DNA from: Acidocella sp.
GTDB taxonomy: Bacteria > Pseudomonadota > Alphaproteobacteria > Acetobacterales > Acetobacteraceae
Length of the DNA: 37,306 bases
Direction of reading: 5' to 3'
Assembly: GCF_013044125.1 (NCBI RefSeq)
Contig: NZ_JABEVC010000122.1
Location: 1-37,306 of the forward strand
The notes beneath the pieces are model-generated. The model saw only the letters and a program-made list of their open reading frames with translations, did not search any database and had not been told where the DNA came from. Positions 1 through 37,306 of this stretch are shown in pieces. Position 1 is the first letter of the stretch. Every line of letters starts with the position of its first letter. A program made the position numbers and the translations under genes.

Positions 1-1
1 C

Positions 2-175
2 GGCGCCATGGCCGCCGCCGCCGCCGCCGAAGTGGCGCTGCCATTATTCCACGCGGCGGATACGATGATGACGGTTCTGGTCTGGCAGATGGGCAGCGTC
101 ATGCTGTTCACCGCGCTTGGGGCATTATTCGGGCGGATCACATTACGTTTTTTTCGAATACCACGCCCCACATAG
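2..175 (+). CDS. C-terminal end of an unidentified membrane protein (partial)
   Basis: This is an open reading frame entering from the left edge and ending at a TAG at 173-175, giving the last 57 residues of a protein. It has an alanine run, then a hydrophobic stretch (VLVWQMGSVMLFTALGALFG) that looks like one transmembrane helix, and a short basic tail. It converges on merA, whose stop lies about 55 bases away. I do not recognise the family and the start is outside the window. The single helix and good coding character make it plausible, but a fragment this short could also be a remnant. No function is assigned. Confidence 0.4.
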   Translation, partial: GAMAAAAAAEVALPLFHAADTMMTVLVWQMGSVMLFTALGALFGRITLRFFRIPRPT

Positions 176-215
176 ATATTTTTAGATCGTATTGGTTTGC
201 TATAGCAGTGGTCAT

Positions 216-2655
<2,440 letters not shown>

Positions 2656-2692
2656 GGCGAATATCCATCCTGATCTATGCCTCTGGACACCT

Positions 2693-2723
2693 CATATAGG
2701 ATCTGTAGTAACTCCAGGATCAA
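2693..2723 (-). promoter_or_regulatory. merTPA promoter with MerR operator in a 19-bp spacer
   Basis: Read on the minus strand there is a -35 TTGATC (2718-2723), exactly 19 bases, and a -10 TATATG (2693-2698). The spacer carries the dyad CTGTAGTAACTCCAG (plus strand 2703-2717, pattern CTG-n-AGT-n-ACT-n-CAG). An over-long 19-bp spacer with a central dyad is the hallmark of promoters that MerR-family activators untwist. The site lies between divergent merT and merR, so it can also mediate merR autorepression. Confidence 0.88.
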
Positions 2724-2737
2724 GAGGGAAATTTGCC

Positions 2738-3172
2738 ATGCGTCCCGAAATCACCGGAACAGCAGATACAGCGTTGATTCCCATTGGCATTCTCGCCAGC
2801 AGGACGGGCTGTAATATCGAGACCATCCGCTTCTACGAGAAGATCGGTGTGCTGCCGAAACCGCGCCGCACCGAAAGCGGGCGCCGGGTCTATGCTCAGG
2901 ATCTGGTCCAGCGTTTGACATTTATCCGCCGCACCCGCGAACTCGGTTTTACCCTGGATGAGGTCCGCGCCCTGCTGAGGCTCGCCGACGCGCGCGACGT
3001 TCCCTGTTCAGATGTCAAAGACCTGGCTATCGTCCACCTCGACGATATCAAGGCTAAAATCAACGATCTGCGGAGGATGCAGAAGGTTCTTGATACTTTA
3101 ATCGCCCAGTGCCAGGCTGGCGATCAGCCAGGTTGTCCGCTCATTGAGACGCTATTCAGGCAGAGCCAGTGA
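2738..3172 (+). CDS. merR: Mercury-responsive regulator MerR
   Basis: MerR binds the dyad between the divergent mer genes, represses without mercury and activates with it. The 144-residue product has an N-terminal winged helix (IGILASRTGCNIETIRFYEKIGVLP), a long dimerisation helix, and three cysteines at 90, 125 and 133. These correspond to the Hg(II)-binding Cys82/117/126 of the Tn501 protein, although the last two are one residue closer together. The ATG at 2738 was chosen because AGAGGGA lies about eight bases upstream and the product then has normal MerR length; an upstream in-frame ATG at 2654 would run through the operator. The last codons abut an IS5-type transposase scrap, so the extreme C-terminus may have been reshaped by that junction. 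Confidence 0.93.
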   Translation: MRPEITGTADTALIPIGILASRTGCNIETIRFYEKIGVLPKPRRTESGRRVYAQDLVQRLTFIRRTRELGFTLDEVRALLRLADARDVPCSDVKDLAIVHLDDIKAKINDLRRMQKVLDTLIAQCQAGDQPGCPLIETLFRQSQ

Positions 3173-3302
3173 TGATCTGCGCTATGCAAGCAACCTTACC
3201 GATGCCGAATGGGCGCTGATCGCGCTTTTTATGCCGGCACCGGCGCCACGTGGACGGCCACCTCTGGCCGCCAGCAAACTTGTGTTCATTATCTCCGCTG
3301 TG
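3168..3302 (+). pseudogene. N-terminal scrap of an IS5-family transposase
   Basis: A frame overlapping the merR stop reads DDLRYASNLTDAEWALIALF and then RGRPP. This is the well-known beginning of IS5-family (IS1031/IS427-like) transposases, which usually goes DLRYxSDLTDAEW. About 45 residues match; after roughly 3302 the frame loses resemblance and the DDE catalytic part is absent. No start codon or terminal inverted repeat belonging to it is visible. It is a non-functional remnant joined directly to merR and marks an old insertion or deletion at the edge of the mercury locus. Confidence 0.75.
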
Positions 3303-3471
3303 GACACTTTCCATCCTCAGTTTACAATACCCGGAGCCTTGCCCAAATCCCCAAATCAGAGAAGGTGGCTGCTGCCGGAGGAATACTCATCCCTCAATAC
3401 CCACGCTGCACCAAATATGAATCTGAGCCCCGTTTGCACACCGTTTGACACGCCTTCTTTCAAATGGCCAT

Positions 3472-3490
3472 AAAACCAGCGGTTTTTTTT
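3472..3490 (+). terminator. Small plus-strand terminator-like hairpin
   Basis: AAAACC and GGTTTT pair around a three-base loop and run directly into eight T residues (3483-3490). The stem is short and A/T-rich, so it is only a weak candidate for ending transcription from merR and the transposase scrap. The DNA between 3303 and 3471 holds nothing I can identify. Confidence 0.3.
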
Positions 3491-3503
3491 GAAAATTTAT
3501 CAA

Positions 3504-3541
3504 CGGAACACGCGGTATTCAATGGATGGCCGCGTGTTCCG
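3504..3541 (-). terminator. Strong stem-loop downstream of metE
   Basis: CGGAACACGCGG (3504-3515) is perfectly complementary to CCGCGTGTTCCG (3530-3541) around a 14-base loop. It lies 57 bases past the metE stop in the direction of metE transcription. There is no long T-run after it on the minus strand, so it may be a weak terminator or an mRNA 3'-end stabiliser. Confidence 0.5.
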
Positions 3542-3598
3542 CCAAGGTGTTCTGGCATATAATTAAATAGCCGGCTTGTGATTCCGCACAGGCTTTGA

Positions 3599-5890
3599 TC
3601 AGGCTGCCGCGCGCAAGGCGCGTGCCGCGCTGACCAGATTGGTGAGCGCCGGGATCACCTCACTCCACTGGCGGGTTTTCAAGCCGCAATCAGGGTTCAC
3701 CCACAGGCGTCCGGCGGGGATACGCTTTGCCGCTTGTTGCATCAACGCCACGATATGCGCCTCGCTCGGGATATTCGGTGAATGGATGTCGTACACCCCC
3801 GGACCGATCTGGTTTGGATAGTTGAAATCATCGAACACATCGAGCAACTCCATATCTGAACGCGATGTCTCGATGGTGATCACGTCCGCGTCCATTTTAG
3901 CAATGGCGGCGATGATGTCATTGAATTCAGAATAACACATATGGGTATGAATCTGGGTTCCATCCTTCACGCCATTGGCAGTGATGCGAAATGACTCCAC
4001 GGCCCAGTCCAGATAGTTCTGCCACTGGGATTTGCGCAACGGCAGCCCTTCCCGCAGCGCCGCCTCGTCAATCTGGATGATCCCCACACCCGCCTTCTCC
4101 AAATCCTGCACTTCTTCGCGGATCGCAAGCGCGAGTTGATGGCAGGTGAGCGCGCGGGGCTGATCGTCACGCACAAACGACCAGTTGAGAATGGTCACCG
4201 GGCCGGTGAGCATGCCCTTCATCGGCTTGTCCGTGAGCGAAGCGGCGTAGCTGATCCATTCGACAGTCATCGCCTTCGGACGGCTGATGTCGCCGAAGAG
4301 GATCGGCGGTTTCACGCAGCGCGAGCCGTAGGACTGCACCCAACCCGCCTGGCTGAACACATAGCCCTCAAGCTGCTCGCCGAAATATTCCACCATGTCG
4401 TTGCGCTCGGCCTCGCCATGCACCAGCACGTCCAGCCCCAGCGCCTCCTGTTCGCGCACGCTGTGCTCAATCTCTGCCTGCATAGCCAGTGTGTAGGCCG
4501 CCTCATCAATGCTCCCTGCCTTGAACGCGCTGCGCGCCAGGCGGATTTCCTTGGTCTGCGGGAATGAGCCGATGGTGGTGGTGGGATACAGCGGCAGGTT
4601 CAGAAGGGCGGCCTGCTTGGCCGCGCGCACCGCGAACGGGCTCTGGCGGCGCCCAAGCTCCGGGGTGATCGCGGCCACAGCCGCCTTAACCGCCGGGTTG
4701 TTCACCCGCGTTGAGGCATGGCGCGCGGCAATGGCGGCACGGTTGGCGGCAAGCGCAGGCGCCACCGCGTCGCGGCCCTGGGTCAGCGCCGCCGCCAGTA
4801 TGCGAATTTCACCGAGCTTCTGCACGGCAAAGGCCAGCCAGGAGCGGATCTCCGCATCCAGCTTGTGCTCACTCTCCAGGTCGACCGGCACATGCAGCAG
4901 CGAGCACGAGGGCGCCAGCCACAGCCGCGCACCGAGCCTTTTCGCCACGGGCTCCAGCCAGTCCAGCGCGGCCCCCAGATCGGTCTTCCAGATGTTGCGG
5001 CCATTGACCACGCCCAGCGAGATGACGCGCTCAGCCGGGCTTGCCGCGATCAGCGCTTCCACCTCATCGCGGGCATTGATCGCGTCGAGATGCACGCCCT
5101 GCACGGGCAATGCCGCCACCAGCGGGAGGTTGTCGCGCAACGGGCCGAAATAGGTGGCGAGCAGCAGTTTCACGGCGCCGGTGTTGAGGTGCTGATAGGC
5201 GGTGCGGAAAGCGTCCTGCCAAGTTGCATCCAGCTCGGTGACCAGGATGGGCTCGTCGATCTGCACCCATTGCGCGCCTGCCGCGCCAAGGGCAGCCAGC
5301 AGCTGGGCGTAGGCGGGCAGCAGGCGGGGCAGGAGGGAAAGCTTGTCCGCGCCATCCTTGGCCTTGCCGAGCGCCAGATAGGTCAGCGGGCCGATGATCA
5401 CCGGCTTGGCCGCCACCCCCTGGGCCTGGGCCTCGGCCAGCTGCGCCAGCAGGCGCGCGGCATCGAGCGTGAATTGCGTGCCGGCTTCAAATTCTGGCAC
5501 GATGTAATGGTAGTTGGTGTCGAACCATTTGGTCATCTCACCCGCGGCCACGCCGCCGCAGCAGGCGGCATGGTCTCCGGCGCCAGCGGCCGAGCGGCCA
5601 CGCGCCACGCGGAAGTAATTGTCCAGCGCATCGCCATGGAAGCCGCCTACCCGCGCGGGCAGGTTGCCGAGCGTGAAGCTCATGTCCAGAACCTGGTCGT
5701 AGAACGCAAAATCTCCAACCGGCGTCAAATCCAGCCCGGCCTGATTACGCCAATGGCGCGCCCGCAGCTCAGCCCCGGCGCGCTGCAGCTCGGCTTGCGA
5801 AGATTGCCCCTTCCAGTAGGATTCGAGCGCGAATTTCAGCTCACGCTTGGCGCCGATGCGCGGGAAACCGAGGTTATGAGTTGTGGCCAT
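3599..5890 (-). CDS. metE: Cobalamin-independent methionine synthase MetE
   Basis: MetE (5-methyltetrahydropteroyltriglutamate-homocysteine methyltransferase) makes methionine by direct methyl transfer from methyl-folate to homocysteine, without vitamin B12, in the cytosol. The 763-residue product has the normal double-barrel length. The zinc ligands are visible as His650 and Cys652 (THMCYSEF), Glu674 (ITIETSRS) and Cys735 ([10 protein letters not shown]), each nine residues beyond the E. coli positions. The N-terminal half shows [16 protein letters not shown] for folate binding. The start has AAGGTG eight bases upstream. It is divergent from metR, with a MetR box between them, so it is expected to be activated by MetR when homocysteine builds up. 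A shadow frame runs opposite most of the gene and is not real. Confidence 0.98.
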
Positions 5891-5987
5891 GGGCGTTCAC
5901 CTTAAAAAAATGAGGACATATGAAGCAATTGCCCGGACCATACGGATTTGATGCCATGAATAAAAATGATATGAATTCATAAATCCA

Positions 5988-6000
5988 TGAATTTCATTCA
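5988..6000. promoter_or_regulatory. MetR-binding box between metE and metR
   Basis: TGAATTTCATTCA fits the published MetR consensus TGAA-N5-TTCA exactly. A second, overlapping-type palindrome TGAATTCA lies at 5972-5979. The site is 17 bases before the metR start and about 100 bases from metE, suiting activation of metE and autorepression of metR. Confidence 0.82.
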
Positions 6001-6016
6001 CGTTTGGAGTTGAGCC

Positions 6017-6976
6017 GTGGCAATGTTGGAACGTATTCATCTGGCGATCATCCGCGAGGTCGAGGACCGAGGCTCGCTAACGGCGGCGGCCCGCCAGCTG
6101 CATCTGACCCAGTCGGCCTTGAGCCATGCCATCGCCAAGCTCGAAGACCAGATCGGCGTGAAGATATGGCGGCGCGAGGGGCGCAGCCTGCAGCCGACCC
6201 AGGCGGGTGCGTTTCTGCTTGGCATGGCCAACCGCCTGTTGCCGCAATTTTCGCACGCCGAGGAACGGCTGCAGCAATTCGCCAAAGGTGAACGGGGCAC
6301 GCTGCGCATCGGCATGGAGTGTCATCCCTGCTACCAATGGCTGCTCAAAATCATCGCACCCTATCTGGATAGCTGGCCCAGAGTGGAGGTGGATGTCCGG
6401 CAGAAATTCCAGTTTGGCGGCATCGGCGCGCTGTTCGGCTATGAGATCGACCTGCTGGTGACTCCCGATCCGCTCTATAAACCGGGCTTGCGCTTCACCC
6501 CGGTGTTTGATTACGAGCAGGTTCTCGTGGTCGGGCCGGACCATCCGCTGCGCGGCGCCGATTTCGTATTGCCGCACCAGCTTGCCGAGGAAACGCTGAT
6601 TACCTATCCGGTCGCGACTGACCGGCTGGATATCTACACCCAGTTTCTCACACCCGCCGGCATCACCCCCCGGCAGCATAAACCGATCGAGACCACCGAC
6701 ATCATGCTCTTGATGGTAGGACATGGCCGCGGCGTGGCCGCTCTGCCGCGCTGGCTGGTGGAGGAATATGCCGGGAAATTCGATGTAAGCCCGGTCCGCC
6801 TGGGCCGCGATGGCGTAACCAAGCAGATTTTCCTGGGCCTGCGCGAGCCCGATGCGGAGATTGACTATGTGCGCGCCTTCATCGGCCTGGCATCCGCCTA
6901 TGGCCAGCCGGCCGCCGCCGCCCTGCACGCCGCCCCCAGCGGCGGTCCAACCCGCGTGCGCCCCGGTAAGGACTGA
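6017..6976 (+). CDS. metR: LysR-family methionine regulator MetR
   Basis: MetR is a LysR-type activator of metE that uses homocysteine as co-inducer. The 319-residue product has the N-terminal winged helix-turn-helix (SLTAAARQLHLTQSALSHAI, about residues 19-38) and a LysR substrate-binding domain. Within it the segment MECHPCYQWLLKIIAPYL is characteristic of MetR. A GTG start is preferred over the ATG two codons later because GGAG at 6006-6009 is seven bases from the GTG but thirteen from the ATG. It is divergent from metE across a MetR box. The C-terminal 20 residues are Ala/Pro-rich and probably disordered. Confidence 0.93.
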   Translation: MAMLERIHLAIIREVEDRGSLTAAARQLHLTQSALSHAIAKLEDQIGVKIWRREGRSLQPTQAGAFLLGMANRLLPQFSHAEERLQQFAKGERGTLRIGMECHPCYQWLLKIIAPYLDSWPRVEVDVRQKFQFGGIGALFGYEIDLLVTPDPLYKPGLRFTPVFDYEQVLVVGPDHPLRGADFVLPHQLAEETLITYPVATDRLDIYTQFLTPAGITPRQHKPIETTDIMLLMVGHGRGVAALPRWLVEEYAGKFDVSPVRLGRDGVTKQIFLGLREPDAEIDYVRAFIGLASAYGQPAAAALHAAPSGGPTRVRPGKD

Positions 6977-7041
6977 CTTGCGAATTGCGCTCCGGCTCCC
7001 CACCATTGCAGCACATTATCATCGGATCGGAGTCACGCAGC

Positions 7042-7200
7042 ATGAAGATTGGTTTTCTGGGCCTGGGGCAGATGGGCCATGGCATGGCCGCGAACCTCAT
7101 CAGGGCCGGGCATGAGGTAACTCTCTATAACCGCACGCCGGGCAAGGCCGCGGGGTTGGATGCGGCGCGCGCCGCCCGCCAACCCGCGCCCTCTGTGTCT
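7042..7200 (+). pseudogene. Truncated 3-hydroxyisobutyrate dehydrogenase-like gene (N-terminal stub)
   Basis: The frame starts MKIGFLGLGQMGHGMAANL and continues AGHEVTLYNRTPGKA. This is the NAD(P)-binding Rossmann start of the beta-hydroxyacid dehydrogenase family (3-hydroxyisobutyrate/tartronate semialdehyde reductase), complete with the GLGxMGxGMAxNL glycine motif. A ribosome site (CGGAG) lies nine bases upstream. Similarity stops after about 50 residues, where the sequence meets the 3' end of the convergent MFS gene. The reading frame continues to 7338 only as antisense of that gene. A full protein would be about 290 residues, so the catalytic domain is lost. It is a deletion remnant and probably non-functional. 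Confidence 0.7.
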
Positions 7201-8371
7201 ATAATTCAGAGCCTTTGGCGGTCACAAAATAGGCCAAAGCCAGCAATGGCAGTGCCGCCCCCACGGCGCAAAGGCCACCCCAGCCACCATGGATCAACAG
7301 TGAACTTGTCATCGCGCTGGCGGCTGCCCCGCCGGTGAAAAAAATCGCCATGAACACCCCGTTCAGGCGCGAGCGCATGTTGGCATGGAGCATGTAAATC
7401 ATTCGCTGCCCGATGACGAGGTTGCATTGGACGCCTGCATCAAGCGCCACGCCCGCAAGTGCGAGCAGCACCACGGAATGGATGGCCGCGCCAAGCCAGG
7501 CCAACCCGAACGCTGCCGTGATGCTGAGCAGCGCCCCCACGGTGCCGGCATTGGAATGTCCCTTGTCCGCCAACCTGCCAGCGACAGGGGCTGCGAGCGC
7601 GCCAGCCGCCCCCACCAGCGCAAATACGGCAATACCGCGCTGGGTGTAACCAAAATGCTGCGAAAGATAGAGCGGAACGCCCGTCCAGAACAGTGAGAAC
7701 CCCCCGAACGCGGCGGCCTGATAAGCAGCCCGCTGGCGAAGCGCGGGAAACTGCAGCGGCAGGCTGAGCAGCGAGAGCAGCAGCGTGCCGTAATGGTGCC
7801 CGCCAACAGGCTGGCGCTGCGGCAAGGTAAAGCGCAGCAGCACGGTCATCACCGCCATCAATGCCGCGGAGAGGAAAAACACCACCCGCCAGGAAGATAG
7901 ATCCGCGATCATCGAGGCGGCCGGGCGGCTGAGCAAAATGCCGAGGAGCAGCCCGCTCATCACCGTACCCACCACCCTGCCGCGCCGTGCCTCGGCGGTG
8001 AGATGCGCGGCAAGCGGGATCAGCATTTGCACGGCCACGGAGGTTAGCCCCGTCAACGCGGCGGCCACCAGCAGCATCGCGCCGTTGGCCGCCAGCCCGG
8101 TCAGCAGCAGGGCCGGAACCGAGGCCGCGACGGTCAGCACCATCAATTTGCGGTTCTCGACAAGGTCGCCCAATGGCACCAGAAACAGCAATCCGGCCGC
8201 ATAGCCAAGCTGTGTCAGGCTCACAATCAGGCTCGCGGCATGCGCGCTCAGCCCGACAGCCGGGCCGATCACCCCAACCAGCGGCTGCGCATAATAAATG
8301 TTGGCGACGATTATGCCACAGGATACGGCAAGTAGCCCCACCATGGCGCGAGGAGGTGTCTGGCTGGGCAT
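7199..8371 (-). CDS. Major facilitator superfamily exporter
   Basis: The product is a 390-residue inner-membrane protein with about twelve hydrophobic segments and no signal peptide. It belongs to the MFS DHA1 type. The first helix contains SCGIIVANIYYAQPL, common in YnfM/NepI-like efflux proteins, and the loop between helices two and three reads GDLVENRKLM, the usual MFS motif A region (GxLxDrxgrr). The substrate cannot be told from sequence; drug or small metabolite/sugar efflux is typical of this group. No clear Shine-Dalgarno precedes the ATG. It stands alone, convergent with the truncated dehydrogenase, whose missing part it appears to have replaced or been fused to by a deletion. Confidence 0.9.
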   Translation of the reverse strand: MPSQTPPRAMVGLLAVSCGIIVANIYYAQPLVGVIGPAVGLSAHAASLIVSLTQLGYAAGLLFLVPLGDLVENRKLMVLTVAASVPALLLTGLAANGAMLLVAAALTGLTSVAVQMLIPLAAHLTAEARRGRVVGTVMSGLLLGILLSRPAASMIADLSSWRVVFFLSAALMAVMTVLLRFTLPQRQPVGGHHYGTLLLSLLSLPLQFPALRQRAAYQAAAFGGFSLFWTGVPLYLSQHFGYTQRGIAVFALVGAAGALAAPVAGRLADKGHSNAGTVGALLSITAAFGLAWLGAAIHSVVLLALAGVALDAGVQCNLVIGQRMIYMLHANMRSRLNGVFMAIFFTGGAAASAMTSSLLIHGGWGGLCAVGAALPLLALAYFVTAKGSEL

Positions 8372-8589
8372 CTGAGCGGATGTAACATACGGGCCAAACT
8401 CTGGCCAGTTCGCGGCGCATAAAAAGCACGAAGTTCAAGCGGCTCCACAGCCGGGAGAGCGGGCGGTTCCACCCCATGCAGCTTTTAGCGGCGTTGATGC
8501 ACAGGCACCGGTATCCGGGAGGCCTCTCTTGGGGCTGAACATGGCCTCAACCCGATCGATTTTTGCTATCCTGGGGCGGGCGTCAGCGT

Positions 8590-8820
8590 TTATTGGCTGA
8601 AGGCATTCCCCACCACATGGGCCGTATGCACAATGGCATCGCCCGTGGCATTGGCCCCATCGCTAAAGCCATGGCCGATATCTTTGGCACCACTGCCAAT
8701 ATGCCCCTGGCCGAGATCATTGCCGGCCGCGTTGAAATCCCCCTGCGCCCGGGCGCCGTTGGCATTGCAGGCGGAGAGGGCCAATGGCAGAGCCAGTATG
8801 CATAGGCGGAGCCGTGTCAT
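8590..8820 (-). CDS. Small glycine-rich lipoprotein (entericidin-like, uncertain)
   Basis: The 76-residue product opens with a lipoprotein signal peptide: a basic start, a hydrophobic core (LCILALPLAL) and a lipobox LSAC giving lipid-modified Cys18. The mature part is short and rich in Gly, Ala, Asp and His, with spaced GxD and GA-G motifs (GNDLGQG, GAKDIGHG, GANATGDAI). This loosely recalls entericidin-type small lipoproteins of the outer membrane. The ATG at 8820 is preferred over one six codons upstream because AAAGGAA precedes it at a normal distance. No neighbour suggests a role. The lipoprotein call is good; the family call is a guess. Confidence 0.6.
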   Translation of the reverse strand: MTRLRLCILALPLALSACNANGARAQGDFNAAGNDLGQGHIGSGAKDIGHGFSDGANATGDAIVHTAHVVGNAFSQ

Positions 8821-9076
8821 ATAAAAAATTCCTTTCATCCTTCATGTTGCCCATCTGGCGGCAAATTTCAACATTCCCGCGCCTGTTTGCCCGCTCGCCG
8901 TTCCACCCGCACAACAAGGCGCCGATGAGCCTGAACGCGATATCGTCATCTTCGGTGAACGCTTCAAACGCGAAGGGTAATCGGCCAAGCACAAAACGGC
9001 TGAAAATCCTCAGTTCTTCATGCGCGCCGGAGGATGTCTTCAAAAGCCGGGAAAGCGCGATTTTATGGGCGCTCAC
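8717..9076 (-). CDS. Doubtful hypothetical ORF upstream of the lipoprotein
   Basis: A GTG-initiated frame of 119 codons fills the otherwise empty stretch 8821-9140. Its first 85 residues (MSAHKIALSRLLKTSSG..., then RLIGALLCGWNGER) have plausible protein composition. The remainder runs out of frame through the start of the lipoprotein gene, overlapping it by about 100 bases. I recognise no family. It could be a decayed gene whose true end is lost, or a chance frame. Apart from this I see nothing in 8821-9140. Confidence 0.22.
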   Translation of the reverse strand: MSAHKIALSRLLKTSSGAHEELRIFSRFVLGRLPFAFEAFTEDDDIAFRLIGALLCGWNGERANRRGNVEICRQMGNMKDERNFLYDTAPPMHTGSAIGPLRLQCQRRPGAGGFQRGRQ

Positions 9077-9140
9077 CTTGGCCGTGCCCTGAACCGGCGG
9101 TGAACCCGCAAGCCAATATATCCCAAAATACCGTGTCTCC

Positions 9141-9986
9141 TCATAAATCCTGCCCGGCCTGGCAAAGCGTCTTAATCGCCAGGCTGGCCGCGGCGATCAT
9201 GGGCGCGGTTGTGGCTTCGAGAATCTTGTTCCGGTCAAACAATGCCGGATCGCAGGCCAGGACATTCCGCAGCGCGGCGCCGAAGGCCATACGCAATTCG
9301 GTTCCGATGTTCATTTTACAGATATGCGTCTGGCCGGCCAGGAGCTGGCGCGTTGGCGTGTCGATGCCTGATCCTCCGTGCAGCACGAGGGGAAGGCCGG
9401 GTGCTGCGGACTGAATGGCCTTGAGACGCCCGAAATCAATGGCGGCGCGCGGCGATGTCATGAGGTGGCGGTTTCCCACCGCGACGGCCAGCGCATCCGC
9501 ACCGCTCTCGCGGGCAAAGCGGGCAACCTCGCCGGGGTCGGTCCCTAGGGATTGCGCGCCCCCCTGATAGCCGACAAAGCCCAGTTCGGCTTCAACCGAG
9601 AGCCCATGCCCATGTGCCCACTGCACGATTTCTGCGGTTCGCTCGATGTTTTCCTGCAAGGGCAGGGTGGAACCATCGAACATCACCGAAGTGAAGCCGC
9701 TATCATACGCCGCCTGGCAGACGCGCAGGCTTTCGCCATGGTCGAGATGCGCCACCACTGGCACGCTCGCCCCCTCGGCCAAAGCCCGGAACATTGCGCC
9801 GAGGACGGGCAGGGGCGTGTGGGCGCGGCACCCTGGGCCCGCTTGCAGGATAACCGGGCGGCGGAGCGCCTCGGCGGCGCGGACATAGGCCAGCGCATCC
9901 TCCCACCCCAGAACCACCATCCCCGCCACGGCGGTGCCGTCGGTCAGGCAGGGCGTCAGCACATCGCGCAAATTTGCCAGTGTCAT
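9141..9986 (-). CDS. iolJ: Class II aldolase of inositol catabolism (IolJ-type)
   Basis: The 281-residue product is a zinc-dependent class II aldolase of the fructose-bisphosphate/tagatose/IolJ group. Visible metal-site motifs are VVAHLDHGES (His and Asp), VEAELGFVG (Glu) and LVLHGGSGID (His). GNRHL occupies the region of the remaining ligand. In an iol operon the expected reaction is cleavage of 2-deoxy-5-keto-gluconate-6-phosphate to dihydroxyacetone phosphate and malonate semialdehyde. Its ATG overlaps the iolB stop (ATGA), so it is translationally coupled. The family call is sure. The substrate is inferred from its place as fourth gene of iolDCB-aldolase; sequence alone cannot exclude fructose bisphosphate. 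Confidence 0.85.
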   Translation of the reverse strand: MTLANLRDVLTPCLTDGTAVAGMVVLGWEDALAYVRAAEALRRPVILQAGPGCRAHTPLPVLGAMFRALAEGASVPVVAHLDHGESLRVCQAAYDSGFTSVMFDGSTLPLQENIERTAEIVQWAHGHGLSVEAELGFVGYQGGAQSLGTDPGEVARFARESGADALAVAVGNRHLMTSPRAAIDFGRLKAIQSAAPGLPLVLHGGSGIDTPTRQLLAGQTHICKMNIGTELRMAFGAALRNVLACDPALFDRNKILEATTAPMIAAASLAIKTLCQAGQDL

Positions 9987-10825
9987 GCAAATTTGGCGAT
10001 CATGTTCTTGATGCCGGGGATCGTCTCGATCTGACCGGCATGGCTTGGCTGGAAGAACTGCACCAGCGGCCGTTGCGACAAGCCGCCGAGAATGGTGAAA
10101 TAATACATCTCGTAGCCCGGCAGCGCGCAGCAGGGATGGTACCCCTTATCCAGCAAAATGGTCGAGCCATCGACGACATGATAAGCATCGCCTGGCTTTC
10201 CGTCCTCACGCTGCAACATCTGCAGGCCCGTGCCGTGCGGCGGGTTGAAGCGAAAATTATAAGCCTCGTCGTGGCGGGTTTCGAGCGGCAGGCGGTCGGT
10301 ATCGTGCTTGTGGCTCGGGAAACCTGACCACCCGCCCGCACCAACCGTATAGAGTTCCGACACGAGAAGGCGCCCGACCCGGCCGCGGTACTTCTGCCCA
10401 AGGATATGCTTGATCTTGCGATGGGTCTTGGTGTCGTCCGAGCCGTATTGCACCGGGTCGATGTCCCCCGCGCGGACGGCAAACGGCGGCAGAACCTCAG
10501 CAAACCTCGCGCCGGACACGAACACCTCGGCCGGGCCGTGCGTGCAGGTAATCCGCGTGCTCTGTCCAGAGCCGATATAAACCCCCTCGGGCTCGCCGTC
10601 CCACACGTTCAGGCGGCGCTGGCCGATGCCGGCAAAGGTTTCGCCCCCGCTCGTCACCTCGACAGTTCCGGTCGCCGGAACAACGCAGGTCTCGTAGCCG
10701 GGCACGGCCGAGGTGAAGCTCTCCCCCGCCGCGAGTTTCACGATGTTGAAATACACCAGCGGCACCAGCGGATGATCCACGCCGACGATAGGCTGGTTCT
10801 GGTTATCGTAGGGAGCGATGTGCAT
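9983..10825 (-). CDS. iolB: 5-deoxy-glucuronate isomerase IolB
   Basis: IolB isomerises 5-deoxy-glucuronate to 2-deoxy-5-keto-gluconate, a middle step of myo-inositol breakdown in the cytosol. The 280-residue protein has the normal length and the two-cupin layout of the family. The metal-binding signature GFPSHKHD and a nearby conserved Glu (LETRHDEAYNFRF) are present, as is the C-terminal GYEMYYFTILGG typical of IolB. It lies 12 bases after iolC, and its stop overlaps the aldolase start, so the four genes are one transcript. Confidence 0.95.
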   Translation of the reverse strand: MHIAPYDNQNQPIVGVDHPLVPLVYFNIVKLAAGESFTSAVPGYETCVVPATGTVEVTSGGETFAGIGQRRLNVWDGEPEGVYIGSGQSTRITCTHGPAEVFVSGARFAEVLPPFAVRAGDIDPVQYGSDDTKTHRKIKHILGQKYRGRVGRLLVSELYTVGAGGWSGFPSHKHDTDRLPLETRHDEAYNFRFNPPHGTGLQMLQREDGKPGDAYHVVDGSTILLDKGYHPCCALPGYEMYYFTILGGLSQRPLVQFFQPSHAGQIETIPGIKNMIAKFA

Positions 10826-10837
10826 GGCCGGTCCAGT

Positions 10838-11803
10838 TCATGTCTGTTGGAAAGAGGCGATGAAATGCGCGAGGGTGGCGCTGTCAGGCGATGCGGGGGC
10901 GCATCCGGTCCCCGAGACGATCAGCGCCGCGGTTGCCGCCCCGCGCCGGACGGCGGCCTCAAGCCCATGCCCCTGCGCCAGACCAGCCAGCAGCCCGCCC
11001 ATGAAGCCATCACCGGCACCCGTGGGCTTCAGCGCCGCCACTGGGAAGATCGGGGTTGCGAAGTGCGCATCGGCGGTAAACGTGGTCGAGCCTTCGGCGC
11101 CGCGCTTATAAACGGCGAGGCGCGCGCCTTTTGCCACCAGCCCCCGGGCGAAATCTTCCCCGGCTGCGTGGCTACCGGCCAAAAGCCCGAATTCCAGGTC
11201 GTTGCCAACCACGATATCGCAAGCCTGCGTGGCCTCGCGGCAGACCCGGGTGGCTTCGTCCGCCGTGGCCCATGAATACGCACGGTAGTCGATATCGAGC
11301 ACCACCAGCGCCCCGGCCGCACGCGCGCGGGCCATGGCCAGTGTCGTGGCGCCGCGCGAGGGCGCCGCCGCCAGCGCCGTACCCGTGACCACAAGGGCCC
11401 CGGCGTCCGAAAAATCAATGGCGCTGACATCGGCTTCGCTCAACGCGAAATCGGCCGCGCCGTTGCGGTAAAGTACGGTTTGGCAATCTGTTGCCACGGT
11501 TTCCGTCAGGGCCAGCGAGGTGCGTCTCTCGCCGCCCACCTGGCGCACATGCCGCGTGTCGACGCCGTAACGCCTTAACGCGGCCAGGCAGAAACGCCCG
11601 GCCGGATCGTCGGAGACGCAAGTGGCCAGCGCCACCCCCGCGCCCTGGCGGGCCAGCGCAACGGCGATGTTTCCCGCCGAACCGCCGATGGCGGTGGTGA
11701 ACCTCTCTGCCGTTTCGATCTTGGCGCCCGGCGGATCGGCGCACAGATCCAAGCCGGCGCGCCCCAGGACCACGAAGCGGTTGCAGGTGAGGCGCTGCAT
11801 CAT
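10838..11803 (-). CDS. iolC: 5-dehydro-2-deoxygluconokinase IolC
   Basis: IolC phosphorylates 2-deoxy-5-keto-gluconate at C6 using ATP, making the substrate of the operon's aldolase. The 321-residue protein is a PfkB/ribokinase fold with the N-terminal GGSAGNIAVALARQG motif and the C-terminal ATP-binding/catalytic PTGAGDGFMGGLL, with the catalytic Asp in GAGD. The start is one of two adjacent ATGs; the first (11803) overlaps the iolD stop as ATGA, indicating translational coupling. The frame stays open further upstream, but that part runs through the end of iolD. Confidence 0.93.
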   Translation of the reverse strand: MMQRLTCNRFVVLGRAGLDLCADPPGAKIETAERFTTAIGGSAGNIAVALARQGAGVALATCVSDDPAGRFCLAALRRYGVDTRHVRQVGGERRTSLALTETVATDCQTVLYRNGAADFALSEADVSAIDFSDAGALVVTGTALAAAPSRGATTLAMARARAAGALVVLDIDYRAYSWATADEATRVCREATQACDIVVGNDLEFGLLAGSHAAGEDFARGLVAKGARLAVYKRGAEGSTTFTADAHFATPIFPVAALKPTGAGDGFMGGLLAGLAQGHGLEAAVRRGAATAALIVSGTGCAPASPDSATLAHFIASFQQT

Positions 11804-13671
11804 GTCCCCCGCCGCTGGTTGGCGCGGCCTGCCTCTATCCCGGCCCGCGCGGCGGCGATCTCGGCGCGCGGGCTCACTTCGGCGGTGCCCACTTCCCACC
11901 ACGCGTGGCCGCGCTCGGTCCATCCCTCGTGCGGGTCAACGCGCATGACGATAACGCAGGTCCGCTCGGCCGCCCGTGCGCGCTCAAACGCGGCGGCGAA
12001 ATCATCCAGCGATGCCGCTTCTTCGCTCAGCGCCCCCATCGCGCGGGCATGTGCGGCAAAGTCCACCGCGAACGGCTGCGCGATGGTCGGGCAGTCGGCG
12101 AACAGCGTGTTGAAGCTGGCATTTCCGGTGTTCTTCTGCAGCTTGTTGATAACGGCGAAGCCGCCATTGTCGAGCATCACGATGATCAGCTTATGCCCCG
12201 CGAGGACCGAGGAATAAATATCGGAGTTCATCAACAGGTAAGAGCCGTCGCCGACGAATACCACGGTCTCCCCCGCGGGCTGCCGCTCCGCCTGGGCGAT
12301 CCTGGCCCCCCAGCCACCGGCAATCTCGTAGCCCATGCAGGAAAACCCGAACTCCACATCCACGGTGCCAATGCCAAGACTGCGCCAGTTGGCGGTCACC
12401 TCGGCCGGCAGCCCGCCTGCGGCGGCCACAATCCGGTCCTGCCCGGTGCAGCGGGCGTTCACCACGCCAATGGCCTGGGCATAGGTGGGCAGGCCATTTC
12501 GCGGCGCGGTATTGCGCGCCACATAGGCGTTCCAGGCCCGGCGCGCATCTTGCGCGTGCGCCAGCCATTCCGGCGGGGCACGATACCCCTCCAGCCTGCG
12601 GCCAAGCGCCGCCAGACCGGCTTGCGCATCGCAGACCAGGGGTAGCGACAGATGCTTGGCCGCATCGTGACGGCCCGCGTTCAGCCCGATAATCCGCGCG
12701 CGCCGGTCAAAGGCGGACCACGAGCCGGTCGTGAAATCCTGCAGCCGCGTACCGGCCGCCAGGATGACATCAGCCTCCGCGGCGATGGTGTTGGCGCTGT
12801 CCGAGCCTGTCACGCCGATCGGACCGATATTCAGCGGGTGGTCCCAGAGCATGTTCGCCCGCCCCGCGATGGTTTCAACCACTGGAATGCCGTGCGCGGT
12901 GGCAAAATCCGTCAGCTGCGCCACCGCCCCGGAATATTGCACACCGCCGCCGGCGATAATCATCGGGCGCCGCGCCTTCGCCAAAAGTGCTGCCGCTGCC
13001 TCAATCTCTGAAGGATCAGGGGGGCTGCGGCGAATACGGTGAAGACGGGGTTCGAAAAAATCCGCCGGATAATCATAGGCCCAGCCCTGCAAATCCTGCG
13101 GAAGCGCGAGAAAAACCGGCCCGCAATCGGCCGGGTCGAGCAGCGTGTTCAGCGCGGCGGGCAGGCTGTTCAAAAGCTGCGCCGGATGCGTGATCCGGTC
13201 CCAGAACCGGCAGACCGCGCGGAAGGCGTCGGTAACGCCAAGCGCCGGGTTTTCCGTGTGTTCAAGCTGCTGGAGCACCGGGTCGGGCAGGCGGGTCGCG
13301 AAATTGTCGCCGCATAACATGAGCATTGGCAACCGGTTGGCGTGGGCCAGCGCCGCGGCGGTCAGCAGGTTCGCCGTGCCCGGACCAGCCGAGGCGGTGC
13401 AGAACATAAAGCGCCGCCGTAGGTGCGCCTTGGCGTAACCAGCGGCGGCGAAGCCCATGCTCTGTTCGTTCTGGCCACGGTAGAGTGGCAAGATCGCGCG
13501 CGCCTCGTAAAGCGCCTCGCCCAGGGCGGGCGCATTGCCATGGCCAAAAATACCGAACCCCCCGGCGCAAATTCGCGTGCTTTGGCCGTCGATCTCGATG
13601 AACTGGCTGGCAAGGAACCGCACGATGGCTTGAGCCACGCTCAGTTGGAGCGTCAGATCCTTCTGTTCCAC
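11800..13671 (-). CDS. iolD: Trihydroxycyclohexane-1,2-dione hydrolase IolD
   Basis: IolD is a thiamine-diphosphate enzyme that opens the ring of 3D-trihydroxycyclohexane-1,2-dione to give 5-deoxy-glucuronate. The 623-residue product has the three-domain acetolactate-synthase-like layout: the N-terminal catalytic Glu region, a central FAD/nucleotide-like domain, and the TPP/Mg motif GDGSYLLMNSD followed by MLDNGGF (about residues 475-510). A GTG start at 13671 is chosen because AGGAGA lies six bases upstream and the protein then begins just before LSVAQAIVRFLASQ, as the family does. An upstream ATG at 13743 would lie inside the LacI-type operator. It is the first gene of iolDCB-aldolase. Confidence 0.96.
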   Translation of the reverse strand: MEQKDLTLQLSVAQAIVRFLASQFIEIDGQSTRICAGGFGIFGHGNAPALGEALYEARAILPLYRGQNEQSMGFAAAGYAKAHLRRRFMFCTASAGPGTANLLTAAALAHANRLPMLMLCGDNFATRLPDPVLQQLEHTENPALGVTDAFRAVCRFWDRITHPAQLLNSLPAALNTLLDPADCGPVFLALPQDLQGWAYDYPADFFEPRLHRIRRSPPDPSEIEAAAALLAKARRPMIIAGGGVQYSGAVAQLTDFATAHGIPVVETIAGRANMLWDHPLNIGPIGVTGSDSANTIAAEADVILAAGTRLQDFTTGSWSAFDRRARIIGLNAGRHDAAKHLSLPLVCDAQAGLAALGRRLEGYRAPPEWLAHAQDARRAWNAYVARNTAPRNGLPTYAQAIGVVNARCTGQDRIVAAAGGLPAEVTANWRSLGIGTVDVEFGFSCMGYEIAGGWGARIAQAERQPAGETVVFVGDGSYLLMNSDIYSSVLAGHKLIIVMLDNGGFAVINKLQKNTGNASFNTLFADCPTIAQPFAVDFAAHARAMGALSEEAASLDDFAAAFERARAAERTCVIVMRVDPHEGWTERGHAWWEVGTAEVSPRAEIAAARAGIEAGRANQRRGT

Positions 13672-13696
13672 GCGTCTCTCCTGTTTTAAGGTGCTC

Positions 13697-13726
13697 TTGA
13701 CCGCATTATCGCGAGTCCGGTACATA
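13697..13726 (+). promoter_or_regulatory. Candidate promoter for the two plus-strand dehydrogenases
   Basis: On the plus strand TTGACC (13697-13702) is followed after 18 bases by TACATA (13721-13726), an acceptable -35/-10 pair. Transcription would begin near 13733, inside the LacI-type operator. The -10 is weak, so this is tentative. Confidence 0.45.
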
Positions 13727-13733
13727 ATTGCAA
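13705..13733 (-). promoter_or_regulatory. iolDCB promoter
   Basis: On the minus strand TTGCAA (13728-13733) as -35 is separated by exactly 17 bases from GATAAT (13705-13710) as -10. This places the transcription start shortly before the iolD GTG. The -35 hexamer is also the left arm of the LacI-type operator, so repressor binding would block polymerase directly. Confidence 0.75.
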
Positions 13734-13743
13734 GCGATTGCAA
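13728..13743. promoter_or_regulatory. LacI-family operator between the divergent inositol genes
   Basis: TTGCAAGCGATTGCAA is a 16-bp site with symmetrical TTGCAA arms about a central CG step, the usual form of LacI/PurR-type operators. It covers the iolD -35 and the predicted start of the opposite transcript. The likely ligand-responsive partner is the LacI-type protein encoded at 16103-17098. Confidence 0.78.
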
Positions 13744-13763
13744 AATCTTTTAAGGAACATTCC

Positions 13764-14864
13764 ATGAGAAGCATCGGAATTGGCATCATCGGCGGCGGCT
13801 ACATGGGCAAGGTACATGCGGTGGCGATGTCCGCCGTGGGCGCCGTTTTCAACACGTCCCTGCGGCCGCGGCTGGAAATGGTCTGCGCCACGAGTGACGC
13901 CTCGGCCGAGCGCTACCGCAGCGCCTACGGGTTTGCGCGCGCCACCTCGGACTGGCGTGAACTCGTAGCCGACCCCAGGGTTGAGGCCATCGTCATCGCC
14001 AGCCCGCAAGAGACCCACCGCGTTATCGCGGAAATGGCATTTTCCTTGAAAAAACCGGTTCTTTGCGAAAAACCTCTGGGTGCCAGCCTCGAGGACAGCG
14101 TGGCAATGGCCGCCGCCGCCGAGGCTTCGGGCGCGGTCAACATGGTGGGGTTCAACTATATCCGCACACCGGCTTCGCAATACGCCCGCGCCCTTCTGGC
14201 CCGCGGCGAGATCGGCAGGATCACCTGGTTTCGCGGCGAGCATACCGAGGATTTCGACGCTGATCCGCAAAAACCGGTCACCTGGCGCAGCTTTGGCCCG
14301 GCAAACGGCACGATGGGCGATCTGGCGCCGCACATGATCAACGCGGCCATCGCGCTGGCCGGTCCCATCACGCGGCTGAGCGCGGATATTGCAACCGTTT
14401 ACACAGACCGGCCGGGTGCCGAAGGCCGCCCGATGAACGACGACATCGGCCAGTTCATGTGCCGGTTCGCCAATGGCGCAATGGGGCATCTGAGCTTCAG
14501 CCGCATCGCGACCGGGCGGAAGATGGGCTACGCTTATGAAATCACCGGCACAGAGGGCGCGATCCGCTTCGATCAGGAGGACCAGAACGCTCTGTGGCTT
14601 TACCGCGCATCTGATCCTCAGGCCGAACGCGGCTTCCGCAAGATCCTCACCGGCCCCGCCCACCCTGACTATCTGGCCTTCTGTCAGGGGCCTGGCCACG
14701 GCACCGGCTATCAGGACCAGATCATCATCGGCGCGCGGGATTTTTTGCACGCCATCGAGACCGGCTCGCCGGTCTGGCCCACCTTCCGCGAGGGCATGGA
14801 AGTCAGCCGCGTGATCGCAGCGGCCCATGCCAGCCACGCCACAGGCGGCTGGATCGATTTGTAA
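13764..14864 (+). CDS. Gfo/Idh/MocA-family dehydrogenase, inositol cluster (first of two)
   Basis: The 366-residue product is an NAD(P)-dependent sugar or inositol dehydrogenase. It has an N-terminal Rossmann motif (GIIGGGYMGKVHA), the family's catalytic EKP (PVLCEKPLGAS), and the second-domain LAPHMINAAIAL, where the catalytic His sits. The ATG has AAGGAA six bases upstream. Its position, divergent from iolD across a shared operator, suggests oxidation of an inositol isomer or related polyol as entry to the pathway. I cannot tell whether it acts on myo-inositol (IolG), another isomer or an inositol-derived sugar. It is followed after 53 bases by a second member of the same family. Confidence 0.85.
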   Translation: MRSIGIGIIGGGYMGKVHAVAMSAVGAVFNTSLRPRLEMVCATSDASAERYRSAYGFARATSDWRELVADPRVEAIVIASPQETHRVIAEMAFSLKKPVLCEKPLGASLEDSVAMAAAAEASGAVNMVGFNYIRTPASQYARALLARGEIGRITWFRGEHTEDFDADPQKPVTWRSFGPANGTMGDLAPHMINAAIALAGPITRLSADIATVYTDRPGAEGRPMNDDIGQFMCRFANGAMGHLSFSRIATGRKMGYAYEITGTEGAIRFDQEDQNALWLYRASDPQAERGFRKILTGPAHPDYLAFCQGPGHGTGYQDQIIIGARDFLHAIETGSPVWPTFREGMEVSRVIAAAHASHATGGWIDL

Positions 14865-14917
14865 ACGCCCCACGCCGGGCCTGCCTCTCCTCCACCGGAT
14901 TCTGAAAGGGTATCACC

Positions 14918-16075
14918 ATGACAAAACTGAATTGGGGCATGATCGGCGGCGGCGAGGGCAGCCAGATCGGGCCGGCGCATCGGCTGGCTGCCGGGCTGGA
15001 CGGGTATTTCGCGCTTGCGGCCGGCGCGCTGGACCATAATCCAGCCGCGGGGCGCGACTTTGGGCAGCGGCTGGGATTGGCCCCAGAGCGCGCCTATGGC
15101 GACTGGCGGGAGATGCTGGAGGGTGAGCGCAACCGTCCAGACCGTGTTGATCTCGTCACGATCGCCACGCCCAACGCCACTCATTACGAGATTTCAAAGG
15201 CCTTTCTCGAGGCAGGCTTCAATGTTCTGTGCGAAAAGCCGATGACCGTGACCGAGGCCGAAGCCGAGGATCTGGTGCTCGCCGCCCGCAAAGCCGGACG
15301 TATCTGCGCCGTGAATTATGGCTACACCGGCTATGCCTTGGTGCGGCACATGCGGGCCATGGTGGCGCGGGGCGATCTGGGTAAGATCCGGCTGGTTGTC
15401 GCGGCGTTCGCCCACGGTCACCATGCAAACGCCGCCGAGGCTGATAACCCCCGCGTGCGCTGGCGTTATGACCCGGCGCAGGCGGGCGTCTCCGCCCAGT
15501 TCGCCGATTGCGGTATTCATGCGCTGCATATGGCCGCCTTCGTAACAGGGCAGGAGGTTGCGCGCTTGTCGTCAGACTTCGTCTCATGCCTGCCGGGCCG
15601 CATCCTGGAGGATGATGCCATGGTCAATTTTCGTATGGATGGCGGCACGGTCGGGCGGCTCTGGACATCATCGGTTGCCATCGGGCGCCAGCACGGGCTC
15701 ACGCTCCAGGTTTTTGGTGAAACCGGCGGTCTGCGCTGGGCGCAGGAACAACCCAACCAGCTTTACTATATGCCGCTCGGCCAGCGCCTGCAGGTGATAG
15801 AGCGCGGCGAGGGCAATCTTTCGCCCGAGGCGGACCGCGCAAGCCGGGTTACGGTCGGCCATGCCGAGGGTATGCCGCTGGCCTTTGGCAACATCTATCG
15901 CGACCTGGGCGAAAACTTGCTGGCGCTGCGGGCCGGGCGGAGGGCTGAACCGGCGGTAACGCTGTTCCCCACGGCGGAAGACGGCCTGCGCTCGATCGCG
16001 GCGATCCATGCCGCGGTGGCCTCCGCCAAGGCCGAGGGCGCCTGGGTCGATGCGCGGCCAAAACTGTTCCGTTAA
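14918..16075 (+). CDS. Gfo/Idh/MocA-family dehydrogenase, inositol cluster (second)
   Basis: The 385-residue product is a second NAD(P)-dependent oxidoreductase of the family. The nucleotide loop reads MIGGGEGSQIGPAHR, a form typical of a separate Gfo/Idh/MocA subgroup. The catalytic CEKPMTV is present, and FADCGIHALHMAAF carries the second-domain His. AAAGGG lies eight bases before the ATG. It is probably co-transcribed with the preceding dehydrogenase. The two are clearly different subfamilies rather than a recent duplication, so a two-step or two-substrate scheme is likely (inference). The exact substrate is unknown; it ends 27 bases before the convergent LacI gene. Confidence 0.85.
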   Translation: MTKLNWGMIGGGEGSQIGPAHRLAAGLDGYFALAAGALDHNPAAGRDFGQRLGLAPERAYGDWREMLEGERNRPDRVDLVTIATPNATHYEISKAFLEAGFNVLCEKPMTVTEAEAEDLVLAARKAGRICAVNYGYTGYALVRHMRAMVARGDLGKIRLVVAAFAHGHHANAAEADNPRVRWRYDPAQAGVSAQFADCGIHALHMAAFVTGQEVARLSSDFVSCLPGRILEDDAMVNFRMDGGTVGRLWTSSVAIGRQHGLTLQVFGETGGLRWAQEQPNQLYYMPLGQRLQVIERGEGNLSPEADRASRVTVGHAEGMPLAFGNIYRDLGENLLALRAGRRAEPAVTLFPTAEDGLRSIAAIHAAVASAKAEGAWVDARPKLFR

Positions 16076-16102
16076 TCGTGGCCCGCGGCGGCGTGAATCT
16101 GG

Positions 16103-17098
16103 TCAGGGCAGGGGGCGCAGGGTCGCCCGTTCGACGATGCGGCAGGGAAACAGCCGCGCTTCGGGCAGGCGGCCGGGGTCGGAAAACCGTGACTGCATCA
16201 ACTCGATCGAAGCCTCGACGATGGCGGCGAAAGGTTGGTGGATCGTTGTCAGGTCAATGCCGGTCCAGGCGGCCAGCGCCATGTCGTTCAACCCGATGAT
16301 GCCGATGTCGCCCGGCACGGCCAGGCCCGCTTTGCGGATCGCCGCAAGGGCGCCGATGGAGAGCACGTCGTCGGCGCAAAAATAGGCTTCCGCCCAAGGT
16401 GCCGCCAAAAGCCGCGTCATTTCGTCGCGTCCGGCATCGAAGCTGTAGGCGCCCGCGTAGCTCGCGGTTGCGCTGATCCCCGCCGCCTCGGCGACTTCCA
16501 GAAATCCCTGGCCGCGATCCTGCGTCGTCGAAGCGTCTTGCGGCCCGCCAAGAAAGCCGATCCGCCGGTAGCCGCGCGCGATCAGCGTTCTGGCGGCGAT
16601 GCGCCCGGCATCGACATTGTCGATACCCACAACCGGAACGACGGGCGTGCGCGTGGCGCGGCCAAAGGCATGAACAACCGGCATGCCGGCAGCCTGAAAG
16701 GCCGCGGCAAACCCATCGGCAACGTGCGAGGACGCCACAATCACCCCGTCGACCGAATATTGCTGCAGCATTCCGACCGATCGCTTCGGATCGGTTTCCT
16801 CCGATAGGTTGACGAGCAGCGGCCGCAGACCTTTTTCCTGCAGGCCACGGGTGAAAAGATCAAAAATCTCCAGAAAAACCGGGTTATGAAAATTGTTCGA
16901 CACCAAACCGACCAGCTGGGTCTTGCGGGTCATCAGGCTGCGCGCCAGAATATTGGGGCTGTAGTTAAGCTCGGCCGCGGCTTTTTCGACCTTGGCGCGG
17001 GTCCTGGCGGAGACTGACGCGCCAGGCGTAAATGTCCGTGACACCGCAGCCCGCGACACCCCAGCCCGTTGCGCCACGTCTTTAAGTGTAATCGCCAT
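16103..17098 (-). CDS. LacI-family repressor, probable regulator of the inositol genes
   Basis: The 331-residue product has a LacI-type N-terminal helix-turn-helix (TLKDVAQRAGVSRAAVSRTF), the hinge helix region (SPNILARSLMTRKT) and a periplasmic-binding-protein-like effector domain (VGLVSNNFHNPVFLEIF onward). Members of this family repress carbohydrate operons until a sugar effector binds. The only clear LacI-type operator seen in the window is TTGCAAGCGATTGCAA at 13728, inside the iol block, so control of the inositol genes is the simplest reading. The effector may be an inositol intermediate, which is inference. Confidence 0.88.
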   Translation of the reverse strand: MAITLKDVAQRAGVSRAAVSRTFTPGASVSARTRAKVEKAAAELNYSPNILARSLMTRKTQLVGLVSNNFHNPVFLEIFDLFTRGLQEKGLRPLLVNLSEETDPKRSVGMLQQYSVDGVIVASSHVADGFAAAFQAAGMPVVHAFGRATRTPVVPVVGIDNVDAGRIAARTLIARGYRRIGFLGGPQDASTTQDRGQGFLEVAEAAGISATASYAGAYSFDAGRDEMTRLLAAPWAEAYFCADDVLSIGALAAIRKAGLAVPGDIGIIGLNDMALAAWTGIDLTTIHQPFAAIVEASIELMQSRFSDPGRLPEARLFPCRIVERATLRPLP

Positions 17099-17331
17099 GC
17101 AGATGCCGCAACCCTCGCCCTTTATTCACCTCAAACGAGTGTCCTGCCCCTGAAACCCGCAGCGTGCGCAGCGGACGGCAGGGACGAGCAGGCCACTGAA
17201 AACAAAACGCTCGTGCCCCGCAAAGAAAGATATTCTGATGCCACGAACCTTAGAATCGGGACACTAGCGATGAATCGCTTCCTTGTCATTTCGCCGGCGC
17301 CGAAATCGCTTAGAGCCGGAGCGCTTTAAGT

Positions 17332-17382
17332 GCGATACAGACTTCAAATTGGCCCGCAATGAGGGGCAATCTGAAGTCATCG
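17332..17382. repeat. Dispersed palindromic repeat, copy 1
   Basis: A 39-base core (17340-17378) begins GACTTCAAATTGGCCC and ends GGGGCAATCTGAAGTC. These arms fold on each other with two mismatches, and outer GCGAT/ATCGC pairs extend the hairpin to 17332-17382. A second copy sits at 28417-28455 (33 of 39 bases identical). TTTAAGTGCGAT at 17325-17336, just before this copy, reappears in part as the loop of the hairpin at 28534. The remaining 17099-17331 between the LacI gene and this element holds no convincing gene. Confidence 0.75.
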
Positions 17383-17405
17383 CGCCCTAAACGGAAAGCT
17401 TGGTC

Positions 17406-19079
17406 ATGTTCGAGGAACAGTTCGATTATATCATCGTTGGCGGCGGCACCGCCGGGTGTCTGCTTGCCAACAGGCTGAGCGCGGACCCCGCCATGCGGGT
17501 GCTTCTGCTCGAGGCCGGCAAGAAGGACAATTATCCCTGGATTCATATTCCCGTGGGGTATCTTTACTGCATCGGCAATCCCCGCACTGACTGGCTTTAC
17601 CGCACCCAGCCCGAAAAAGGGTTGAACGGGCGTGTACTGCGCTATCCCCGCGGCAAAACGCTGGGTGGCAGTTCGTCGATCAACGGCATGATCTATATGC
17701 GCGGGCAAGCACGAGATTATGATGGCTGGGCGGCGCTGACCGGCGATGACGCCTGGACATGGCAAAACGTCCTGCCCGATTTCAAGCACCATGAGGATCA
17801 TTACCGCCTCGATGACGGCGCGGACCCCAGCACCGGGCAGGGCCGCCGGTTCTCCGGGATGCACGGCCATGGCGGCGAATGGCGCGTTGAGAAGCAGCGC
17901 CTGAAATGGGAGATTCTGGAAGCCTTTGCCAACGCCGCCGTTGAAGCCGGCGTGCCGCGCTCGGCTGATTTCAATACCGGCGACAATGAAGGCGTCGGGT
18001 ATTTCGAGGTCAACCAAAAATCCGGCTGGCGGTGGAATGCCTCGAAGGCATTTCTGCGCCCTGTGAAGAACCGCCCCAACCTTGCCATTTGGACGCAGGC
18101 GTCCGTCAGCAAGCTGCATATCGAGACAACCCCCTCCGGGCTCAAGCGCTGCGCGGGGGTTGAGCTCATCCGTTCAGGCGGCGCGATGACCGTGCGCGCC
18201 AGGCGGGAGGTGATTCTCTGCGCCGGCGCCATTGGCTCGCCGCTGATCCTGCAACGCTCGGGCGTCGGCCCGGCCGCGTTGCTCAGGGAGCACGGCGTCA
18301 ACATCATGCTGGATCTGCCCGGCGTGGGTGAAAACCTCCAGGATCATCTACAGATCCGCACGGTGTTCAAAGTCTCGGGCGTGGCAACCCTGAACACGCT
18401 GGCCAACAGCCTGATCGGAAAGGCGAAGATCGGGCTTGAATACATGCTCACGCGCCGCGGGCCGATGAGCATGGCTCCCTCGCAGCTCGGCGCCTTCACG
18501 CGCTCCGATGAAAGCCGCGCGTACGCCAATCTTGAATATCATGTCCAGCCGCTCAGCCTTGATGCCTTCGGGGAGCCGCTGCACAAAACCCCTGCGTTTA
18601 CAGTGAGTGTTTGCAACCTCAACCCCACGAGCCGGGGCAGCGTGCGCCTAACCTCGCCGGCCCAGGATGCCCCGCCGGCGATTGCGCCGGATTATCTCAG
18701 CACCGATGAAGACCGCCAGATCGCCGCCAGCAGCATCAGGCAGATCCGCATGATTGCCGCCAAACCGGCACTGGCGAAATACCAGCCGGTTGAATGGAAA
18801 CCAGGCGCGATGTTTGAGAGCGACGCCGAACTTTACAAGCTTGCCGGAGACATCGCGAACACCATTTTCCACCCCGTGGGCACAACCAGGATGGGCCAGG
18901 CTGACGACGCCATGGCCGTGGTGGATAGTCACTTGCGCGTGCGCGGCTTGGCCGGCCTGCGCGTTGTGGATGCCGGTGTGATGCCCGCGATCACAAGCGG
19001 CAACACCAACGCGCCGGTCCTGATGATCGCCGAGAAAGCCGCGCGCTGGATCATCCGCGATGCTCAGGCAAACGTATGA
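17406..19079 (+). CDS. GMC-family FAD oxidoreductase (choline-dehydrogenase-like)
   Basis: The 557-residue flavoprotein oxidises an alcohol to an aldehyde or ketone. It has the N-terminal FAD-binding fold (YIIVGGGTAGCLLANRLS), the first GMC signature around GGSSSINGMIYMRG, the second signature GAIGSPLILQRSGVGP, and the C-terminal catalytic region HPVGTTRMG plus GNTNAPVLMIAEKAA. The ATG is chosen because GGAAAG lies about eight bases upstream; a TTG two codons earlier is less likely. No signal peptide or Tat motif is seen, so it is probably cytosolic. Substrate is unknown: choline and polyethylene-glycol or aliphatic-alcohol dehydrogenases are all similar. It lies next to the inositol block but does not share its operator. 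Confidence 0.9.
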   Translation: MFEEQFDYIIVGGGTAGCLLANRLSADPAMRVLLLEAGKKDNYPWIHIPVGYLYCIGNPRTDWLYRTQPEKGLNGRVLRYPRGKTLGGSSSINGMIYMRGQARDYDGWAALTGDDAWTWQNVLPDFKHHEDHYRLDDGADPSTGQGRRFSGMHGHGGEWRVEKQRLKWEILEAFANAAVEAGVPRSADFNTGDNEGVGYFEVNQKSGWRWNASKAFLRPVKNRPNLAIWTQASVSKLHIETTPSGLKRCAGVELIRSGGAMTVRARREVILCAGAIGSPLILQRSGVGPAALLREHGVNIMLDLPGVGENLQDHLQIRTVFKVSGVATLNTLANSLIGKAKIGLEYMLTRRGPMSMAPSQLGAFTRSDESRAYANLEYHVQPLSLDAFGEPLHKTPAFTVSVCNLNPTSRGSVRLTSPAQDAPPAIAPDYLSTDEDRQIAASSIRQIRMIAAKPALAKYQPVEWKPGAMFESDAELYKLAGDIANTIFHPVGTTRMGQADDAMAVVDSHLRVRGLAGLRVVDAGVMPAITSGNTNAPVLMIAEKAARWIIRDAQANV

Positions 19080-19149
19080 GCCAGACCTTCCGTATGAGCT
19101 CTGAAATGCATCGTCATGCAGGCCAGATGCGCCGCTCCCGCCACCCGGC

Positions 19150-19560
19150 CTATTTCAGCAACCCCAGGCGCGGAATGTCGATCGCCGGGCAGCGGTTCAT
19201 CACCACGCGCAGCCCCGCCGTCCGCGCCTTTGCCGCCACCGCCTCGTTGATGATTCCCAACTGCATCCAAATGGTTTTCGCCCCCAGGCGGATCGCGTCA
19301 TCAACCGGCGCGGCCACGTCCGCCGCCTTGCGGAACAACTCCACCATATCCAGCGGCGCCGCCTCATCCAGCGTGGCCACCACCTTGCGGCCAAGAATCT
19401 CCTGCCCCGCCAGCCCCGGATTCACCGGCGTCACATCATACCCCTGGCCCAGCAAAAACTGCATCACTTCATGTGATGCCCGCTCCGGCTTCGCTGAAGC
19501 TCCGACCAGCGCGATACGCTTCGTACCGGTCAAAATCTGGCGGATTGTATCGTCGGACAT
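19150..19560 (-). CDS. CoA-binding domain protein (YccU-like)
   Basis: The 136-residue product is a single Rossmann-like CoA-binding domain. Features are IALVGASAKPERASHEVMQFLL at the start (glycine loop VGAS), PVNPGLAGQEILGRKV in the middle, IWMQLGIINEAVAAKA and VVMNRCPAIDIPRL at the end. These are the landmarks of the succinyl-CoA-synthetase-alpha-like YccU family. The biochemical role of the family is not settled. It is divergent from the GH17 gene with 41 bases between starts, and its 3' end faces the GMC oxidoreductase. Confidence 0.88.
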   Translation of the reverse strand: MSDDTIRQILTGTKRIALVGASAKPERASHEVMQFLLGQGYDVTPVNPGLAGQEILGRKVVATLDEAAPLDMVELFRKAADVAAPVDDAIRLGAKTIWMQLGIINEAVAAKARTAGLRVVMNRCPAIDIPRLGLLK

Positions 19561-19601
19561 TGCTCTTCCCCCGTTGCGGCGCTCCGGCTAAGCCATGCAC
19601 C

Positions 19602-21227
19602 ATGAAAAAATCACTTGCCGCCTGTATGGCCCTGTGCCTGCTCACCTTCCTGCTCTGGATGGCGCCCAATCAACCCCAGGCAGCCGATGTGACCATGACG
19701 GCGGGAAAGTTCAACTCCCTGTCTTACGCGCCCTACCGCGCCTGGCAATCGCCGCAGGATAAATCCTACCCAACCCCGGCGGAAATCTCCCAGGATCTGG
19801 CGCTGGTGGCCACCCATGCCGAGGGCATCCGCACCTATTCCTCGGTTGAGGGCACACTCCCCGCTACCCTGGCCGCGATCCGCAACCATACTGACATCGT
19901 GGGCCTGGCCAAGCAGGCCGGGCTGAAGGTCTGGCTCGGCATCTGGCTCAGTTCCAACCCGGCGGACAACGCCAAGGAAATGGCGGCCGGCATCGCCGAG
20001 GCCAACGCCTACCCCAACACCGTCACCCGCGTCGTCGTCGGCAACGAGGTGCTGTTGCGCCGCGATCTCTCGGTGCAGGACCTCATCGCTGACATCGATG
20101 CGGTACACGCGCGCGTGAAACAACCGGTCGCCTATGCCGATGTCACCCATTTCTGGAAGCAGTTCCCCCAGGTCGCCCCGCATGTGAACATCGTGATGAT
20201 CCATTTCCTTCCGTATTGGGAGAACACGCCGCTCAGCGTCAGCCAGGCCCTGGCCAGCATCAAATCCACCACGGATGAATTCAAGGCGCTCTTCCCCGGC
20301 GAGCAGATCTCCATCGGTGAAACCGGCTGGCCCTCGCGTGGCCGTTCGCGCGGCCCCGCCGTGCCCTCGCGCGTCAACGAGGCGGTGTTCCTGCGCCGCT
20401 TCGTCTCCCTGGCGAACCAGGAGGGCGTGGACTACAACCTGATCGAAGCTTTCGACCAGCCTTGGAAATATGAGGACGAAGGCGTGGCGGGCGCCAATTG
20501 GGGCATCTGGACCACCAACCGGGAGCTGAAATTCCCGCTCACCGGCCCCGTGATCGAGCATCCGCACTGGCCCTGGTACGCGCTGCTGGGCGCACTCTCA
20601 GGCTGCCTGCTGTTCGTGGCCGGGGGCTTCAGGAACCTACGCCTAGCGGTTCCCGCCTTCGCGCTTGGCAACGGCTTCGCCTTCGCCTGCATGGGCACGC
20701 TGCCAATGCTTTATGATAACTGGCTGCGCCTGGACGCGCTGGTCAATCTGCCGCTGCAAGCGCTCTTCGCGTTTCTGGTCATCCGGCGCGCGGGCGCCGT
20801 CCTTGCCGGCGCGCCCCTGCCGCCTGACGCCACCGGCGCGCAAACCCTGGCGGCCCTGCGCCGGGGCAAATTCCCCCTCACATACAATTCCCTCTGGTTC
20901 ATCTTCCTGGCCAGCGCCGCCGTCTTCGAGGTCATGCTGGTGTTCGCCGGGCGCTACCGCGATGCCCCCATGCCGGTGTTCATCATCCCCGTCATCGCCG
21001 CCGCCATCCGGCTCTGGAGCCGCGACAGACCCGGCAACATCGCCTGGGAGGAAATGCTCGCCGCCGATACCCTGGCCGTGTTCGCGGGGCTCGATACCAT
21101 CGTCGAAGGCGCCGGCAATCTGGATTTCCTGCGCTGGAGCCTGGCCGCCGTGCTCATGGCCGCGCCGGTTCTGCTGGCGCAATGGGGCCGCCGCCGCGCC
21201 GCGCGGCACCTTCAGATGCAGCCATAA
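19602..21227 (+). CDS. Membrane-anchored GH17 family beta-glucanase/transglycosylase-like protein
   Basis: The 541-residue product starts with a signal sequence (LAACMALCLLTFLLWM) and has a glycoside hydrolase family 17 barrel to about residue 345. The acid/base Glu149 is in VVVGNEVLLR and the nucleophile Glu240 in ISIGETGWPS. The C-terminal 180 residues contain several membrane helices (from about residue 365 onward). Family 17 acts on beta-1,3-glucans, and bacterial membrane versions occur with cyclic or linear glucan synthesis, so remodelling of a periplasmic glucan is likely. No glucosyltransferase is nearby, unlike many such loci. The start lacks a good ribosome site; the ATG was chosen because the signal peptide begins there, although the frame is open upstream through the CoA-binding gene. 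Confidence 0.88.
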   Translation: MKKSLAACMALCLLTFLLWMAPNQPQAADVTMTAGKFNSLSYAPYRAWQSPQDKSYPTPAEISQDLALVATHAEGIRTYSSVEGTLPATLAAIRNHTDIVGLAKQAGLKVWLGIWLSSNPADNAKEMAAGIAEANAYPNTVTRVVVGNEVLLRRDLSVQDLIADIDAVHARVKQPVAYADVTHFWKQFPQVAPHVNIVMIHFLPYWENTPLSVSQALASIKSTTDEFKALFPGEQISIGETGWPSRGRSRGPAVPSRVNEAVFLRRFVSLANQEGVDYNLIEAFDQPWKYEDEGVAGANWGIWTTNRELKFPLTGPVIEHPHWPWYALLGALSGCLLFVAGGFRNLRLAVPAFALGNGFAFACMGTLPMLYDNWLRLDALVNLPLQALFAFLVIRRAGAVLAGAPLPPDATGAQTLAALRRGKFPLTYNSLWFIFLASAAVFEVMLVFAGRYRDAPMPVFIIPVIAAAIRLWSRDRPGNIAWEEMLAADTLAVFAGLDTIVEGAGNLDFLRWSLAAVLMAAPVLLAQWGRRRAARHLQMQP

Positions 21228-21232
21228 GCCAT

Positions 21233-21263
21233 AAAAAAAGGCCGGGAGACGCGCCCCGGCCTT
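21233..21263 (-). terminator. Bidirectional intrinsic terminator between GH17 and bactofilin genes
   Basis: AAGGCCGGG and CCCGGCCTT (21238-21246 and 21255-21263) pair around an eight-base loop. Seven A residues precede it on the plus strand, giving a T7 tail on the minus strand for the bactofilin transcript. On the plus strand it follows the GH17 stop by a few bases but has only a short T tail. Confidence 0.85.
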
Positions 21264-21329
21264 AACCTTCGCTCTCTATCTTTGTAATTTAAGGCCGGGT
21301 GTTATCAGGCTCTAAAACCCCCGGCTCGC

Positions 21330-21932
21330 TTAATCCTCGTGCGCGGGGATGCCGGTGTCGGTCATCATCTCGATGCGCCCGGTAATCTGCCCGCCGTCTT
21401 CCACCTGCAGGCGGCGGCAGCGCGCGGTGCCCAGCACCCGGCCCGAGGAGCGGACGATGAGCGCATGCCGGGCGACCAGCGTACCATCGATGGTCCCCGC
21501 GACCTCAGCCTCGTCCACCTCAACCTCGCCCTTGAACAAGCCGCCCTGGGCGATGGAGAGTTCGACCAGACCGTTGATCATGGCGGCTTCCACGGTGCCT
21601 TCAACCACCAGGCGCTCGGCATCCTGCACGGTACCCTGCACGCTGATGCCACGGCCGACCACAAGCGTGCGGCGCTGGCCGTCGTCGCGCGGCGTGGCGG
21701 CGGCGGTGCTGCTCACGGTGGAGCGCGCCGGTACGGCGGCGGTGGCGGGGGCGGGCATATGCGGCGTGAACGGGGAACGGGCCATGGGAGTCTCCTTGAA
21801 ATTGTATTGAGCCGTGACGGCGGCCGTGGCGTCATCAGGGCCGGCCGCCGGGGCTGGCGGCGCCGGGGTCTCGGCGGCCGGCAGCGGCGGTGCTGCGGGT
21901 TTCGGCTCTTCAGGCTTGCGTTTGTTGAACAC
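21330..21932 (-). CDS. Bactofilin
   Basis: Bactofilins self-assemble into nucleotide-free cytoskeletal filaments, often at the inner membrane, that position cell-wall or polar factors. The 200-residue product has a basic start (MFNKRKPEEPKP), a long Pro/Ala-rich disordered stretch, then the beta-helical core from about residue 90 (LVVGRGISVQGTVQDAERLVVEG) with repeating V/I-x-G turns. Two starts are possible. GTG at 21932 has GGAGG four bases away and gives the classic basic N-terminus; an internal ATG at 21785 has AAGGAG six bases away and would give a 152-residue form. The longer form is listed. It stands alone, read toward the GH17 gene, with a shared terminator. Confidence 0.88.
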   Translation of the reverse strand: MFNKRKPEEPKPAAPPLPAAETPAPPAPAAGPDDATAAVTAQYNFKETPMARSPFTPHMPAPATAAVPARSTVSSTAAATPRDDGQRRTLVVGRGISVQGTVQDAERLVVEGTVEAAMINGLVELSIAQGGLFKGEVEVDEAEVAGTIDGTLVARHALIVRSSGRVLGTARCRRLQVEDGGQITGRIEMMTDTGIPAHED

Positions 21933-22074
21933 GAATCCTCCGTGGCACAAAAATGGTAGCGCTTGGCTAGCACGGGCCGCCGCCCCGGGACAACCTCAGC
22001 CATGCGGCCCCAACATTTGCCCGCGCGGCGCCAGCAGTGGTATCGCCGGGCGCAAAACCATTGGAGAGACCAGC

Positions 22075-23052
22075 ATGGCCGTCACCCGTTACGATATCAC
22101 CGGCATCGGCAATGCCATCGTTGACCTCTTGTTGCCAACCGATGACGCATTTTTAAGCCGCCATGGCATGCCAAAGGGCGGCATGTCGCTGATTGACGCT
22201 GACACCGCCACCCGGCTCACCGCCGCCATGCAGGGCGGGTTGACCGCTTCGGGCGGTTCGGTTGCCAACACCTGCGCGGTGGCCGCAGCACTTGGCGCGC
22301 GCGCCGCCTTCCTCGGCAAGGTCGCGGCGGATGAGATGGGCGAGACGTTCCGCCGTGAGATCACCGCGCATGGCGTGCATTACCCCACCGCGCCGCTGCA
22401 GGCGCACATCCCCACCGCGCGCTGCCTCATCCTGGTCACGCCCGACGGCCAGCGCACCATGAACACCTATCTCGGCGCCGGCGGCGAATTCTCGCTGGCT
22501 GACCTGGATGAAACCGTCATCGCCGCCTCCGCCGTCACCTATCTGGAAGGTTATCTGTTTGATCCCCCGGCCGCCCAGGCCGCCTTCGCCGAAGCCGCCC
22601 GCACCGCCCGCGCGGCGGGGCAGAAAACCGCTCTCTCCCTCTCCGATGCGTTCTGTGTCGACCGCCACCGCGACGGCTTCCGCCGTCTTATCGCTGAAGG
22701 CGTTGACATCATCTTCGCCAACGAGGCCGAAATCTGCAGCCTGTATCAGCGTAACGACTTCGCCGAAGCCGCGGCGGATGCCGCCCGCGAGATCAACCTC
22801 GCGGTGCTCACCCGCAGCGAGGCCGGCAGCATCATCCTGCATGAGGGCACACAAACCCATGTCGGCGCATCGCCAACCCAGGTGGTGGACACCACCGGCG
22901 CTGGCGATGCCTACGCCGCGGGCTTCCTCACCGCCTACACCAAGGGCGCCAGCCTGCACGCCGCCGGCGTGTTGGGCGCCAGGGCCGCGGCGCTGGCGAT
23001 CAGCCGGATCGGCGCGCGCCCGCCGGCCGATGAACTGCGAGCGCTGGTTTAA
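22075..23052 (+). CDS. PfkB-family kinase (adenosine-kinase-like)
   Basis: The 325-residue cytosolic kinase has the PfkB fold. Features are ITGIGNAIVDLLLP at the start, SGGSVANTCAVAAALG as the first signature, and VVDTTGAGDAYAAGFL as the second signature with the catalytic Asp. The N-terminal GNAIVD and the insert GMPKGGMSLID are typical of the adenosine-kinase-type group widespread in alphaproteobacteria. The natural substrate (adenosine, another nucleoside or a sugar) cannot be fixed from sequence. GGAGAG lies about seven bases before the ATG. The next gene, a TauE/SafE permease, starts six bases after its stop, so the two probably form an operon. Confidence 0.88.
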   Translation: MAVTRYDITGIGNAIVDLLLPTDDAFLSRHGMPKGGMSLIDADTATRLTAAMQGGLTASGGSVANTCAVAAALGARAAFLGKVAADEMGETFRREITAHGVHYPTAPLQAHIPTARCLILVTPDGQRTMNTYLGAGGEFSLADLDETVIAASAVTYLEGYLFDPPAAQAAFAEAARTARAAGQKTALSLSDAFCVDRHRDGFRRLIAEGVDIIFANEAEICSLYQRNDFAEAAADAAREINLAVLTRSEAGSIILHEGTQTHVGASPTQVVDTTGAGDAYAAGFLTAYTKGASLHAAGVLGARAAALAISRIGARPPADELRALV

Positions 23053-23057
23053 ATCGC

Positions 23058-23810
23058 ATGACCCTGGCGTTGATCCTCCTGGCGCTGGCTTCCTTCATCG
23101 CCGGCGCGCAGAACGCGCTGGCAGGCGGCGGCTCGTTCCTGGTGTTCCCGGCCTTGCTGTTCACGGGGCTCAACCCGCTCGCCGCCAATATCACCTCCAC
23201 CATCGCGCTGTTCCCCGGCCAGGTAACAACCTCGCTCGCCGGGCGCAGCCTGGTGGAGGGAGCGGCGGGGCTTTCCATTCGCATGCTGGTTGGCATCAGC
23301 CTGGTTGGCGGGGGAATCGGCGCGGTCCTGCTGCTCGCCACCCCTGTCAGCATTTTCACCCATCTCGTGCCTTATCTGGTGCTGTTCGCCACCGCCGTTT
23401 TCGCCTGGGGCAGCTTCGTCGCCAAAAAACGCGCCGAGGACGAGCCCGCCCACATCACCCCGCGCGCCGCCATGGTCTCGCAAATGCTCATCGCGATTTA
23501 CGGCGGCTATTTCGGCGGCGGCATCGGCATTCTCATGCTGGCGGCACTCACCGCGGCCGGGCTTTCCGTGCGCCACGCCGGTGCGACCAAGAACATGCTG
23601 GCCGGCGTCATCAATGTCGCGGCTGTTGTCATTTTCGTCGTACAGACCAGCGTGCAATGGTATATCGTCCTGCTTGTCGCGGTCTGCGCCATTCTCGGCG
23701 GCCAGCTTGGCGTCTACATGCTCCGGCGGATCAACGAAACCGTGCTGCGTGTCAGCATCACCGCCATCGGCATCCTGCTTACCATCGGCCTGTTCCTGCA
23801 CGCGGGGTGA
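23058..23810 (+). CDS. TauE/SafE (TSUP) family permease
   Basis: The 250-residue inner-membrane protein has about eight hydrophobic helices in two related halves. Each half carries the family's glycine-rich motif: AGAQNALAGGGSFLVFPALL at the N-terminus and GGYFGGGIGILMLAAL near residue 150. TSUP proteins export or import sulfur-containing or organic anions such as sulfite, sulfoacetate or 2-carboxylates. It starts six bases after the PfkB-type kinase and is probably co-transcribed with it, but a functional link is not evident. Confidence 0.88.
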   Translation: MTLALILLALASFIAGAQNALAGGGSFLVFPALLFTGLNPLAANITSTIALFPGQVTTSLAGRSLVEGAAGLSIRMLVGISLVGGGIGAVLLLATPVSIFTHLVPYLVLFATAVFAWGSFVAKKRAEDEPAHITPRAAMVSQMLIAIYGGYFGGGIGILMLAALTAAGLSVRHAGATKNMLAGVINVAAVVIFVVQTSVQWYIVLLVAVCAILGGQLGVYMLRRINETVLRVSITAIGILLTIGLFLHAG

Positions 23811-23921
23811 TCCTGCGGCGTGGCCTTGGGGCCTGAGGATGCTTCGCGTTTCCGGGGCGCGCTGGCGTGCCGCGCGGCGCGCTTGCCTACATTTTGTTTT
23901 TCCGGATAACTCCCTCATCAG

Positions 23922-24752
23922 ATGACAGTTCCGCAAGGTGTCCCCTCTAAAGCCGGCGTTGTGCCACGCAAGCGGCGGCGCTCCCGCATGGCGGCGTTGC
24001 TTACCGGCGGTTGCCTGCTCGGCCCGTGCCTTCCCGCGCTCGCGCGGGCGCAACAATCCCGCCCCTTCAGCATCAATGTGGAGCCGTCCTATTTCGGCGG
24101 CACCTTCGCAACCGCGCATACCATCCGGGTCTACGAACTGCCGCTGAGCCTGGAATACCACCGCGCCAGGCTGCGCCTGCGGCTGGAAATTCCCTACATC
24201 GCCCTCCAGGGCGCTGGGCTGCTCAACGGCGGTTCGGTGATCCAGACCAGCGGCCACCCCGTATGGCGCACCGGCCTGGGCGACATCTGGGCCGCCGCCA
24301 GCTACCGTGTGCTCGATACCTCCGGCCTCAGACCCTCCATCAGGCCCTATGTGAAGATCAAGGTCCCCACGGCCTCGCGGTCCAACGGGCTTGGCACCGG
24401 TCAGCCCGATGTTGAATTCGGCAGCCATTTTGAATGGAACATATCCGGCCGCCTGCTGCCCTACGCGCGGGCCGGCTACCGGATGGCCGGCCGCGCGCGC
24501 GGGTTAAAGTTGCAGAACACACTAACATTTGAAGCCGGTGCCAGCCTCGCCGTGCCCTACCATGGCTATGTCACCGCGCTGTTTCTTGACAATGGAACGC
24601 CTCAGCGCGGGGCGGGGCCGTTTGAACAGTTGATCGCGGCCTACACTGTCAGGCTCAGCCCGGCGCTTGATTTTCAGACCTATCTGACCCGCGGCCTGAC
24701 GCCCAACAGTCCAAAATTTGGCGCGGGCATGGGGTTTACTGAAAAATTCTGA
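23922..24752 (+). CDS. Predicted outer-membrane beta-barrel protein
   Basis: The 276-residue product has an Arg-rich start (RKRRRSR), then a hydrophobic signal segment (MAALLTGGCLLGPCLPALARA, cleavage likely before QQS). The mature part alternates polar and hydrophobic residues as amphipathic beta strands, with many aromatic and Gly residues, and ends with Phe (FGAGMGFTEKF), the usual terminal signal for outer-membrane assembly. The internal motifs TGLGDIWAAASYRV and IRPYVKIKVPTASR resemble transporter/MetA-type phenol-pathway barrels, but I would not assign a substrate. It may start at 23922 or at the internal ATG 23988; neither has a strong ribosome site. It stands about 110 bases after the TSUP gene. 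Confidence 0.72.
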   Translation: MTVPQGVPSKAGVVPRKRRRSRMAALLTGGCLLGPCLPALARAQQSRPFSINVEPSYFGGTFATAHTIRVYELPLSLEYHRARLRLRLEIPYIALQGAGLLNGGSVIQTSGHPVWRTGLGDIWAAASYRVLDTSGLRPSIRPYVKIKVPTASRSNGLGTGQPDVEFGSHFEWNISGRLLPYARAGYRMAGRARGLKLQNTLTFEAGASLAVPYHGYVTALFLDNGTPQRGAGPFEQLIAAYTVRLSPALDFQTYLTRGLTPNSPKFGAGMGFTEKF

Positions 24753-24966
24753 CATCGGATTTTCCGGTTGTTATCTATTTTTAAGTACAATCCAGGATAG
24801 TTTTTTCGCACTTGACTGTGGGATTTTATTCCACGATATGGAATTGTACCGGCACACATGCCTCGCAATCGCGCTTATCGTAGCGTGAAGACGGGCGTGT
24901 CCCGAGAAGCGATGGGAGCGTTCCAGGTGAAGCGTCGTAGGGTTGTCTCGTCCGGCGGAGATCGCA

Positions 24967-25782
24967 ATGCCGGCTGAACCTGCCGCGCCGGACAATTCGC
25001 GGCCCGCGCCATTGCGTGATTGCCTGGTATGTGAAACCACCGCCGCCGCCGCCCGGGAACTCGCCGCCGCCAAAACGGGCCGCAAGCTCGTTGCGTGCGG
25101 GAATTGCGGTTTCACTTACGCCCCCCTGGCCGCTTCCCCCCCGGCGGATGGTGCCGTAGCGCATCCGGGCGATGCGCTTCTGCGCTGGGTGGACCGTGCG
25201 ACAAGCTGGCGGCGGTTCATGTTTTCCATGCTGCAGCCTCATGAGCTTTTGAATCATCTGGGCCCCGCCTCAGGCAATGTGGTGGATGTCGGCTGCCACC
25301 GTGAAACGCTGAAGTCCGTCTCGCGGCGTTTCTCCATCTATGGGCTGGAGGCATTCCCGGAGCTTTCCACCCGTGCCCGTACAGAAGCCGCGCAATCTGG
25401 CGCCACGATCCTGAGCACCACCGCGGCGGAAGGCCTCTCCCGATTTCCCGACCGTTCGCTGGCCGGGGTGATGCTTCATTCACATCTGGAGCGAGACGCC
25501 GATGCCCGCAGCGTGGTTGAACTGCTGAGCCGCAAGCTCAGGCTTGATGGCATCGCCATCCTGAAACTCTCGAACTACGGTTCCATCAACCGGCGGATCA
25601 TGGGAAAGCGCTGGTATAAATTCAGCTTTCCTGAATATCTCAACTATTTCAGAAGACGCGACATCGCCGCCCTGGCATCGTGCTTCGGCCTGGAGGCATC
25701 TTTTCCCTTCCTGCTCTCTTTGCCCACGGATGATAATTTTGTCGCGATCCTAAAGCCTAAAATACCGGCTGAAATATATTAG
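24967..25782 (+). CDS. Zinc-ribbon class I SAM-dependent methyltransferase
   Basis: The 271-residue cytosolic protein begins with a four-cysteine zinc ribbon (Cys19/Cys22 in CLVC and Cys44/Cys47 in CGNC). A Rossmann methyltransferase fold follows, with motif I as VVDVGCHRE near residue 99, the acidic end of strand two (IYGLEAFPEL), and a motif-IV-like GVMLHSHLERDAD. Zinc-ribbon methyltransferases of this layout often act on sugars, lipids or nucleotide-linked glycans, so cell-surface modification is one guess. The ATG is chosen with GGAG six bases upstream. The 5' region from 24753 to 24966 contains no identifiable gene. Confidence 0.8.
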   Translation: MPAEPAAPDNSRPAPLRDCLVCETTAAAARELAAAKTGRKLVACGNCGFTYAPLAASPPADGAVAHPGDALLRWVDRATSWRRFMFSMLQPHELLNHLGPASGNVVDVGCHRETLKSVSRRFSIYGLEAFPELSTRARTEAAQSGATILSTTAAEGLSRFPDRSLAGVMLHSHLERDADARSVVELLSRKLRLDGIAILKLSNYGSINRRIMGKRWYKFSFPEYLNYFRRRDIAALASCFGLEASFPFLLSLPTDDNFVAILKPKIPAEIY

Positions 25783-25874
25783 CGGGCGATCCAGCCTGCA
25801 GATCACCCCGCCGCGCGGGCAGCAAAGCCCCCCGCAAACCTACCCAGCCAGCCCGGCACGAAAGGCCAAAACCA

Positions 25875-26111
25875 TTGTCATTTCTCATCTCCATCCTCAA
25901 ATCCATGTCGGCGGCTGATTATACGCTCTTCGCGCTCGTGGGGGTTTTTGTCCTCTCGGCGTGCCGGATCCTGAACCGGGAGATTTCGCTCGCCGGCGTT
26001 TTCCTCGCCGTTGCGTTTCCCGCCGGTGCTTTCCTGTTCATGCTGATCCCGGTTGGCGCCAGAGCCAGTGCGGGCGGCCGGACCAAAGCGGTTTCAGGCG
26101 CCTGCGGGTAG
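25875..26111 (+). CDS. Possible small two-helix membrane protein
   Basis: A 78-codon frame with a TTG start (AAAGG nine bases upstream) encodes two hydrophobic segments, YTLFALVGVFVLSAC and LAGVFLAVAFPAGAFLFMLI, with a basic Gly/Ala-rich tail. An ATG at 25905 would give a 68-residue version. Codon use fits the neighbours and two membrane helices in 78 residues are unlikely by chance, but I recognise no family. The stretch from 26112 to 26303 after it holds nothing identifiable. Confidence 0.45.
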   Translation: MSFLISILKSMSAADYTLFALVGVFVLSACRILNREISLAGVFLAVAFPAGAFLFMLIPVGARASAGGRTKAVSGACG

Positions 26112-26303
26112 CGGTACGGGGTGCAATCATAAGTTGAATTGTGATGGTGCGTTTCATCTGTCCTCAGGCTGGCGCTTGATGAATAACGGCCATCCCCGTC
26201 CGGCACTTGCAAAACCAGCGCATGCCGCTATGTGGAACAAAGTCACACAGTTCCAGGGCGCGGCCCTGGTCATGCCCGCCGTGGGGGAATAGCACAGGAC
26301 GCG

Positions 26304-27125
26304 ATGGACGCAGATGTAGAAACCATGGTGCGCCGCCTGCTCAGCCCGCTCATCGCCTATCTGATGCAGCGGGGGCTGGGCTATATCGCGCTGCGCGATC
26401 TGCTGAAAAGAATCTACGTCGAGGAGGCGCTCGGCCGTCACAACGCCGAGGATGCGCCGACGGACAGCAGCATCAGCCTGGTTACCGGCATCAACCGCCG
26501 CGAGGTTAAACGTCTGCGCGATGACGCGCTGCAGGCGCGCCAGAGTGAAACACGCGACCCGATGTCCGGCGTCAACATGGCCGCGCGCGTGGTGGCGACA
26601 TGGGCCTCCGCCCCGGCCTTCCTTGATGCCGAGGGCGAGCCAACCCATCTGGGCACGCGCGGCAGCGACCCTGAACCAAACTTCGATTCGCTGCTGCGCG
26701 CGGCAAAGGTCGATGTCCGGGCCCGCACCGTGATCGAGGAGCTGCACCGGGCGGGAATCGTCGAGCGTGACGACGAGGACCGGCTGTACCTGCTGCGCGC
26801 GGCCTTCACCCCAGGCACGCCGAAGGACAAAATGCTGTTTCTCGCCGCCAATGTGAGTGATCACCTACGCAGCGGGCTGCATAATCTGGAGCCGGGTAAC
26901 CGCCCGTTCATCGAACGCGCGCTATTCCACAACGCGATGACTGCCGGCCAGATGGAAGCGGTCCGTCCCATGCTCAGCGAAATGGCGGACAGAATGCTCA
27001 GGCGGGCCAACGCCAAATTGCTGGACAGCAGCCCAGCCCCCGAGTCCGAGGCCCCCGGCCAGCCGCTGAAACGGCTGCGCCTTGGCGTGTATTATTATGA
27101 AACCAGCACCGAAGACCAACCCTGA
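26304..27125 (+). CDS. DUF6502 family protein
   Basis: The 273-residue protein is predicted cytosolic and all-alpha at the N-terminus (MVRRLLSPLIAYLMQRGLGYIALRDLLKRIYVEEAL). Then comes a helix-turn-helix-like segment (SSISLVTGINRREVKRLRDDA), a central region that reads like a winged helix (LLRAAKVDVRARTVIEELHRAGIVERDDEDRL is the core), and a C-terminus ending LRLGVYYYET. This matches what I know of the DUF6502 family, whose function is unknown; a DNA-binding regulator is a fair reading of the HTH. AGGA sits just before the ATG. It is followed one base later by the DUF5666-like gene, so the pair is translationally linked. Confidence 0.75.
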   Translation: MDADVETMVRRLLSPLIAYLMQRGLGYIALRDLLKRIYVEEALGRHNAEDAPTDSSISLVTGINRREVKRLRDDALQARQSETRDPMSGVNMAARVVATWASAPAFLDAEGEPTHLGTRGSDPEPNFDSLLRAAKVDVRARTVIEELHRAGIVERDDEDRLYLLRAAFTPGTPKDKMLFLAANVSDHLRSGLHNLEPGNRPFIERALFHNAMTAGQMEAVRPMLSEMADRMLRRANAKLLDSSPAPESEAPGQPLKRLRLGVYYYETSTEDQP

Positions 27126-27126
27126 C

Positions 27127-28374
27127 ATGGCCTTGCCTCCGCAACCCCCTGTGCAACGTCCCGGGCGGGCCGCGCGCGGGAGGGCTGCTGCTCTGCTCGG
27201 GCTGGCGGTGGCCGTGTTTTCCCTCTGCGCCGCGGCAACCCCGGCGCGGGCGCAGGCATCCGGCGGTGAGCCCGGCGGCATCGGCGGCACGGGCGTCAGT
27301 TCCGGCCCCGGCGGCATCGGCGGCACGGGCATCGCCCGCCCCGGCATGCCGATCACCGGCTATGGGCCAATCCAGGCTTTTGGCAGCGTGTTCGTGAACG
27401 GCCGTGAATATGCGCTCAATGGCCGCACGCTGGTCGTCATCGACGGCGCCCCCGCCACGGTATCCTCGCTGCGCGTGGGCGAAACCGCCGAGGTAAAAGG
27501 CGTTGTCACCACGCCGCGCAGCGGCTACGCCCGGGAAATCACAGTCGTTCACCCCATCATCGGCCCGGTGAGCCATATCGCCGCCGATGGCCGCAGCGCC
27601 ATCGTGCTGGGTCAACATGTGGTCGCGGCGCATCGCCAGGCGCTTTTCTCCGGCCTGCGCGCCGGCGCGCTGGTTGCGGTCTCCGCGCTGCCCCGGCCCT
27701 CGGGCGACTGGGTTGCGCAGCGGGTAACCTCCTTGCCCCCGGGCAACCGTTTTCAGCTGGCGGCGGAAGTCACCTCGCTGGCGCCCGGCCGGCTGGCGGT
27801 CGCGGGTACAAGCATGCAGGCGCCGCCCGGCCTCACGGCGGGGCTTGCCCCCGGCGAGCGGGTCATCGTCAGCGGCACCATCACCCCCCAGGGCCTGCTC
27901 GCCGCCGCCGCCACGCCCGCGCCCGTAGCGCTCGGCGCGCCCGGAACCCTGGTTGAGGTCCGCGGCTATTTCCAGACCAGCGCCAAGGGACAACTCGTCA
28001 CCGCCGATGGCCTGGCTGCCTCCGGCGCACCGGCGGGGCTGGATCTCAATGGCCAGCATCTGGTCGAAATTCAGGGGGAGCTGACCGCCGCGGACTCCAT
28101 CGCGATCGACCAGATCGACACTGAAATGCTCGATGCCGAGGATCTGATCGGCGCCCCGGCCCGCGCCGGGAGCGTGGGACCGGCCGCCTCATCGCCACCC
28201 GAGGAAACTTCGGCCGGTGCTGCCCCGAAATCCGCTATCTCAGAGCCGGATGGAGCGCTCGAAACAGCCCCCGCGCACGATCTGCCCGAGGTTGAAACGC
28301 CAGAGGTCGAATCGCCCGAGATTGAAACGCCCGACCTTGAGGCGCCGGAAATTGAAACGCCCTCGAAAGACTAA
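27127..28374 (+). CDS. Secreted DUF5666-like repeat protein
   Basis: The 415-residue product has a signal peptide (GLAVAVFSLCAAATPARAQ, cleavage around residue 43) and a glycine-rich linker with two GGIGGTG repeats. Several small beta-domain repeats follow, of the kind in DUF5666: GFGSVFVNG-like starts (here FGSVFVNGREY), LRVGETAEVKG, LVEVRGYF and LVEIQGELT. It ends in a highly acidic tail of five PE-V/I-E-T-type repeats. It is likely periplasmic or extracytoplasmic; the function of the domain is unknown. TGACATG joins it to DUF6502. An ATG ten codons earlier (27097) is possible. The acidic tail may bind cations (inference). Confidence 0.8.
   Translation: MALPPQPPVQRPGRAARGRAAALLGLAVAVFSLCAAATPARAQASGGEPGGIGGTGVSSGPGGIGGTGIARPGMPITGYGPIQAFGSVFVNGREYALNGRTLVVIDGAPATVSSLRVGETAEVKGVVTTPRSGYAREITVVHPIIGPVSHIAADGRSAIVLGQHVVAAHRQALFSGLRAGALVAVSALPRPSGDWVAQRVTSLPPGNRFQLAAEVTSLAPGRLAVAGTSMQAPPGLTAGLAPGERVIVSGTITPQGLLAAAATPAPVALGAPGTLVEVRGYFQTSAKGQLVTADGLAASGAPAGLDLNGQHLVEIQGELTAADSIAIDQIDTEMLDAEDLIGAPARAGSVGPAASSPPEETSAGAAPKSAISEPDGALETAPAHDLPEVETPEVESPEIETPDLEAPEIETPSKD
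28291..28365 (+). repeat. 15-bp minisatellite coding the acidic tail
   Basis: Five consecutive 15-base units (starting at 28291, 28306, 28321, 28336 and 28351) resemble ATTGAAACGCCCGAN and encode the five-residue repeat V/I/L-E-T/S/A-P-E/D of the DUF5666-like protein. Unit number could vary between strains without shifting frame. Confidence 0.8.
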
Positions 28375-28416
28375 ACGTTGAAATGTCTCTACATTATACG
28401 GATAGAGGCGATGTCA

Positions 28417-28455
28417 GACTTCAAACTGGCCCGCAAAGCGGGTTAATCTGAGGTC
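28417..28455. repeat. Dispersed palindromic repeat, copy 2
   Basis: The 39-base core, GACTTCAAACTGGCCCGC to the terminal GAGGTC, differs from the copy at 17340-17378 at six positions and has the same length. Its arms fold on each other, tolerating G-U pairs. Flanking CA before and ATC after are also shared. A separate hairpin with arms GCTCAGC/GCTGAGC follows at 28484-28500. Confidence 0.72.
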
Positions 28456-28533
28456 ATCACGCGAGCGCGATCGTTTGAGGTTCGCTCAGCCGAGCTGAGC
28501 CGAAAGCGTGAATCGCCCTCAGAAAAATGGCCA

Positions 28534-28564
28534 GAGCCTGATCGCACTTAAACCCATCAGGCTC
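28534..28564 (-). terminator. Hairpin terminator at the end of the WD40 gene
   Basis: GAGCCTGAT (28534-28542) and ATCAGGCTC (28556-28564) form a perfect nine-base stem with a 13-base loop, immediately after the WD40 stop. On the minus strand TTTTT follows six bases beyond the stem. The loop contains CGCACTTAAA, the reverse complement of bases found beside repeat copy 1, so the element may belong to the same repeat family. Confidence 0.65.
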
Positions 28565-29584
28565 CTAGCGCCGCGAAAAATCGACGATCCCGGCAAACCC
28601 GGTCTCGGTGCCAAAGGCGAGGTGCGAGCCAGAGGGATTCCACGCAAGTGCGGTAATGGCGCCGCGTCCCGGCCCGCAAACAGGCAGGATGTGCTCCTGC
28701 GCAATATCTGCGATCAGCAGCAGGCCGGTATTGAACCCGGCGGCCAGCACCTCGGTCTCCGGGTGGCAGGCGATGCGCTTGGCGATGCCGTCGCCCATGC
28801 CAAGCTCCAGCGGGGCCTTACCCATCGGCCCGCCGCCGAAGAAGGGCCACAGCACGATGGTATCGGCCCCCGCGGTGGCCAGCCAGCGTCCCGAGTGCGT
28901 AAAGCCAAACGATTCGCACTTGGCCGGGTAGCCCGCCATGCGCATGTGCTTGCCTTCCGGCAGGGTCCATCCGTGCAGGGCGTTTTCCTGCATGGAGGTC
29001 ACCAGCGCCTCGCCCTGCGGATGAATGGCGACTCCGGTATGGCTGCCCTTCCACTCCAGTTTGCGCGGCGTCTCCGAGGTGGAGGCGGTGAACCACAGCG
29101 ATGCGCCATTATAATGTGACGCGGCGACCCGCTTGCCCTTGCTGTCGAAGGCAATGCCGGTGACGGTGCTGGGGTGGGGCAGGGCGCGCAGCGCCTCGCC
29201 CTTGCCGTTGAACAGATGCAGAGTCTTTCCGGCGGCGGCGGCGAGCAGCGGGGTTTTTCCGGCGTAGCTCGCCACATGCTCCACCCATTTGGAGCCGTAG
29301 CGGGCAATTTCATCAATCTCGCCGTCCAGCCCCACGGCGAGCAACCGGCCGTCATCACCGCCGGTGATAAATCCCCCCGTCACCGGGTGCCGCGCCAGCG
29401 AGAGCACGGCGCCATTATGCGCCGGGATGCTGGTCCAGGTTTCAGCCGTGGCCATGCGCAGGCTGCCGTCGCCCATGGCGAAGGCGCAGCTGCGGCCGGT
29501 GGCATCAAAACAGGCGGCAATGGCATGGGCGCCGAGTTCAACGGTGTTGCCGCGGGAATTCAAAAGCTGGTCGAGGTCTGACAT
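28565..29584 (-). CDS. WD40-repeat beta-propeller protein
   Basis: The 339-residue protein is made of about seven beta-propeller blades with GH...WD-like signatures (HNGAVLSLARHPVTGGFITGG, HPSTVTGIAFDSKGKRVA, HTGVAIHPQGEALV, HSGRWLATAGADTIVLW, AITALAWNPSGSHLAFG). No signal peptide or catalytic motif is seen, so it is a cytosolic scaffold or interaction protein of unknown partner. The start at MSDLDQLL was chosen because it removes a basic, low-complexity upstream extension; the ribosome site is weak. Its 5' end faces the Cyc2-like gene with about 200 bases between them, and it ends at a hairpin terminator. Confidence 0.85.
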   Translation of the reverse strand: MSDLDQLLNSRGNTVELGAHAIAACFDATGRSCAFAMGDGSLRMATAETWTSIPAHNGAVLSLARHPVTGGFITGGDDGRLLAVGLDGEIDEIARYGSKWVEHVASYAGKTPLLAAAAGKTLHLFNGKGEALRALPHPSTVTGIAFDSKGKRVAASHYNGASLWFTASTSETPRKLEWKGSHTGVAIHPQGEALVTSMQENALHGWTLPEGKHMRMAGYPAKCESFGFTHSGRWLATAGADTIVLWPFFGGGPMGKAPLELGMGDGIAKRIACHPETEVLAAGFNTGLLLIADIAQEHILPVCGPGRGAITALAWNPSGSHLAFGTETGFAGIVDFSRR

Positions 29585-29717
29585 GTCCCGATCTCTGCCG
29601 AACTCGCGCGCCCTCGGCAAGACCAATCCGCCCCGCCGCCCCCAACTGTGGCAATTTTGCCGCGCCGTTTTCAAAATAATGCCCATTCGGAACTGTTTTG
29701 TCCCAGGCAGGGCATTC

Positions 29718-29731
29718 TTGAGATAGATCAA
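29718..29731. promoter_or_regulatory. FNR/FixK-like box upstream of the porin-cytochrome gene
   Basis: TTGAGATAGATCAA matches TTGAT-N4-ATCAA with one mismatch in the left half. It lies 56 bases before the downstream ATG, a workable distance for activation by an oxygen- or redox-responsive Crp/Fnr-family protein. No such regulator gene is in the window. Confidence 0.55.
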
Positions 29732-29787
29732 GGTTGCCGATCGTTCATACTGGCAGATCACCAGCCATCATTCAGCAGGAGAGCGCG

Positions 29788-31146
29788 ATGAAGCGGAGTA
29801 GATTGAATTGGGCGAGTGCGGTGGGCGCATTGGCTGGCATAGCGGCGATAACGGCGATGCCGCGGGAGGCCAGGGCGATTCCCGCCTTCGCGGCGCAGAC
29901 CGGTATGCCTTGTTCGGCCTGCCACATTGGTTTTCCACAACTCACCCCCTTTGGCCGTGCCTTCAAGATGGACGGCTATGTGCAGGGCGGCACCTTCCCG
30001 GACATTAAAAATTTCGCGGCCATGATGCAGGCTGGCTTTACCCAGCTGCACGATAAGGTGCCGGGCGGTCTGGCTCCTGATTTCAAGAGCAACAATGCCT
30101 GGTCGATCCAGCAAACCAGCCTGTTCTACGGCGGTGCGCTTGATGGCAAGATCGGCCTCGGTGGTTTCATTCAAGGAACCTACGATGGTATCGGCCATCA
30201 ATTCCACTGGGATAATACGGACATTCGCCTGGCGCAGATGACCAACATCGGCAACAGGCGCCTGGTGTACGGCTTCACCTTCAACAACGCGCCGGGTCTC
30301 ACGGATTTGTGGAACACGCTGCCGGCCTGGGGTTATCCCTTCATCCCGGCCGCGCTGGGTGTTGGCCAGACCGCCGGGCTACAGACCGCATCACTGGCGC
30401 AGGCCGTGGCTGGCGTGGGCGGCTACGGCGCGCTCAACGTCACACCATCAGATCTGCTGTACGGTGAGTTCGATCTGTACAAGGCCGTACCGAACCACAC
30501 CGCCTATATGCTGGGCGTTGGGCCTGAAGCCGCGATCTCCGGGCCAATCCCCTACTGGCGCTTTGCCTTGCAGCACAGCTCTTGGAAGCAATCAATCGAG
30601 ATCGGCACCTCTGGCCTGGTCGATCATCCTTACGCCTCCGGTTACACCCATGGGCCGACGGATACGCTGACCGATGTGGGCGTGGATGCGCAATACCAGT
30701 ACATCACCGTGAAGCAGGCGTTCTCCGTGCAGGCGGCCTATGCGCATGAGTTCCAGCATTGGTCTGCAAGTTATCCGCTCGGGATCACAGCCAACCCGAA
30801 TGATTCGCTGGACAGCATATCCATGAATGCCTCCTATCTCTGGCACCAGATGTTCGGCGTGACGGAAGCTTACGACAGCATCACCGGCAATGCCGATACC
30901 GGGCTCTATAACACCGGCACCAGCAACGCCAATGGCAAACCCAATACCCAGAGCTACACCACCGAGCTGGACTACTATCCGTTCAACACCGATGGCCCCA
31001 AGTTCTTCCCCTGGGTGAACGCCAAGTTCTTCATCGAAGACACCTTCTACACCCAGTTCAACGGGTTGGCGCATAACTACGACGGCAACGGCCGCTCCGC
31101 AGAAGCCAACGACGTGTTGTTCACGGGTATCTGGCTGGTGTTCTAA
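29788..31146 (+). CDS. Cyc2-like outer-membrane monoheme cytochrome-porin
   Basis: The 452-residue product has a signal peptide ending in ARA (residue 30). A short N-terminal segment follows, IPAFAAQTGMPCSACHIG, with one heme-c motif Cys42-Ser-Ala-Cys45-His46, and then PQLTPFGRAFKMDGY (residues 50-64). The remaining ~390 residues alternate like beta strands, with no further CxxCH, and end in Phe (FTGIWLVF), as outer-membrane barrels do. This is the layout and N-terminal signature of Cyc2, the fused cytochrome-porin of iron oxidisers. The ATG has AGGAG six bases upstream. It is monocistronic, with an FNR-like box upstream and a strong terminator downstream. Heme and barrel are visible; Fe(II) oxidation is inference, and other redox or porin roles remain open. 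Confidence 0.85.
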   Translation: MKRSRLNWASAVGALAGIAAITAMPREARAIPAFAAQTGMPCSACHIGFPQLTPFGRAFKMDGYVQGGTFPDIKNFAAMMQAGFTQLHDKVPGGLAPDFKSNNAWSIQQTSLFYGGALDGKIGLGGFIQGTYDGIGHQFHWDNTDIRLAQMTNIGNRRLVYGFTFNNAPGLTDLWNTLPAWGYPFIPAALGVGQTAGLQTASLAQAVAGVGGYGALNVTPSDLLYGEFDLYKAVPNHTAYMLGVGPEAAISGPIPYWRFALQHSSWKQSIEIGTSGLVDHPYASGYTHGPTDTLTDVGVDAQYQYITVKQAFSVQAAYAHEFQHWSASYPLGITANPNDSLDSISMNASYLWHQMFGVTEAYDSITGNADTGLYNTGTSNANGKPNTQSYTTELDYYPFNTDGPKFFPWVNAKFFIEDTFYTQFNGLAHNYDGNGRSAEANDVLFTGIWLVF

Positions 31147-31170
31147 TCACAGGGTAAAACCTGAAGTTAC

Positions 31171-31209
31171 AAAAACCGGCTGGGGGGCTCCTCCCAGCCG
31201 GTTTTTTTT
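31171..31209 (+). terminator. Strong intrinsic terminator after the porin-cytochrome gene
   Basis: ACCGGCTGGG (31175-31184) pairs perfectly with CCCAGCCGGT (31193-31202) and the right arm runs into eight T residues (31202-31209). The flanking A-run (31171-31175) makes it work in both directions. Confidence 0.92.
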
Positions 31210-31367
31210 CATCAGACTATAATTGTCTTGAACTTGCAGTTCCGCCATGCAAAGATTGCGCATGGTTTTGGTAACCGCTCCCGTTGGGCTTAGCTTCAAG
31301 GAAGAACTTCTCCTTCTTTGCGCGCGCATAGGCTTCAGCCCTCCTCACGCTTAAGGTTTTTTCTTGC

Positions 31368-31386
31368 CCCGCGCCCAAGGCGCGGG
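31368..31386 (+). promoter_or_regulatory. Leader hairpin before the agmatine/putrescine operon
   Basis: CCCGCGCC (31368-31375) and GGCGCGGG (31379-31386) form an eight-base G+C-only stem with a three-base loop, 32 bases before the first ATG. It lacks a following T-run, so it is not a classic terminator; it might affect mRNA stability or translation. The leader 31210-31418 also holds a perfect TATAAT at 31218 without a good -35. Confidence 0.3.
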
Positions 31387-31418
31387 CGCGATCATTAAAT
31401 CTTTAGGGAGAAGCAGTT

Positions 31419-32798
31419 ATGCTGAACAAAATGGGCGATGCCGCAAACTGGCAGAGCATTGATAATGCGTATCATTTACATCCTTTTACCGACCACAAGG
31501 CCCTGCATGAAGGCCGCGTGCGTGTCATCACCGAAGCTGATGGCGTATTTCTGAAAGACTCTGACGGCAACCGCATTCTGGACGGCATGGCTGGCCTGTG
31601 GTGCGTCAACGCGGGTTACAGCCGGCCGGAGCTGGTGCAGGCTGCCGCCGCGCAGATGACCAAACTGCCTTACTACAACACGTTCTTTAAAACCACGAAC
31701 CCGCCGGCCGCCGCCCTCGCGCAGCGTTTGGCCAAGCTCGCCCCTGAGGGCATCAACCATGCCTTCTTCGCCTGCTCCGGCTCCGAGGCGGTGGATACTG
31801 CCCTGCGCACCGCGCGCGTTTACTGGCAGACCCTTGGCAAGCCGGAAAAGAAATTCGTCATCGGCCGTGAATATGGCTACCACGGTTCCACCACCCTCGG
31901 CGCTTCCGCCGGCGGTATGGTGGACATGCACCGCCAGGCGGGTGACATGCCAAACTTCACGCAGGTTCTGCCGCCGTACTGGTACGGTTACGGCGGCCAG
32001 ATGAGCCCGGCCGAATTCGGGCTTTATGCCGCCAAACAGGTGGAAGATAAAATCAAGGAGCTCGGCGCTGATAACGTCGCCGCCTTCATCGGCGAGCCGT
32101 TGCAAGGCTCCGGCGGCGTCATCATCCCGCCGGAAACCTACTGGCCCGAGATCAACCGCATCTGTAAGGAGCACGATATTCTGCTGATCGCCGATGAAGT
32201 GATCTGCGGTTTCGGCCGCACCGGCAAGATGTTCGGCTCGGATTATTTCGGTATCAAGCCGGATATGATGACGGTCGCCAAAGGCATCACCTCAGGCTAC
32301 ATCCCGCTCTCCGCGGTGCTGCTGCATGACCGCGTGGCCAATGTCCTCATCAACCAGACGGGCGAGTATTATCACGGCTTCACCTATTCGGGGCATCCGG
32401 TTGCTTGCGCTGTGGCGCTGAAAAATCTTGACATCATCGAAGGCGAGGGGCTCGTTGAGCGCGCCGTGACGGTGGGCGAAGTGCTGCGCCAGAAATTCCA
32501 CGAGGTGTTCGATGATCACCCGCTCGTCGGTGAAGTGCGCGGCATCGGGCTGATCGGCGGCATCGAGCTGAGCGCGGATAAGCGCACCCGCAAGTTCTTC
32601 GCCAAAAACGGCCGCGTCGGCCAGATCTGCCGTGATTTCTGTATCAACAACGGGCTGATCATGCGCGCCGTGCGCGATACCATGGTGTTCGCGCCGCCGT
32701 TGATCATCTCATATGATGAAATCGACACGATGGTCGCCCTGGCGAAAAAATCCTTCGACCAGACCTATGAAAAAGTGAAGCATGAGGTGGCATTGTGA
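31419..32798 (+). CDS. spuC: Putrescine/omega-amino acid pyruvate aminotransferase (SpuC-like)
   Basis: The 459-residue class III PLP aminotransferase probably removes the terminal amine of putrescine (or another polyamine), using pyruvate to give 4-aminobutanal and alanine. Visible are the phosphate/cofactor loop GSEAVD (121-126), YGYHGSTTLGASAGG, the PLP-contacting Asp259 in LIADEVICGFGRTG, and the Schiff-base Lys288 in TVAKGITSGYIPLS. AGGGAGA lies upstream of the ATG. Its stop overlaps the next start (GTGA), showing tight coupling with the glutamine-synthetase-like gene. Co-location with aguA and aguB favours putrescine; beta-alanine or other omega-amines are alternatives. Confidence 0.85.
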   Translation: MLNKMGDAANWQSIDNAYHLHPFTDHKALHEGRVRVITEADGVFLKDSDGNRILDGMAGLWCVNAGYSRPELVQAAAAQMTKLPYYNTFFKTTNPPAAALAQRLAKLAPEGINHAFFACSGSEAVDTALRTARVYWQTLGKPEKKFVIGREYGYHGSTTLGASAGGMVDMHRQAGDMPNFTQVLPPYWYGYGGQMSPAEFGLYAAKQVEDKIKELGADNVAAFIGEPLQGSGGVIIPPETYWPEINRICKEHDILLIADEVICGFGRTGKMFGSDYFGIKPDMMTVAKGITSGYIPLSAVLLHDRVANVLINQTGEYYHGFTYSGHPVACAVALKNLDIIEGEGLVERAVTVGEVLRQKFHEVFDDHPLVGEVRGIGLIGGIELSADKRTRKFFAKNGRVGQICRDFCINNGLIMRAVRDTMVFAPPLIISYDEIDTMVALAKKSFDQTYEKVKHEVAL

Positions 32799-34162
32799 GC
32801 GCGCCGGCGATTGCCGGCAACACCGATAAACTGGAGTTGATGGCCCAGGCTGAATATATTGAAGCCTTCATCATCGATGTGAACGGTGTGCCGCGCGGCA
32901 AGTGGCTGCAGCCGGACAAGGCGAAAGCCTTGCTCGGCGTCGGCATCGCCATGCCGCGCTCGGCCTTCCTGCTCGATATCTGGGGCCGTGACGTGGTCGA
33001 GGGCGGCATCGCGCTTGACACCGGCGACCCCGACGGCCTCTGCACCGCCGTCGCGCATTCCATCACCCGCATGGGCTGGGCGGACGGTACGGCCTGCCAA
33101 GCCATGCTGACCATGCGCGAAGCTGACGGCAGCCATTTCTATCTCGATCCGCGCGGCGTTCTGTCGCGCGTGCTGGAGCGCTTCACCGCCGCCGGCCTCA
33201 CCCCCGCGCTGGGGGTGGAACTGGAGTTCTACCTGGTGGATCAAGGCCAGACCGGCGGTTTGAAAATCGCCCCCCGCGGGGCGGATTATTCCGGCTGGCG
33301 CGGCTGGCATATCGATGCGGTGGGCCTGGGTGAAATCCACGACTATCAGCCGATCCTGCGCGAGATGATGTCGAACGCAAAATCGCAGGGCATCACGCTG
33401 GAAACGCTGATCAGCGAGAACGGCCCCGGGCAGTTTGAGGTAACCCTGAAATACTCGACCGACGCGCTGCGCGTTGCCGATTCCGCGACGTTGTTCAAGC
33501 GTACCATCAAACAGGTCGCGCGCAAACACGGGTTGACCGCGACCTTCATGGCCAAGCCCTACGGGCAATGGGCGGGCAGCGGCATGCATGTGCATATGTC
33601 GGTGCTGGACCGTAATGGCAACAACATCTTCGCCGGTACGCCTGAGCGCGCCGCGCCAGTGCTCTACAACGCACTGGGCGGAATCATCAAGGCGCTGCCT
33701 GATACGATGCTAACCCTGGCGCCGCATGCCAACTCCTACCGGCGCTTTGCCCCCGGCGTGCACGCACCCACCTTCGGCGACTGGGGCCACGACAACCGCA
33801 TGGCGGCGATGCGCGTCATCACCGCTGACCCGCACGCCTCGCGCATCGAGCACCGCGTCGCCGGCGCCGATTGTAACCCCTATCTCGCCTTCGCCTCGCT
33901 GCTCGGCTCGGCGCTGAACGGGATCGAGACCAAAGCCGACCCCGGCCCGGAAACCTTCGGCGAGCGGCGCAGCCCCAGCGCGCCCTCATTGCCCATCGCC
34001 TGGTCCGCGGCGCTCGAAAAATTCTCAGACTCCGCACATATCGCCAGCATTTTCGGCGCTGACTTCCAACGTGTCTTCACGGCCTGCAAACGTCAGGAGG
34101 TGAATGAAATGCGGCGGCGGATCTCCGATGTTGAATACGATGCGTATCTGGAGACCGCATGA
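32795..34162 (+). CDS. puuA: Glutamine-synthetase-family gamma-glutamylpolyamine ligase
   Basis: The 455-residue product belongs to the type of glutamine synthetase that joins glutamate to amines (PuuA/SpuB/GlnA3). Landmarks include the Mg-site ALGVELEFYLVD, NGPGQFEVTL, the ATP/metal SGMHVHMSVLD, NSYRRFAPGVHAP and RIEHRVAGADCNPYLAFASLLGSALNGI. Classical GlnA features such as the adenylylation-type C-terminus are not obvious. With putrescine it would make gamma-glutamylputrescine, protecting the amine during breakdown. A GTG start overlaps the aminotransferase stop (GTGA), and its own stop overlaps the aguB ATG (ATGA). Confidence 0.86.
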   Translation: MSAPAIAGNTDKLELMAQAEYIEAFIIDVNGVPRGKWLQPDKAKALLGVGIAMPRSAFLLDIWGRDVVEGGIALDTGDPDGLCTAVAHSITRMGWADGTACQAMLTMREADGSHFYLDPRGVLSRVLERFTAAGLTPALGVELEFYLVDQGQTGGLKIAPRGADYSGWRGWHIDAVGLGEIHDYQPILREMMSNAKSQGITLETLISENGPGQFEVTLKYSTDALRVADSATLFKRTIKQVARKHGLTATFMAKPYGQWAGSGMHVHMSVLDRNGNNIFAGTPERAAPVLYNALGGIIKALPDTMLTLAPHANSYRRFAPGVHAPTFGDWGHDNRMAAMRVITADPHASRIEHRVAGADCNPYLAFASLLGSALNGIETKADPGPETFGERRSPSAPSLPIAWSAALEKFSDSAHIASIFGADFQRVFTACKRQEVNEMRRRISDVEYDAYLETA

Positions 34163-35046
34163 GAAACGTCACAGTCGCGGCCACGCAAATGGCCTGCGGA
34201 GACAACGCTGCTGAAAACATTGCGCGGGCCGAAAAACTGGTCCGCGCGGCGGCGGCGCAGGGCGCGCAAATCATTCTGATCCAGGAATTGTTTGAAACGC
34301 CCTATTTCTGCCAGGACCAGATCCACGCCTGCTTCGGGCTGGCGAAATCCCTGGAGGAAAACGCGGCGGTCGAACATTTCGCGCCCATCGCCAAAGAGCT
34401 TGGCGTCGTGCTGCCGGTCTCGGTGTTCGAGCGCGCGGGCCAGAGCTTTTTCAACACAGTCGTCATCCTTGATGCCGATGGTGCCAATCTCGGCTACTAC
34501 CGCAAATCCCACATCCCCGACGGCCCTGGTTACTCCGAGAAATTCTATTTCTCCCCAGGCGATACCGGTTTCAAGGTGTGGGACACCAAATACGCCCGCA
34601 TCGGCGTTGGCATCTGCTGGGACCAGTGGTTTCCCGAAACCGCGCGCGCCATGGCGCTGATGGGCGCGGAACTGCTTTTCTTCCCCACCGCCATCGGCTC
34701 CGAACCGCAGGACTCCAAGCTGGATTCCAGCGGCCATTGGCAGCGCACCATGCAGGGCCACGCCGCCGCCAACCTCACCCCGCTCGTGGCTTCCAACCGT
34801 GTCGGCACCGAGCAGGGCGCCCGCGGCACGGCGATCACCTTCTACGGCTCCTCGTTCATCGCCGATCACACGGGCGCCAAAATCGCCGAGGCTGACCGTG
34901 TTGCGGAAACCTTCCTCACCGCCACGTTTGACCTTGAATCGTTGGCCCAAACCCGTGCCTCCTGGGGCGTCTTCAGGGACCGCCGCCCCGAACTATACAC
35001 CCCGCTGCTCACGCTTGACGGCAGGCATATCCATAATGCCCGGTAA
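34159..35046 (+). CDS. aguB: N-carbamoylputrescine amidase AguB
   Basis: AguB hydrolyses N-carbamoylputrescine to putrescine, ammonia and CO2. The 295-residue cytosolic enzyme is a nitrilase-superfamily member with the Glu-Lys-Cys triad at Glu43 (LIQELFETPYF), Lys116 (GYYRKSHIPD) and Cys153 (VGICWDQWFPE). The motif GYSEKFYFSPGDTGF and the C-terminal RDRRPELY are typical of the plant/bacterial carbamoylputrescine amidase group. The ATG overlaps the preceding stop, and aguA begins 12 bases after its end. Confidence 0.95.
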   Translation: MRNVTVAATQMACGDNAAENIARAEKLVRAAAAQGAQIILIQELFETPYFCQDQIHACFGLAKSLEENAAVEHFAPIAKELGVVLPVSVFERAGQSFFNTVVILDADGANLGYYRKSHIPDGPGYSEKFYFSPGDTGFKVWDTKYARIGVGICWDQWFPETARAMALMGAELLFFPTAIGSEPQDSKLDSSGHWQRTMQGHAAANLTPLVASNRVGTEQGARGTAITFYGSSFIADHTGAKIAEADRVAETFLTATFDLESLAQTRASWGVFRDRRPELYTPLLTLDGRHIHNAR

Positions 35047-35058
35047 GGAAGCCTAACG

Positions 35059-36144
35059 ATGACCACGCCGCGCGAACTTGGTTTTGCGATGCCGGCGGAA
35101 TGGGCGCCCCATGCGGGGTGCTGGATAATCTGGCCCGAGCGGCCGGATAACTGGCGGCTGGGGGCTAAGCCCGCGCAGCACGCCTTCACGGCGGTGGCCT
35201 CGGCCATCGCCCGCTTCGAGCCGGTGACGATGCTGGTCAGCGCCCGGCAATTCGCGCAGGCCCGCGCAATGCTCCCGCAAGCGGTGCGCGCCGTTGAGCT
35301 TAGCACCAACGATTCCTGGGCGCGCGATGTGGGCGCGTCCTTTCTGCTCAACCCGGCAGGGGATCTCGCCGGGGTGGACTGGCCCTTCAACGCCTGGGGC
35401 GGGCTGCAGGGCGGCTTATATTTTCCGTGGGATCTGGACGATCAGGTGGCCGCCAAAATGCTTGAGCTGGAGCGCGCCCGGCGTTTCCGCGCGCCAAAAA
35501 TCATCGAGGGCGGAGCAATTCACGTCGACGGCGAAGGCAGCGTGCTCGTTACGGAGGCATGTCTGCTCAACGAGAACCGCAATCCGGGGGCCACGCGCCA
35601 GGAAATGGAGCGGGTGCTGCAAGACTATCTCGGCGCCTCGCATGTCATCTGGCTGGGCGAGGGCGTGCCCGGCGATGAGACCGGCGGCCATATTGATAAC
35701 CTGGCCTGCTTCGTGCGTCCCGGCGTGGTGCTGCTCAGCTGGTGCGACGATCCGGCCGACCCGCATTACCAAGTCTCGCGTGCTGCCGAGGCACGTTTGC
35801 AGGGTGCGCGTGATGCAAAGGGCCGCCCGATCGCGGTCGAGCATATCCCGATGCCCACGCCGATGTTCATCTCCGCTGAAGAAGCCGCCGGTGTTGACCA
35901 TGGCGAGAACGGCATGAACCGCGCCGCCGGCGAACGCCTCGCCGCCTCGTATGTGAATTTTTATATTGCAAATGGCGCGATAATTGCACCATCCTTTGGA
36001 GTGGCAACGGATGCCGCGGCCCGGGCCGTGCTGGCCCGGCTGTTTCCAGAACGAGAGATCGTGATGGTTCCGGCGCGTGAAATTCTTCTGGGTGGGGGCA
36101 ATATCCATTGCATCACCCAGCAGCAACCAAGGACTGAAAATTGA
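35059..36144 (+). CDS. aguA: Agmatine deiminase AguA
   Basis: AguA converts agmatine to N-carbamoylputrescine and ammonia. The 361-residue protein belongs to the peptidyl-arginine-deiminase superfamily. Visible are the substrate-binding NDSWARDVG, EGGAIHVDGEG, the catalytic His segment GDETGGHIDN, and the nucleophile Cys351 in GGGNIHCITQQQP at the C-terminus. The start has AAGGA upstream. Placed directly after aguB, the pair completes agmatine to putrescine. Confidence 0.96.
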   Translation: MTTPRELGFAMPAEWAPHAGCWIIWPERPDNWRLGAKPAQHAFTAVASAIARFEPVTMLVSARQFAQARAMLPQAVRAVELSTNDSWARDVGASFLLNPAGDLAGVDWPFNAWGGLQGGLYFPWDLDDQVAAKMLELERARRFRAPKIIEGGAIHVDGEGSVLVTEACLLNENRNPGATRQEMERVLQDYLGASHVIWLGEGVPGDETGGHIDNLACFVRPGVVLLSWCDDPADPHYQVSRAAEARLQGARDAKGRPIAVEHIPMPTPMFISAEEAAGVDHGENGMNRAAGERLAASYVNFYIANGAIIAPSFGVATDAAARAVLARLFPEREIVMVPAREILLGGGNIHCITQQQPRTEN

Positions 36145-36187
36145 AAGTCTAAAGGCTAATCCAATAAAAAAGGGGGCTACGACTATA

Positions 36188-37306
36188 ATGAGCACAAAAT
36201 TAAAATCAAATTCTCTAACGTTTTTTGAATCCATCATCATGGGAATCGCGGGCTCCGCGCCAGGATTCTCCATTGCCGTGGCCATCGCGGGCCTGCTGGC
36301 GACTGCCGGCGCGGTTTCGCCAAATGCGCTGCTGGTATTCGCCGTTCCCATGCTGGGGATTGCGGTCGCCTACAAGGGCCTCAATGTTAAAATGACAAAT
36401 GCCGGCGCCGCCTATGAGTGGACCAAATCGGTGTTCGGCGGGTTTTTTGGCTATTTCTCCGGCTGGGCGCTGCTCATCGCCGCCATGGTGTTCATGGTCA
36501 CGGGCAGCGTGCCGCTCGGCACCGCGACCATTGATCTTTTCGATCCCGCCCTGGCGAGCAATGTGGTGTTGACCACCTTCATCGGCGCGCTCTGGTTCGT
36601 GGCCATCGGCGCCGTGCTCATCGCGGGCATCGAGCTCACCAGCAAAATCCAGGTGGTGATGAGCTCGATCGAACTGCTGATCCTCTTCGGCATTTCCATC
36701 GCGGCCTTCCTGCACACCAGCGCCTCCGGCGCGGTCACGCATTTCTCCTGGTCCTGGTTCGGCTTCAACTATGCGCCGGGCACCTTCATTTCGTCCTCGC
36801 TGGTGGTGGTGTTCCTCTACTGGGGCTGGGATGTTACCTGTAACCTGGCGGAAGAAACCAAGATTGACACCCCCAACGCGGCCGGCCAGGGCGGGTTTTT
36901 GAGCATCTTCGTCACCATCGCTTCCTTCATCGCCTTCACGGTGGCGGCGCTGATGATGTTCACCCTCGCCAAATCCTCCAGCTATTCCGATAACCTGATC
37001 TACCACGTCGCGGTCGCCGCGGGGCTGGGCAAGGTGGGCGGTTATGCGGCCTCACTGGCGCTCATTCTCTCCTCGGTCGCCACGCTCGAGACCACCATGC
37101 TGCAATTCTCGCGCACCCTCTTCGCCATGGGCCGGGACCGTGCGCTCCCCACCTTCTTCGCGCTTGTTCACGCCAAGACGGTAACACCGGTGCGCACCAT
37201 GTACCTGCTGCTGGCCGTCGGCCTGGTGATGATCTTCATCTCCAGCTTCATGCCCTCCATCGCCACCATCCTGGGCGATTCGGTGAGCGCCATCGCCGTG
37301 CAGGTC
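36188..37306 (+). CDS. APC-family amino acid/polyamine permease (partial, cut at the window edge)
   Basis: The first 373 residues of an inner-membrane transporter are present; the rest lies beyond 37306. The N-terminus has FFESIIMGIAGSAPGFSIA, the substrate/ion-site helix one of the amino acid-polyamine-organocation superfamily, and at least nine hydrophobic segments follow. NAGAAYEWTKSVFGGFFGYFSGW and FLYWGWDVTCNLAEET match the APC fold. An A-rich, G-rich stretch (AGGGGG) precedes the ATG at a slightly long distance. It follows aguA by 43 bases in the same direction, so uptake of agmatine, putrescine or a related amine is likely but not proven. Confidence 0.85.
   Translation, partial: MSTKLKSNSLTFFESIIMGIAGSAPGFSIAVAIAGLLATAGAVSPNALLVFAVPMLGIAVAYKGLNVKMTNAGAAYEWTKSVFGGFFGYFSGWALLIAAMVFMVTGSVPLGTATIDLFDPALASNVVLTTFIGALWFVAIGAVLIAGIELTSKIQVVMSSIELLILFGISIAAFLHTSASGAVTHFSWSWFGFNYAPGTFISSSLVVVFLYWGWDVTCNLAEETKIDTPNAAGQGGFLSIFVTIASFIAFTVAALMMFTLAKSSSYSDNLIYHVAVAAGLGKVGGYAASLALILSSVATLETTMLQFSRTLFAMGRDRALPTFFALVHAKTVTPVRTMYLLLAVGLVMIFISSFMPSIATILGDSVSAIAVQV

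Follow-up and report, generated by a model that had tools for sequence, protein, structure and literature searches.

An Acidocella genome of 2.68 Mb (G000) was found to carry, as a single copy, a gene for a Cyc2-like cytochrome-porin that is preceded by a predicted FNR/FixK-type site, and it is this FNR-type box ahead of a Cyc2-like gene that is new here. The reading preferred by us, to which a probability of roughly 0.55 is given, is that the product would act as a low-oxygen iron electron valve, i.e., a one-heme outer-membrane pore with Fe(III) as its preferred outlet and possibly reversible. The support counted for it comprises the single CXXCH together with a porin-matching barrel, profile homology, electron carriers encoded nearby in relatives, purifying selection after loss of the partner, the conserved box, the box of cydA, the regulator C162 and the anaerobic growth on Fe(III) stated for A. 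aromatica. The gene is located in the window, by which is meant the whole stretch of 37,306 nucleotides that was analysed (contig 21 of the genome); its features are collected in Table 1.

Table 1. Features of the Cyc2-like gene and its surroundings (positions in the window).
Feature	Position	Strand	Basis or remark
WD40 beta-propeller gene, divergent	28565..29584	-	likely ATG at 29584 by eye; longest ORF starts at 29761
FNR/FixK-type palindrome TTGAGATAGATCAA (predicted)	29718..29731	+	begins 70 nt before the ATG; sole TTGAN6TCAA in the window
Ribosome-binding site AGGAG	29777..29781	+	read in the sequence
Cyc2-like cytochrome-porin gene	29788..31146	+	ATG at 29788, stop ends at 31146, 452 aa; ORF read and homologues
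Signal peptide, residues 1-30, cleavage AxA/IP (putative)	29788..29877	+	by eye only
AIPAFAAQT, Cyc2 signature with Ala for Arg, residues 30-38	29875..29901	+	motif according to PMC8406198
Heme c site CSACH, residues 42-46; PQL at residues 50-52	29911..29925	+	sequence
Predicted outer-membrane beta-barrel, residues 71-452, 16 predicted strands, C-terminal Phe	29998..31143	+	model and structure matches
Hairpin with A-tract/U-tract, probable intrinsic terminator	31171..31206	+	folding, -34.3 kcal/mol (31150-31215), z -5.8
Polyamine genes: class III aminotransferase, glutamine-synthetase-like, N-carbamoylputrescine amidase, agmatine deiminase	31419..36144	+	conserved neighbours, separate unit

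The Gene and Its Product

The open reading frame with one N-terminal CSACH, which a sequence-only reading of the window had singled out, was present as described there, including the quoted sequence LTPFGRAFKMDGY, and a scan of the whole protein revealed this one CXXCH only. No family match was obtained for the 452-residue protein in Pfam or NCBIfam, the PDB sequence searches gave no meaningful relative, and Rfam and ARAGORN returned nothing for the window. The hairpin behind the gene was recognised by folding; a pattern-based terminator scan listed none at 31171-31206.

Predicted Structure

An AlphaFold2 model built from nine sequences was of low confidence (mean pLDDT 53.5, pTM 0.61) and contained 16 strands, the number that had been proposed for checking when the protein was likened to Cyc2. 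Residues 1-79, which include the heme segment that by analogy with Cyc2 would plug the barrel from the periplasmic side, were modelled at pLDDT below 50. Foldseek gave 168 matches at E ≤ 0.001, the best 50 of the 168 being outer-membrane barrels, mostly porins, and OmpF and OprO were also among the porin matches listed by Foldseek and VIA-align. In the VIA-align superposition with 1e54, a Comamonas anion porin of the Omp32 type, 288 residues were aligned over model residues 71-452 (Z 18.0, rmsd 3.6). The porin-like part ends in Phe, as had been read from the sequence. Of the 50 VIA-align rows listed, 49 begin between model residues 66 and 76 and the remaining one begins at residue 48, so that the heme segment precedes the barrel.

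Behind the heme site, Lys-60 (in FK) was invariant in 29 of 29 loci from across the phylum and in 44 of 45 tree rows, the sole exception being a cut Caballeronia row that begins past the heme motif. As a remark only, this residue may be an axial heme ligand.

Relation to Cyc2

Cyc2 was defined by Keffer et al. as a one-heme protein of at least 365 amino acids with a 16-strand barrel and the signature AXPXFAR[QK][TY] (PMC8406198). The protein encoded in the window has 452 residues, its PXL motif (P50-Q51-L52) follows CXXCH after four residues, and AIPAFAAQT fits the signature at all but one position, where Arg is replaced by Ala. Because one defining position fails, the protein was filed as Cyc2-like; apart from that position, the Cyc2 layout proposed from the sequence is borne out by the one heme site, the predicted barrel and profile homology. 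The same replacement was found in all 24 Acidocella copies (those of 23 congeners and the window). At this position 16 other Acetobacteraceae loci had A (6), R (4), Q (2), S (2), G (1) or E (1), and 29 phylum-wide loci had R (26), A (1), M (1) or V (1).

A family profile made of 21 Acidocella proteins and four rows from outside the genus matched FARQTGAACLSCH-type proteins over their N-terminal third (best E 4e-21), and the identity to the FARQTG/YARQTG proteins L009-L011 was 36-37%. With this profile 88 of 398 Pseudomonadota genomes gave homologues, many of the FARQTG type; the count includes the genome of the window. Sixty-five of these 88 genomes, 1.2-3.1 Mb in size and matched over the N-terminal part only, make up one family (f60), presumably iron-oxidising Zetaproteobacteria; 11 proteins of this family were examined and carried forms of A[IV]PAFARQTGAACLSCH.

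Among 200 sampled Acetobacteraceae genomes, homologues were found in 60 (own genome and three congeners counted). Such a wide spread, together with the additional functions allowed for by Keffer et al. (PMC8406198), would suit a porin-cytochrome with a redox partner other than iron (Cu, Cr, V or organic shuttles), or a general redox sink for which iron is incidental; the surroundings of the gene, however, give no positive evidence for another substrate, and this explanation appears improbable.

Acidithiobacillus Cyc2A and Cyc2B, Mariprofundus Cyc2PV-1 and Leptospirillum Cyt572 were compared with the protein by description. Common to them are a signal peptide (here recognised by eye), one N-terminal CXXCH with PXL next to it, a length above 365 residues, a predicted 16-strand barrel and, for the protein of the window, profile homology to FARQTG-type proteins. 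Unlike them, the latter has Ala in the signature, an FNR-type box, an organotrophic host and no adjoining cytochrome, cupredoxin or oxidase genes. The arrangement of the Acidithiobacillus rus operon (cyc2 followed by cyc1, cup, coxBACD and rus) is not that of the window, where polyamine genes lie downstream; a rusticyanin search of the 398 genomes for this operon gave weak matches in 51 genomes and none above the cut-off.

Homologues in Acidocella and on Plasmids

Near-full-length, stop-free homologues were found in 23 of 36 congeners, and fragments in two more (G005 and G012). In G012 (G012:C59; L047, 6926-7345) a 139-residue frame has the N-terminal part fused to the extreme C-terminal part through an internal deletion. 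The closest named loci were those of a proteobacterial MAG (99%) and an Acidocella sp. MAG (99%), followed by Acidocella aquatica (89%), with A. aromatica (68%) lower in the order.

The host is a heterotrophic acidophile, as had been presumed, but the view that such a protein is surprising in such an organism is not supported. A Cyc2-like protein in Acidocella is not new, since the genus is among the organisms named with Cyc2 homologues (PMC10654088), and Cyc2 in Acidocella with cytochrome-type neighbours and a deranged bc1 has been published, Fe(II) oxidation being proposed as a bypass (PMC10715153). Both papers name Acidocella, and their proteins are very probably the same as that of the window. 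Loss of the partner, the R-to-A change in the signature and the FNR-type box are not described in the available portions of these two papers.

The protein encoded by Acidiphilium plasmid pACRY03 was 58% identical and has the same FAAQTG signature. It and its counterpart on pACMV3 differ from the window in being plasmid-borne with a cytochrome gene alongside; furthermore, pACRY03 has no FNR-type box within two mismatches, and the copy on A. multivorum pACMV3 (L065, 7890-9258) is broken into two ORFs. At 10604-10750, pACRY03 (L063/L064) carries a second copy, reduced to a short remnant that contains a stop. The Acidithiobacillus ferrooxidans YQ-N3 plasmid CP084173.1 (L063) and A. cryptum JF-5 pACRY03 (NC_009469.1, L064), compared over bases 1-11600, were identical over 11.6 kb, owing either to a mixed culture or to recent transfer.

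A search of viral_contigs gave one distant relative, a Cyc2-like protein with 34% identity at the end of IMGVR_UViG_3300029955_001365 (L103, 3001-4266), a contig filed as viral in which this is perhaps the host flank of a provirus.

Gene Neighbourhood and Loss of the Partner Cytochrome

The WD40 gene noticed next to the Cyc2-like gene proved right and is conserved in the Acidocella clade without the cytochrome partner, in which the order is usually WD40 (divergent), Cyc2-like gene and polyamine genes; the ORFs chosen for G016 do not show the WD40 gene. When the 30 ORFs of the window were scanned against Pfam, and ten of them also against NCBIfam, no iron-oxidation partner was found, and six of the 29 other ORFs had no Pfam family. 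The sequence-only reading was therefore correct that the surroundings carry no partner genes, but bc1 and COX1 genes are present elsewhere in the genome. At 231-2264 on the minus strand the window encodes a mercuric-reductase-like pyridine-nucleotide disulphide oxidoreductase with an N-terminal heavy-metal-associated domain.

A small cytochrome (PF00034) is encoded directly downstream in 12 Acidocella genomes and in none of the 11 other scorable ones, the window included. G002, in which the contig ends inside the gene, was unscored and is absent from the trees, and G005 and G012 have fragments only. In a 33-row tree the 11 partner-less Acidocella, in one clade with A. aquatica and A. aromatica, were on one side of a branch with support 99/99, and loss of the partner required one change. 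A single loss overall was rejected, as a tree with 14 more loci, from which two long rows (a Delta MAG and Methylocystis) were omitted, needs five changes; in this tree the partner-less Acidocella are still one clade, joined by G635. Outside the clade, G478, G602, G489 and G605 have no heme-bearing neighbour within about 1.5 kb. More generally, lack of the partner is not uncommon: seven of 20 loci were without one, three of the seven being Acidocella. The stand-alone state is real but derived within Acidocella: it holds for the window, as had been stated, but within the genus it is specific to one clade, and some copies outside the genus also have no partner. About half of the congeners keep a partner, and the supposition that its lack is a feature of the system is not supported.

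A homologue was present in nine plasmid records, and in seven of the eight examined, two of which are identical in this region, a c-type cytochrome gene adjoins it; in a Paraburkholderia plasmid the c-type cytochrome is one gene away. In G040 a HiPIP gene adjoins the homologue. In G003 (L037, 3457-7283) cytochrome c maturation genes of the ccmC, ccmE and ccmF types come after the gene pair, and most of this order is shared by G007 and G020.

The cytochrome C116, the most partner-like one of G000 (41%), was considered as a relocated partner and rejected. A small tree with 12 of the 13 partner sequences (that of G020 was left out, the match having run past a stop codon) did speak for it, C116 falling among the partners (95/89) with a long branch, but it belongs to a TonB-type cluster and has closer relatives in genomes that keep an adjacent partner (72% in G017, 64% in G008). 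The cluster was observed at G000:C116 (L081, 2902-6494) and G009:C7 (L084, 4355-7849) and consists of genes for a TonB-dependent-receptor-like protein, a 129-residue c-type cytochrome and a TonB-like protein, all named by eye. Glu-40 was tried as a partner-docking residue lost along with the partner, E40 or its replacement by L/M separating the partner-bearing from the partner-less Acidocella clades; the idea was dropped because residue 40 does not track the partner outside Acidocella.

With the partner gene lost in the clade, the pACMV3 copy split and that of G012 internally deleted, the gene might be taken for a relic, a non-functional leftover of partner loss. However, dN/dS was 0.04-0.22 in eight pairs of the window's Acidocella clade (dS was near or above 1 in several of them), no clade copy has an internal stop, and the heme motif is kept in all 24 Acidocella copies. 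The gene is under purifying selection, and the relic explanation is hardly credible.

Electron Transport Genes of the Genome

At the bc1 loci of G000 and 11 other Acidocella the Rieske motifs CTHLGC/CPCHGS were replaced by forms such as LNTGSPC/SPCDGS, from which the His residues are gone, and the PEW motif of cytochrome b was found in no frame above 300 codons at these 12 loci (the cytochrome b alignment is listed for ten of them). Both the Rieske motifs and PEW are retained in three genomes of this class that served for comparison, in G040 with CHCHGS. The bc1 derangement published for Acidocella is thus repeated in the window's own genome, and since the Rieske His ligands are lost, electron transfer from quinol to cytochrome c via bc1 is hardly possible. 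The single COX1 match of G000 is an open frame of 548 codons, which is the size of an aa3 type, and none of the larger bo3 size was seen. The genome also has one bd oxidase match and cytochrome c1; matches to rusticyanin and HiPIP were not found in G000.

According to a published proposal for acidophilic Acetobacteraceae (PMC10715153), which uses the loss of the Rieske ligands in this way, electrons of Fe(II) would flow inward through the Cyc2-like protein to a periplasmic cytochrome c and on to an aa3-type oxidase, bypassing the dead bc1. This agrees with the aa3 size of the single COX1 and with the oxidation of Fe(II) by a characterised Cyc2 (PMC8406198). Against it stand the failure to match rusticyanin and HiPIP in G000 and the lack of an adjoining dedicated cytochrome, to which the data on the box given below are added, and Fe(II) oxidation as the role of the protein is considered unlikely, though a serious alternative.

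The FNR-Type Box and Candidate Regulators

The palindrome ahead of the gene has one mismatch in ten to TTGATN4ATCAA. It proves nothing alone, because when the entire window was shuffled 100 times, at least one TTGAN6TCAA arose in 28 cases (0.32 expected, one seen). When 300 nt upstream of each of the 24 Acidocella copies were scored for the best match to TTGATN4ATCAA, five had no mismatch, 14 had one and five had two. The match of G016 lies in WD40 coding DNA and was excluded, the box being missing there at the expected place, which leaves 18 of 24 within one mismatch. This level was reached by 1.0% of dinucleotide shuffles. Of 226 other ORFs at these loci 12 reached it, but five of the 12 are the WD40 gene, which shares the box (7 of 221 without them); in all these counts related sequences are not independent, and the starts were set by homology or by rule. 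The box stays with the gene across differing upstream neighbours, and its left half is imperfect in the window clade (TTGAG or TTGCG). Beside it no sigma-70-type promoter was found. On its other side the box is flanked by the divergent WD40 gene, and this gene may share the control in the window clade.

As a positive control, cydA had the box in 12 of 12 genomes (G000 and 11 congeners), perfect in ten; that of G000, TTGATATAGATCAA, is one base away from the box of the Cyc2-like gene. Among 34 further loci, 33 of them outside Acidocella, the box was perfect in ten, had one mismatch in six and more in 18. In a set of ten named or distant homologues one (G040) was within one mismatch and nine were without the box. 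None of 11 scorable FARQTG-type loci (ten of f60 and one of f108) was within one mismatch, six being at two; the ten are presumably from iron-oxidising Zetaproteobacteria. Both this result and the predicted low-oxygen control, which is unlike what an aerobic iron oxidase needs, speak against Fe(II) oxidation by the protein of the window.

The regulator G000:C162 has CxxC-x7-C, a later Cys and an ETVSR helix, i.e., the FNR cysteine pattern, and G000:C167 has the ETVSR helix and is devoid of N-terminal cysteines. A predicted FNR/FixK site and an FNR-type regulator gene are both present in the genome, and the gene appears to be induced at low oxygen. Since G000 gave eight HTH_Crp_2 matches and C167 has the same helix, the regulator that acts on the box may be a different one from the oxygen sensor. 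A literature search found no report of FNR control of cyc2, which does not prove that there is none. A known case of genes for iron electron transfer governed by a member of the FNR family is pioABC of Rhodopseudomonas palustris TIE-1, where FixK controls an operon for Fe(II) oxidation (PMC3050613). Unlike the window gene, it encodes a multiheme cytochrome and a separate, larger barrel (PMC8406198) and serves Fe(II) oxidation in phototrophic growth; because of this example, FNR/FixK control alone does not fix the direction of electron flow.

Proposed Function

As an electron valve for iron, the protein would be a secreted 452-residue outer-membrane porin, the N-terminal segment of which would hold one covalent heme c on the periplasmic side. 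The heme would pass single electrons between dissolved iron entering the pore and periplasmic c-type cytochromes. When oxygen is scarce, an FNR-type sensor would raise expression of the gene, alongside the bd oxidase. The role in Acidocella would most likely be iron respiration at low oxygen, preferably as an outlet to Fe(III) and possibly reversible. In the window clade, where the dedicated neighbour cytochrome has been lost, the pore would discharge into the general cytochrome c pool. Of this account, the gene, its heme site and homology, the selection on it, the loss of the partner, the conservation of the box and the presence of an FNR-type regulator gene are shown by the computations, while the fold, the location in the membrane, the attachment of the heme, the transfer of electrons and its direction and the control by FNR are inferred.

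Outward flow is the first choice because reduction of Fe(III) has been reported for isolates of Acidocella (PMC10715153, PMC8790237, PMC8223813), with A. aromatica, a member of the window's clade, stated to grow on it anaerobically (PMC10715153), and because Cyc2A, Cyc2B and Cyc1B are raised in At. ferrooxidans respiring Fe(III) (PMC7735108). Fe(III) reduction is awkward in one respect, since with a deranged bc1 there is no known route by which electrons of quinol could reach cytochrome c.

On a wider scale, and tentatively, at odds somewhat short of even, a heterotroph branch of the Cyc2-like family might belong to the FNR regulon and work mainly in reverse, as a one-heme Fe(III) reductase, the window clade having dropped the carrier. 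Homologues of cyc2 serve to propose iron oxidation from genomes. What cyc2 does in organisms not known as iron oxidisers has been recognised as an unanswered question (PMC8406198), and the reduction of Fe(III) by extreme acidophiles is poorly understood (PMC8790237). With a low-oxygen box conserved in heterotrophs and not seen in the sampled putative iron oxidisers, the role of these genes becomes testable in culturable strains such as A. aromatica. If the reverse reading is true, iron oxidation could no longer be deduced from the presence of cyc2 in a genome, and the enzyme with which acidophilic Acetobacteraceae reduce Fe(III) would have been found.
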